From assembly GCA_012719745.1 (NCBI GenBank), contig JAAXZS010000117.1:1-43268 (forward strand): a stretch of 43,268 nucleotides of DNA, read 5' to 3'. This DNA comes from Clostridiales bacterium. Its GTDB lineage: Bacteria; Bacillota; Clostridia; Oscillospirales; Oscillospiraceae. Positions 1-43,268 of the stretch are shown here, piece by piece. The stretch's first letter is position 1, and every line of letters starts with the position of its first letter. The notes beneath the pieces were generated by a model. It saw only the letters and a list, made by a program, of their open reading frames with translations, had not been told where the DNA came from and did no database searches. The position numbers and the translations under genes were made by a program.

Positions 1-1178
1 GTGTAATGGGCCCGATCCAGCGCCCGGTATACCTGATCCACATGGGCGCTGTCCCGTGTTTCCAGCACCATGGAGACCACGCAGGAGTTGATCTCGGTCT
101 TTTTGTCCTCCCGGCGGTGATCGATGCTGACGATATTGGCGCCCGTTTTGGCAATCAGCTGCAAAAGAGAGGCCAGTTGGCCGGGCTTGTCAGTGACCTT
201 GGTGGTCATCTTGGTAAGGCGTCCCGCCTTGGTAAGACCCTTTGTAATGACCCGGGAGAGAATGGTCACGTCGATATTGCCACCGGAAACAAGGCACACG
301 GTTTTCTGTTCCGACACGTCCACCAGACCGAACATGGCAGCCGCCACGCTGGTGGCGCCGGCTCCCTCGGCCACGGTTTTTTGTGTTTCCATCAGGGTGA
401 GGATGGCGGAGGAGATCTCGTCTTCCGTGACGGTAACGATTTCGTCCACATACTGGCGGCACAGTTCATAGGTCAGATCGCCAGGACGCTTGACGGCAAT
501 GCCGTCGGCAATGGTAGAGACGCCGGACAGCTCAATGAGATGACCCTGCCGGACGGATTCATACATGCTGGGCGCACCGGCGGCCTGCACACCGATGACA
601 CGGCAGGAAGGCTTGAGATGCTTCACGGCAAAGGCGATGCCGCTGATAAGGCCGCCGCCTCCGATAGGCACAATGATCTGTTCCACCTCCGGCAGCTGCT
701 CTAAAATCTCCAGGCCGATGGTGGCCTGCCCTGCAATGACCCGCTCGTCGTCAAAGGGGTGGGCAAAGGTGTAGCCGTGTTCTTCGCTGAGGGCAACCGC
801 TTTGTCGTGAGCGTCGTCGTAGCAGCCGTCCACCAGAACCACCTCGGCTCCATAGTTTTTGGTGGCCTCGATCTTGGAAAGGGGAGCGCTGGCAGGCATA
901 CAGATGATGGAGCGGACACCGTTTTTTGTGGCGGAATAGGCAATTCCCTGGGCGTGGTTGCCGGCGGAGCAGGCGATAACGCCCTTGGCCTTTTCCTCGT
1001 CCGAAAGGGTGCTGACCTTGTAATAGGCCCCCCGGAGCTTAAAGGCACCGGTCATTTGCAAATTTTCAGATTTGATAAAAATGTTTTTTCCAATGGCGGG
1101 AGCCGGGGAAAGAGGCGTCAGACGCGCGACGCCCTGAAGAGGCTTCTGGGCATCCTGAATCATTTCCATGGTAAGCAT
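1..1178 (-). CDS. ilvA: Threonine ammonia-lyase (threonine dehydratase), C-terminus off window
   Basis: PLP enzyme that deaminates threonine (and serine) to 2-oxobutyrate, the first step toward isoleucine or a catabolic route. 392 codons are visible; only the last few should be missing, since the family form with one ACT domain is about 400 residues. Visible motifs: PLP lysine K48 in TGAFKLRG, SAGNHAQG at 71-78 and the phosphate-binding GGGGLISG at 173-180. A C-terminal ACT-type regulatory domain starts near residue 325 (KMTTKVTDKPGQLASLLQ). Presence of the ACT domain argues against the short catabolic TdcB form. The start is the ATG at 1176-1178, preceded by GGGAG about 11 bases upstream; the ATGs at codons 4 and 6 are alternatives. 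The gene stands alone in view, with a palindrome about 90 bases upstream. Confidence 0.93.
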   Translation of the reverse strand, partial: MLTMEMIQDAQKPLQGVARLTPLSPAPAIGKNIFIKSENLQMTGAFKLRGAYYKVSTLSDEEKAKGVIACSAGNHAQGIAYSATKNGVRSIICMPASAPLSKIEATKNYGAEVVLVDGCYDDAHDKAVALSEEHGYTFAHPFDDERVIAGQATIGLEILEQLPEVEQIIVPIGGGGLISGIAFAVKHLKPSCRVIGVQAAGAPSMYESVRQGHLIELSGVSTIADGIAVKRPGDLTYELCRQYVDEIVTVTEDEISSAILTLMETQKTVAEGAGATSVAAAMFGLVDVSEQKTVCLVSGGNIDVTILSRVITKGLTKAGRLTKMTTKVTDKPGQLASLLQLIAKTGANIVSIDHRREDKKTEINSCVVSMVLETRDSAHVDQVYRALDRAHY

Positions 1179-1268
1179 AGAGCGTTCATCTCCCTGTATC
1201 AATTTCTGATGGGATAACCAGAGAATACCAGAAAATGGGTACCTCCACAAGAAGCAAAATTACCAAAA

Positions 1269-1289
1269 ATGTCCGTCTGTTACGGACAT
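1269..1289. promoter_or_regulatory. Palindrome upstream of ilvA, possible operator
   Basis: ATGTCCGT, five bases, ACGGACAT: a perfect 8-bp inverted repeat in the 197-base gap between ilvA (minus) and the small plus-strand gene at 1376. Its size suits a dimeric regulator. No matching regulator is identifiable, so the operator role is inferred from symmetry and position only. Confidence 0.45.
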
Positions 1290-1375
1290 ATTAGACAAAA
1301 GCGGTGAAAAATTTGTCGTAATTTTTCATGGTATTGCAATTAAATAAGGGCATACTGTCAGTGGAGGTGGCAAGA

Positions 1376-1597
1376 ATGAAGAAAAAACAGGAAAAATTCC
1401 CCATGGACGCCACGCCGGATGTCCACATGTTCCCCGGGGTGCCCCAAAGCTGTTTTGACATTGTGAATCAATACGGCACCTATAACATCCAGCCCACGGT
1501 AGATACGGAAAATACCTTCCCGCTGGTGGGGCAGGGGCTGCCTACCCAGTGGAAAAACATGGCTATGGGTAAAAAGGAATTGGAAAAGGAAGAATAA
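1376..1597 (+). CDS. Small conserved-looking protein of unknown function (73 aa)
   Basis: I do not recognise the family. The likely start is the ATG at 1376, with GGAGG at 1363-1367 eight bases upstream; the longer reading frame from 1328 lacks such a site. The product is soluble, has no signal peptide or membrane segment, and is rich in Pro, Asn and Gln in the middle (PGVPQSCFDIVNQYGTYNIQ), with Lys/Glu-rich ends. It has one cysteine. It is followed at once by a strong hairpin terminator, which supports its being a real single-gene transcript. It points away from ilvA, so the two may share the palindrome between them. Confidence 0.6.
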   Translation: MKKKQEKFPMDATPDVHMFPGVPQSCFDIVNQYGTYNIQPTVDTENTFPLVGQGLPTQWKNMAMGKKELEKEE

Positions 1598-1616
1598 ATG
1601 CCAGGGCAGCTTTGAC

Positions 1617-1665
1617 TCCAAAAAAAAGAAAGACAACACAAGTGTGTTGTCTTTCTTTTTTTGGA
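1617..1665. terminator. Two-way intrinsic terminator
   Basis: Long hairpin with arms near 1617-1639 and 1644-1665 and a four-base loop. An A-rich side and a T-rich side allow termination from both directions. It serves the plus-strand gene ending at 1597 and the minus-strand tRNA-Gly, whose encoded CCA lies within one arm. Confidence 0.85.
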
Positions 1666-1737
1666 GCGGGCGACGAGGCTCGAACTCGCTACCTCGACCT
1701 TGGCAAGGTCGCGCTCTACCAGATGAGCTACGCCCGC
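1662..1737 (-). tRNA. tRNA-Gly (GCC)
   Basis: 76-base cloverleaf on the minus strand. The acceptor stem pairs GCGGGCG with CGCCCGC, followed by discriminator U and an encoded CCA. The anticodon loop is TTGCCAA with GCC at positions 34-36. The T arm carries GTTCGAGCC. The CCA end overlaps the terminator hairpin arm. Confidence 0.97.
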
Positions 1738-1749
1738 GCAACGGAGTTT

Positions 1750-1778
1750 ATTATAAAGGCTTACGTCTTATTTGTCAA
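1750..1778 (-). promoter_or_regulatory. Consensus sigma-A promoter for tRNA-Gly
   Basis: TTGACA (1773-1778), 17-base spacer, TATAAT (1750-1755) on the minus strand, 13 bases before the tRNA. This is a perfect match to the consensus. The -35 box lies inside the last codons of the lipoprotein gene ending at 1768. Confidence 0.85.
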
Positions 1779-2433
1779 CCCCGTTTTGTGCATTTTTAAG
1801 GAGAATCTCAATAATGCCGGCGGCATCTGTGTCGGGATAGAAATGAACCGCCCAGGGTTCCTCCGTGCCGTGACCGGAGGCGCTCTGTACCTTGGCCACA
1901 GCGGTACGCACCGAGTCCTGCTCCCCGCTGAAATAGGCCACGCGCACCACCAGCTCCGACGCGCCGCTGCCAGCCGCGGCGGTGAGCAGGTCGGAAATGG
2001 CGCTGGCGGTAGTGGTATTGACAATGCCGCCCACCTGCGCCTTGGTGCGGCGGTAGCTGAGGGTCAGCTGAATCTCATAGTAGTTATGAGTGCCCTCTTT
2101 CACCGTATAGGTGATATAATCCACCGCATAGGCTCCCAGAGGTGTCTCCACCTGCACCTCCCTGCAGGCTCGCTGAGCCGCGTCAGCGGCGTCGGATTCC
2201 TGGGTGTAGTTATAGAGCCAGACCGTGCCCTTTACGGCGTGATTGCCCACCAGAATCAGCACATCATTGACCAGATCCTGGTAGGTTTCCGCCCGCAGGA
2301 CGGATTTATCCGCTTTTTCATAGTAGGCGGCGCTGTGGGGGGAGGTGTCGCTGTACTCCCGGTTCAAAAATGACCCGCAGCCGGTGAGACACAGGGCGCA
2401 GACCGCCAAAAGCGCCAGCAGCCGTTTTTTCAT
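1768..2433 (-). CDS. Predicted lipoprotein of unknown function (221 aa)
   Basis: Basic start, hydrophobic stretch and lipobox LTGC at residues 16-19 show a lipid-anchored exported protein (cleavage before Cys19). The mature part has no family I recognise. It contains strand-rich segments such as YYEIQLTLSYRR and ends with a segment that looks like a second alpha/beta unit. Three closely spaced Thr (NTTTAS) follow a Gly-Gly turn. The gene starts 17 bases after the parC stop and so is likely the last gene of the parE-parC operon. An AAAGG-type ribosome site precedes the ATG. A role in chromosome segregation is not implied; co-transcription may be incidental. Confidence 0.8.
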   Translation of the reverse strand: MKKRLLALLAVCALCLTGCGSFLNREYSDTSPHSAAYYEKADKSVLRAETYQDLVNDVLILVGNHAVKGTVWLYNYTQESDAADAAQRACREVQVETPLGAYAVDYITYTVKEGTHNYYEIQLTLSYRRTKAQVGGIVNTTTASAISDLLTAAAGSGASELVVRVAYFSGEQDSVRTAVAKVQSASGHGTEEPWAVHFYPDTDAAGIIEILLKNAQNGVDK

Positions 2434-2450
2434 AGGGCAGACCCCTTTCT

Positions 2451-4691
2451 TTACAGAAGCTCCAGTTGCTTGTCGTCGCTGTCCTCTTCCCGCAAAAGCG
2501 CACCGGCGGCCGGAACGCTCCGCACCCGGTAGCGGCTTTGATTGGTAATGCCGGTATCCTCTATATGAGCCACGCGCTCCAGATGATACTTGGGTTTGAG
2601 GGTCATGACGGCCACGCCCTGGGTGGAACGGGTGGCCTTGGGGGAAAGAAGAGAGGTGCTGAAGATCAGCGCCCGGGGCTCGCCGGAATAGACCGCCAGC
2701 TCCCGCTCCTCGGTGAGATATTCAATATGCACCACGGGGCTCTTGTCGGAGTAGGCGCCAGTGAGCTTGCGGCGGTTGGAAGCCGTGGCATAGGCCGAAA
2801 GCTCCACCCGGGCGGCCTTGCCGTTTTCAAAGAAGAACAGCAGAGCACCGCTGTAATCTCCCGGCAGGCACATCCAGATCACATTTTCGTCCTCGTCCAT
2901 GCCCAGCTTGGCCGGAAGATACTCACCCAGCACAGAGGCCTTGGTGTCGGCAAACTCCGAAAAGCGGGTCTTATAGACCTGACATTTGTCGGTAAAGAAC
3001 ATGACCTCGGCGGCATTGGTGGTTTCCGTGGTCTGGAAGAGGCTGTCCTCCTCCTTATATTTCTGATCACTGCTCATCCGCAGGGACTGAGGGGTAATCT
3101 TTTTGAAATAGCCGTGGCGGGAGAGAAACACCGTGACGGGATAGTCCTCCGTCTCGTCCTCCGGCACATATTCCTCCACCTCGTGCTCATAGAGAATCTC
3201 CGTGCGGCGGGAAACAGCGTACTTCTTCTTCACGTCGGTGAGCTCGTCAATGATAATCTTGCGGATGCGCTGGGGCTTTTCCAGTATGTCCGCCAGATCC
3301 TCAATCTCTCCTTGCAAAGCGTCGGTTTCCGCCACACGCTTGAGAATATATTCCTTATTGATGTTCCGCAGCTTGATCTCCGCCACATACTCCGCCTGAA
3401 GCTGATCGATACCGAAGCCGATCATCAGATTGGGAATGACCTCGGCTTCCTCCTCCGTCTCCCGGATGATGGCGATGGCCTTGTCAATGTCCAGCAGAAT
3501 CCGCTTGAGGCCCTTGAGCAGATGCAGCTTTTCCTGCTTTTTGTTCATGACAAAGTATACCCGGCGGCGGACGGATTCCTTGCGCCAGGAAATCCACTCG
3601 TCCAAGACCTCACTCACGCCCATAACCCGGGGGGTGCCGGCAATGAGAATGTTGAAGTTGCAGCTGACGGTGTCCTGAAGGGGCGTCATTTTGAAAAGCT
3701 TGATCATCAGCTTGTCCGGGTCCACGCCCCGCTTCAGATCAATGGCCAACTTCAGACCCGACAGGTCCGTCTCGTCCCGCATGTCGGAGATTTCCTTGAC
3801 CTTGCCTGCCTTCACCAGCTCCGCCACCTTATCAAGAATGACTTCAATGGAGGTGGAGTAGGGTATCTCATAGACCTCAATGAGGTTTTCCGACTTGACA
3901 TAGCGGTATTTGGCCCGGACACGGATGCCGCCACGACCGGTGCGATAAATCTCCCGCATGTCGTCCGGGTCGTAGATCAACTGACCGCCGGTGGTAAAAT
4001 CGGGAGCCAGAAGAGTAGAGGCAATGTCATGGTCGGGATTTTTCAGAAGGGCCACGGTGGTGTCGCACACCTCGCCCAGATTAAAACCGCAGATCTGGCT
4101 GGCCATACCCACGGCAATGCCCTGATTGGAGGACACCAGTACATTGGGGAAGGTGGTGGGCAGAAGAGCCGGCTCTTTCATGGTGTTGTCGTAGTTGTCC
4201 ACAAAGTCCACGGCATCCCAGTCCAGGTCACGGAAAATCTCCGCGCAGATGGGGGCGAGCTTTGCCTCGGTATACCGGGAGGCGGCATAGGCCATGTCCC
4301 GGGAATAGACCTTACCGAAGTTACCCTTGGAGTCCACAAAGGGGTGGAGCAGCGCATCATACCCCCTGGACAGACGCACCATGGTTTCATAAATAGCGGC
4401 GTCGCCGTGGGGATTCAATTTCATGGTCTGACCCACAATATTGGCCGACTTGGTGCGCCCGCCGGTGAGAAGACCCATCTTATACATGGTATAGAGGAGC
4501 TTGCGGTGGGAGGGCTTGAAGCCGTCAATCTCCGGAATGGCCCGGGAGACAATGACGCTCATGGCATAGGGCATGTAGTTTGTGTCCAGCGTCTCCGTGA
4601 TGGGCATTTCCACCACCGCACCGTGAAGACCCTTTACATGGGGGTCGGCAACATGCTTACCTGTTTCTTCCGTTTTATTTTTCTTTGGCAT
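2451..4691 (-). CDS. parC: DNA topoisomerase IV / gyrase-like subunit A
   Basis: Type IIA topoisomerase cleavage and rejoining subunit, acting with the ParE product encoded just upstream. The 746-residue length fits the family. The catalytic tyrosine is Y140 in RYTEAKLAP. The N-terminal winged-helix region carries the NPHGDAAIYETM signature at 94-105, followed by the tower and coiled-coil gate, and then a C-terminal region with weak beta-pinwheel blades from about residue 480. At the position matching E. coli GyrA Ser83 there is alanine (A98), and Glu102 matches Asp87. The pair belongs to the divergent clostridial paralogue group, so a gyrA-like label in databases would not be surprising. The start ATG lies 17 bases after the parE stop. 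Confidence 0.92.
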   Translation of the reverse strand: MPKKNKTEETGKHVADPHVKGLHGAVVEMPITETLDTNYMPYAMSVIVSRAIPEIDGFKPSHRKLLYTMYKMGLLTGGRTKSANIVGQTMKLNPHGDAAIYETMVRLSRGYDALLHPFVDSKGNFGKVYSRDMAYAASRYTEAKLAPICAEIFRDLDWDAVDFVDNYDNTMKEPALLPTTFPNVLVSSNQGIAVGMASQICGFNLGEVCDTTVALLKNPDHDIASTLLAPDFTTGGQLIYDPDDMREIYRTGRGGIRVRAKYRYVKSENLIEVYEIPYSTSIEVILDKVAELVKAGKVKEISDMRDETDLSGLKLAIDLKRGVDPDKLMIKLFKMTPLQDTVSCNFNILIAGTPRVMGVSEVLDEWISWRKESVRRRVYFVMNKKQEKLHLLKGLKRILLDIDKAIAIIRETEEEAEVIPNLMIGFGIDQLQAEYVAEIKLRNINKEYILKRVAETDALQGEIEDLADILEKPQRIRKIIIDELTDVKKKYAVSRRTEILYEHEVEEYVPEDETEDYPVTVFLSRHGYFKKITPQSLRMSSDQKYKEEDSLFQTTETTNAAEVMFFTDKCQVYKTRFSEFADTKASVLGEYLPAKLGMDEDENVIWMCLPGDYSGALLFFFENGKAARVELSAYATASNRRKLTGAYSDKSPVVHIEYLTEERELAVYSGEPRALIFSTSLLSPKATRSTQGVAVMTLKPKYHLERVAHIEDTGITNQSRYRVRSVPAAGALLREEDSDDKQLELL

Positions 4692-4708
4692 GGTTACTTT
4701 CCCTCATC

Positions 4709-6697
4709 TCAGGACACGTCGATCATGTCCATGTATTTAAAGCCGTTTTCACTGATATAGTCCTTACGACCGGAGAGGTTGTCCCCCAAAAGCAGATCGA
4801 AAACCTGGGAGGTGGCCTCGGCGTCCTCCGGCATCACCTTTACAAGGCGGCGGGTCTCCGGGTTCATGGTGGTCATCCACATCATCTCCGGGTCATTTTC
4901 GCCCAGTCCCTTGGAACGTTGGACGGAGGTTTTCTTCCCCTCCAGTTCCTTCAAAATGGCGGCCTTTTCCTTTTCGGAATAGGCGAACCAGGTGCTATCC
5001 TTGCAGGCAATTTCAAAAAGGGGCGTTTCCGCGATATAGACATACCCCTCCTGAATGAGGGTGGGGCAGAGACGATAGATCATGGTAAGGATCAGCGTGC
5101 GAATCTGGAAGCCGTCTACATCGCCATCGGTACAGATAATGACCTTGTTCCAGCGGAGATTATTCAGATCAAAGCGGTTGAGATCCTTGTTGGCCTTGGC
5201 CTGAACCTCCACGCCGCAGCCTAAGACCTTGATGAGATCGGTGATAATCTCGCTTTTAAAGATCCGGGGGAAATCCGCCTTCAGACAGTTGAGGATCTTG
5301 CCCCGGACGGGCATCAGACCCTGAAATTCCGCATCCCGGGACTGTTTGCAGGCGCCCAGAGCCGAATCACCCTCCACAATGTAGATCTCCCGGCGGCTGA
5401 CATCCTTGGTGCGGCAGTCCACAAACTTCTGTACCCGGTTGGCGATGTCGATCTTCTCTGTCAGCTTTTTCTTGATGTTCAGGCGCTGCTTTTCCGCCGT
5501 TTCCCGGCTGCGTTTGTTGATGAGCACCTGCTCGGCAATCTTCTCGGCGTCGGTGTGGTTTTCAATAAAATAGATCTCCAGCTTTTCCCGCAGAAAGTCC
5601 GTCATAGCCTCCTGCACGAACTTGTTGGTGATGGACTTTTTAGTCTGGTTTTCATAAGAGGTCTGGGTGGAGAAGTTGTTGCTTACCAGCACCAGACAGT
5701 CCTGAATATCGGGAAAGGTAATCTTGGACTCCTTGGCCTGATACTTGTTATTCTTTTTTAAATAGTCGTCAATGGCGGAAATAAAGGCGCTTTTGGTGGC
5801 TTTTTCCGGGCTGCCGCCGTGTTCCAGATAGCTGGAGTTGTGGTAGTGCTCGATCAGGCTGACCCGGTTGGAAAAGCAGAAGGCTACCGACAGCTTCACT
5901 TTGTATTCGGGCTTGTCCGCCCGGTCACGGCCCCGGCGCTCTGTGGAATAGCACACCGGCGGGGTAAGAGCGTCCTCCCCGGCCAATTCTGCGATATAGT
6001 CCTGAATGCCGTTGGGATAGACAAAGTCCTCACTGGGAAGGGCGGCGCCCGCCTGATCGCGGAAACGGAAGGTAATGCCCGCGTTGACCACGGCCTGCCG
6101 CTTGAGAATGTCCCGATAATAGTCGGCGGGAATGTCAATGTCTGTGAAAACATCCAGATCGGGCAGCCACCGGGTACGGGTGCCGGTGCGTTTTTTATTG
6201 CCGGACTGCTCCTTTTTTTGCAGCTCGCCCACGATCTCGCCCCGCTCAAAACGGAGGGTATATTCCATGCCGTCCCGCCAGACGGTGATGTCCATGTAGC
6301 GGGAGGCGTACTGGGTGGCGCAGGCACCTAAGCCGTTGAGACCCAGAGAATATTCGTAGTTGTCGCCCTCCGTGTTATTGTACTTACCGCCGGCATACAG
6401 CTCGCAGAATACCAGCTCCCAGTTGAAGCGGCCTTCCTTCTCATTCCAGTCCACGGGGCAGCCACGGCCCGCATCCTCCACCTCGATGGAGTGGTCGGCG
6501 TAGCGGGTGACGGTGATGACATTGCCGTGTCCCTCCCGTGCTTCGTCAATGGAGTTGGAGAGGATCTCAAACACCGCATGCTCGCAGCCGTCCAGACCGT
6601 CGGAGCCAAAAATAACGCCCGGCCGTTTGCGGACACGGTCCGCGCCCTTCAGAGCGGAAATGCTGTTGTTGCCATAGCTTTTTTTCGTTTTCGCCAT
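4709..6697 (-). CDS. parE: DNA topoisomerase IV / gyrase-like subunit B
   Basis: ATPase subunit of a type IIA topoisomerase. The start is the ATG at 6695-6697, preceded by GGAGG; the reading frame stays open 246 bases further up, but that stretch is a terminator, not protein. The resulting 662 residues fit the family. GHKL ATPase features: SNSIDEA at 47-53, EDAGRG at 74-79 and the lid GLNGLGA at 119-125. The TOPRIM domain shows EGDSALGAC and the metal-binding DGDVDG. The C-terminus ends MDMIDVS. It is first in the operon parE-parC-lipoprotein and has its own sigma-A promoter downstream of the glycine riboswitch terminator. Confidence 0.93.
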   Translation of the reverse strand: MAKTKKSYGNNSISALKGADRVRKRPGVIFGSDGLDGCEHAVFEILSNSIDEAREGHGNVITVTRYADHSIEVEDAGRGCPVDWNEKEGRFNWELVFCELYAGGKYNNTEGDNYEYSLGLNGLGACATQYASRYMDITVWRDGMEYTLRFERGEIVGELQKKEQSGNKKRTGTRTRWLPDLDVFTDIDIPADYYRDILKRQAVVNAGITFRFRDQAGAALPSEDFVYPNGIQDYIAELAGEDALTPPVCYSTERRGRDRADKPEYKVKLSVAFCFSNRVSLIEHYHNSSYLEHGGSPEKATKSAFISAIDDYLKKNNKYQAKESKITFPDIQDCLVLVSNNFSTQTSYENQTKKSITNKFVQEAMTDFLREKLEIYFIENHTDAEKIAEQVLINKRSRETAEKQRLNIKKKLTEKIDIANRVQKFVDCRTKDVSRREIYIVEGDSALGACKQSRDAEFQGLMPVRGKILNCLKADFPRIFKSEIITDLIKVLGCGVEVQAKANKDLNRFDLNNLRWNKVIICTDGDVDGFQIRTLILTMIYRLCPTLIQEGYVYIAETPLFEIACKDSTWFAYSEKEKAAILKELEGKKTSVQRSKGLGENDPEMMWMTTMNPETRRLVKVMPEDAEATSQVFDLLLGDNLSGRKDYISENGFKYMDMIDVS

Positions 6698-6738
6698 GTG
6701 CGCCTCCTGTGGATAATGATTTACGCATAAGTATTTAC

Positions 6739-6768
6739 ATTTTAGCGCATTTCTTGCCCCTTGGCAAG
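6739..6768 (-). promoter_or_regulatory. Sigma-A promoter of parE-parC, with overlapping inverted repeat
   Basis: TTGCCA (6762-6767), 17 bases, TAAAAT (6739-6744) on the minus strand, about 42 bases before the parE start. The -35 box lies in the palindrome CTTGCC-CCTT-GGCAAG (6753-6768). This promoter lies downstream of the riboswitch terminator, so topoisomerase expression need not depend on glycine. Confidence 0.7.
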
Positions 6769-6809
6769 TGCGCCCGGCGGGTATAAAGGAAAAATCACAG
6801 TAAGTGGGC

Positions 6810-6846
6810 AAAAAAACAAAGCCCTGCTTCTGCAAGCAAGGCTTTT
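6810..6846 (-). terminator. Intrinsic terminator after glycine riboswitch
   Basis: On the minus strand, arms AAAGCCTTGCTT and AAGCAGGGCTTT (6818-6845) with a GCAG loop and a following run of T. It sits about 27 bases after aptamer 2, the normal place for the riboswitch expression platform. Confidence 0.85.
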
Positions 6847-6872
6847 CCCTGATTCCTGTTAAAGTGCCGTAT

Positions 6873-7060
6873 CCTCTGTCCTTTTGCCTGAAAGTTTCCT
6901 CCCGAAAAAGGGAGTTGCTTCTTCGGCGGTGCGGCGGGCGCACTCTCTCCAGAGGGCTGTCCGCAGGCGGTCACGACCTGAAAGCTTCGGGGGCGTTTGG
7001 CGGGCGTCCCCTTTCTTCTTCGGCTTTCCCTGTTCAAAGGGAAATTCTCCCGTCTGCTTC
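6873..7060 (-). ncRNA. Tandem glycine riboswitch
   Basis: Two aptamers of the glycine riboswitch class (Rfam RF00504) can be read on the minus strand. Aptamer 1 (about 7060-6958) has GGGAGAA, GCCGAAGAAG, CTTTCAGGT and GCGGACAG. Aptamer 2 (about 6957-6873) has CTCTGGAGAGAG, GCCGAAGAAGCAACTCCC and TCAGGCAAAAGGACAGAGG. The short linker between them is typical of the cooperative tandem form. A terminator follows directly. Oddly, no glycine-cleavage or amino-acid transport gene follows: the next gene is parE, which has its own promoter, and the riboswitch starts about 18 bases after the stop of a small membrane protein gene. It may be an orphan or act on read-through. Confidence 0.92.
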
Positions 7061-7078
7061 AACCAGCGTGGATTTTTC

Positions 7079-7264
7079 TCAGGCGTTCTTGTTCATGAAA
7101 CCGATGCACACGGCATACACCACGATGCTGACCAGCACCACTACGCTCCATGTCATCTGCGCTTGTCCCCCGGAGGAGAGGCACATCAGCGCTGTGGCAA
7201 TACAGCCGAGTATCAGCATGGCTCCCACCAACAAAATGAGACCTGTTCTCTTGCTCGCTTTCAT
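7079..7264 (-). CDS. Small two-helix membrane protein (61 aa)
   Basis: Short gene preceded by GAAAGGGGA about 8 bases before the ATG. The product has a basic N-terminus (MKASKRTG), a first membrane helix at about 8-28, a Ser/Gly/Gln linker and a second helix at about 38-56, ending FMNKNA. I do not recognise the family. It lies directly upstream of the tandem glycine riboswitch on the same strand, so a transcript that reads through would carry the riboswitch as its 3' untranslated region. Membrane topology and a good ribosome site support it as a real gene; its size and lack of family keep confidence moderate. Confidence 0.6.
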   Translation of the reverse strand: MKASKRTGLILLVGAMLILGCIATALMCLSSGGQAQMTWSVVVLVSIVVYAVCIGFMNKNA

Positions 7265-7386
7265 AGAAAATTCCCCTTTCTTTTATTTGGTAAACACAGC
7301 GTAACATAAAAGAAATGCTTTGTAAAATTGATTATTACAGGGATAAATATAAGATATATCTATATTATAACCGCCAGAGGAAACAA

Positions 7387-7420
7387 AACGGAAGCGCCCG
7401 CGGCCGCAGGCACTTCCGTT
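7387..7420 (-). terminator. Terminator of the pyrophosphatase gene
   Basis: Hairpin AACGGAAG...CTTCCGTT with a GC-rich core (7387-7420), followed on the minus strand by TTGTTT. It lies 34 bases after the stop codon at 7454. Confidence 0.75.
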
Positions 7421-7453
7421 AAATATTTTGATGGTATAAAGAAAACCGGAGGA

Positions 7454-9064
7454 TCAGCCCCACATGGCGGAGAGCATGGGGATAATCTGCTTTTTCCGGG
7501 ACATGACACGGGGCAGAAAGACGGTATGATCCTTGGCGTCCACGGTGAAGGCCTGGCTGATGGTGTCCTCGTCGCCTACGAAGAGCAGCTGCGTGCCCTC
7601 CAGCAGAACATCCGTCAGCATGAGGAGAATCATATCATAGTGGTTGTCCTCCTTCTTCTTTTCCATCAGGGCCAGGAATTCGGCCTTTCGATCCATCATG
7701 TGGGGGGAATCCACACAGGTGATCTGGCTGACGCCGATGAAATGCTCGGCGATATGGAATTCCTTATAATCGGTGTGGAAAAGATCCTCCACCGACTTGT
7801 CCGCCGTGGAGACGGAGAAGATGGCTTTGCCCAGCTCGTCCAACGACAGATTGGCAATGCGGGCCAGACGCTGAGCCATGGCTATGTCCCGCTTGGTGCA
7901 GGTGGGGGACTTGAACATGACGGTATCCGCCAGAATGGCGGCGGCCATAAGACCTGCCAGCTTGGGGGAAGGCATAAGACCTCGCTCCTGATACATGCCG
8001 GTGACAATGGTGGTGGTGCTGCCCACCGGCTCGTTGCGGAAATAAATGGGCTGACTGGTCTGGATATCGGCCAGACGGTGGTGGTCAATGATACCCACGA
8101 TCTCGGCCTGGGTAAGACCCGGCACGGACTGGGCGGCCTCGTTATGGTCCATCAGCACCACGCGCTTGCGCCGGGGACGCAACAGATGGAACCGGGAGAG
8201 CGTGCCCACCACTTTCTCCTCCCCATCCAAAATGGGGTAGCAACGATAGCGGCTCTTCAAAACCACCTCGCGCACATCGTCAATGTAATCGTCCAGATGA
8301 AAGCAGACCAGCTTCTGATTGTGGCAGACGCGGGAAATGGGCACCGCCTGATAGAGAAGACGGGAGGTGCGGCAGGCGTCAAAGGGGGTGGAGATGAGGT
8401 AGGTATCTCCCGCCGCCTCCAGCCACTCGGGCTGGGCCTCTGTCTGGCAGAGAATAATGCAGCGCACGCCGGCGGTAAGGGCCTGCTGGATCATATCCGG
8501 CTGATTGCCGCAGATCAATATGGTGTCGGCACCGGCGGAAACCAGAGAGTCATAGCTCTGAGGCAGGGCAATGACCACGGTGCCGGAGACACTGTCCATA
8601 CGGTTGTTGTCCTCGTTGAGAATCTTCCCCTCCAGCACACCCAAAAGGTTAAAAAGGGGGACGCCGTCCACTCGCGTGTCGTACACGGTCTGCATATCAT
8701 AGGAGGCAATGTCACCGGCGGAGAGCATCCCGTACAGGCTGCCGTCCTCGTTGACCACGGGGATGGAGTTAATCTTCCCGTCACTGAGGGCATGCCAGGC
8801 GCAGTCCATGGTGACGGCGGGGTTTAAAATAGGGGGCGTATCGTAGTCCAGATCCTGCACCTGGGTGCGCATGGTTTTCAGCAGAGGGGGCGGCTCAAAA
8901 CCAAAATGATCCAGCACCAGCTGCGTTTCGTCACTGATATGCCCCAGCCGGGCCGCTTCGTACTCCCGCTTGCCAAGGGAGTTTTGCATCGCCGCAAAGG
9001 CCATCGCCGACACAATGGAGTCGGTGTCCGGGTTGCGGTGACCCGTTACATAGATCTCATTCAT
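7454..9064 (-). CDS. ppaC: Family II (manganese-dependent) inorganic pyrophosphatase with CBS/DRTGG regulatory insert
   Basis: Hydrolyses pyrophosphate to phosphate in the cytosol. The start is the ATG at 9062-9064 with GAGGA 10 bases upstream, giving 536 residues; the open frame extends further but without homology. The DHH domain opens with GHRNPDTDS (metal ligands H9, D13, D15) and continues after the insert with MDHNE and IIDHHR. The DHHA2 substrate lid carries SRKKQIIP close to the C-terminus. Between DHH motifs lie two CBS modules flanking a DRTGG-like segment, the layout of nucleotide-regulated clostridial enzymes (inhibited by AMP/ADP in studied homologues). Plain family II enzymes are about 310 residues, so the insert explains the length. 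It is a single-gene transcript. Confidence 0.93.
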   Translation of the reverse strand: MNEIYVTGHRNPDTDSIVSAMAFAAMQNSLGKREYEAARLGHISDETQLVLDHFGFEPPPLLKTMRTQVQDLDYDTPPILNPAVTMDCAWHALSDGKINSIPVVNEDGSLYGMLSAGDIASYDMQTVYDTRVDGVPLFNLLGVLEGKILNEDNNRMDSVSGTVVIALPQSYDSLVSAGADTILICGNQPDMIQQALTAGVRCIILCQTEAQPEWLEAAGDTYLISTPFDACRTSRLLYQAVPISRVCHNQKLVCFHLDDYIDDVREVVLKSRYRCYPILDGEEKVVGTLSRFHLLRPRRKRVVLMDHNEAAQSVPGLTQAEIVGIIDHHRLADIQTSQPIYFRNEPVGSTTTIVTGMYQERGLMPSPKLAGLMAAAILADTVMFKSPTCTKRDIAMAQRLARIANLSLDELGKAIFSVSTADKSVEDLFHTDYKEFHIAEHFIGVSQITCVDSPHMMDRKAEFLALMEKKKEDNHYDMILLMLTDVLLEGTQLLFVGDEDTISQAFTVDAKDHTVFLPRVMSRKKQIIPMLSAMWG

Positions 9065-9186
9065 ACAGCATTTTCCTCTTCCCCGGCCGCAAGGCGGTCG
9101 GTTTCTTTTTTGTTCCTCTCTATTATGCGGGTTTTCGGCCTTTTTGTCAATTCCCGCGGCCGGGGACGCATGGTAAAAAATCCCAC

Positions 9187-9225
9187 AAAAAAGGCGGGCC
9201 GCTCCCAAGAGCCGCTCGCCTTTTT
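9187..9225 (-). terminator. Terminator of the nifS-nifU operon
   Basis: Hairpin on the minus strand with arms AAAAAGGCGAGCGGCTC and GAGCGGCCCGCCTTTTTT, 53 bases after the nifU stop. The T-rich end is on the minus strand. Confidence 0.85.
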
Positions 9226-9277
9226 CACTAAATTGCTGGTTTTTTCTTTGGCAATAGAAGAAAAAGAGAGATGGCCG

Positions 9278-9721
9278 TTACTTTTCCTTCTTAATCTCAC
9301 AGTAACCGCAGTCCTCACAGTTGGGAAACAGGCTGTGGTCGTAGGCAATGTTGTTTTTATCGTAGTAGTCCTTCAGGGCTGATTTTACAGCCTCTTCTGC
9401 CAATACGGAGCAGTGGAGCTTGTAGGCGGGCAGACCGTCCAGCGCTTCCACCACTGCTTTGTTGGTCAGTTCCAGTGCCTGGGAGACGGGCTTGCCCTTG
9501 ATCATCTCCGTGGCCATGGAGGAGGAGGCGATGGCGCTGCCGCAGCCAAAGGTGTTGAACTTTACGTCTGTGATTACATCATTGTCAATTTTCAGATAGA
9601 TCTTCATGATGTCGCCGCATTTGGCGTTGCCCACTTGGCCGACGCCGTCGGCATTTTCGATCTCGCCCACATTGCGGGGGTGAGTGAAGTGATCCATCAC
9701 TTTTTCACTATATAGTGCCAT
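9278..9721 (-). CDS. nifU: Fe-S cluster assembly scaffold IscU/NifU
   Basis: Scaffold on which cysteine desulfurase sulfur and iron are assembled into [2Fe-2S]/[4Fe-4S] clusters. The three conserved cysteines are C35 (KCGD, with Asp37), C60 (FGCGSAIASS) and C104 (LHCSVLAEEA). At 147 residues it is about 20 longer than E. coli IscU. The extra C-terminus holds C135, C138 and C141 in PNCEDCGYC, a CxxCxxC cluster. This tail is seen in clostridial nifU-type scaffolds paired with a NifS-like desulfurase. Start at 9721 is 18 bases after the nifS stop, so the two genes form one operon. There is no IscA, HscA or ferredoxin gene, typical of the minimal clostridial system. Confidence 0.95.
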   Translation of the reverse strand: MALYSEKVMDHFTHPRNVGEIENADGVGQVGNAKCGDIMKIYLKIDNDVITDVKFNTFGCGSAIASSSMATEMIKGKPVSQALELTNKAVVEALDGLPAYKLHCSVLAEEAVKSALKDYYDKNNIAYDHSLFPNCEDCGYCEIKKEK

Positions 9722-9739
9722 TTTAAAAGCCTCTCTTTC

Positions 9740-10927
9740 TTACAGCATAAATTTCTTTTTACCGGAGGTGAGATCCTTCCACACGGGGGACATGCTCCGC
9801 AGGTAGTCCACCACCTTGGGGATCTCCTGGAGCATATAGTCGACCTCCGCTTCCGTATTCCACTCGCAAAGACTCAGGCGCAGGGAGCCGTGTGCCACCT
9901 CGTGGGGCCGTCCGATGGCCAAGAGCACATGACTGGGCTCCAGTGAGCCGGAGGTGCAGGCAGAGCCGGAGGAGGCGCAGATGCCCTTCTGATCCAGCAG
10001 CAGCAACAGCGATTCGCCCTCAATGCCCTCAAAGCAGAAGTTGATGTTGCCGGGCAGCCGGTTGGCCCGATCGCCGTTAAGGGCGCCGTGAGGTATCTTC
10101 TCCAGACCCGCAATCAGCTTGTCCCGCAGCGCAGTCATATGGGCGGCGTTTTCTGTCATATGGGTGCAGGCCTCATGCAGCGCCGCGGCCATGCCTACAA
10201 TGCCGGGAATATTTTCCGTTCCGGCCCGCTTGCCACGCTCCTGGGCACCGCCTTCAATAATGTTGCTCAGCGCAATGCCCCGCCGGGCGTACAGCACGCC
10301 CACGCCCTTGGGACCGTGAAACTTATGGGCGGAGAGGGAGAGCATGTCTATCTCCTGCTCCTTGACATTAATGGGCAGATGGCCGGCTGCCTGTACGGCG
10401 TCGGTGTGAAACAGGACGCCCTTTTCATGGCAGACCCGGCTGATGGCCTCGATGGGCTGAATGCTGCCGATTTCGTTATTGGCAAACATAATGGTCACCA
10501 GGCAGGTGTCCGGCCGGATGGCGGCCGCCACCTCTTCTGCGGTGACGATGCCGTTTTCATGGACGGGAAGCAGCGTCACCTCAAAGCCCTGGGATTCCAT
10601 TTTTTTCAGGGTATGCAGCACCGCGTGATGCTCAAAGGCGGTGGAGATAATGTGCTTTTTGCCCTTCTTCGCTCCCAGATTGCCGGCGGAGACAATGGCC
10701 TGGTTGTCCGCCTCGCTGCCGCCGGAGGTAAAGGTAATCTCCCGGGGATCGGCGCCTAAGGCCGCCGCCACCGACTCTCGCGCCTTTTGCAGCGCCTCCG
10801 CTGCGGCCTGCCCCACGGAGTGAAGGCTGGAGGGGTTGCCGAAATAGGTCTCCATATAGGGGAGCATGGCCTCAATGGCTGTGCGGCTCATCTTGGTGGT
10901 GGCCGCGTTATCTGCATAAATCTGCAT
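9740..10927 (-). CDS. nifS: Cysteine desulfurase NifS/IscS
   Basis: PLP enzyme that takes sulfur from cysteine for Fe-S clusters, passing it to the scaffold encoded next. It is 395 residues. PLP lysine K202 lies in [12 protein letters not shown]; the active-site loop cysteine is C324 in [10 protein letters not shown]; the internal cofactor-binding region has TSGGSEADN (68-75) and HTDAVQA (174-180). The C-terminal region and the RAGTENI motif are those of group I desulfurases. The start ATG is preceded by AAAGGAG. Expression is probably controlled by the Rrf2 protein encoded upstream, because a perfect palindrome overlaps its -35 box. Confidence 0.96.
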
Positions 10928-10985
10928 ACTGTAAAACTCCTTTCAAAAAAGGCTTTAAATTCCTACTATTTTAGTGGGCAATATG

Positions 10986-11023
10986 AAGATACCACAAATT
11001 ACCTATTAAGTCAATAGGTAATT
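10986..11023 (-). promoter_or_regulatory. nifS promoter with overlapping Rrf2-type operator
   Basis: Promoter TTGACT (11009-11014), 17 bases, TATCTT (10986-10991) on the minus strand. It is overlapped by a perfect 11-bp inverted repeat, AATTACCTATT, five bases, AATAGGTAATT (10997-11023). A protein bound there would cover the -35 box. The best candidate is the Rrf2/IscR-like repressor encoded next door; that assignment is inferred. Confidence 0.75.
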
Positions 11024-11024
11024 G

Positions 11025-11059
11025 AAAAAAATATTTCCCCGCCGAAAAAAGCGGGGAAA
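11025..11059 (-). terminator. Terminator of the Rrf2 gene
   Basis: TTTCCCCGC, short loop, GGCGGGGAAA, then ATTTTTTT on the minus strand, directly after the stop at 11065. It makes the Rrf2 gene its own transcript, separate from nifS. Confidence 0.85.
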
Positions 11060-11064
11060 GAGGG

Positions 11065-11493
11065 TTACTTTTCAATTTGTGTTGACGCATCCAAAGGCTT
11101 TGCCAGATCGGCCAGCGTGTACTGGTCCAGATAATCGTCGATGACGCGGTCAAGACCCTCCCACAGCGGCAGCGTGCGGCACTGGGAGGCCCGGATGCAG
11201 GGCTCGTCACTGTCCAGACACGAGACGGGGGAGAGACTGCCCTCAGCCAGACGCAGTATGCTGCCGGCGGAATAAGTCTGGGCCGGGCGGGAGAGACGGT
11301 AGCCACCGCCCTTGCCGCGGACGGCATCCACATAGGAGGCCTTGCTAAGCACGGCAATAATGCTCTCTAAGTATTTTTCGGAAATCTCCTGCCGCGCGGC
11401 AATATCCTTCAGCGGAACCCGGTCCTCGCCGGGGTGTTCGGCCAGATCAATCATGACACGCAGGGCGTACCGGCCCTTGGTGGATATTCTCAT
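11065..11493 (-). CDS. iscR: Rrf2-family Fe-S regulator (IscR-like)
   Basis: Winged-helix transcription regulator of 142 residues that senses Fe-S status. N-terminal helix-turn-helix: MRISTKGRYALRVMIDLAEH, with the recognition helix around ISEKYLESIIAVLSKA (37-52) and the wing GKGGGYRL (60-67). Three cysteines C92, C99 and C105 match the cluster-binding triplet of IscR (C92, C98, C104 in E. coli), so it likely binds a [2Fe-2S] cluster. The start ATG at 11491-11493 has an AAAGGAGG site. It lies directly upstream of nifS-nifU on the same strand and is the likely ligand of the palindrome over the nifS promoter. The C-terminal tail is short. Confidence 0.92.
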   Translation of the reverse strand: MRISTKGRYALRVMIDLAEHPGEDRVPLKDIAARQEISEKYLESIIAVLSKASYVDAVRGKGGGYRLSRPAQTYSAGSILRLAEGSLSPVSCLDSDEPCIRASQCRTLPLWEGLDRVIDDYLDQYTLADLAKPLDASTQIEK

Positions 11494-11514
11494 ATGCAGC
11501 CCTCCTTTTTTTAT

Positions 11515-11543
11515 ACTATACGCTATAAATCCCTACCTGACAA
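11515..11543 (-). promoter_or_regulatory. Sigma-A promoter of the Rrf2 gene
   Basis: TTGTCA (11538-11543), 17 bases, TATAGT (11515-11520) on the minus strand, 21 bases before the start codon. There is no copy of the nifS palindrome here, so autoregulation is not evident. Confidence 0.7.
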
Positions 11544-11892
11544 GTGGGAAAAATGGGGCCAAAGCCCAAAAAAATAGAAGGACAGATGGGGAAACAGGTA
11601 TTTTTGCGGCAAATGGTGTGTTTACATAATGGTGTGGATAAGTCTGTGGATAATGTGCAAAACTCACTGATCACAAGGAAAAATACAAGTTACAAATTTG
11701 TTATTTTTCCGTGGGAAATAAAAACCTTTGTCTCAATCAGTGCCTTTTTGTGAAAGGGAGGAGAAAGGGGTATTTACCAATTTGGCGGAAAAGTGCTATA
11801 CTATACTATATTTTTACGGTTTGGCCGCTGGTTCCCTTTCGGACGCGTTCGGCGCTGCGGAAATTGAGTAAATACCGGAGGGCAATGGGTGC
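11544..11892 (+). promoter_or_regulatory. Intergenic stretch with glycerate kinase promoter
   Basis: The 399-base gap between the Rrf2 start and the glycerate kinase start holds no convincing gene; the short open frames there lack ribosome sites and family. A likely promoter is TTTACC (11773-11778), 18 bases, TATACT (11797-11802) on the plus strand, about 90 bases before the gene. The 60 bases after the -10 box hold no clear riboswitch. Confidence 0.5.
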
Positions 11893-13041
11893 ATGAAAAA
11901 ATGTATTGTTATTTCAGACTCCTTTAAAGGTACACTGACAAGCCGGGAGATCTGCTCTATTGCGCGGGAAAGCACCGTGTCCATCTTTCCGGCGTGTCAG
12001 GTGCTGACCATACCGGTGGCTGACGGCGGCGAGGGAACGGTGGCCTGCTACGAGGAGGCCTGCGGCGGCAGACGGATAAAGTGCCGGGTCAGCGGTCCGC
12101 TGGGAGAGACGGTGGATGCTGCTTATCTGCAACTGGAGGACGGCAGCGCCGTCATTGAAATGGCGTCGGCCGCAGGACTGCCCCTGATCGGGGAGAAAAA
12201 GGACCCTTGCCGTGCCACCACCTACGGCGTGGGGGAGGAGATTCTCGCAGCCATAGAGAGCGGCTGCCGGAAGATTATTTTGGGTCTGGGCGGCAGTGCC
12301 ACCAACGATGGCGGCTGCGGCTGCGCCGCGGCTCTCGGCGTCCGGTTCCTTAACGCAGAGGGCTGCGCCTTTGTTCCCACCGGCGCGACGCTGGATCAGA
12401 TTGTGACCATCGACGTTAGCGGTGCGGAAAAAACACTTGACGGTGTTTCCGTCGTCGCTATGTGCGATATTGACAATCCCCTTTACGGGCCGGAGGGCGC
12501 CGCCTGTATGTTTGCGCCGCAAAAAGGAGCGGATGCGGATACGGTGGCTTTTCTGGACGGGCAGCTCCGCCGGCTGGATCAGGCCATACAGAGGAACCTG
12601 CATAGGGAGACGGCACAGATGCCGGGCGCCGGCGCGGCGGGCGGCTTCGGCGCGGGGGCGGTCGCTTTTCTCGGCGCCCATTTGCGCTCCGGCATTGAGA
12701 CCATATTGGACACCGTGGGATTCGATGAGCTGCTGCGGGACTGTGATGTGGTGTTTACAGGAGAAGGATGCATTGACGAGCAGAGCGTACACGGCAAGGC
12801 TGTCAGCGGTATTGCCGGGCGCGCGAGAGCGCGGCACGTTCCGGTGGTGGCGGTGGCCGGGGGCATTACGGCGGAAGCGGAGAGGCGCTGTGCCGAGGAA
12901 AATACCGGTATCAGTGCGTTATTTTCTACCATCCGTCTGCCGGGAACCATGCAGGATATTGTGCCCCACAGCGCCGCGTTTTACAGGGCGGCCTTTGACA
13001 ACATTCTGCGCCTGATTGCCGTGGCGGAGCGGTTTAAATGA
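11893..13041 (+). CDS. glxK: Glycerate 2-kinase (GlxK/GarK family)
   Basis: Phosphorylates D-glycerate to 2-phosphoglycerate (in the GarK/GlxK family), feeding glycolysis. Its 382 residues match the family (about 380). Family motifs: DSFKGTLTSREICS at 9-22, PVADGGEGTV at 41-50, GLGGSATNDGGCG at 132-144, and MCDIDNPLYGPEGAA near 193-207. Near the C-terminus VFTGEGCIDEQSVHGK (a TGEGxxDxQ[ST]xxGK signature) is the catalytic region. The start ATG at 11893 follows GGAGGGCAATGGGTGC. It stands alone between a divergent regulator and a two-way terminator; no glyoxylate-pathway genes are next to it, so its physiological source of glycerate is unknown. Confidence 0.95.
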   Translation: MKKCIVISDSFKGTLTSREICSIARESTVSIFPACQVLTIPVADGGEGTVACYEEACGGRRIKCRVSGPLGETVDAAYLQLEDGSAVIEMASAAGLPLIGEKKDPCRATTYGVGEEILAAIESGCRKIILGLGGSATNDGGCGCAAALGVRFLNAEGCAFVPTGATLDQIVTIDVSGAEKTLDGVSVVAMCDIDNPLYGPEGAACMFAPQKGADADTVAFLDGQLRRLDQAIQRNLHRETAQMPGAGAAGGFGAGAVAFLGAHLRSGIETILDTVGFDELLRDCDVVFTGEGCIDEQSVHGKAVSGIAGRARARHVPVVAVAGGITAEAERRCAEENTGISALFSTIRLPGTMQDIVPHSAAFYRAAFDNILRLIAVAERFK

Positions 13042-13076
13042 GCCTGGCGGAGAAAAAAACGAAAATTTTTTATACG

Positions 13077-13125
13077 AAAAAGGTACAAGGCTGGATTTTT
13101 GCAAAAATCCGGCCTTGTACCTTTT
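13077..13125. terminator. Two-way terminator between glycerate kinase and the BKACE operon
   Basis: Long hairpin AAAAGGTACAAGGCTGG.../...CCGGCCTTGTACCTTTT (13077-13125), ending the plus-strand glycerate kinase gene and the minus-strand operon whose last gene stops at 13172. Confidence 0.85.
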
Positions 13126-13171
13126 CAATAGCTGCTACTGAAAAATATTATTGAGGAGATAGGAAGCGTGT

Positions 13172-13555
13172 TTAAAATTTCTCTGCCCGCTGAATGAGGC
13201 GGCTTACGCGCCAGGAAAGGCGCCGGCGCAGACGGGCCGGCCGGTTCATCAGCCACGCCATCACAAAGGTCATGACGAACAGAATGGCACCCGTCAGCAG
13301 ACGCTGGGTCAAATCGTAATTTTTGGTAATCAGCATACCAAAGACGAAAAAGAGAAAGGGGCCTATATAGGCGATGCGGGCAATACGGTCGTTCCGGGGC
13401 TGGGCGGAAGTCAGTTCCACCACGTCATTCCGCCGGGGTTTTTTATAATCGACCTCAGCGACCTCACGTCGCGAACTGGGTTGGCCATTCTCCCATGGAG
13501 CTACCTCAACATAACCGCTGGTAAACACATCGGTAACAGTCGCTCGCACAGACAT
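13172..13555 (-). CDS. Small membrane protein, RseC-like layout (127 aa)
   Basis: The N-terminal 55 residues are soluble and strand-rich (MSVRATVTDVFTSGYVEV), two membrane helices follow at about 62-80 and 84-102, and a very basic tail ends the protein (RPARLRRRLSWRVSRLIQ). This layout resembles RseC/MucC proteins (pfam04246), which are linked to electron-transfer or SoxR-reducing complexes, but the usual cysteines are absent, so the match is only architectural. The gene lies after an attenuator-type hairpin downstream of the AtoE-type transporter gene, and is probably the last gene of the sigma-54 operon. AAAGGAG precedes the ATG at 13553-13555. Function unknown. Confidence 0.6.
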   Translation of the reverse strand: MSVRATVTDVFTSGYVEVAPWENGQPSSRREVAEVDYKKPRRNDVVELTSAQPRNDRIARIAYIGPFLFFVFGMLITKNYDLTQRLLTGAILFVMTFVMAWLMNRPARLRRRLSWRVSRLIQRAEKF

Positions 13556-13572
13556 AACAGAATACTCCTTTC

Positions 13573-13620
13573 AAAAAAGCGCCGGGGGAGGAAGAGAGAG
13601 TGAAGGATCCTCCCCCGGCG
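13573..13620 (-). terminator. Terminator or attenuator between transporter and small membrane protein
   Basis: Minus-strand stem CGCCGGGGGAGGA / TCCTCCCCCGGCG (13580-13620), followed by CTTTTTT. It lies inside the apparent operon, so it likely reduces expression of the last gene relative to the transporter. Confidence 0.8.
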
Positions 13621-13642
13621 TGCTGGAAACGCAAGGAAACAA

Positions 13643-15031
13643 TTAGATAAACATGGGGATAAAGTACAGACCGAGGCAGACAATGACCAGCCAGAACACA
13701 CAAATGAAGGCCATGAAGCCCCAGACATCCTTCAGCTTCATGCCCACGACGGACAGAGCGGGGATGACATACAGCGGCTGCAGCAGGTTGGTGCACTCAT
13801 CACCATAGACAAAGGCGTTGAGGCAGTTGACCAGGTTGGCGCCGGGAATGCTCTTGGCGGCTGCCACGATCAGCGGACCCTGTACGGTGAACTGGCCGCC
13901 CTGAGAGGGGATGAACAGGTTGACAAGGCACGCGGACAGGAAGGAGAAGACGGGAAGCGTCTGAGCGGTGGCCACGGAAACCATGGCGTTGATGAGAACG
14001 GTACCCAGACCGTTTTCCACATACATCATGCCCATAATGGCGCCGTAGAAGGGGAACTGCAGCATGACATCGGTGGCCAGATGCATACTGGCGGCGTGCG
14101 CGGAGATCCATGCCCGGGGCTGGGGAAACAGGAAGCAGTTGATGCCCACAAACATGAAGATGACCAGGTTCATATTAAGAGCCTTCAGGAAGCCCTGAGT
14201 GACGATGGCATAGATGATGTACACAAAAATGAACAGGCCCACGATCCACATGATGGGTTTGCAGGCATTCATCTTGTCGGCAAAGGTTTCGGGCTTCTCA
14301 GTGATCTTGAAAGAATCGGGAACAGCTTCGGCCTGGGTGGCAATGTCGCCCAGCTCCACCAGCTCGCCCTCACCGGGACGGGTGAAGAGCACCAGCAGAA
14401 TGAAGCAGACAGCCAGCACACAGAAAAGAACAATGTTCATGGGATTGTAGCAGGTATCGGCCACGCTCATGCTCTGGCCAACGATCTTGGCATAGTTGCT
14501 GCCCTCAATGGCCAGATTGGAGTACAGGGTGGCGGAGGGCCCGAGGCACTGACCCAGGATCATGCAGGAGTAGCCGCCGGCTACCATCATGGGGAAGTGC
14601 AGACCCTTGATGCGCTTGGCCAGATGCATGGCCAGAATGGGGGTGACGATGGTGCAGAAAGCCCAGTTCAGCATGGAAGTCACATAGCCGAAGAGCATCA
14701 GCACGATAAGAGCCGCCGTGCGGGTGTTGACCAGCTTGGCAATGCCGTTAAGCAGCTTGGCAACCTGGGGACTGCGGGCGCAGGTGGCACAGACAATGAC
14801 CATCAGGCCCATCTGGAAAGCCAGAACGAACTGGCTGCTCAGACCGCCCCACCATGCTGTCAAAAGCTCAACAGGCCCTTTGCCGATGAACAGGGACAGC
14901 ACGAACACCAGGAGCATCAGTATAACGCAGAACACAAAAGAATCGGGAATGATTTTCTCAGCAGCGAAGTTAAACTTCTTGCTGATACGCCACAGAAGAG
15001 TTCCTCTGTCGGCAGTTTGTTTTTTTGTCAT
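13643..15031 (-). CDS. atoE: Short-chain fatty acid transporter, AtoE family
   Basis: Multi-span permease of the AtoE/TIGR00366 (pfam02667) family, which carries short-chain carboxylates such as acetoacetate and butyrate. It is 462 residues with about 12 hydrophobic segments. The family signature PSQGGQFTVQGP near residue 378 corresponds to PSGGGQWAVQGP in AtoE, with Gln in place of the second Gly. A cytosolic loop (GELVELGDIATQAEAVPDS) separates the two halves. The start ATG at 15031 follows AGAGGAAG. It follows the dehydrogenase gene by 76 bases in the BKACE operon, so I infer it imports the substrate of that pathway or exchanges it for product. Confidence 0.92.
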   Translation of the reverse strand: MTKKQTADRGTLLWRISKKFNFAAEKIIPDSFVFCVILMLLVFVLSLFIGKGPVELLTAWWGGLSSQFVLAFQMGLMVIVCATCARSPQVAKLLNGIAKLVNTRTAALIVLMLFGYVTSMLNWAFCTIVTPILAMHLAKRIKGLHFPMMVAGGYSCMILGQCLGPSATLYSNLAIEGSNYAKIVGQSMSVADTCYNPMNIVLFCVLAVCFILLVLFTRPGEGELVELGDIATQAEAVPDSFKITEKPETFADKMNACKPIMWIVGLFIFVYIIYAIVTQGFLKALNMNLVIFMFVGINCFLFPQPRAWISAHAASMHLATDVMLQFPFYGAIMGMMYVENGLGTVLINAMVSVATAQTLPVFSFLSACLVNLFIPSQGGQFTVQGPLIVAAAKSIPGANLVNCLNAFVYGDECTNLLQPLYVIPALSVVGMKLKDVWGFMAFICVFWLVIVCLGLYFIPMFI

Positions 15032-15107
15032 GGTTGGTTTCTCTTCCTCTCTTATTGATTTATTTATTTCCGGACGTCCTTGCTTCGTCCTTGAAAACAG
15101 AGGGGGA

Positions 15108-16037
15108 TTACTTGCCGTACAGCATACGGATCAGATATTCGTTGAGATCGGCGTTACACTTGTCGATCAGCTCGGGCGTCCATTTCTTAAAGCCCTCGCC
15201 GCTCTTAAAGCCCAGCTTACCCTCATCCAGCATCTTTTTCAGCAGGGGAGAGGGTTCGTGGCTGTCCTCCAGATGGGGCAGAACATAGGAATGGATGTTC
15301 CAGGTCAGCTGGGTGCCCACCATGTCGGAGTTCTCCAGAGCGGAGAGCTGGGGCAGACGGAGACCGAAGGAATTCTTGATGGCGATGTCCACCGTGTCGG
15401 CATCGGCGATGCCGTTTTCCACAATGGAGATGGCCTCACGCCACAGAGCGTGCTGCAGACGGTTGGCGATGAAGCCGGGCACATCCTTCTTGCAAAGAAC
15501 CGCCTTTTTGCCGCAGCTTGTCAGCGCTTCGATGACCTTCTCGGCCACGCCGTCGGCGGTGGCATCGGTCTTGACGACCTCCACCAGCGGGATCAAATGA
15601 CCGGGATTCCAGAAGTGGGTGCCCACAAAACGCTCCCGATGCTTCAGCTCGGAAGAAATCTCGCTGGGGCTCATCACGGAGGAATTGGTGCAGAACAGAC
15701 AGTCGGGACGGCAGCGGGCCTCCAGCTTGGCAAAGGTCTCGTGCTTGATCTTCATATCCTCAAACACGGCCTCAATGACCAGGTCGGCACGGCTGACCAG
15801 CTCGCTGTCAATGTCGGTGGTGAAGGAGATGCGGCTGAGGCACTCCTCCAGGAAATCCTCGGTGATAACGCCCTTTTCCACCAGCTGCTTGGTGCTGGTG
15901 CGAATGCCGGCATGAACGTCGGTTTCAAAAAGGTCATAGACGCCCACCCGGAAATTGGGGTTGGTGGACATGACATAGGCAATGTTCTTGCCCATGAGCC
16001 CCGCGCCGCAGACCAGAATATATTTGATGTCTTTCAT
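15108..16037 (-). CDS. NAD-dependent 3-hydroxyacid dehydrogenase (3-hydroxyacyl-CoA dehydrogenase superfamily)
   Basis: The N-terminal Rossmann fold has GAGLMG at 11-16 and acidic D35 for NAD specificity. The catalytic dyad appears as H141 and E153 in HFWNPGHLIPLVEVV. The closing helix motif DVPGFIANRLQ follows, then the C-terminal helical domain. At 309 residues it is longer than Hbd (about 282). HLIPLVE resembles lambda-crystallin/gulonate and carnitine dehydrogenases, which use free hydroxy acids, more than Hbd (HFFNPAPVMKLVE). Next to a BKACE enzyme, which needs a free beta-keto acid, it most likely makes that keto acid. Carnitine or another 3-hydroxy acid could be the substrate; 3-hydroxybutyryl-CoA dehydrogenase is the alternative. 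Start 15 bases after the zinc-ribbon gene. Confidence 0.85.
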   Translation of the reverse strand: MKDIKYILVCGAGLMGKNIAYVMSTNPNFRVGVYDLFETDVHAGIRTSTKQLVEKGVITEDFLEECLSRISFTTDIDSELVSRADLVIEAVFEDMKIKHETFAKLEARCRPDCLFCTNSSVMSPSEISSELKHRERFVGTHFWNPGHLIPLVEVVKTDATADGVAEKVIEALTSCGKKAVLCKKDVPGFIANRLQHALWREAISIVENGIADADTVDIAIKNSFGLRLPQLSALENSDMVGTQLTWNIHSYVLPHLEDSHEPSPLLKKMLDEGKLGFKSGEGFKKWTPELIDKCNADLNEYLIRMLYGK

Positions 16038-16052
16038 TGTAAAAGTGCCTCC

Positions 16053-16244
16053 TCAGTTGGCAGTGTCTTCATAATTGTTGGCGTCGGCGGGATAGGTTTT
16101 GCCGCTCTCTCCCACCAGCTCGCCCTCGGCGTGGCAGCACGGGCATCGACCGAACTCCGGCTCGGTGATGGTGTCTGCCCCCGATTTGAACCGTTTCCCG
16201 CAGATCGGGCAACGGTAAAAAAGCCAGTAAACGCCCCAGCTCAT
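16053..16244 (-). CDS. Zinc-ribbon protein (63 aa)
   Basis: Small protein with two CxxC pairs: CPIC at 12-15 and CPCC at 34-37, separated by 18 residues, the layout of a treble-clef or rubredoxin-like zinc ribbon. The N-terminus is aromatic (MSWGVYWLFYR) and the C-terminus acidic. It starts one base after the BKACE stop and ends 15 bases before the dehydrogenase start, so translation is coupled within the operon. I know no assigned function for such a protein in BKACE operons; it might regulate, chaperone zinc to the zinc-dependent BKACE enzyme, or bind a partner. Confidence 0.75.
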   Translation of the reverse strand: MSWGVYWLFYRCPICGKRFKSGADTITEPEFGRCPCCHAEGELVGESGKTYPADANNYEDTAN

Positions 16245-16245
16245 A

Positions 16246-17088
16246 TTACTTGTTCAGACCCAGAATCTCTCGTGCTTCGGCGGGAGTGGCGGGCTCGTTG
16301 CCGTACTCGCGAATCACGCGTGCGGCACGCTCAACGAACTGAACGTTGCTTGCGGCCAGCTGGCCTTTGGCATACATCACGTTGTCCTCCATACCCACGC
16401 GGATATGACCGCCCAGCGCCACGGCACCGTAGAGCACCTCCATGGCGGAGTGACCCACGCCGAAGCAGCTCCACGTGGAACCGGGGCACAGGTTTTCCAT
16501 GGTTTCCTTCATGAAGAGCAGGTTCTTCAGAGAGCCGGGAATGCCATTGGCGCAGCCCATGCAGAACTGGAAGTGCAGAGGAGCCTTCAGTACGCCTTTT
16601 TTCAGATAGTAGGCGGCATTGGCAATCATACCGGGATCAAAGGCCTCAATTTCGGGCTTCACGCCCCACGCCTGCATGTTCTGACCCAGCTCCTCCAGGA
16701 ACTTGGGGTGGTTAATGAACAGGCTGGAATGCAGCCAGTTCATGCTGCCACAGTCGAAGGAGCCCATTTCGGGACGCAGCTCTTTCAGGTGTGCCTGGCG
16801 GGTCTCATCCGTGGCATTCAGATCACCGGAGGTGGTCATGTTCAGGATGATGTCGCAATCGGGATGGTTTTTGCGCAGCAGCTCCGCCGTTTCGCGGAAC
16901 TTGTCGGCGCTCATAGTGCCGTTGCCCGCGTCGTCACGCATGTGCAGATGCGCCATGGCGGCGCCAGCCTTCCAGCAGGCATATACGTCTTCGGAAATTT
17001 CGGCAGGGGTCATAGGAACGTTGGGATTGTCCTTCTTCTTGGGCCACGCACCGGTGGTGGCGACCGTAATAATGGTTTTCTTGGCCAT
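16246..17088 (-). CDS. Beta-keto acid cleavage enzyme (BKACE, DUF849 family)
   Basis: Zinc-dependent TIM-barrel enzyme of pfam05853, which condenses a beta-keto acid with acetyl-CoA and releases acetoacetyl-CoA plus an acid. 280 residues, as in Kce (3-keto-5-aminohexanoate cleavage). Zinc ligands H47 and H49 lie in HLHMRD, with E234 in RVGMEDN. Gatekeeping residues that set the substrate cannot be read confidently. The lysine-fermentation genes that accompany Kce (kamA, kamDE, kdd, kal) are absent, so a different beta-keto acid is likely. The gene is first in an operon after a clear sigma-54 promoter; AGGTG precedes the ATG at 17086-17088. Confidence 0.93.
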   Translation of the reverse strand: MAKKTIITVATTGAWPKKKDNPNVPMTPAEISEDVYACWKAGAAMAHLHMRDDAGNGTMSADKFRETAELLRKNHPDCDIILNMTTSGDLNATDETRQAHLKELRPEMGSFDCGSMNWLHSSLFINHPKFLEELGQNMQAWGVKPEIEAFDPGMIANAAYYLKKGVLKAPLHFQFCMGCANGIPGSLKNLLFMKETMENLCPGSTWSCFGVGHSAMEVLYGAVALGGHIRVGMEDNVMYAKGQLAASNVQFVERAARVIREYGNEPATPAEAREILGLNK

Positions 17089-17141
17089 AACAAAACACCT
17101 CGCGAAAAAAAGTTGGGAAGTAATCTCACTGTTTATTTACA

Positions 17142-17158
17142 TACAAATTCCGTGCCAA
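17142..17158 (-). promoter_or_regulatory. Sigma-54 (-24/-12) promoter of the BKACE operon
   Basis: Minus-strand TTGGCACGGAATTTGTA. It matches the consensus TGGCACG-N4-TTGC with GG and GT separated by ten bases; only the C of the -12 GC is T. It lies 54 bases before the BKACE start and downstream of the gene for a sigma-54 activator. Confidence 0.88.
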
Positions 17159-17246
17159 ATGGCCCCGAAAAGCAAAAAAACATTTAACATGCTGTCGGGA
17201 TAAGGAATTCGCTGATTTTTTAACAATCATGAAATACAAAAAATGG

Positions 17247-17280
17247 GGGCTATGTGTTGAAGTATTTCAACGCATAACCC
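17247..17280. promoter_or_regulatory. Upstream activator site: palindrome for sigma-54 activator
   Basis: GGGCTATGTGTTGAA, four bases, TTCAACGCATAACCC: 13 of 15 positions match as an inverted repeat. It is centred about 110 bases upstream of the -24 box, the usual distance for enhancer sites. Extra TGTTGAA half-sites occur at 17340-17346 (reverse), 17368-17374 and 17389-17395. The 312-base gap between the activator and BKACE genes holds nothing else. Confidence 0.75.
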
Positions 17281-17400
17281 TCGATTTTTACAAATTGAAA
17301 GTAATCAGCAGAAGGGGCATGACTAAAACTTGCTGTGTTTTCAACAAATTATAACAAAAAAGAATATTGTTGAAAAATATCACCTATATGTTGAATAATT

Positions 17401-18921
17401 TCACCGGGCAGGCAACCCTTTTTGGCTGTGTACCGCTTTTTCATAGCTTTGACACTTTTTAGCCAGCGTGGAATGATCTACGCCCAGTACCTTGGCAGCC
17501 TTGCGGAGAGAGCCTTCCCGGGCCAGTGTTTCCAAAATAATCTCTTTTTCGTAGGCACCGACGCGGGCACGCAGATTCAGCGTGTCAGTTTCGGGCGTCA
17601 CGGCCTCCACAGTGGGATAAAGGGCGAGGGATACATCCCGCCGGGTAATAGCGCCGCTCATATTGGTGACCACCAGCCGTTCCAACAGGTTTTCCAGTTC
17701 CCGGATATTGCCGGGCCAGTCGTAGTCCGTCAGCACCTGCATGGCGTCGCCGGTAATGACGGCAGCTTTCCCGTATTTTTCCCCGAAGCGCCGGCAAAAC
17801 TCACCAGCCAGGGCGGGGATGTCCTCCCGCCGCTCCCGCAGAGGGCGCATCATCACCGGCACCACGTTCAGCCGGTAATAGAGATCCTCCCGGAAGGTGC
17901 CCCGGCGCACCTCCTCCAACAAATCCTTGTTGGTGGAGGCAATGACCCGAATATTCAGCTTGGTGGGTTTTGTACCGCCGATACGCAACAGCTCCCGTTC
18001 CTGCAACACACGCAGCAGCTTAGGCTGGAGAGTCAGGGGCAGATCACCGATTTCGTCCAGCAGGATCACACCTGTGTCCGCCAGCTCAAAAAGTCCGGCC
18101 TTACCGGAGCTGCGCGCCCCTGTAAAGGCACCGGGGGCATAGCCGAACAGCTCCGATTCCAGCAGTTCCGACGGAATGGCGGCACAGTTCACCTTAATAA
18201 AGGGCTTGCCTTTTCGGCTGCTGTGCTGGTAGATCTCTTCGGCAATCAGCTCTTTGCCGGTGCCGGACTCGCCGGTGATGAGGACGGTCACATCCGCGCC
18301 GGACACCGACTGCACCAGCTCCATCACAGAGCGCATGGCCTTTGAACGGTACACCATGCGATGCCCGCCGGCCTGCAGTGAGCGCAGATAACTCAGCTCC
18401 TCGTTGGCGCGCTCCGACTCCTGTGCCATGGACAACAGCTGCTGCTCCATCCGCTTAAGCTCCGGAAAATCCCGGGTGTTGGTAACCACCAGACGGATGT
18501 TTCCCTGCCGGTCAAAAACGGGGGTGCCCGTCACCAACACTTCCTTGTCAAGACCCTTGATCAGAGCCACCGAGTTGACCTGTTCCCGCCGCTTAAGTAC
18601 CTGCGCGGTGACGGAGCCGCGATAGAGCACGCCCTCGGCCTCAATATCGGCCACCCGGCGCCCCAGTATCTGCTCGGGACGGATACCGGTGGTGCGGGTG
18701 TAGGCCTTGTTGATGAAGATGACCCGGCCTTCCCCGTCAGTGATGTGGATGCCGTCATAGAGGTTATCGCAGATTTCCCGAAAATCGTAGTAGCCGTCCT
18801 GAAAGTCCGACAGCAGCCGCGCTACCTTGGCCAGTTGGTTTGTCTGATCGGTGTCGGCGATGATCCGCCGCAGTCCGGTCAGTTCCTGGGACAGTTCGCT
18901 CAGTACCTGTTCTTCAATCAT
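17401..18921 (-). CDS. Sigma-54-dependent transcription activator with PAS domain
   Basis: Enhancer-binding protein that activates the -24/-12 promoter of the operon directly downstream. The N-terminal coiled region (1-48) leads to a PAS domain (about 50-155: [19 protein letters not shown]) and a linking helix. The AAA+ domain has Walker A GESGTGKE (217-224), the sigma-54 contact GAFTGA (264-269) and Walker B LLDEIGD (287-293). A C-terminal Fis/TyrR-type helix-turn-helix (about 465-490: [19 protein letters not shown]) reads the site. The PAS domain probably senses a small ligand, plausibly the pathway substrate. It lies 31 bases after the AEC transporter gene and probably shares its transcript. 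Confidence 0.93.
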
Positions 18922-18952
18922 TGTTTTTCACCCACCTTCCGTCTGTTTTCTT

Positions 18953-19951
18953 TTATATCAGTCCTGTTGTCCGCAGCAGATAGGCCAACAGAAACAGCGT
19001 TACCATACTGAGAATGCTGGACCAGACCACCAGCTGGTTAGCCAGCTGCTCATCCCCACCAATCTCCTGCACCATAACGGCGCTGGAAATGGCCACCGGG
19101 GAGGCAAAGAGCGCGATCAATCCGGCCAGCTCGCCGCCGGTCAGTCCCAGAGGAACCCGCAGAAGGATAGCCAGTCCCAATCCGAAGATGGGAGAAACAA
19201 TCAGACGCAGCACTGTGCCCAATGCCACCTTGCCTGCCAGATTACCGGCAGCTTTCAGATCAAAGCGGGCGCCCAGCGCAATGAGCATCAGAGGCGACGC
19301 AATCTGCGACAGAGACTCCAACAGCTTATCCAGAATGGTAAACCGGGAAAAGCAGGCCTGCCATAGGGTGGTAATCCCCGGCACCGACTGCCGGACAAAA
19401 ACCACCAGAAGACCTGCGGCGATGCCGATAATCAGCGGATTTTTGACGACATCCAGCAGCAGCTTTTTCCCGGACAGGGTTTCCCGCTTTCCGGAATACA
19501 GGGTCAGCACCACAACAGCCAGCACGTTGAATATGGGCACAAAAATGGCGGAGGCTACGGAAGCCACAGCAACCGCCTCCGCTCCGCCCAGCGCCTGACT
19601 GAGCACAATGCCAATGATGGCTTGATTGGAGCGAAAAGATGACTGCAAAATGACACCTTTTTGACGCGGATCACGAATGAGAAAGTGAGACGCCAGATAA
19701 CCCACCGCCAGACACAGCAAAAATCCGACCAGGCAGCACAGCATCAAAAGCCAGTTGACATCGGAGAGCGCGTGAATGGACAGCATATTTGTAAAAAGCT
19801 GCACCGGCAGAAAAAGATGAAAACACAGACGGTTCAACAGCGTAAAAAATGAATCGCTGCCAAACCCCATATGACGCACGAAATAGCCCAGCGCGATGAG
19901 CAGCATAATGGGCATGACGGCGTTGAACGCGTAAAAGAAGGTATTCGTCAT
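18953..19951 (-). CDS. AEC-family permease (auxin efflux carrier/malonate type)
   Basis: Membrane transporter of pfam03547 with about ten hydrophobic helices in two halves of five; 332 residues is normal. Characterised bacterial members move malonate, malate or other organic acids. Charged residues are few and cluster at the loops (KRETLSGKK near 180). It precedes the sigma-54 activator gene by 31 bases on the same strand, so I infer it is part of the same control unit and may move a related carboxylate. A sigma-A promoter TTGCAT-17-TATAAT precedes it. Confidence 0.88.
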   Translation of the reverse strand: MTNTFFYAFNAVMPIMLLIALGYFVRHMGFGSDSFFTLLNRLCFHLFLPVQLFTNMLSIHALSDVNWLLMLCCLVGFLLCLAVGYLASHFLIRDPRQKGVILQSSFRSNQAIIGIVLSQALGGAEAVAVASVASAIFVPIFNVLAVVVLTLYSGKRETLSGKKLLLDVVKNPLIIGIAAGLLVVFVRQSVPGITTLWQACFSRFTILDKLLESLSQIASPLMLIALGARFDLKAAGNLAGKVALGTVLRLIVSPIFGLGLAILLRVPLGLTGGELAGLIALFASPVAISSAVMVQEIGGDEQLANQLVVWSSILSMVTLFLLAYLLRTTGLI

Positions 19952-19979
19952 AAAAGCCTCGATTTGTTAAAGTTTTTCC

Positions 19980-20008
19980 ATTATAGACTCTTTTCCCCCG
20001 GGATGCAA
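19980..20008 (-). promoter_or_regulatory. Sigma-A promoter of the AEC-activator operon
   Basis: TTGCAT (20003-20008), 17 bases, TATAAT (19980-19985) on the minus strand, 28 bases before the start codon. The activator is therefore made by the housekeeping polymerase. Confidence 0.75.
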
Positions 20009-20043
20009 CGCTTCCTGCCGTATAGCGCCGTGGGGGGGCAGAT

Positions 20044-20907
20044 TCAATCGGCCTCCCAGGTGAAGCCGGCGCCGGTGGGCACATAGGATGGCACAAGGCG
20101 GGAAAAAGCCTCCGTTCCCTCCGGACCGGTGCAGTGACACACACCCGCGCAGGCGAGGGAGCTGCGGGCAAAATAGGCGGCTGTTTCCTCAATGCGCCGA
20201 GTATCGGGTGGAACCAGATGGGTGCCGCCAAAAACCGCACAGACCGGTTCGCCGGGAAAACGCTGCTTTACAGTTTCCAGAATATTCATGATGCCGTTGT
20301 GGGCGCAGCCGGTAAGCACCACAAGACCTTTTTTCGTTCTGACTACGCAGACCTGTTCATCCCGAAAGGTATCCCGCACCATTTGGCCCGCCGCATCCTC
20401 CATCACCGAGGAGGGATGCACCGATTCAATTCCCGTTGGAACAGGGAAATTACCCAGCAAATAGACGTCGTCGCCCAGGGGGAAGACATCAGCGCTAAGG
20501 AGGCGAAAGCCGGTGATCCGCTGCTGAAAGAAAAAAGAGCTGTCCATGGGCGGCCCTACCAGCTCCAGCGTGTTTTCATAGGTGGGCTGGGTGACGGGAT
20601 CAGCGCTGTGATCCCACCATTTGCGCCGGAAAAAGCCGGCATGGGCATAGACCGGGCAGGCGGGCCGCAGTTCTCCGGCCAGGCGCACAAAGCCGCCGCA
20701 GTGATCCCGGTGGTTATGGCTGAAGGCAATGGCGGTCAGTGCGTGAAGGTCAATGCCCAGAGCCCGGGCATTATCAAGACAGCCCCCATAGCATCCGGCA
20801 TCAAACAGCAGCCGGGTGCCGCCCTGCTCCAGATAGACGGACAGACCGTATTCCGCCGACAGAGGGGGGATCAGCGAACAATTTTCGGAAAGAACAGTCA
20901 GCTTCAT
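20044..20907 (-). CDS. Metallo-beta-lactamase-fold hydrolase (COG1237-like)
   Basis: 287-residue MBL-fold enzyme with the metal-binding motif SHNHRDH at 63-69 (H64, H66, D68, H69) and a second site GCAHNG (around 201-206), then GGTHL. The C-terminal GVCHCTGPEGTEAF motif, with a conserved histidine, marks the COG1237 group, annotated as 7,8-dihydropterin-6-yl-methyl-4-(beta-D-ribofuranosyl)aminobenzene 5'-phosphate synthase-like. The real substrate is unknown. It lies alone between the AEC gene and the ABC operon, with its own start at 20907 preceded by AAAGGAG. Confidence 0.88.
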   Translation of the reverse strand: MKLTVLSENCSLIPPLSAEYGLSVYLEQGGTRLLFDAGCYGGCLDNARALGIDLHALTAIAFSHNHRDHCGGFVRLAGELRPACPVYAHAGFFRRKWWDHSADPVTQPTYENTLELVGPPMDSSFFFQQRITGFRLLSADVFPLGDDVYLLGNFPVPTGIESVHPSSVMEDAAGQMVRDTFRDEQVCVVRTKKGLVVLTGCAHNGIMNILETVKQRFPGEPVCAVFGGTHLVPPDTRRIEETAAYFARSSLACAGVCHCTGPEGTEAFSRLVPSYVPTGAGFTWEAD

Positions 20908-20969
20908 GAAAAAGTCTCCTTTGCTGGTACTGATGGTAGTATACAGGATCTGTTAAGATTTTTCCAGTA

Positions 20970-21014
20970 AATAAAACAAGACAGGAGAGACGCCGAATAT
21001 CGGCGTCCCTCCTG
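20970..21014 (-). terminator. Terminator of the ade-ABC transporter operon
   Basis: Minus-strand stem CAGGAGGGACGCCG / CGGCGTCTCTCCTG (20982-21014) with TTGTTTTATTT following, 18 bases after the binding-protein stop. Confidence 0.8.
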
Positions 21015-21031
21015 CGGCGAAGTGAAAAAAA

Positions 21032-22126
21032 TTACTGAACGTTGACCGTGCGCTGGAAGGTGTCGATCCAGCCGGTCTTGGCGGTGGCAATATAGCTTTC
21101 GTCAAATTCCTTCAGCGCCTTGATGGCGTCTTCCCCAAAGGCCAGGTAGGTCTTCAGCTCATCGGCCATGGTGGCGTTCTTATTGACAGGAGCCTCGTTG
21201 AGAGTGGAAGCAATCTTGTTCTGGGTATCGTTGGAGATCAGATATTCCACAAACAGCTGAGCAAGCTCGGAATTCTTGCAGCCCTTCACCACGTTGACAG
21301 AGGCGGGAGCAGCGAAGGAACCTTCGGCGGCGTCCACCCAGGCCATGTTAAGGCCGCTCTTGGTGAGGCCGGGCATGTTGATGTCCATGAAAACGGCAAT
21401 GTTGGCTTCGCCCGTGGTAAAGGCGGTAACCACATCGGAGGAAGTGCTGTACCACAGATCAATGTTGTCCTTCTTTTCCTGCATCAGCGTCATGGCGGCG
21501 GATACGTCCTCCTGGCTGCCACCCATGGCCTCGGCCATGGCTACCAGCATGTAGGGGCCGGCGGTGGAGGTCATGTCGGGCAGAGCGACCATGCCGGCAT
21601 ACTTGTCGTCAAACAGATCCTGATAGGAGGTGGGGGTGGGCAGACCGGCGTTTTTCAGCGCGTCCACATTGTACATAATGCCGTAACGGCACACGGAGTA
21701 GCAGGGGCCGTAGCCGTCGGCGTTGACGGCAAAATCATAGAGATTGCCAAGATCCGTCACAACGGAGGTGTCAATCTTCTCAAAAAGACCGGCCTGGTTG
21801 CCGGTTTCGGCAAAGCTCTTGGTCAAAAGCGCCACATCGGCAGTGGGAGCGTCCTTTTCGGCCATCAGCTTGTTGAGACGGTCGCCGTTGCCGCTGGTGG
21901 GGTCAACAACGATGGTGCAGTTGTAGGTCTTCTCGAAGTCCTCGGCAAGGCTCTTCAGACCGGCTTCCGCCCAGCCCCAAGTGGCAACCACCAGCTCGGC
22001 GCCGCCGAAATCCTTGTTGCTGCCAGAATTGGTGCCGGTGTCCGTATTGCCGGTTTTTCCGCAGGCGGTGAGCCCCAGAAGTACGGCGGCTGTCAAAGCC
22101 AGAGCCATTAAACGTTTTTTCATCAT
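21032..22126 (-). CDS. potD: ABC transporter substrate-binding lipoprotein (PotD-like)
   Basis: Extracellular solute-binding protein of the spermidine/putrescine/iron type. Start taken at the ATG 22124-22126, ten bases after GGAGG; a GTG at 22130-22132 is in frame but only four bases from that site. Lipobox LTAC around residue 20 follows a hydrophobic signal. The mature protein opens LVVATWGWAEAGLKSLAEDFEKTY-like, the classic fold of type 2 binding proteins. The conserved polyamine-binding residues are not clearly present, so the ligand may be an anion, metal complex or another cation. Last in the ade-permease-permease-ATPase operon, its start overlapping the ATPase gene end region. Confidence 0.9.
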   Translation of the reverse strand: MMKKRLMALALTAAVLLGLTACGKTGNTDTGTNSGSNKDFGGAELVVATWGWAEAGLKSLAEDFEKTYNCTIVVDPTSGNGDRLNKLMAEKDAPTADVALLTKSFAETGNQAGLFEKIDTSVVTDLGNLYDFAVNADGYGPCYSVCRYGIMYNVDALKNAGLPTPTSYQDLFDDKYAGMVALPDMTSTAGPYMLVAMAEAMGGSQEDVSAAMTLMQEKKDNIDLWYSTSSDVVTAFTTGEANIAVFMDINMPGLTKSGLNMAWVDAAEGSFAAPASVNVVKGCKNSELAQLFVEYLISNDTQNKIASTLNEAPVNKNATMADELKTYLAFGEDAIKALKEFDESYIATAKTGWIDTFQRTVNVQ

Positions 22127-22128
22127 GT

Positions 22129-23205
22129 TCACTGTTCCTCCATAGTATTTTTATATACACAGATCCGATTGGCGGGAAAATGTACCAGAACATGATTCCC
22201 GTTTTCCTTCTCCGTATAATCACTGACGGCGGGATACACCATCTCGTCAAAGCATCCCTTGACCTCAAGACGGGTGGCGTGGCCCCGATAGGTGGCGCTT
22301 TGTACAACGCCGGACACTGTGTTTTCGCCCGGTTCATCGGTGAGACAAATATTTTCCGAGCGGATGGTCAGCGTACAGGGTGTACCGCTGTCAAGACCCG
22401 CGGCAGCCGCTTCCGGCACAAAAAGCGTGTGCCCGCTGCACACAACCGGCCGTTTCCTGTTTTCGGGAAGGCCGATGGTGCCGTGAATAAAGGTAGAAAA
22501 GCCCATAAAATCCGCCACAAAGGCGCTGGCGGGCCGGTCAAAGATCTCCTGGGGAGAGCCAATCTGCAAAATGCGGCCCGCGTTCATGACGATGACCCGG
22601 TCGGCCAGAGATACGGCCTCCTCGTGATCGTGGGTCACAATGATGGTGGTGATGCCCAGCTCCGTTTGAATGCGTTTGATCTCCACCTGCATCTCCACCC
22701 GGAGCGTGGCATCCAGGTTGGAAAGAGGCTCGTCCAGAAGTAAAATGGAGGGTCGGGTTACCAGCGCCCGGGCCAGCGCCACACGCTGCTGCTGCCCGCC
22801 GGAAAGCTCCCGGGGATAGCGCTTGTCAAAGCCGGTCAGCTTCACAAGACCCAGAATACTCTCCACACGCTCCTTGATCTCGTTCTTGGGAAGCTTTTGC
22901 AGCTTCAGGCCGAAGGCCACGTTTTCAAAGACGGTCATGTGGGGGAAAAGGGCGTAATTCTGAAAAAAGATGCCGATGTTGCGCTTATAGGGGGGGATTT
23001 TCGCGACATCCTTTCCGCTTACCAGAATGGAGCCTGAAAAGGGCTCCGTAAAACCGGCGATCATCCGCAGGGTGGTGGTTTTACCGCAGCCGCTGCCGCC
23101 CAGCAGGGCGATCATCTCCCCCTCCGCCACGGAAATGTTCATATTGTCCACAGCGGTGAAGTCGCCGAATTTCTTGGTCAGATTTTTTAATTCCAAAGTA
23201 GCCAT
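22129..23205 (-). CDS. potA: ABC transporter ATP-binding protein (PotA-like)
   Basis: ATPase of the binding-protein-dependent importer. Walker A LLGGSGCGKTT at about 34-44, Q loop FFQNYALFPH, signature LSGGQQQRVALARAL, Walker B LLLDEPLSNLD and switch histidine in VTHDHEE. A C-terminal TOBE-like regulatory domain (about 240-355) completes the 358 residues, normal for PotA/MalK-type proteins. It starts 18 bases after the second permease gene. Sequence detail GGSGCGKTT is typical of the polyamine/iron branch. Confidence 0.95.
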   Translation of the reverse strand: MATLELKNLTKKFGDFTAVDNMNISVAEGEMIALLGGSGCGKTTTLRMIAGFTEPFSGSILVSGKDVAKIPPYKRNIGIFFQNYALFPHMTVFENVAFGLKLQKLPKNEIKERVESILGLVKLTGFDKRYPRELSGGQQQRVALARALVTRPSILLLDEPLSNLDATLRVEMQVEIKRIQTELGITTIIVTHDHEEAVSLADRVIVMNAGRILQIGSPQEIFDRPASAFVADFMGFSTFIHGTIGLPENRKRPVVCSGHTLFVPEAAAAGLDSGTPCTLTIRSENICLTDEPGENTVSGVVQSATYRGHATRLEVKGCFDEMVYPAVSDYTEKENGNHVLVHFPANRICVYKNTMEEQ

Positions 23206-23223
23206 GTCAGTCTGCCTTTCTGC

Positions 23224-24018
23224 TTATTTCACAAACATGTCCAACCCAATAAACTTTTCCATCAGGACAATGAGAATGAGAGAGCCCAGAATCAAAAGGG
23301 TGGAAATAGCCGCCAGCGTGGGGTCAAAGGTCAGCTCCATGTAGTTCATGATGCGGATGGGAAGGGTAATGAACCGGGGGGTGGAGAGCAAACTGCTCAG
23401 CGCCACCTCATCAAAGGAGTAGAGGAAGGCCAGCAGTGCCCCCGCCAAAACGCCGGGCTTGGCCAGCGGAATGGGGATCTTGAAGAAAACCTGCACGGGA
23501 TTGGCACCCAGCGAGGTGGCCGCGTCCTCCAGCGTCCAGTTGAAAACGTGGAGCACCGACACGGTGTTGCGCACGATATAGGGCAAAATAATCACAAAAT
23601 GGCCGATGAACAGGCGCAGCATACCGGGCACGCCGCCGATCTGGCTGTAAATTTGCAGCAGCACAAAGGCGAAGGCCACGCTGGGCACATACATGGGGGA
23701 GGTGAAATAGTTCAAAAGCGCATTTTTGCCTTTGAAATCATACCGGCAGATGGAAAGCGCCGCCGTCACACCCAGCAGCACATCCAGCGCCGTGGCCAGC
23801 AGGCCGATCTTCAGGCTGTTGCCCAGACCCTCCATGAAATGGGTGGAGGAGTGAAAAATATTGGCGTACCACGCAAGGGAAAAACCCTTGGGCGGGAAGG
23901 TTACCACTGCCGTAGGGGTAAAGGAGGCGATGACGATCACCACCAGTGGCGCCAGCAGGAAGATCATGACCAGCACGGCAATGAGACAACTGAACCAGCC
24001 GGTTCTCTTTTCACGCAT
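23224..24018 (-). CDS. potC: ABC transporter permease (PotC-like)
   Basis: Integral membrane subunit with six predicted helices, 264 residues. The ATPase-contact EAA loop is EDAATSLGANPVQVFFKIPIP (quoted in part: DAATSLGANPVQVF) about residue 173. It overlaps the upstream permease gene by eight bases, so translation is coupled. It pairs with PotB-like and PotA-like subunits encoded on either side; the substrate cannot be named. Confidence 0.93.
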   Translation of the reverse strand: MREKRTGWFSCLIAVLVMIFLLAPLVVIVIASFTPTAVVTFPPKGFSLAWYANIFHSSTHFMEGLGNSLKIGLLATALDVLLGVTAALSICRYDFKGKNALLNYFTSPMYVPSVAFAFVLLQIYSQIGGVPGMLRLFIGHFVIILPYIVRNTVSVLHVFNWTLEDAATSLGANPVQVFFKIPIPLAKPGVLAGALLAFLYSFDEVALSSLLSTPRFITLPIRIMNYMELTFDPTLAAISTLLILGSLILIVLMEKFIGLDMFVK

Positions 24019-24847
24019 TTTTACCGCCTCCCATCCGTTTCATATAGCCGGAGGTGGACAGAACCACCGCCACCTGTACCGCCAGTATGGTCAAAAGCAG
24101 AATATAACTGATGGCGGAGGCGGCGCCCCAGTTGAAGTTTACGTTGATCTCCTGCACCACCATGGTGGCCATCATGCGGAACTTGGAGCCGCCCAGCAGT
24201 TTGGGCGTCACATAGGAGGTCATGCTCATGGTGAAAACCAGCACGCAGCCGGAAATGATGCCGGGCATACTCAGGGGAAAGACCACCTTGGTGAAGGTCT
24301 TGGCGGGACTTGCCCCCAGACTGTAGGCCGCGTATTCCACGTTGGGATCAATGCTTTGCAGCACGCCCACAAGGGACAAAATCATATAGGGGATCAGCAG
24401 GTGGATCATGCCGATGACCACCGCCGCCTCAGTATTGAGAATTTTCAGCGGCTGTGAGAGGAGGCCGATACCCTGCAAAAACTGATTAAGAATTCCGTTG
24501 GTGCCCAGAATGACCATCCAGCCGTAGGAACGTACCACCGCACTGACCAGAAAGGGAAACAAGATGACGATCATCATCACGTTTTTCAGCTTGGAACGGG
24601 TGCGGGCAATGAAGTAGGCGGCGGGATACCCCAGCAGCAGGGAGATCAGGGTGGAAATCAGGGAAACACGAACGGTGGTCCACAAAATGTTCAAATAGAA
24701 AGGGTCAGTAAAAAATTTGGTGAAATCGGCAAACCCGTTTACCAGCAGTGTCTTGATGAGTATGTACACCATGGGAATCAGAAAGAAAACAAGAAGGGCC
24801 AGCACCGTGGGCAGCGCCAATAAAAATGCCCGGCGTTTACGTTCCAT
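24011..24847 (-). CDS. potB: ABC transporter permease (PotB-like)
   Basis: Membrane subunit of the same importer: 278 residues, about six helices, EAA loop YAAYSLGASPAKTFTKVV around residue 172. The ATG starts immediately after the adenine deaminase stop (TAAATG), with AGGAGG inside that gene's end, so the two are translationally linked. The first residues MERKRRAF are basic, consistent with an internal N-terminus. Confidence 0.93.
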   Translation of the reverse strand: MERKRRAFLLALPTVLALLVFFLIPMVYILIKTLLVNGFADFTKFFTDPFYLNILWTTVRVSLISTLISLLLGYPAAYFIARTRSKLKNVMMIVILFPFLVSAVVRSYGWMVILGTNGILNQFLQGIGLLSQPLKILNTEAAVVIGMIHLLIPYMILSLVGVLQSIDPNVEYAAYSLGASPAKTFTKVVFPLSMPGIISGCVLVFTMSMTSYVTPKLLGGSKFRMMATMVVQEINVNFNWGAASAISYILLLTILAVQVAVVLSTSGYMKRMGGGKNA

Positions 24848-26602
24848 TTATGCGTCCTCCTTTACTTCCTCAATCAGGGACAGAAATTGCTTGTTTGTGA
24901 CGTCCAGCAGTCCCCGGTCCGTACATTTGATTTCCGGTGAGACGGCCAGGGGCATGATGGTGAAAAAAGCCATGGGATTGGTATGGCAGAAACCCATGCG
25001 GCGGCAGACCGCCAGAAAACCGTCCAGCTTTTCCAGCAGGACAGAGGGCGGATCCTCGCACATAAGACCGGCCAGCGGCAGCGGAATGCGGGCGGTCACA
25101 CAGCCGTTTTCCACGGCGCAGATGCCGCCCTGCATGGCAATGACCTCGTTGGCGGCAAGTGCCATATCGTTGTCGTCACCGCCGTATACGGTAAGATTGT
25201 GGCAGTCGTGGCCGTAGGTCAGGGCTACCGCGCCGCGCACATTGTCCATGCCGTCGATGAGAGCCAGCCCCCGCTGCTTTTTGCCGTAGCGGTTGCACAC
25301 CGCCATTTTTAAATAAGGAGCGGTGGTCACAAGACCCTCCGGATTTATGGGAAGCAGTCGCTGCACCCGCCGGGTGCGGACGGAGACGCCGTCCTGACCG
25401 ATAAAGTTTGCACGGGCAAAACCGCCACGAAAACCCTTTGGTACGGTGTGAGAGACGGTGAAATCTGCGGGTGTAAGGGGCGGAAGGTTGACACTGTGGC
25501 GCAGAGCCGACGAAAGCGGCGGCGATGACAGCTGAGGAAGGAACCGACCGCTTTCAAAAACAATTTCCCCGCCGGAGACCACCAGCCGGGGCTTAAATTC
25601 GGTCAGATCATCTGTGAGAAGTATATCCGCCCGCATACCGGGGGCGATGCCGCCCGCATCGTAAAGCCGCAGCCGCTGGGCGGGATTGATGGTGGCATAC
25701 CGGACGGCACGGAGGGGGTCCAGCCCCAGTGCCACAGCCTTCGCCGCCACATGGTTCAGGTGCCCGTCGTGCATCAAGCGGGGCAGGGGCACATCGTCCG
25801 TCACCAGACAGATCCGGTTTTGGAGGGGAACGGTATTCATGGCCGCCACCAGATCCGGATTGAGCATACATTCCTGAATCTGGACGGTAAACCCCAGCGC
25901 CAGCTCCTCTTGCAGCTTTTCCGCGGTGCCCAGTGTATGATCGCTGTCGATACCGGCGGCGCGAAAGGCCTGCAAACGCCGGCCGGTGAGAACGGAGGCG
26001 TGGCCATCCAGCAGGCAGCCCCGGCGGGCACCCGTCTCCACCACCGCGCAGATACGCTCGTCGCCGCCCGCCACGCCGTTGAAGTCCATAACCTCCCCTA
26101 AGCCGTGGATGCCGGGCAGATCCAGCAGGCGCTCCATCTCGGTGGCGTCTACTGCGTAGCCGCCATCCTCAAATCCCGGCGCGGAGGGAATAGTGGAAGG
26201 AGCCATGATCAAAATCCGCAGAGGAAGTCCTCCGGCAGCCTTTATCAGCGCCTCCACACCCCGACGTCCCAGCACATTGGCAATCTCATGGGGGTCGGCC
26301 GCTACCGTGGTGGTACCGCAGGGCAGAACCACCGAGGCGAAGTGAGCGGGGGTCAGCATACTGCTTTCCAAATGCATATGGGAATCAATGAAGCCCGGCA
26401 GAGCAAAACGCCCGCCGCCGTCCACCTCCCGCTTTGCTGTAAGGGAGGAATCCTCGTCGCCCGCATAGGCAATGCGGTCACCCACCAGACCGATGCAGCC
26501 GGACACAACGGTGTCGTTGTAGACATTGACAATCCGCACATGACGGATCAAAAGATCAAAAGGGTGTTCGCCCAGCACAGCTTGTATAACAGACGCCAGC
26601 AT
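24848..26602 (-). CDS. ade: Adenine deaminase
   Basis: Metal-dependent amidohydrolase that turns adenine into hypoxanthine and ammonia. Start at the ATG 26600-26602 after GGGAGTGGAG; the frame can extend nine codons, with no stronger site. Metal-binding HMH at 75-77 in DSHMHLESS, then ADPHEIANV, GEVMDFNGV, the GHA motif and SDHT. The C-terminal adenine deaminase domain (VTYGHDCHN-like region and NEVIAMQGG) is present. The 584-residue length fits the Ade family. It heads the operon with the polyamine-type transporter, an unusual pairing, and is divergent from two M20 amidohydrolases; purine salvage linked to an imported compound is a possible theme. Confidence 0.93.
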   Translation of the reverse strand: MLASVIQAVLGEHPFDLLIRHVRIVNVYNDTVVSGCIGLVGDRIAYAGDEDSSLTAKREVDGGGRFALPGFIDSHMHLESSMLTPAHFASVVLPCGTTTVAADPHEIANVLGRRGVEALIKAAGGLPLRILIMAPSTIPSAPGFEDGGYAVDATEMERLLDLPGIHGLGEVMDFNGVAGGDERICAVVETGARRGCLLDGHASVLTGRRLQAFRAAGIDSDHTLGTAEKLQEELALGFTVQIQECMLNPDLVAAMNTVPLQNRICLVTDDVPLPRLMHDGHLNHVAAKAVALGLDPLRAVRYATINPAQRLRLYDAGGIAPGMRADILLTDDLTEFKPRLVVSGGEIVFESGRFLPQLSSPPLSSALRHSVNLPPLTPADFTVSHTVPKGFRGGFARANFIGQDGVSVRTRRVQRLLPINPEGLVTTAPYLKMAVCNRYGKKQRGLALIDGMDNVRGAVALTYGHDCHNLTVYGGDDNDMALAANEVIAMQGGICAVENGCVTARIPLPLAGLMCEDPPSVLLEKLDGFLAVCRRMGFCHTNPMAFFTIMPLAVSPEIKCTDRGLLDVTNKQFLSLIEEVKEDA

Positions 26603-26671
26603 TAAGCTCCACTCCCTTCTGACTGACATAAGCGCTGCTTATATTAATTTCACTAAAACAGAATGTAGATT

Positions 26672-26730
26672 ATTATAACTATCAACAAAATTTTTGTCAA
26701 TAAGCACTTGTCAAAAGGAATATTTTTGTA
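26672..26730. promoter_or_regulatory. Divergent promoter region between ade and M20 genes
   Basis: Minus strand: perfect TTGACA (26695-26700), 17 bases, TATAAT (26672-26677) driving ade and the transporter. An imperfect palindrome around 26682-26700 (TTGACAAAA / TTTTGTTGA) overlaps the -35 box. Plus strand: a weaker TTGTCA (26708-26713) with TAACAT 17 bases on. The minus promoter is well supported, the plus one only tentative. Confidence 0.8.
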
Positions 26731-26801
26731 TAACATGATTAAGACAATATTAGACGAAGGCAATAAATGCGATAATTTGCCTGTGAAATGAGAGCGATAC
26801 A

Positions 26802-28127
26802 ATGACAAAAGAAGAACTGAAGCAGCTGTGCCTGCTGGAAATCGACAAAAACAAGGATACTATTATTGCGTTGGGTGAGGAAATTTTTGCCCATCCGGAG
26901 CTTGGCTTTAAGGAAGAAAACACGGCCCGGCTGGTCAGGGAGACTCTTGGGAGATTGCACATTCCCTATCAGAATCACCTGGCCCTCACCGGCGTGAAGG
27001 GCAACCTGAAGGGCCGCCGCTCCGATGTGCGGGTGATGGTTATGGGGGAACTGGACGCCGTGATCTGCCCGCTGCATCCCCAGGCTGATCTCAACACCGG
27101 GGCGGCCCATTCCTGCGGTCACAATTCTCAGATTGCCTCCATGCTGGGGGTGGCCATGGGACTTGCGCCGCTGGCAGAGTACCTGGACGGGGATGTGGCT
27201 TTTGCGGCGGTTCCCGCCGAGGAATATGTGGAGCTGGAGTACCGGGAGCGGTTGCAGCAGGACGGGAAGATCCATTTTTTCGGCGGCAAGCAGGAGTATA
27301 TCCGGCTGGGTGTGCTGGACGATATTGACATGGGCATGATGATTCACTCCCATGCGGGAGTAGAGGATCGCCACTTTCTCATCGGCTGCGACAGTTCCGG
27401 CTTTATCGGTAAGCTGGTGCGGTTTACCGGACGGGAGGCTCACGCGGGGGCCCGGCCCTTTGACGGTATCAACGCCCTCAACGCGGCCGCTCTTTCCCTG
27501 ATGGCTATTAACTCCCAGCGAGAGACTTTCCGGGAAAAGGATCGCATCCGCATTCATCCCATCATCACCAAGGGCGGCGATCTCGTGAACATCGTGCCGG
27601 CGGACGTACGGATGGAGACCTATGTGCGGGGTACCAATCTGGAGGCCATACTGGATGCCTCCGGGAAGGTGAACCGCTCCTTGAAGGGCTGCGCCTACGC
27701 CATCGGCGCGGAGGTGGAGATTGAGGAGCTGCCGGGCTATCTGCCCCTGATCCAGAACGGGCGGATGTCCGACCTGTTTGCTGAAAACGGAGAGGCGCTT
27801 CTGGGCAAGGGCAGCAACATCTATGGGCAGGAACTTATCGGCGCCACCGACGCCGGCGACATCAGCTCCCTGATGCCCTTTATCCATCTGTCTACCGGCG
27901 GTTATACCGGCAATGCCCACAGCAAGGAATTCACCATCTGCGACAAGGAGATGGCCTATGTAATGCCGGCCAGAGCCATGGCCATGACCGTCATCGACCT
28001 TTTGTGGGACGGGGCGGCGGAGGCGCGGCGGATCAAGGAGAGCTATACGCCTAAATTCACCCGGGATTCCTATTTGAACTTCTGGGATCAGTTTACCGCC
28101 GGAACCATTGACCATCGCAGCTTTTAA
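26802..28127 (+). CDS. M20-family amidohydrolase (AbgB-like)
   Basis: Zinc peptidase-type hydrolase of 441 residues, M20D group like p-aminobenzoyl-glutamate hydrolase subunit B. Motifs: HPELGFKEE at 31-39, GELDAV (about 82-87), HSCGHN (about 104-109) with metal histidine, and AVPAEEYVE holding the catalytic glutamates. The dimerisation lid domain lies between roughly 200 and 310. The product is longer than simple aminoacylases, with an insert near VELEYRERLQQDGKIHF. The start ATG at 26802 has only a weak ribosome site (TGAGAGCG). It is followed after 11 bases by a second M20 gene; two such paralogues as a pair suggest a two-subunit or two-substrate hydrolase like AbgAB. Substrate unknown. 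Confidence 0.87.
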   Translation: MTKEELKQLCLLEIDKNKDTIIALGEEIFAHPELGFKEENTARLVRETLGRLHIPYQNHLALTGVKGNLKGRRSDVRVMVMGELDAVICPLHPQADLNTGAAHSCGHNSQIASMLGVAMGLAPLAEYLDGDVAFAAVPAEEYVELEYRERLQQDGKIHFFGGKQEYIRLGVLDDIDMGMMIHSHAGVEDRHFLIGCDSSGFIGKLVRFTGREAHAGARPFDGINALNAAALSLMAINSQRETFREKDRIRIHPIITKGGDLVNIVPADVRMETYVRGTNLEAILDASGKVNRSLKGCAYAIGAEVEIEELPGYLPLIQNGRMSDLFAENGEALLGKGSNIYGQELIGATDAGDISSLMPFIHLSTGGYTGNAHSKEFTICDKEMAYVMPARAMAMTVIDLLWDGAAEARRIKESYTPKFTRDSYLNFWDQFTAGTIDHRSF

Positions 28128-28138
28128 GGAGGCTAACC

Positions 28139-29314
28139 ATGTTTTCACAAGAGGTATTGGCCCTTGCGCCACAGGTGATCCAGTGGCGGCGGCGGATGCA
28201 TCAGCATCCGGAACTGTCCTTTCAGGAGTTTTCCACCACTGACTTTCTCAAGGAGGAACTGCAAAAAATCCCCGGTCTTGTACTGGAAACACCCACCAAA
28301 ACCGGCGTGGTGGCGGTTTTAAAGGGTACGCATCCCGGCCGGACGATCGCATTGAGGGCCGACATCGACGCGCTGCCCATCCAGGAGGAGACCGAACTGC
28401 CCTTTGCCTCCGACACGCGGGGGGTGATGCACGCCTGCGGCCATGACGGCCATGCTGCCATGCTTTTAGCCGCGGCCGTTCTGCTGGCAAAAAAGCGGGA
28501 GCAGCTGTGGGGTGAAGTGCGGTTTTTATTCCAGCACGCGGAGGAACTGCCCCCCGGTGGCGCGGCAGAGATGGCCCGCGCCGGTGTGATGGCGGGCGTG
28601 GACGAGGCCTACAGCCTGCACCTCAGCTCCACCTTTCCCACGGGGACTTTCGGCGTGCGCGCCGGGGCGCTGACAAGTGCCACCGACCGATTTGACATCC
28701 GGATCATCGGAAAGGGAGGACATTCCGCCTTTCCGGAGACCTGTGTTGACCCGATTGTAATCGCCGCCCAGGTTATCACGGCTTTACAGACGGTGGTTTC
28801 CCGGCGGATCAGAGCGGTGGAACCGGCAGTGGTATCAGTGTGTATGCTCTCCGCCGGACAGGCCTATAATATTATCCCGGGAGAGGTGGACATCACCGGC
28901 TCCACCCGCACCTTTGACCGGGACACGCGGGAAAAGCTGCCCGCGGTCCTGGAACAGCTGGCCCGGGGTATCTGCGAGGCCAACGGCGGCGCCTGTGAAT
29001 GTAAGTTTACCAAAGGCTATGCCTCTGTTATCAACGACAAAGAACTGACCCGAAACAGCCGACAGATCATTGCGGATACCTTTGGCGACGGGGCGGTACT
29101 GGAAATTGACCCGCTGATGCCGGGTGAGGATTTTTCCTCGCTGCTGGATCATTGCCCCGGCTTTTTTGTGGAGCTGGGCGCCCGCAATGAAGAGACCGGC
29201 TGCACCGTGCCTCACCACAACAGCAAATACCGGATGGATGAGGACGCTTTGCCATACGGCACGGAATATCTCTATCAGCTGGTTTTAAACCGTCTTTCTC
29301 GGGATGCGGACTGA
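28139..29314 (+). CDS. M20-family N-acyl-amino acid amidohydrolase
   Basis: 391-residue zinc hydrolase in the hippuricase/N-acetyl-amino acid deacetylase branch. Motifs: MHQHPELSFQE (20-30), RADIDALPI, HACGHDGHAAM with metal ligands, FQHAEELPPGGA with the catalytic Glu, and PGEDFSSLLD near the C-terminus. AAGGAGG sits seven bases before the ATG. It pairs with the AbgB-like gene 11 bases upstream and ends before a strong terminator. In related loci such enzymes release an acid and an amino acid from a conjugate; here the imported conjugate, if any, is unknown. Confidence 0.92.
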   Translation: MFSQEVLALAPQVIQWRRRMHQHPELSFQEFSTTDFLKEELQKIPGLVLETPTKTGVVAVLKGTHPGRTIALRADIDALPIQEETELPFASDTRGVMHACGHDGHAAMLLAAAVLLAKKREQLWGEVRFLFQHAEELPPGGAAEMARAGVMAGVDEAYSLHLSSTFPTGTFGVRAGALTSATDRFDIRIIGKGGHSAFPETCVDPIVIAAQVITALQTVVSRRIRAVEPAVVSVCMLSAGQAYNIIPGEVDITGSTRTFDRDTREKLPAVLEQLARGICEANGGACECKFTKGYASVINDKELTRNSRQIIADTFGDGAVLEIDPLMPGEDFSSLLDHCPGFFVELGARNEETGCTVPHHNSKYRMDEDALPYGTEYLYQLVLNRLSRDAD

Positions 29315-29337
29315 TGATCGGGATATAAATGAACAAT

Positions 29338-29386
29338 AAAAACCGAGCCGGTTCTGTCTGAATGCAGAACCGGCTCGGTTTTTATT
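29338..29386. terminator. Strong intrinsic terminator after the M20 pair
   Basis: AAAACCGAGCCGGTTCTG, 8-base loop, CAGAACCGGCTCGGTTTTT, symmetrical enough to act from both directions. It lies 24 bases after the stop codon. Confidence 0.88.
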
Positions 29387-29463
29387 TGATGGTAAGGAGC
29401 GGTATAAAGGGACTGCGTTGTTTCTTTCCACAGAGGAATCCGGGGATCTGCCCGCTTTTAAAC

Positions 29464-30192
29464 CTATGACTTTTTCCCTTCAAAGCACTTTTGCAGGGTG
29501 CTGTAAAGCACTTCCGTGTCAATGGGCTTTGCAATGTGACCGTTCATGCCGCTGGACAAGGCGGCAGACACATCCTCGGTAAAGGCGTTTGCCGTCATGG
29601 CGAAGATGGGAATTGTGGCGGCCTGTGCGTGGGCAGAGCTGCGAATCTTTCGGGCCGCTTCATAGCCGTCCATAATGGGCATTTGAATATCCATCAGAAT
29701 GGCGCTGTAATACCCGGGCTGGGAAGCGGCAAACCGATCCAGCGCTTCCTGCCCGTTTTCCGCGCAGTCAATCTTCAGATTGACCATCTCCAGCAGCTCT
29801 GTGGCTATTTCGCGGTTCAGGGCATTGTCCTCCGCCAGCAGTAGGCGCTTTCCGCCAAAATCATAGTCTTCTTCCGCCGCCGTCAGCTTTGTATATTTGC
29901 CACCGCTGAGATTCATCAGAACATTGCATACCGTGGACTGAAACAGCGGCTTTGAAATAAACAGATTGGCACCGGCCGCTTTGGCCTCATCCTCAATTTC
30001 CGAGAGATCATAGGCGGATACAATACCCGTTATTAATGTTGCTGATATTTGATTTTGAGCTAAATATACTTTTGGATGGAAAATAAATGCTTGTGTAGCA
30101 GTGTCAATGCATATTGGATAGATATTTTTATCCATAAGAACATAATCTTCAACAACTTTTGTATTCAAGTATAAAAAATTTCTAAGTTTCAT
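29464..30192 (-). pseudogene. Chimeric remnant: AT-rich leader fused to the C-terminus of a hybrid sensor kinase
   Basis: The C-terminal ~185 residues are the tail of a REC domain, then a full receiver domain (LLLAEDNALNREIA, LMDIQMPIMDGYEA, IFAMTANAFTEDV and KPID), as at the end of a multi-REC hybrid histidine kinase. The first ~53 residues instead read MKLRNFLYLNTKVVEDYVLM and on, AT-rich, resembling the opening of DUF6414-type proteins. The switch lies near 30025-30040, where base composition changes sharply. No kinase N-terminus, dimerisation or ATPase domain is in view. I read it as an old kinase gene truncated by inserted DNA. Start ATG 30190-30192; a receiver-only protein could still be made. 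Confidence 0.75.
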
Positions 30193-30256
30193 CGTTATGA
30201 ACCTCTTTTCTATTTTACAATCAGGTCTGCTACCAATAAGCATAACGGGATGCTGT

Positions 30257-31057
30257 TTAATTCTCCAATAAATGCGGCAACCTCTCTAACTCAGGCAAGT
30301 GCTTTTGCCGAAAGCACTGTAATGCTTTTAATTCAAATTGACTATTTGATGCCACAAAAGCGCCGTTAAACATATACTCGTATTTTAGCGCTGCAACATT
30401 CATGATCTCAATATCCACAGAATTGGTAACCTCAGCATAATACCCTTGAATATTCTCGGTAAGATACAGCAAAGCACATGTTGGCGATATCGGTGCAACT
30501 AAAGTTTCTTTTCCAGAGCTTGAAATACTGTAGTAGCAGTTCCGAGGAACCACCCAAAAGCGAGGAGTTCGGTTGAGCAAAATTGAGACATTCATTTTCA
30601 TTAGGAGTTGGTCAAATTCTCCGTTGATGCTCATCCCAAAATATGATAGGGCATCATGGTTTTCTTGGTCAGTAAATAGTGCAGCTGTAACACTCTTATT
30701 CATCATAGTCCTACACGCCAAGTTACTTCTGATCGCAGCGGCCTTGATATAGCGTTTGAATGTGGCAATGTCCTCAGCAGAGAATTGAACCGATTCGATT
30801 TTTAAATCATTAAACAATCTGATTTCATTGTTGAGCCGTGTAAGAGGTGTTTCAATTTCTTCGTTCCAGAAGCTCTCGCCAGCTTCAGAGAAATATCCTT
30901 TGGATGTTCCTAATTTTCCTGCAGGCTTCCGCATAATGTTGCCTGTTGAGATGTCTAAATACCAAACTTTTTTCTCTGGGTCACACTCGTCACGAAAATA
31001 TTTGAGAATGCCATTTGGCAACTGAATATGAGAATTTATGTTTTTCAACGACACCAC
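30257..31057 (-). CDS. DUF4238-like protein of unknown function (about 266 aa)
   Basis: AT-rich gene with base use unlike its GC-rich neighbours, so probably transferred. The N-terminal half shows WYLDISTGNI, GKLGTSKGYFSE and ETPLTRLNNEIRLF, the pattern I associate with DUF4238, a family common on mobile elements and near defence genes; the assignment is by eye. Start is uncertain: GTG at 31057 or 31054, or the TTG at 31048, which has GAGGTG six bases upstream. The product is soluble, with no membrane segment. It is followed 64 bases later by the start of the chimeric gene, with which it may form a remnant operon. Confidence 0.6.
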   Translation of the reverse strand: MVSLKNINSHIQLPNGILKYFRDECDPEKKVWYLDISTGNIMRKPAGKLGTSKGYFSEAGESFWNEEIETPLTRLNNEIRLFNDLKIESVQFSAEDIATFKRYIKAAAIRSNLACRTMMNKSVTAALFTDQENHDALSYFGMSINGEFDQLLMKMNVSILLNRTPRFWVVPRNCYYSISSSGKETLVAPISPTCALLYLTENIQGYYAEVTNSVDIEIMNVAALKYEYMFNGAFVASNSQFELKALQCFRQKHLPELERLPHLLEN

Positions 31058-31195
31058 CTCACGCCAACTTAAAAAGAGTAAATTACCGCTGATTTTCCGA
31101 GCTTCCTATTATTGCTATAATGAGCAACGGCCAAGAACATTTTGCCCTACCGACATAATACCACCAAAATCTTCCAGAAGTCACTGCCACTCGAC

Positions 31196-31224
31196 TTGAC
31201 GATGTAGAAAAAATGTAATAATAT
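31196..31224 (+). promoter_or_regulatory. Sigma-A promoter in front of the RHH gene
   Basis: TTGACG, 17 bases, TAATAT on the plus strand in the 304-base gap between the divergent DUF4238-like gene and the RHH gene. Nothing else recognisable is in that gap. Transcription would reach the RHH start 138 bases downstream. Confidence 0.55.
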
Positions 31225-31361
31225 TTGTGCAATATTACGAATACCCGGTGGCGGGTGGTAAAAATTTCTACTTTACCGGTGCTTTACTGTTTGGCGTTAC
31301 TTTAAAGTGCTTTTTGACAATCTGCAAAACCCACCGCATATTAGACATAGAGGTAATCAAA

Positions 31362-31529
31362 ATGCCATCTGATAAGAAAAAAATTAACCTGACCGTCCCG
31401 GACGAGGTCTATGACCGCCTGCAGGTCTACAAGGAGAAGAACGGCATTACAAACAATGCCAGCGCCTGCCTGCAGCTGATCATGCAGCAGATGTGCAGGA
31501 ATGGATGGGACATGCCGACATCAAGATGA
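31362..31529 (+). CDS. Ribbon-helix-helix DNA-binding protein (55 aa), end altered by a deletion scar
   Basis: Small protein with the CopG/Arc-type pattern: beta strand KKINLTVPDE, helix VYDRLQVYKEKNG, helix NASACLQLIMQQM. The ATG at 31362 follows AGAGGT by eight bases. Such proteins regulate mobile-element genes. The last ~15 residues (CRNGWDMPTSR) are read from DNA that in another frame encodes the end of an integrase, so the natural C-terminus was probably lost. The upstream open frame from 31227 is not needed to make the domain. Confidence 0.65.
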   Translation: MPSDKKKINLTVPDEVYDRLQVYKEKNGITNNASACLQLIMQQMCRNGWDMPTSR

Positions 31530-31588
31530 CGGCAAATATTTATGGGTACCTGGATGTGGCAAGAAAACAGAGCATGGCCAATAAATGA
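31478..31588 (+). pseudogene. C-terminal remnant of a tyrosine recombinase (integrase)
   Basis: In the frame ending TGA at 31586-31588 the DNA reads EWMGHADIKMTANIYGYL and then DVARKQSMANK. This is the end of phage/ICE tyrosine recombinases: the HxxR-type GH box and the catalytic Tyr in NIYGYL. No catalytic Arg region is found upstream; only about 35 residues remain. It lies 102 bases from the 3' end of tRNA-Pro, a common integration site, and overlaps the RHH reading frame. It marks a decayed integrated element. Confidence 0.75.
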
Positions 31589-31651
31589 TCCGGCAGTTTA
31601 TTTGAGAAGTGGTAGAAAAACGAGGGAAAATACAGGATGAATGCAAAAAAG

Positions 31652-31686
31652 AAAAGTCCTGTAACCCCTACGGTTACAGGACTTTT
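31652..31686. terminator. Terminator of tRNA-Pro
   Basis: AAAAGTCCTGTAACC, short loop, GGTTACAGGACTTTT, directly after the tRNA on the minus strand; symmetrical. Confidence 0.85.
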
Positions 31687-31689
31687 TAC

Positions 31690-31766
31690 TGGTCCGAGTG
31701 TTGAGATTCGAACTCAAGGCCTCTTGAACCCCATTCAAGCGCGATACCAAACTTCGCCACACCCGG
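31690..31766 (-). tRNA. tRNA-Pro (GGG)
   Basis: 77-base cloverleaf on the minus strand. Acceptor CCGGGTG pairs with CACTCGG (one G-U), discriminator A and encoded CCA. Anticodon stem-loop CTTGA-ATGGGGT-TCAAG places GGG at 34-36. T arm GTTCGAATC. Adjacent to an integrase remnant, so possibly used as an attachment site. Confidence 0.96.
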
Positions 31767-31795
31767 ATATGCTTGCTATATAAGTCAGCTTGCAT

Positions 31796-31824
31796 ATAAT
31801 ATCACGATTTTATAAACTTTGCAA
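31796..31824 (-). promoter_or_regulatory. Sigma-A promoter of tRNA-Pro
   Basis: TTGCAA (31819-31824), 17 bases, TATTAT (31796-31801) on the minus strand, 29 bases before the tRNA. Confidence 0.65.
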
Positions 31825-31920
31825 GCCCTATATTTAATAGCTCCGGCTGTCAAAGTGCTGCCATATCACATAAAAACCCCGCTGCGAAACGGGCAGCAGT
31901 GTTTGATATAAGCATCTTTT

Positions 31921-32025
31921 TCAGCGAATCACAGAAACACGCAGAGAAATATTCTCCGCCACGGGAAGACCTTTTGCAATCTGATCATAACTTCTGCGCT
32001 GCTGCAATGATTTAATGATACTCAT
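31921..32025 (-). pseudogene. Nitroreductase N-terminal fragment
   Basis: ATG at 32023-32025 after AAAGGAA gives MSIIKSLQQRRSYDQIAKGL and then PVAE. This is the start pattern of nitroreductase-family oxidoreductases (FMN-binding RRSY motif), which run about 170-200 residues. A stop after 34 codons ends the frame. I read it as a decayed gene end, not a working enzyme. The neighbouring 150 bases on each side hold no other gene. Confidence 0.5.
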
Positions 32026-32187
32026 TACGAAGCATTCCTTTCTCAAACCACATTCCACACATGCCTTCGGTTTTAAAAGGCGTGATAAAAAATAATGTCT
32101 ATTTACATTTTGAGTATGATATTTTGCCCCCTCTACGTAAAGCGGCATTTACAACAATCTGCCCAATATATTTACTTATCAACAGGT

Positions 32188-32220
32188 AAGACCCACAGCA
32201 CATACGGCGCTGTGGGTCTT
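32188..32220. terminator. Hairpin after the corrinoid methyltransferase gene
   Basis: AAGACCCACAGC / GCTGTGGGTCTT, 12-bp perfect stem with a nine-base loop, 11 bases after the stop at 32231. It lacks a clear T run, so it may end transcription weakly or protect the RNA end. Confidence 0.6.
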
Positions 32221-32230
32221 AAAAGACATT

Positions 32231-33943
32231 TTATTCGTGCAGCAGAGAGCAGGCGGCTGAGGCCGCTTTGGCGGCGTCCGGTGTATAGGCGTCCGCTCCG
32301 ATCTCATCGCAGAATGCCTGCGTAATGGGCGCACCGCCCACCATGACCCGTACCCGGCCGGAAAGGTCGCTGTTGCGCACCAACTCCACCACATGGCGCA
32401 TCTCCGGCATGGTAGTGGTCAAAAGCGCGGAACAGGCGATAATGCCGCAGTGCTGATCCCTTGCCGCGTGCAAAAAGGTTTCCGGTGCCACATCCACCCC
32501 CAGATCCACTACCTCCAGACCGCTGCCCTCCATCATGATTTTTACCAGATTTTTGCCAATGTCGTGCATGTCGCCCCGCACGCTGCCCAGGCATACCCGC
32601 CCGGCGGGGCCCTCGGTTCGGGTGAAAAGGGGCTTGAGAAGCTCGGTGGCGGCGTTCATGCACCTGGCAGCCACCAGCATTTCAGGGACAAAGACACGGC
32701 TTGCCGAAAAATCCTCGCCAAGACGGGTCATGCCGTCCACCAGACCACCGGAGAGAATATCCTCCGCCGCGATCCCGCTATCAAGCGCCTCCTGACAAAG
32801 CTGAAGAACTTTTTTCTTCTGCCCCTTACGCAGGGCGGCGCTAAGCTGCTGGAGTACAGGCGCTGCCGAGGCTGTCTCTGCAACCGCTTCGGGCGCTGCT
32901 GCCACCGCCGCCGTGCGCCGGGGAACGGCACGGGAAATTGGAAAGCGGGGCAGATGAACCACACTGTTGTAGGCGTCGATCTCCGCGTCGATGGCCGGGT
33001 CCACCTGAGGAAATACCGCGCCGGGGACGCCGTAGGTGATGCAGGGAATATAGTGCCCGCCGGGGCAGTTTTCGGCAAGAGCGCGGCGGACATAGGCGCG
33101 GATCTCCGCTTCGCCTGCATTCTGACGGTCAATGGCGGCACCGATGCCGCCCATCAGAATAAGGCGGCCACCCAGACGCTCCTGCAGGGAGGGGATATCG
33201 TTTTCCGGCAGGACACCCTGCCACGCCTGAATGCCGATTTCCACCATGTCTTCCACGATGGGGGCCAGAAAAGAATCCGCGTGGTGGATGGCGACGACGC
33301 CCCGGGAGCGGATGTAGCCGTAAAACTTGCGATAAGGCTCCTTAAAAAAGGCTCGCCACATTTCCGGCTTCATGAAAAGCGACTCCTTGGCGCCCCAATC
33401 GTCATGGGACAACAGCGCATCCGGGTGCAGGTGGTCAATAAGTAACTTCGCCTGGGTGATCCGGTAATCGGTGATGACGTCGATAAGCCGGTGCATCTCA
33501 TCGGGATGTTCATAGAGGTTGGTCAGTGTATCCTCAAAGCCCATGAGAAAGTGGCACTGCTCAAAAATACCAGTGCCCATAAAGGCGGTGAGCAGCTTTT
33601 CCCGCCGATCCACCTTCGCAGCACTCTCCAGACATGTTTCCCAGCCGTCGGCGCAGTTTTTTTCCAGATCCGGCACATGCACATAGTCCTGCCAACGGGT
33701 GATGTCCGGGCAGACCTTGTTTTCCGGCGTAATATGGGGCATGGCGCCGGGGGCGTCCTCCGGAAAGAGAATCGTGGTGCCCCAGCGATCCACACTGGTG
33801 AAGCCCCGACGGCGGTTGCCCCGCAGATAGGTATTGACCGGATCGGTAAAAACCAGTGAAAGCGCCTCGTACTGTTTCAGTACCCGCTCCGGCTCTCCAA
33901 CTGGGGTCAGCAGTGTTTCAAAGAGTTCTCTTGCAGTTGCCAT
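32231..33943 (-). CDS. Fused corrinoid methyltransferase: UroD-type domain plus corrinoid-binding protein
   Basis: 570 residues with two normally separate parts. Residues 1-345 are a UroD/MtaA-type TIM barrel that transfers methyl groups to corrinoid (it contains IHHADS and PGAVFPQVDP and lacks normal UroD features). After an Ala/Pro-rich linker (about 350-375), residues 375-570 form a B12-binding module: helical cap, then a Rossmann fold with the DMHDIGKN motif (cobalt-binding His about 461) and GSGLEVVDLGVDV. Standard systems (MtaABC, MtvABC) encode these on separate genes. The likely donor is a methylated compound such as a methoxy-aromatic, a methylamine or a betaine; which is unknown. 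The gene overlaps the DUF2284 gene by 26 bases, and the RACo-type gene is divergent. Confidence 0.88.
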   Translation of the reverse strand: MATARELFETLLTPVGEPERVLKQYEALSLVFTDPVNTYLRGNRRRGFTSVDRWGTTILFPEDAPGAMPHITPENKVCPDITRWQDYVHVPDLEKNCADGWETCLESAAKVDRREKLLTAFMGTGIFEQCHFLMGFEDTLTNLYEHPDEMHRLIDVITDYRITQAKLLIDHLHPDALLSHDDWGAKESLFMKPEMWRAFFKEPYRKFYGYIRSRGVVAIHHADSFLAPIVEDMVEIGIQAWQGVLPENDIPSLQERLGGRLILMGGIGAAIDRQNAGEAEIRAYVRRALAENCPGGHYIPCITYGVPGAVFPQVDPAIDAEIDAYNSVVHLPRFPISRAVPRRTAAVAAAPEAVAETASAAPVLQQLSAALRKGQKKKVLQLCQEALDSGIAAEDILSGGLVDGMTRLGEDFSASRVFVPEMLVAARCMNAATELLKPLFTRTEGPAGRVCLGSVRGDMHDIGKNLVKIMMEGSGLEVVDLGVDVAPETFLHAARDQHCGIIACSALLTTTMPEMRHVVELVRNSDLSGRVRVMVGGAPITQAFCDEIGADAYTPDAAKAASAACSLLHE

Positions 33944-34493
33944 GATCGTTCTCCCTTTCGTTCATCAGTATACAGGACGTGTAGGTGATGGTACGCGACC
34001 CGTAATAGTACGGTACACCTGCAAGCTGACACACCTCACTTACCAGCAGGCCGCAGGCCTCCATGGAGGGGTATACCTTGCCCGGAAAGCGGCAGGGCTT
34101 GTCGGGATAGGTGCATCTGCGGCAGCGGGTGCAGACACCGCAGCCCATGGGAAGGCAGTGGGGGACAAGGTATTTTACCTGTCGCACAAGGGTGTCAAAT
34201 TGCTTTTTATGAAGCTGTTCAACCTGTCGGATGGCTTCCCAGTCGAAATCGTCCGCCATAATCCCGGTGGTCTGCACCAGCAGCCCCCGACTGTACCGAG
34301 CCGCTTTTTGAGCAATTTCCTCCGGTGTGCCGCAGGCCGGGGGGCAGCTCCAGCTTTTATTGTATTTGCCGCATCGGTCAGCGGCACACATGGCCCGCAC
34401 CTCCGGAGAAAAGCGCAGACCTGCCGTGTCCAGCTCCCCCACGGTGGTAAAGCCCGCCTGATGTGCCAGTTTAGAAAGCATTGAAAAAATCAC
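33918..34493 (-). CDS. DUF2284 metal-binding protein
   Basis: 191 residues, rich in cysteine: CAADRCGKYNKSWSCPPACG at about 35-54, MGCGVCTRCRRC at 116-127, and CRFPGK and C148 further on. This is the DUF2284 family, which frequently sits with UroD-type corrinoid methyltransferases; the Cys pattern suggests Fe-S clusters or metal. Start chosen as GTG at 34491-34493 with GGAG seven bases upstream (AAGGAGAATTTT); the ATG 12 bases later is too far from that site. It overlaps the methyltransferase gene, so the two are translationally coupled. Function is not established; an electron or activation role is plausible. Confidence 0.85.
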   Translation of the reverse strand: MIFSMLSKLAHQAGFTTVGELDTAGLRFSPEVRAMCAADRCGKYNKSWSCPPACGTPEEIAQKAARYSRGLLVQTTGIMADDFDWEAIRQVEQLHKKQFDTLVRQVKYLVPHCLPMGCGVCTRCRRCTYPDKPCRFPGKVYPSMEACGLLVSEVCQLAGVPYYYGSRTITYTSCILMNERENDHGNCKRTL

Positions 34494-34521
34494 AAAATTC
34501 TCCTTAAGGCGGAAAGACCGC

Positions 34522-34551
34522 TTGACAGAAAGAAAGCATCCTGTGTATAGT
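34522..34551 (+). promoter_or_regulatory. Sigma-A promoter of the RACo/HMT genes
   Basis: TTGACA (34522-34527), 18 bases, TATAGT (34546-34551) on the plus strand in the divergent gap to the DUF2284 gene. The start codon (GTG 34621) follows about 70 bases later. Confidence 0.72.
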
Positions 34552-34620
34552 AGAATAAAAAGTCAAAATAGACAAAGTGTGATATATTTATTTATGCAAT
34601 TATACAAAAGGAGGCTGGCC

Positions 34621-36153
34621 GTGTCAACCGTTACTGTGATACAAAAGGGAGAATCTACCTCCTTTTTGGCCGAAAAGCAGGAAAATCTTCTGCTGTTTCT
34701 CCGGGAAAACGGAATATTTGTGGACGCACCCTGCGGCGGTCACGGTCGGTGCGGCAAATGCCGCGTCCTGCTGCGGGACGGCGGCGGGGAGCGGAGGGTC
34801 AACGCCTGCCAGACCTATATAGAGGGGGACTGTACGGTGGTGCTGCCCCAGGGAAGCACCACCGTCTGCCTTGTGGCGAATGAACGGCATGGAGGTACGG
34901 GACAGCCTGGCTTCGGCGCGGCCGTGGATCTGGGTACCACCACCGTGGCCATGCAGCTTTGCGATCTGTCCACCGGTGCGGTGCTTGCTGCCGCCGGAGA
35001 GCGCAATGCCCAGTGCGCCTACGGAGCGGATGTGGTGACGCGGCTTTCCTATGTGCGAGAGTATCCGACGGGAAATGAGAGGCTTTCCGGCTTGCTCACC
35101 GGGCAGATCACCCGGATGCTGGAGGAACTCTGCGAAAAGGCGGGCCTTGCGCCCCAAAGCGTCACGGAGATCACAGTAGCGGGGAACACCATCATGCAGC
35201 ATTTTCTCTCTGGCCTTTCACCTGCCGCCATGGCCGTGGCTCCCTTTACGGCGGTTACCCTCTTTGAAGAAGATACACTTTATCGGCGGCCCGGCCTGCC
35301 GGCGCTGCATCTGGCTCCCTGCGTTTCCGCCTATGTTGGCGGCGATATTGTGGCAGGGCTGTACGCCTGCGGCGGCGGGGTAACGGAAGAGACCACGCTG
35401 TTTCTGGACATCGGCACCAACGGTGAAATGGCGCTGGGAAACCGAGAGGGCTTTTTGTGCTGCGCCGTGGCCTGCGGCCCCGCCTTTGAGGGGGCGGAGA
35501 TCACCTGCGGTATGGCCTGCGAGGAGGGTGCTCTCACCCACGTTCGCTGGGAAAAGGGCAGTTTCGTCATGGAAACGGTGGGACAGGTTCCCCTGCGAGG
35601 TATCTGCGGCTCGGGGCTCATTGACCTGCTGGCGGTTTTGCTGCGCCTGGGCGGCGTGGATGAGGGCGGCCGCCTGCTGCCGCCAGAGGAAGCACCGGGG
35701 AGTCTTGGCCGATGGCTGGAAGAAGACAAAAACGGCAACGGCATTTTGTATCTCAATGAAGAACGGACGGTGTATCTCACCGCCGGTGATGTGCGTAAGA
35801 TGCAGCTGGCCAAGGCCGCTGTGGCGGCGGGCATCACGATACTGCTGGAAAAGGCGGGGAAGACGGTGGAGGCCGTCGACCGGGTATGCCTGGCGGGGGG
35901 CTTCGGCAGCCGGATTGCCCCCGAGAGTGCCGCCGCGGTGGGAATGCTGCCGCCGGCGCTGACAGCTAAAATTCAGGGCGTGGGAAACGCCTCCCTTTCC
36001 GGAGCGGCGGCCATGCTGCTAATACCGGAGGCGCGGTCTGATATGGAGAGAATACAACGAAACAGCCGCTATTGCGAGCTGTCCGGGGACAGGGCCTTTC
36101 AAGAGGCTTTTGTGAATTATATGATGTTTGAAAATGAGGAGGAATCGCTATGA
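34621..36153 (+). CDS. Corrinoid activation protein (RACo/DUF4445-type, ferredoxin plus ASKHA domain)
   Basis: Reductive activator of corrinoid proteins: an N-terminal plant-type 2Fe-2S ferredoxin (C38, C44, C47, C63 in DAPCGGHGRCGKCRVLL) passes an electron to oxidised Co(II) corrinoid, driven by the C-terminal ATPase. ASKHA motifs: VDLGTTTVAM, DIGTNGEMALG, GSGLIDLLAVLL and LAGGFGSRI, ending with the DUF4445 tail. Start chosen as GTG 34621, six bases after AGGAGG; the frame opens 33 codons earlier without such a site. 510 residues. Needed to reactivate the corrinoid of the divergent methyltransferase, and its end overlaps the next gene by four bases (ATGA). Confidence 0.9.
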   Translation: MSTVTVIQKGESTSFLAEKQENLLLFLRENGIFVDAPCGGHGRCGKCRVLLRDGGGERRVNACQTYIEGDCTVVLPQGSTTVCLVANERHGGTGQPGFGAAVDLGTTTVAMQLCDLSTGAVLAAAGERNAQCAYGADVVTRLSYVREYPTGNERLSGLLTGQITRMLEELCEKAGLAPQSVTEITVAGNTIMQHFLSGLSPAAMAVAPFTAVTLFEEDTLYRRPGLPALHLAPCVSAYVGGDIVAGLYACGGGVTEETTLFLDIGTNGEMALGNREGFLCCAVACGPAFEGAEITCGMACEEGALTHVRWEKGSFVMETVGQVPLRGICGSGLIDLLAVLLRLGGVDEGGRLLPPEEAPGSLGRWLEEDKNGNGILYLNEERTVYLTAGDVRKMQLAKAAVAAGITILLEKAGKTVEAVDRVCLAGGFGSRIAPESAAAVGMLPPALTAKIQGVGNASLSGAAAMLLIPEARSDMERIQRNSRYCELSGDRAFQEAFVNYMMFENEEESL

Positions 36154-37361
36154 ATCTGCATCTTCCCTTGCTGTTGGACGGTGCCACCGGCACCGCACTG
36201 CAAAAACGGGGTTATCGGGGAGACGTCTGCACCGAGGAGTGGACGTTGGCGCATCCGGAGGTCATCTGCGACATCCAGCGCCGATATCTGGCGGCGGGCA
36301 GTCAGGTACTCTATACGCCTACCTTCGGCGCCAACCGGGTCAAGCTGGAGGAGCACGGCCTTTTTGGCAAGGTGGCGGAGTACAACCGCCGTCTGGCGGA
36401 GCTGACCAAATCCGTGGCCGGGGGCCGAGCCTGCGTAGCCGGCGATCTGTCCCCCACGGGACTGTTTCTGCCGCCTATGGGGGAAACGCCCTTCGAAGAG
36501 TTGGTCGAGATCTATACGGAGCAGGCCTCCACACTGGAGAGCGCGGGGGTGGATCTCTTTGTCATTGAGACCATGATGACGCTGCCGGAGGCCCGGGCGG
36601 CGGTTCTGGCGGTGAAAAGTGTCAGCCGCAAACCCGTCTTTGTGTCCTTTACCTGCAATGAAAAGGGAAAAACCATCACCGGCACCGATGTGACGGCGGC
36701 ACTTCTGGTGATGCAGGGTATGGGTGTGGACGCTTTTGGCCTCAACTGCTCCGCAGGCCCTAAGGAAATGCTGCCCCAGCTGCGGCGTCTGTCTGAATAT
36801 GCGGCGGTGCCGCTGCTGGCCAAGCCCAACGCCGGACTGCCGGAGCGGGTCGGCGGGGAAACGGTCTATCGCTGCACACCGGCGGAATTTGCCGCCTGCG
36901 CCGATGATTTCGCCGCTGCCGGGGTGGCCATCTTCGGCGGCTGCTGCGGCACAACGGAAGAACATATTGCGGCGCTGGCGACCCGGCTGGGAGAGGTGAC
37001 GCCCCCAGCCCCCAGTCACTCGGACATGCTGCCCTGCGCTTCGGAAAAGCGACCCTGGCTGCTGCCGCCGAATGTGACCGGCGGCCCCGCACTGCGGTGC
37101 ACGGAGAATCTGGAGGAGGAAATGGAGGCGGCCCAGGAAAAAGAGGGAGAGCTGTTGACCATTGCCATCACCTCCCGGGACGACTGCGAGTATTTTGCCG
37201 ACTGCCAGTATGCCATCACCAACCCCCTCTGCATCGCCTGTGAGGATGGGGAACTGCTGGAACAGGCGCTGCGGCTTTATCAAGGCCGCGCCCTCTATGA
37301 AGGACACCTACCGGAGGAAGTGCTCTCTAACCTTGTTCGCCGTTACGGTCTGGTAATCTGA
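36150..37361 (+). CDS. Homocysteine S-methyltransferase with extra C-terminal domain
   Basis: Residues 1-285 form the pfam02574 barrel: DGATGTALQKRG at 10-21, NCSAGP near 197 and GGCCGTTEEH near 267, giving the three Zn cysteines that activate homocysteine. It should accept the methyl group from the fused corrinoid protein, producing methionine. A ~110-residue tail follows. It has no catalytic motif I know, but LLEQALRLYQGRAL resembles the shared core of a MetH pterin-binding domain, where a Ser/Asp pair normally precedes. 403 residues is longer than the ~310 of typical MmuM-type enzymes and shorter than two MetH domains. Overlaps the activator gene by four bases, giving coupling. Confidence 0.9.
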   Translation: MNLHLPLLLDGATGTALQKRGYRGDVCTEEWTLAHPEVICDIQRRYLAAGSQVLYTPTFGANRVKLEEHGLFGKVAEYNRRLAELTKSVAGGRACVAGDLSPTGLFLPPMGETPFEELVEIYTEQASTLESAGVDLFVIETMMTLPEARAAVLAVKSVSRKPVFVSFTCNEKGKTITGTDVTAALLVMQGMGVDAFGLNCSAGPKEMLPQLRRLSEYAAVPLLAKPNAGLPERVGGETVYRCTPAEFAACADDFAAAGVAIFGGCCGTTEEHIAALATRLGEVTPPAPSHSDMLPCASEKRPWLLPPNVTGGPALRCTENLEEEMEAAQEKEGELLTIAITSRDDCEYFADCQYAITNPLCIACEDGELLEQALRLYQGRALYEGHLPEEVLSNLVRRYGLVI

Positions 37362-37373
37362 TAAGATAATAAA

Positions 37374-37416
37374 GCAAGACCCGGCAGAGAACTTAGTTTC
37401 TCTGCCGGGCTTTTAT
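37374..37416. terminator. Two-way terminator between HMT and the sensor kinase
   Basis: CCCGGCAGAGAA, short loop, TTCTCTGCCGGG then CTTTTATTT on the plus strand (37380-37414). It closes the plus-strand operon 18 bases after the HMT stop and the minus-strand kinase at 37422. Confidence 0.82.
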
Positions 37417-37421
37417 TTGAG

Positions 37422-40166
37422 CTACAAGAGATGGTTGTACTTGCGCAGGACGGAGGTCAAACGGCTTTGCACCAGCGCTGGGGTAGTGGGCTTGTACAAA
37501 AAGTCATCCGCGCCGATGGACAAAAGCGCTTCCTCCTGCCCGGGATCACCGTACTGGGTATTGGCGATGATGGCGGTGTTCCGGTACCGGGGATCAGCCC
37601 GGATGGCCTTGATGAGCGCAACGCCGTCAATTTCCGGCATGATAATATCCGTAATCACCGCCGCAATATCCGGGTTATTTTCCAGCGTATCCAGCGCCTG
37701 AGCACCGCTGCGGGCAATCAGCACCTCAAAATCATCACTGATGGAGGCAGTCAGCACGGCGATATTCAGTTCCGCGTCATCCACAAAAAGTACCTTTATC
37801 TTATGGGGAGCGGGGGAAGTATGCCCATTTACACAGCGCAGAATCGCTTCATAGAGCTGTACCGGTACGATGGGCTTTGCCAGATGCATGTCCATGCCGG
37901 CTTCCCGGCTTTCCTGCACATCCTCAGCAAAGGCATTGGCGGTCATGGCAACAATGGGAATGGCTTTTGCCTGAGGGTGATCACTTTGACGGATGGCCCG
38001 GGTGGCCTCGTAGCCGTTCATTCGCGGCATACGCACATCCATCAGGATCAGATCAAAGGTGTGGGGAGCACTTTGGGTAAACATATCATAACCGATCTGT
38101 CCGTCTGCGGCCACCGTAACGGACGCGCCTGCCTTTTCCAGAATCATGACGGCCACCTTCTGATTGATGGGGTGATCCTCGCACAGAAGCACATGGATGC
38201 CTGTTAAATCGTATGCATCCGGCCGCTTCTTCGGCCCTTTCCGGAAGGTGGAGAGCTCCTCGCTGTTTGCAAGACGGATGGGCAGTTCCACTGTGAAGAC
38301 AGAACCCTCCCGTTCCTTGCTCTCCACATGGATGGTGCCGCCCTTGAGGTCGATAATGGCTTTGGCAATGGAGAGCCCCAGACCGGAGCCGTCGGAGGTT
38401 ACATCCGGTGCCATTTTGCCGCGGTAAAACGGCTCGAAGAGATGCTGCTTTTTTTCCTCGCTGATGCCAATGCCGGTATCGGAGATTTCAAAGCGGTACC
38501 GCCCGATGCCCGGCTTGGCAGAGGGAATCTCCGTGACCCGATAAATGATGGTGCCGCCCGGGGGCGTATATTTGATGGCGTTGGAGAGAATGTTGTCCAC
38601 AACACTGTGGATACGCGGCGGGTCACCGCAGCAGCAGTCGTGCTGTAAGCTGAAATGTACACGGAAGGTCTGCTGCTTGCGCTGCGCCAGCACCTGGTAG
38701 CTGGCGGCGGTTTTGTTGATCTCCTCCGTCATGGAGAAGGGGTGGTCGGAAAAAACCATTTTCCCGCTTTCGATGCGGCTCATGTCCAGAATGTTGTTGA
38801 TCAGGGAGAGCAGCAGCTGGGAGGAGGACTGAATGGTGGACAGGCTCTCGTGTATCTGGCGGCGGTCATTTTCGTTCTCTAAAGCCAACTCGCACATCCC
38901 CACAATGTCATTCATAGGTGTGCGGATGTCGTGACTCATGGAGGAGAGAAAATCGGATTTGGCGCTGTTAGCCTGCTGTGCCACCGACAGCGCGTCGCGC
39001 AGACGGACATTCTTGCGCTCCTCCTCCAGCAGCAGATCCGTCACATCCGTGCGGGTCATGATGTAGATCTGATGGGCGGCATCATAGGCGGCAAAACGGG
39101 TCTTTACGACACCGTGGGTACCGTCCGGATGAACGATGGGAGAGGTAAAGGCGTAATTTCCATCCTTGGCAGTTTGTTCGATTACCGTCTGTGGAGCGGA
39201 ATCGCGCAAAAACAACTCCCGCTCCTTCTGTCGTGGAATCTGTCCGGCATAATTCCGGCGTGCGGTTTCGTAAGAAAGGCGGCCGGAAAGCCCCCCAAAA
39301 GTACCGCTGTCGGAGGTGCCGTAGGGAACCAGTGCGTCAACGCGGAAATCCACGCCTGCCACCAGCTCATAATCGTAGACGGTTGCCGCGTGAAGAATTT
39401 CCTCAGACATTTTTTGCCCGTGAATATCGTAGCAATACTCAAACAAAAGCGATTCTCGGGTATTGGGGTCATTGACAAGGTGAAAAATATTCCGCACCCA
39501 GATAATGCGCTGATCCGGCAGCTGCCGGCGGTAGTCAAAGGAAAAGGACAGATTGCCGCGGTGTATCTGGTCTTTCAGGTAGGGAAGACTGTTTATATGC
39601 AGAAAACGCGCCTTGGCTGTATCGCCGATCAAGCAGTATGCCGCCTGGCGGACTGCCTGGTCAATGGTGGCAAAGGCAAGCTTCATCTGCTCACCGTCAA
39701 CGCCGGAACCATAACGCTTTGTCCGGCCGGAATCCAGATCAAAAATGGCATGGAAGAGCAGATCCTTTTCACCAAGGGTGGGTTTTTGCTTTTCCAGCTC
39801 GTATTTGGCGAGCAGCGCCTTTTCGGCGTCAATACTGCGGGCGGTGCAGACGGTGGTTTCCGGATTTCCCGCCTCGTCGAACAGATTGGTGAGGCGGTAT
39901 TCATTCCAGTGGATGCTGCCGTCCCGGTACTTCAGCTGGGCCTCAAATGTAATTTGCGGACGCCCTGCTTTTATCTGCCGAACGGCGTCTTCAAAAGCGG
40001 CGTGATAGGGGGGGGAGAATGATATCCCGCTCCAGCAGAGATTGGGGATAGTGATCCATAAATTCCGGCAGCCCCAGATTCTGCACGGATAGCTTACCTT
40101 GATGGGCACAGTCACGGAGGGGGTCGAAGGTCCAGAACCGAAGCCCTGCCTCCTCGGTGGCCACAT
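37422..40166 (-). CDS. Hybrid sensor histidine kinase, C-terminal part after frameshift
   Basis: Continues the kinase interrupted at the G8 run (40008-40015): homologous sequence begins PPYHAAFEDAVRQI. The listed start at 40166 is only where the open frame begins; no natural start is apparent. Order: rest of a PAS unit, two further PAS-like regions, coiled helix, HisKA with phospho-accepting His in MSHDIRTPM, HATPase_c with NAIKYTPPGG and GLGLSIAKAI, then REC1 (LMDVRMPRMNGYEA) and REC2 (VITDIIMPEIDG). The two receivers make it a phosphorelay hybrid. Together with the upstream part the whole is about 1,670 residues. Confidence 0.85.
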   Translation of the reverse strand: MWPPRRQGFGSGPSTPSVTVPIKVSYPCRIWGCRNLWITIPNLCWSGISFSPPYHAAFEDAVRQIKAGRPQITFEAQLKYRDGSIHWNEYRLTNLFDEAGNPETTVCTARSIDAEKALLAKYELEKQKPTLGEKDLLFHAIFDLDSGRTKRYGSGVDGEQMKLAFATIDQAVRQAAYCLIGDTAKARFLHINSLPYLKDQIHRGNLSFSFDYRRQLPDQRIIWVRNIFHLVNDPNTRESLLFEYCYDIHGQKMSEEILHAATVYDYELVAGVDFRVDALVPYGTSDSGTFGGLSGRLSYETARRNYAGQIPRQKERELFLRDSAPQTVIEQTAKDGNYAFTSPIVHPDGTHGVVKTRFAAYDAAHQIYIMTRTDVTDLLLEEERKNVRLRDALSVAQQANSAKSDFLSSMSHDIRTPMNDIVGMCELALENENDRRQIHESLSTIQSSSQLLLSLINNILDMSRIESGKMVFSDHPFSMTEEINKTAASYQVLAQRKQQTFRVHFSLQHDCCCGDPPRIHSVVDNILSNAIKYTPPGGTIIYRVTEIPSAKPGIGRYRFEISDTGIGISEEKKQHLFEPFYRGKMAPDVTSDGSGLGLSIAKAIIDLKGGTIHVESKEREGSVFTVELPIRLANSEELSTFRKGPKKRPDAYDLTGIHVLLCEDHPINQKVAVMILEKAGASVTVAADGQIGYDMFTQSAPHTFDLILMDVRMPRMNGYEATRAIRQSDHPQAKAIPIVAMTANAFAEDVQESREAGMDMHLAKPIVPVQLYEAILRCVNGHTSPAPHKIKVLFVDDAELNIAVLTASISDDFEVLIARSGAQALDTLENNPDIAAVITDIIMPEIDGVALIKAIRADPRYRNTAIIANTQYGDPGQEEALLSIGADDFLYKPTTPALVQSRLTSVLRKYNHLL

Positions 40167-42444
40167 CCAGCGCCTGCTGGCTGGTACGGAGCTCCAGCTG
40201 CAGCTGATGCTCGTTTGTCACATTGGAATAACTGGCATACACAAGCTGTGTCCCGTCCGGCTGGGGGACGGAGATTCCTTCCAGACGAATCCACAGGTAC
40301 TCTTTCTGACTCTTGCTAAAGGAGCGGTAGGTATATTCCATTTTATGAGAGCCGTTCAGCGCCTTCATAACGGCTTTTTGCAGACCCGGCAGATCATCGG
40401 GATGCACATGGTGCAAATTCAGCTCTTTTGATCCTAAACCTGTAGTCTCACCCAGCAACTTTGAAAACTGCTCGCTGACAATAACGGGGTGCAGTTTTTT
40501 CCCGTCCCAGCGATAGAGGCAGACCCCTCCGGGCACGTTGTGGATCACATCCCGCAGCTGGTGCTCCTGTTGTATCTGGGTGGTGACGTCGTAATAGGTG
40601 CCGTAGGTGGAGACAGTGCCGTCGGGCCGCGGTACGGAACCAAATTCGATCCGCACCCACTTTGTCCGGTCGCCGGGAAAGAGAAACCGCAGCGTTTCTG
40701 CCGTGTGCGCACAGCCACCGGTGGCCCGGGCTGTCAGATTTCGCATTTTTTCCACATCATCCGGGTGAACGCCATAGGTGGGATCCCGCATGCAAAGCTT
40801 TCTGAGCGCCGGTTCGGAAGCTTCAAAAAGTTGGCAGAAGCTGTTATTCATATATTCGATCTCATAGCTGCCGTCCCGGGGATCTAACCGAAAGACGACG
40901 ATGCCGGAGGTCACGTTCTGCAGCATTTCCGAAAAACGCTGCTGTGCCAGTTTGATCGGTGTAATATCGGTGAGGTATTCGATGTGGGCTTCCCGGCCGG
41001 CCCAGTTCAGGACCCGCCCCTGCGTTATGTAGTAGCGGTTAAGCTGCGGGATATAGAGTTCCTCCCGCAGTGTTGTGCCGTCATCAAAATTCTTGCAGAA
41101 GGGGCAGGGCGCCGAAGAACCCAGCAGATATTCATGGCACAGCCGCCCCTCATAATTCCGGTCGGCCTTGTTCAGAATGGAAAAGACCTCCTGATTCAGG
41201 TACAGCAGCTCATGGGTCTTGTTGTCGCAGACGACCACGGCTACGCCGGAATCCTCCGTAATATCCCGCAGCAGTTCCCGCATCTGGGGCATCTCGCTGA
41301 ATACCGCGTGAATAATGGGATCGCCATGGTCTGAGCCAGCCTTTTTAAAGCTGCCGTTGATCCAGATGTAGCCGCCGGAAATGTGAGGAATCCGATAATC
41401 AAGGGAGACGACCCTGTCGCTGTCCGCTGCCTGACGAATGGCGGCAGCCACCCGTGCCACATCTTCAGAAAAAATGGCGTTTTCGGCGGAATCTGCTGTC
41501 AGCTCGATGTATTCCTCCGGCGTCCGGCCGCTGAGCAGACCTACCCCGCGGGACTGATAAATAACATGCCGCTCCCCATTGACGAGGCGGTACAGTGCCA
41601 CACCGCCGGGCAGCGCATTGATGATATTGTCCAGCTGGGCCTGCTTGTCATGCTCCTTTGTGACATCGTAGCAGACGGATATGATAATGGTTTCACCGTT
41701 TTCGTCTGTGGTTTTTCGACCGATGTTGTGAATCCAGATATAGGTGCCGTCCTGTCTGCGCATTTGGTAATCGAAGGCGAATTGCGCCCCTGCGGCAAGC
41801 TGAGACGCTACCTCCGTCTCCACACGTTTTCGATCATTGGGATGTATGCCGTTGATAAGAAGACCGTCGATGTCGGTAATATATGCGGCCTTTCCGCTAT
41901 AGCCTAAATATTCCAGCAGCCGGTCATTGACAAAGTAAAAAGGACAGCCGGGTTTCATGTAACCGCCCAGCAGACCGCCGGCCATGGTGGAAACGATCAA
42001 ATCCATTTTAGCGTGGGCAATTTTCTCCCTGCCTTTGGTCAGGGGGAAATATTCGCTTTGCTGTTGGTTACTGTCTGACACGGAAAAGTGCATGGAGCAC
42101 AGCTTTAAAGTGCCTTTTTCTACCCGGGATACAGCCGTTACACGAAAGGGAAAAGCAATCCCCTCGTTTTCCAGTGTTATGCGCAAAAAGGCAACGCCGG
42201 AATCAGGGCCGGTGGGTACTTGAGATTCCTCCGTAACGGCCATTTTGTAAGGGGCGGGCATTGTGCGGATTTCATCTGCAATATAGGCACGGGCCGCTTC
42301 GATATTGCAAACATCCTCCCGGTCCGATGTACCGAACCAGTGTATATCCTCCGAAAGGAGAGAGACAGCCTTTTCCATGTCTCGCTCCACAAAATCAAAG
42401 AAGCAAAAATTCCTGACTAATGTCAGTGTATTGTCCAAATTCAC
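39991..42444 (-). CDS. Hybrid sensor histidine kinase, N-terminal multi-PAS part (before frameshift)
   Basis: Residues 1-135 resemble a SnoaL/NTF2-like fold (AVSLLSEDIHWFGTSDREDV); four to five PAS domains follow, with landmarks NDRLLEYLGYSG, GVALYRLVNG, GTYIWIHNIGR and GVHPDDVEKMR. It ends LLERDIILPP then LSRRF after the run of eight G (40008-40015), which on the minus strand is C8. Removing one base restores the frame into the kinase part. Start chosen as GTG 42442-42444, with GGGAG only four bases upstream; ATG at codon 23 is an alternative but would cut the SnoaL-like domain. The absence of a membrane helix suggests cytosolic sensing. Confidence 0.82.
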   Translation of the reverse strand: MNLDNTLTLVRNFCFFDFVERDMEKAVSLLSEDIHWFGTSDREDVCNIEAARAYIADEIRTMPAPYKMAVTEESQVPTGPDSGVAFLRITLENEGIAFPFRVTAVSRVEKGTLKLCSMHFSVSDSNQQQSEYFPLTKGREKIAHAKMDLIVSTMAGGLLGGYMKPGCPFYFVNDRLLEYLGYSGKAAYITDIDGLLINGIHPNDRKRVETEVASQLAAGAQFAFDYQMRRQDGTYIWIHNIGRKTTDENGETIIISVCYDVTKEHDKQAQLDNIINALPGGVALYRLVNGERHVIYQSRGVGLLSGRTPEEYIELTADSAENAIFSEDVARVAAAIRQAADSDRVVSLDYRIPHISGGYIWINGSFKKAGSDHGDPIIHAVFSEMPQMRELLRDITEDSGVAVVVCDNKTHELLYLNQEVFSILNKADRNYEGRLCHEYLLGSSAPCPFCKNFDDGTTLREELYIPQLNRYYITQGRVLNWAGREAHIEYLTDITPIKLAQQRFSEMLQNVTSGIVVFRLDPRDGSYEIEYMNNSFCQLFEASEPALRKLCMRDPTYGVHPDDVEKMRNLTARATGGCAHTAETLRFLFPGDRTKWVRIEFGSVPRPDGTVSTYGTYYDVTTQIQQEHQLRDVIHNVPGGVCLYRWDGKKLHPVIVSEQFSKLLGETTGLGSKELNLHHVHPDDLPGLQKAVMKALNGSHKMEYTYRSFSKSQKEYLWIRLEGISVPQPDGTQLVYASYSNVTNEHQLQLELRTSQQALDVATEEAGLRFWTFDPLRDCAHQGKLSVQNLGLPEFMDHYPQSLLERDIILPPLSRRF
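40008..40015. other. Run of eight G at the frameshift point
   Basis: Eight consecutive G (C8 on the gene strand). With seven, the reading frame passes from the N-terminal to the C-terminal kinase part (ILPP-YHAAFED). Either a sequencing or assembly error, a phase-variable tract, or an inactivating mutation. Confidence 0.8.
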
Positions 42445-42509
42445 TCACTCCCTGTAAGTTCTTTAGGGGAAGGCGGAGAAAGAGGCAGGCCGGCAAAAGG
42501 CCTGCTCCT

Positions 42510-42537
42510 AATATAATATATGTTGATTATAGGACAA
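42510..42537 (-). promoter_or_regulatory. Probable promoter of the sensor kinase
   Basis: TTGTCC (42532-42537), 16 bases, TATATT (42510-42515) on the minus strand. The inverted repeat CAGGCC/GGCCTG (about 42486-42504) lies in the leader. The surrounding 170 bases up to the CRISPR array hold no gene. Confidence 0.5.
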
Positions 42538-42621
42538 TATATTCCTTATTTCAACAGCTTCCGCCTTTATACCAATAAATTTCACCCGTAAACGCAGGTA
42601 AAAGGAATACCGCCGAGTAAT

Positions 42622-43268
42622 ATAAAAAGAGTCGTTCCCTGTGAGGGGAGCGACCTTTTCAAAACCGCTTGACCGTTCGCGGTTTACACATTTCAATCCA
42701 CGCTCCCAGTGAGGGGAGCGACCTTACGCAAGCCGGTATCAATAGCGCCCACAGCGGTATTTCAATCCACGCTCCCCGTGAGGGGAGCGACATTGCTGCA
42801 TTTCTTCAGGCTGTTTTCCGTCTGCATTTCAATCCACGCTCCCCGTGAGGGGAGCGACATAGCTCTTGCATACAGACGCGGATATCCGCACGATTTCAAT
42901 CCACGCTCCCCGTGAGGGGAGCGACTTCAGGATCTCAAACCGTGCGGTGTATGCTGCGTTATTTCAATCCACGCTCCCCGTGAGGGGAGCGACCATGCGG
43001 TATTGCAACGGCGTGGCGATGGCACCAAATTTCAATCCACGCTCCCCGTGAGGGGAGCGACTTGTTGCCTATGGGCCGATTACGACCAAGACGAATTTCA
43101 ATCCACGCTCCCCGTGAGGGGAGCGACAATCAGGATTTTTTATTTCACCTATTGACAACGCATTTCAATCCACGCTCCCCGTGAGGGGAGCGACCATAAG
43201 TCCGAGATCCTCTCCTATCTGATCGACGTGATTTCAATCCACGCTCCCAGTGAGGGGAGCGACATACA
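42622..43268 (-). CRISPR. Type I-C CRISPR array, trailer end; continues off window
   Basis: Nine full 33-base repeats and one decayed repeat. Repeat starts: 42690, 42759, 42826, 42893, 42961, 43029, 43095, 43162 and 43231; decayed copy 42622-42654. Spacers are 33 to 36 bases. In the transcribed (minus) sense the repeat begins GTCGCTCCCCTCACG and ends GTGGATTGAAAT, the type I-C form with a GCTCCCC/GGGGAGC stem. Transcription therefore runs toward lower coordinates, and the decayed last repeat at 42622 is the old trailer end. The leader and cas genes should lie beyond 43268. Repeats at 42690 and 43231 share one change (CCCAGTGAG in place of CCCCGTGAG). No spacer match to the window was seen by eye. 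Confidence 0.97.

Follow-up and report, generated by a model that had tools for sequence, protein, structure and literature searches.

The window analysed here, a stretch of 43,268 nucleotides from a Clostridiales genome, carries on its minus strand the genes and control elements listed below. The BKACE, the zinc ribbon, the dehydrogenase with its HLIPLVE stretch, the AtoE-type transporter, the sigma-54-dependent activator and the -24/-12 element all lie where a preliminary description of this DNA had placed them, as a check of open reading frames and Pfam domains confirms.

Table. Features of the operon, with positions numbered from the first letter of the window.
Feature	Position	Strand	Basis or remark
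Sigma-54-dependent activator (PAS, AAA+, C-terminal helix-turn-helix)	17401..18921	-	Pfam Sigma54_activat 3.4e-69, PAS 3e-09, HTH_50 4.1e-08
Palindrome GTTGAATAATTTCACC, candidate activator site	17390..17405	.	Overlaps end of activator gene
Palindrome GTTGAAGTATTTCAAC, candidate activator site	17256..17271	.	TGAAN4TTCA type
Predicted -24/-12 promoter element TGGCACGGAATTTGTA, weak -12	17142..17157	-	Kept in type A kin
BKACE, predicted triacetate acetoacetate-lyase (TAL)	16246..17088	-	PF05853 3.8e-106, Trp15, pocket, tree
Zinc-ribbon protein, 63 aa	16053..16244	-	CxxC pairs visible in sequence
Predicted (S)-3-hydroxy-5-oxohexanoate dehydrogenase (TfD)	15108..16037	-	PF02737 and PF00725; carries HFWNPGHLIPLVEVV
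AtoE/short-chain fatty acid transporter family	13643..15031	-	PF02667 2.9e-78
RseC-like reading frame, 127 aa, after transporter	13172..13555	-	PF04246 21.7 bits, below cut-off of 24.4

Two sets of related loci serve for comparison. The BKACE of the window is 75–89% identical to 56 distinct BKACEs that adjoin the phloroglucinol ring-opening genes PGR and DPGC (cluster loci). Type A units, 20 of them distinct, were defined by a TAL with a kindred activator (at least 55%) upstream or AtoE (at least 70%) nearby, and by no PGR or DPGC (at least 60%) in the vicinity. Counts of the activator and of AtoE are therefore circular, since both define type A; counts of residues, promoters, palindromes and DPGC are not. 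BKACE rows below 70% identity were dropped, removal of duplicates took 124 rows to 97, and 96 entered the tree once a short row had been discarded.

The zinc-ribbon reading frame has no match in Pfam or NCBIfam, and a CxxC...CxxC frame follows TAL at 15 of the 20 type A loci and 34 of the 56 cluster loci, with one cut-short copy in each set. Several type A units end with kin of the RseC-like frame. The AtoE-type transporter is proposed to import the free acid, or to transport acetoacetate. A glycerate kinase gene (11893-13041) adjoins the operon.

The sequence of the BKACE suggests that it is probably a triacetate acetoacetate-lyase rather than Kce, the enzyme of lysine fermentation. Its fold family is clear (PF05853, 354.9 bits against a cut-off of 24.8), and it shares with Kce this Pfam family and the zinc-binding pair His47 and His49, but Trp15 occupies the position of Kce Glu14 and the Kce model NF052387 scores 289 bits against a cut-off of 382. 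The preliminary description had likewise set this protein apart from Kce. Trp fills the position in 20/20 distinct type A TALs and 56/56 distinct cluster TALs; in the assayed TAL of Clostridium scatologenes (CsTAL), Trp16 replaces Glu14 (PMC10470551). In the tree of 96 BKACEs, type A members and cluster TALs intermingle (the label changes 12 times, and at least five of these changes are forced), and no separate type A clade was found. A search for an alignment column separating the two sets found none, and no pocket distinctive of type A members was found, the pocket being the same as in cluster TALs. The window protein falls short of NCBIfam NF053538, a model named for the cleavage of 3,5-dioxohexanoate (198 against 430 bits), but so do two TALs inside phloroglucinol clusters (208 and 217 bits), and this model therefore seems to represent another lineage. 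One earlier statement requires correction, namely that BKACEs release acetoacetyl-CoA: the products are acetoacetate and an acyl-CoA, according to the accessible portion of one report (PMC11961710), and the acyl-CoA is acetoacetyl-CoA only when triacetate is the substrate (PMC10470551).

The 3HCDH-family dehydrogenase is predicted to be (S)-3-hydroxy-5-oxohexanoate dehydrogenase (TfD). It shares with 3-hydroxybutyryl-CoA dehydrogenase (Hbd) the fold family and the catalytic Ser, His and Asn, here Ser120, His141 and Asn192, but the CoA contacts are lost: Asn217 of the reference is Arg227, Lys55 of the reference is Val57, and HLIPLVE stands where Hbd has a stretch of its own. Retention of the catalytic residues together with the Asn-to-Arg change is seen in all 19 type A copies and all 47 cluster copies, and the C. 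scatologenes enzyme (CsTfD), whose activity has been assayed, is also without CoA contacts (PMC10470551). Nineteen NCBIfam models match the window dehydrogenase, all below their cut-offs; the carnitine 3-dehydrogenase models NF005716 and NF005471 give 130 against 592 and 106 against 414 bits. TfD is present in 18 of the 20 type A units, a tally in which the entries for the window were made manually. The BKACE does not cluster with Kce, nor the dehydrogenase with Hbd; such clustering would have counted against the preliminary description.

The elements expected of a sigma-54 operon are all present: an activator, a -24/-12 element and, elsewhere in the genome, a sigma-54 gene; such a gene was found in each of the eight genomes tested (8/8). 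The operon would thus be under its own sigma-54 activator, whose best NCBIfam match is PrdR, below the cut-off (412 against 795). The promoter element TGGCACGGAATTTGTA is the sole match to TGGCACN5TTGYW in the window; its -12 part is weak (TTGT, not TTGC), and because 6 of 100 shuffled windows also contain a match, the element taken alone is weak and its support comes from conservation in kin. Such an element lies upstream of TAL in all 20 distinct type A units: 19 loci score at least 13 of 15, and L020, which scored 10 owing to the choice of a false upstream ATG, reached 14 of 15 when another stretch was searched, a second search given to this locus and to none of the 56 cluster loci. The preliminary description had missed the two palindromes; none of 100 shuffles had two. 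A TGAAN4TTCA palindrome precedes TAL at 15/20 type A loci and 0/56 cluster loci, but cluster TALs are often internal to operons, so that finding neither promoter nor palindrome immediately upstream of them is a weak control.

The published description of TAL and TfD placed both in a single C. scatologenes phloroglucinol cluster (Zhou et al. 2023, PMC10470551), and (S)-3-hydroxy-5-oxohexanoate and triacetate are known intermediates of that pathway (PMC10470551). The window operon resembles the C. scatologenes cluster in its BKACE with Trp for Kce Glu14 and its 3HCDH dehydrogenase devoid of CoA contacts, a likeness that rests on published residue descriptions and on close kin adjoining PGR and DPGC. 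It differs in having no PGR, DPGC, HxlR regulator or cupin, and in adding the sigma-54 activator, the -24/-12 element and the AtoE transporter. Within the literature searched, what is new is that TAL, the zinc ribbon, TfD and AtoE form a self-contained unit with a sigma-54 activator to itself.

Where, then, are the ring-opening genes? The window genome, a metagenome-assembled genome 91.5% complete in 189 contigs, yielded no match to DPGC or to the cyclase family, and its best PGR match is 28% identical, so that a complete pathway of PGR and DPGC was not found in it. It does have a second TAL, and another of its contigs holds a lysine cluster with a further BKACE, a true Kce, that passes the model NF052387 (423.6 against 382). 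Lysine fermentation was accordingly rejected as the role of the window operon. Across the 21 genomes with a type A unit, six encode PGR and DPGC elsewhere, apart from TAL and TfD, a split pathway; DPGC was not found in the other 15, which include the window genome and two that are 99% complete. A search for PGR and DPGC together found both in 6 and not in 11 of 17 type A genomes, and in 9/9 cluster control genomes. The PGR–DPGC neighbourhoods read in the six split-pathway genomes contain no TAL or TfD. Four of these six have no TAL at 60% identity or above other than the type A copy, and the remaining two have a second TAL (79–81% identity); an identical TAL is common to two of the six. Since four of the six genomes with ring-opening genes also have AtoE, the transporter is not specific to presumed scavengers.

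These observations bear on the identity of the substrate. The sequence comparisons support the proposal that the operon is regulated and serves a free 3-hydroxy acid, acted on by the dehydrogenase and then by the BKACE. The suggestion that the acid would be new or carnitine-like is not supported, because Trp15, the enzyme kin beside PGR and DPGC, and the genomes whose phloroglucinol pathway is made complete by this unit point to the known intermediates (S)-3-hydroxy-5-oxohexanoate and triacetate. It is thus probable that the enzymes are correctly assigned and that the operon is the acid-processing, downstream half of the anaerobic phloroglucinol route. The activator, acting through the palindromic sites and the -24/-12 promoter, would switch the operon on; TfD would oxidise (S)-3-hydroxy-5-oxohexanoate to triacetate; and TAL would convert triacetate and acetyl-CoA to acetoacetate and acetoacetyl-CoA, which could then enter acetate and butyrate fermentation. 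We infer these reactions from the characterised C. scatologenes enzymes; family, residues, synteny and promoter conservation were computed for the unit itself. In genomes that encode PGR and DPGC at another locus, the unit would complete a split phloroglucinol pathway. In genomes in which they were not found, that of the window among them, the ring-opened acid may be taken from phloroglucinol degraders, perhaps through AtoE. That cells devoid of ring-opening genes import and ferment an acid opened by others is a tentative reading, though a serious one.

Two alternatives to such scavenging are each unlikely. The ring-opening genes may exist in the species and be absent from the draft, in which case the unit is simply the later part of a phloroglucinol pathway divided between loci. 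The fragmentary assembly and the six genomes with DPGC elsewhere are consistent with this, but two 99%-complete genomes, G139 (7 contigs) and G269 (1 contig), have the unit but gave no match to DPGC at the threshold applied; the cyclase family is unmatched in G139, and its three matches in G269 are 23–31% identical to DPGC. To a similarly small degree, the same enzymes might be fed with triacetate or the hydroxy acid from a source other than neighbours' phloroglucinol, such as triacetic acid lactone opened by hydrolysis. At the related loci L039, L054 and L071, TAL is accompanied by a cyclase-family hydrolase of another kind, an acetyl-CoA hydrolase/transferase, a thiolase and a sodium symporter, with no TfD, as if triacetate were formed directly; a hydrolase of this type occurs in G348 (59%), with two in G269 (55% and 41%), and the second TAL of the window genome would also fit. 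Against this source stand the absence of cyclase-family matches in the window genome and G139 and the retention of TfD in nearly all type A units, where it would be superfluous for triacetate itself.

Carnitine catabolism has the same plan of a BKACE and a free-acid dehydrogenase. A pathway of this kind for another free 3-hydroxy acid, as the preliminary description had it, is very improbable: deoxyribonate catabolism also combines these enzymes and requires a glycerate kinase, in the portion of the report available (PMC6365646), and such a gene adjoins the operon, but the related loci annotated, some with short flanks, gave no glycerate kinase match, the carnitine dehydrogenase models score far below their cut-offs and the BKACE pocket is not distinguishable from that of cluster TALs, so that both the carnitine and the deoxyribonate readings were set aside on the model scores and the missing kinase.

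The acid-processing half of the phloroglucinol route is here a unit by itself with its own regulator, and most of the bacteria that carry it yielded no ring-opening half. Phloroglucinol is a breakdown product of plant polyphenols; because only the second half of its pathway seems to be carried, a gut bacterium of this kind may live on the ring-opened acid released by its neighbours. The operon may be dedicated to cross-feeding, a regulated import-and-cleave unit for (S)-3-hydroxy-5-oxohexanoate given off by phloroglucinol degraders, in gut bacteria unable to open the aromatic ring, a suggestion we make with some reserve. If it is correct, polyphenol carbon would be shared after ring opening and would reach butyrate producers that have no ring-opening genes of their own. 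Scavenging of this kind would be an overlooked hand-over point in gut polyphenol breakdown, and surveys based on PGR and DPGC would overlook part of the users. In the accessible text of one report (PMC7710108), quercetin-enriched variants were related to Intestinimonas, no quercetin degradation was found in that genus, and use of breakdown products was left open. The acid-processing half standing alone provides a genetic lead on this question, and cross-feeding could account for the rise of Intestinimonas kin with quercetin in a genus where degradation has gone undetected.

All the genes named in the preliminary description were located; they are real, and the unit that they form is conserved together with its promoter. 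Relatives are encoded in 268 stretches of a public collection, of which the best 80 loci (79–92% identity) were kept and their flanks annotated by BLAST against reference proteins; the closest of these 80 are titled Intestinimonas, Candidatus Intestinimonas or Oscillospiraceae. They hold 81 rows resembling triacetate acetoacetate-lyase (TAL) at 70% identity or more. Forty-eight stand beside PGR or DPGC, the phloroglucinol ring-opening genes (cluster TALs); 16 are of type A, with a kindred activator (at least 55%) upstream or AtoE (at least 70%) nearby and neither PGR nor DPGC (at least 60%) near; 17 are other or unclear.

The substrate, earlier thought to be unknown or new, is predictable from known enzymes. 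PGR, DPGC, (S)-3-hydroxy-5-oxohexanoate dehydrogenase (TfD) and TAL are described as phloroglucinol genes of Clostridium scatologenes, whose assayed TAL has Trp16 in place of Glu14 of Kce, the BKACE of lysine fermentation, and whose assayed TfD retains the catalytic His, Ser and Asn and lacks two CoA-contact residues (PMC10470551). The window proteins are likened to this TAL and TfD through these published residues rather than by direct alignment. Trp15 occupies the Glu14 position in the window BKACE, as does Trp in 20/20 distinct type A and 56/56 distinct cluster TALs, a set that includes loci beyond the best 80. The window dehydrogenase retains Ser120, His141 and Asn192, and its Arg227 aligns with the CoA-contact Asn of a 3HCDH protein from the same genome; the catalytic triad and this Arg recur in all 19 type A and all 47 cluster copies. 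No column separates type A from cluster TALs (different commonest residue, each at least 60%), nor is type A a clade of its own, since its label needs 12 changes on a tree of 96 rows, at least five of them forced by well-supported branches. The window BKACE misses the cut-off of NCBIfam NF053538, named for 3,5-dioxohexanoate (198 against 430 bits); two cluster TALs fall short of it as well (208 and 217 bits), and the model therefore seems to describe another lineage.

The preliminary description was right that this BKACE is not Kce: it scores 289 bits against a cut-off of 382. The true Kce of the genome, on contig C78, scores 423.6 bits, carries Glu14, and is accompanied there by lysine 2,3-aminomutase, both lysine 5,6-aminomutase subunits and diaminohexanoate dehydrogenase, each above its NCBIfam cut-off.

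A −24/−12 element with a score of 13 or more out of 15 lies 54–120 nt before TAL in 19 of 20 distinct type A loci; with a corrected start codon, the twentieth reaches 14. The palindrome core TGAAN4TTCA, mostly as GGTGAA-N4-TTCACC, occurs upstream in 15/20 type A regions, where shuffling predicts 0.11, and is present twice in the window. Among cluster TALs, no element reaches a score of 13 (0/56) and the palindrome is absent (0/56; 0.17 expected), a weak control because TAL there often lies inside an operon. Elsewhere an element of that score was found in 2/3 type B, 3/11 unclassified and 0/3 type C loci, and the palindrome in 0/3, 1/10 and 0/3, respectively; one of three type C2 loci lacks such an element, the other two having too little upstream DNA. 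All eight genomes tested have a sigma-54 gene. The zinc-ribbon protein and its kin (62–68 residues, two CxxC pairs) directly follow TAL in many loci (15/20 type A, 34/56 cluster). The window protein has no Pfam or NCBIfam match, and a search for "zinc" in PMC10470551 gave no mention of it.

That type A enzymes carry out phloroglucinol steps is supported most strongly by a split arrangement in six genomes. Seventeen type A genomes were searched, and six have both DPGC (79–81% identical to the query) and PGR (67–84%). In these six, the two genes lie in HxlR-cupin-PGR-DPGC clusters, and the 13–14 kb read around each gave no match to TAL or TfD. In four of the six, no TAL other than the type A copy reaches 60% identity; two have a second copy (79% and 81%). 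The six are not all independent, because two share an identical TAL. Neither gene was found at that identity in the other 11 type A genomes or in two type B genomes; as a control, 9/9 cluster genomes have both. Among 400 genomes of the family, TAL (E ≤ 1e-120) occurs in 56 and DPGC (E ≤ 1e-100) in 53, which do not include four further type A genomes of this sample (G139, G269, G300 and G436). In total, DPGC is present in 6/21 type A genomes and was not found in 15/21, several of these being incomplete metagenome-assembled genomes (MAGs), and the PGR search covered 17 of the 21. G139 (7 contigs) and G269 (a single contig) are 99% complete and carry the same genus label as G348, whose contig L014 is titled Intestinimonas; G139 has no cyclase-family protein, and G269 has three, only 23–31% identical to DPGC. 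The window's genome, a 91.5% complete MAG of 2.46 Mb in 189 contigs, of which the window is one, yielded neither a DPGC nor a cyclase-family match, and its PGR matches reach 28% identity at best, despite which it has two TALs.

Computation gives the enzyme families, residues, synteny and promoter conservation; the reactions are inferred by analogy with the C. scatologenes enzymes. TfD would oxidize (S)-3-hydroxy-5-oxohexanoate to triacetate, TAL would convert triacetate to acetoacetate and acetoacetyl-CoA, and a CoA-transferase and thiolase would lead onward to acetate and butyrate. AtoE might, with less confidence, take up the acid from outside; it may move acetoacetate instead, because it also occurs in four of the six type A genomes that have ring-opening genes.

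Other TAL loci and window neighbors are tabulated. TAL lies in a different kind of cluster in L039, L054 and L071, in which no TfD match was found; the gene content of these clusters suggests a substrate hydrolyzed straight to triacetate, perhaps, as speculation, triacetic acid lactone. Another locus, L075, holds TAL, AtoE, dehydrogenase, thiolase and a dehydratase-like gene all together.

Features of the window and of related TAL loci
Source	Coordinates	Strand	Content
Window	13172-18921	minus	Sigma-54 activator, BKACE (predicted TAL), zinc-ribbon ORF, predicted TfD, AtoE
Window	16053-16244	minus	Zinc-ribbon ORF
Window	21032-26629		ABC importer genes (binding protein, ATPase, two permeases) adjoining adenine-deaminase-like amidohydrolase
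Window	32231-33943		URO-D / B12-binding protein; with the next, resembles methyltransferase systems
Window	34522-36153		RACo-type corrinoid reactivation protein
L039	2532-8843		Cyclase-family hydrolase, sodium symporter, acetyl-CoA hydrolase/transferase, thiolase, TAL
L054	2487-8843		As L039
L071	2478-8843		As L039
L094 (contig C77, window's genome)	8135-9426		Second TAL (79%), then start of second AtoE
L103 (contig C114, window's genome)	751-7135		Remainder of an AtoE, thiolase, another sigma-54 activator, 44%-identical dehydrogenase, protein with closest PDB match 4-hydroxybutyryl-CoA dehydratase (1u8v)
L031	6078-9765		Sigma-54 activator, then three close BKACE genes (about 51%, 85%, 35% to the window's)
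L049	3749-7450		As L031

At title and abstract level, no stand-alone TAL-TfD-AtoE operon was found in the open-licence literature, where only PMC10470551 matched TAL by name, or Kce together with phloroglucinol. Quercetin is reported to enrich Intestinimonas-related variants; in the same source, quercetin degradation by I. butyriciproducens was not detected, and whether this species uses breakdown products, phloroglucinol among them, is stated as not known (PMC7710108). What is new is the arrangement of the unit and a possible scavenging role. A scavenger would avoid the NADPH-consuming reduction of phloroglucinol and retain the oxidative half of the pathway, judging from the account in PMC10470551.
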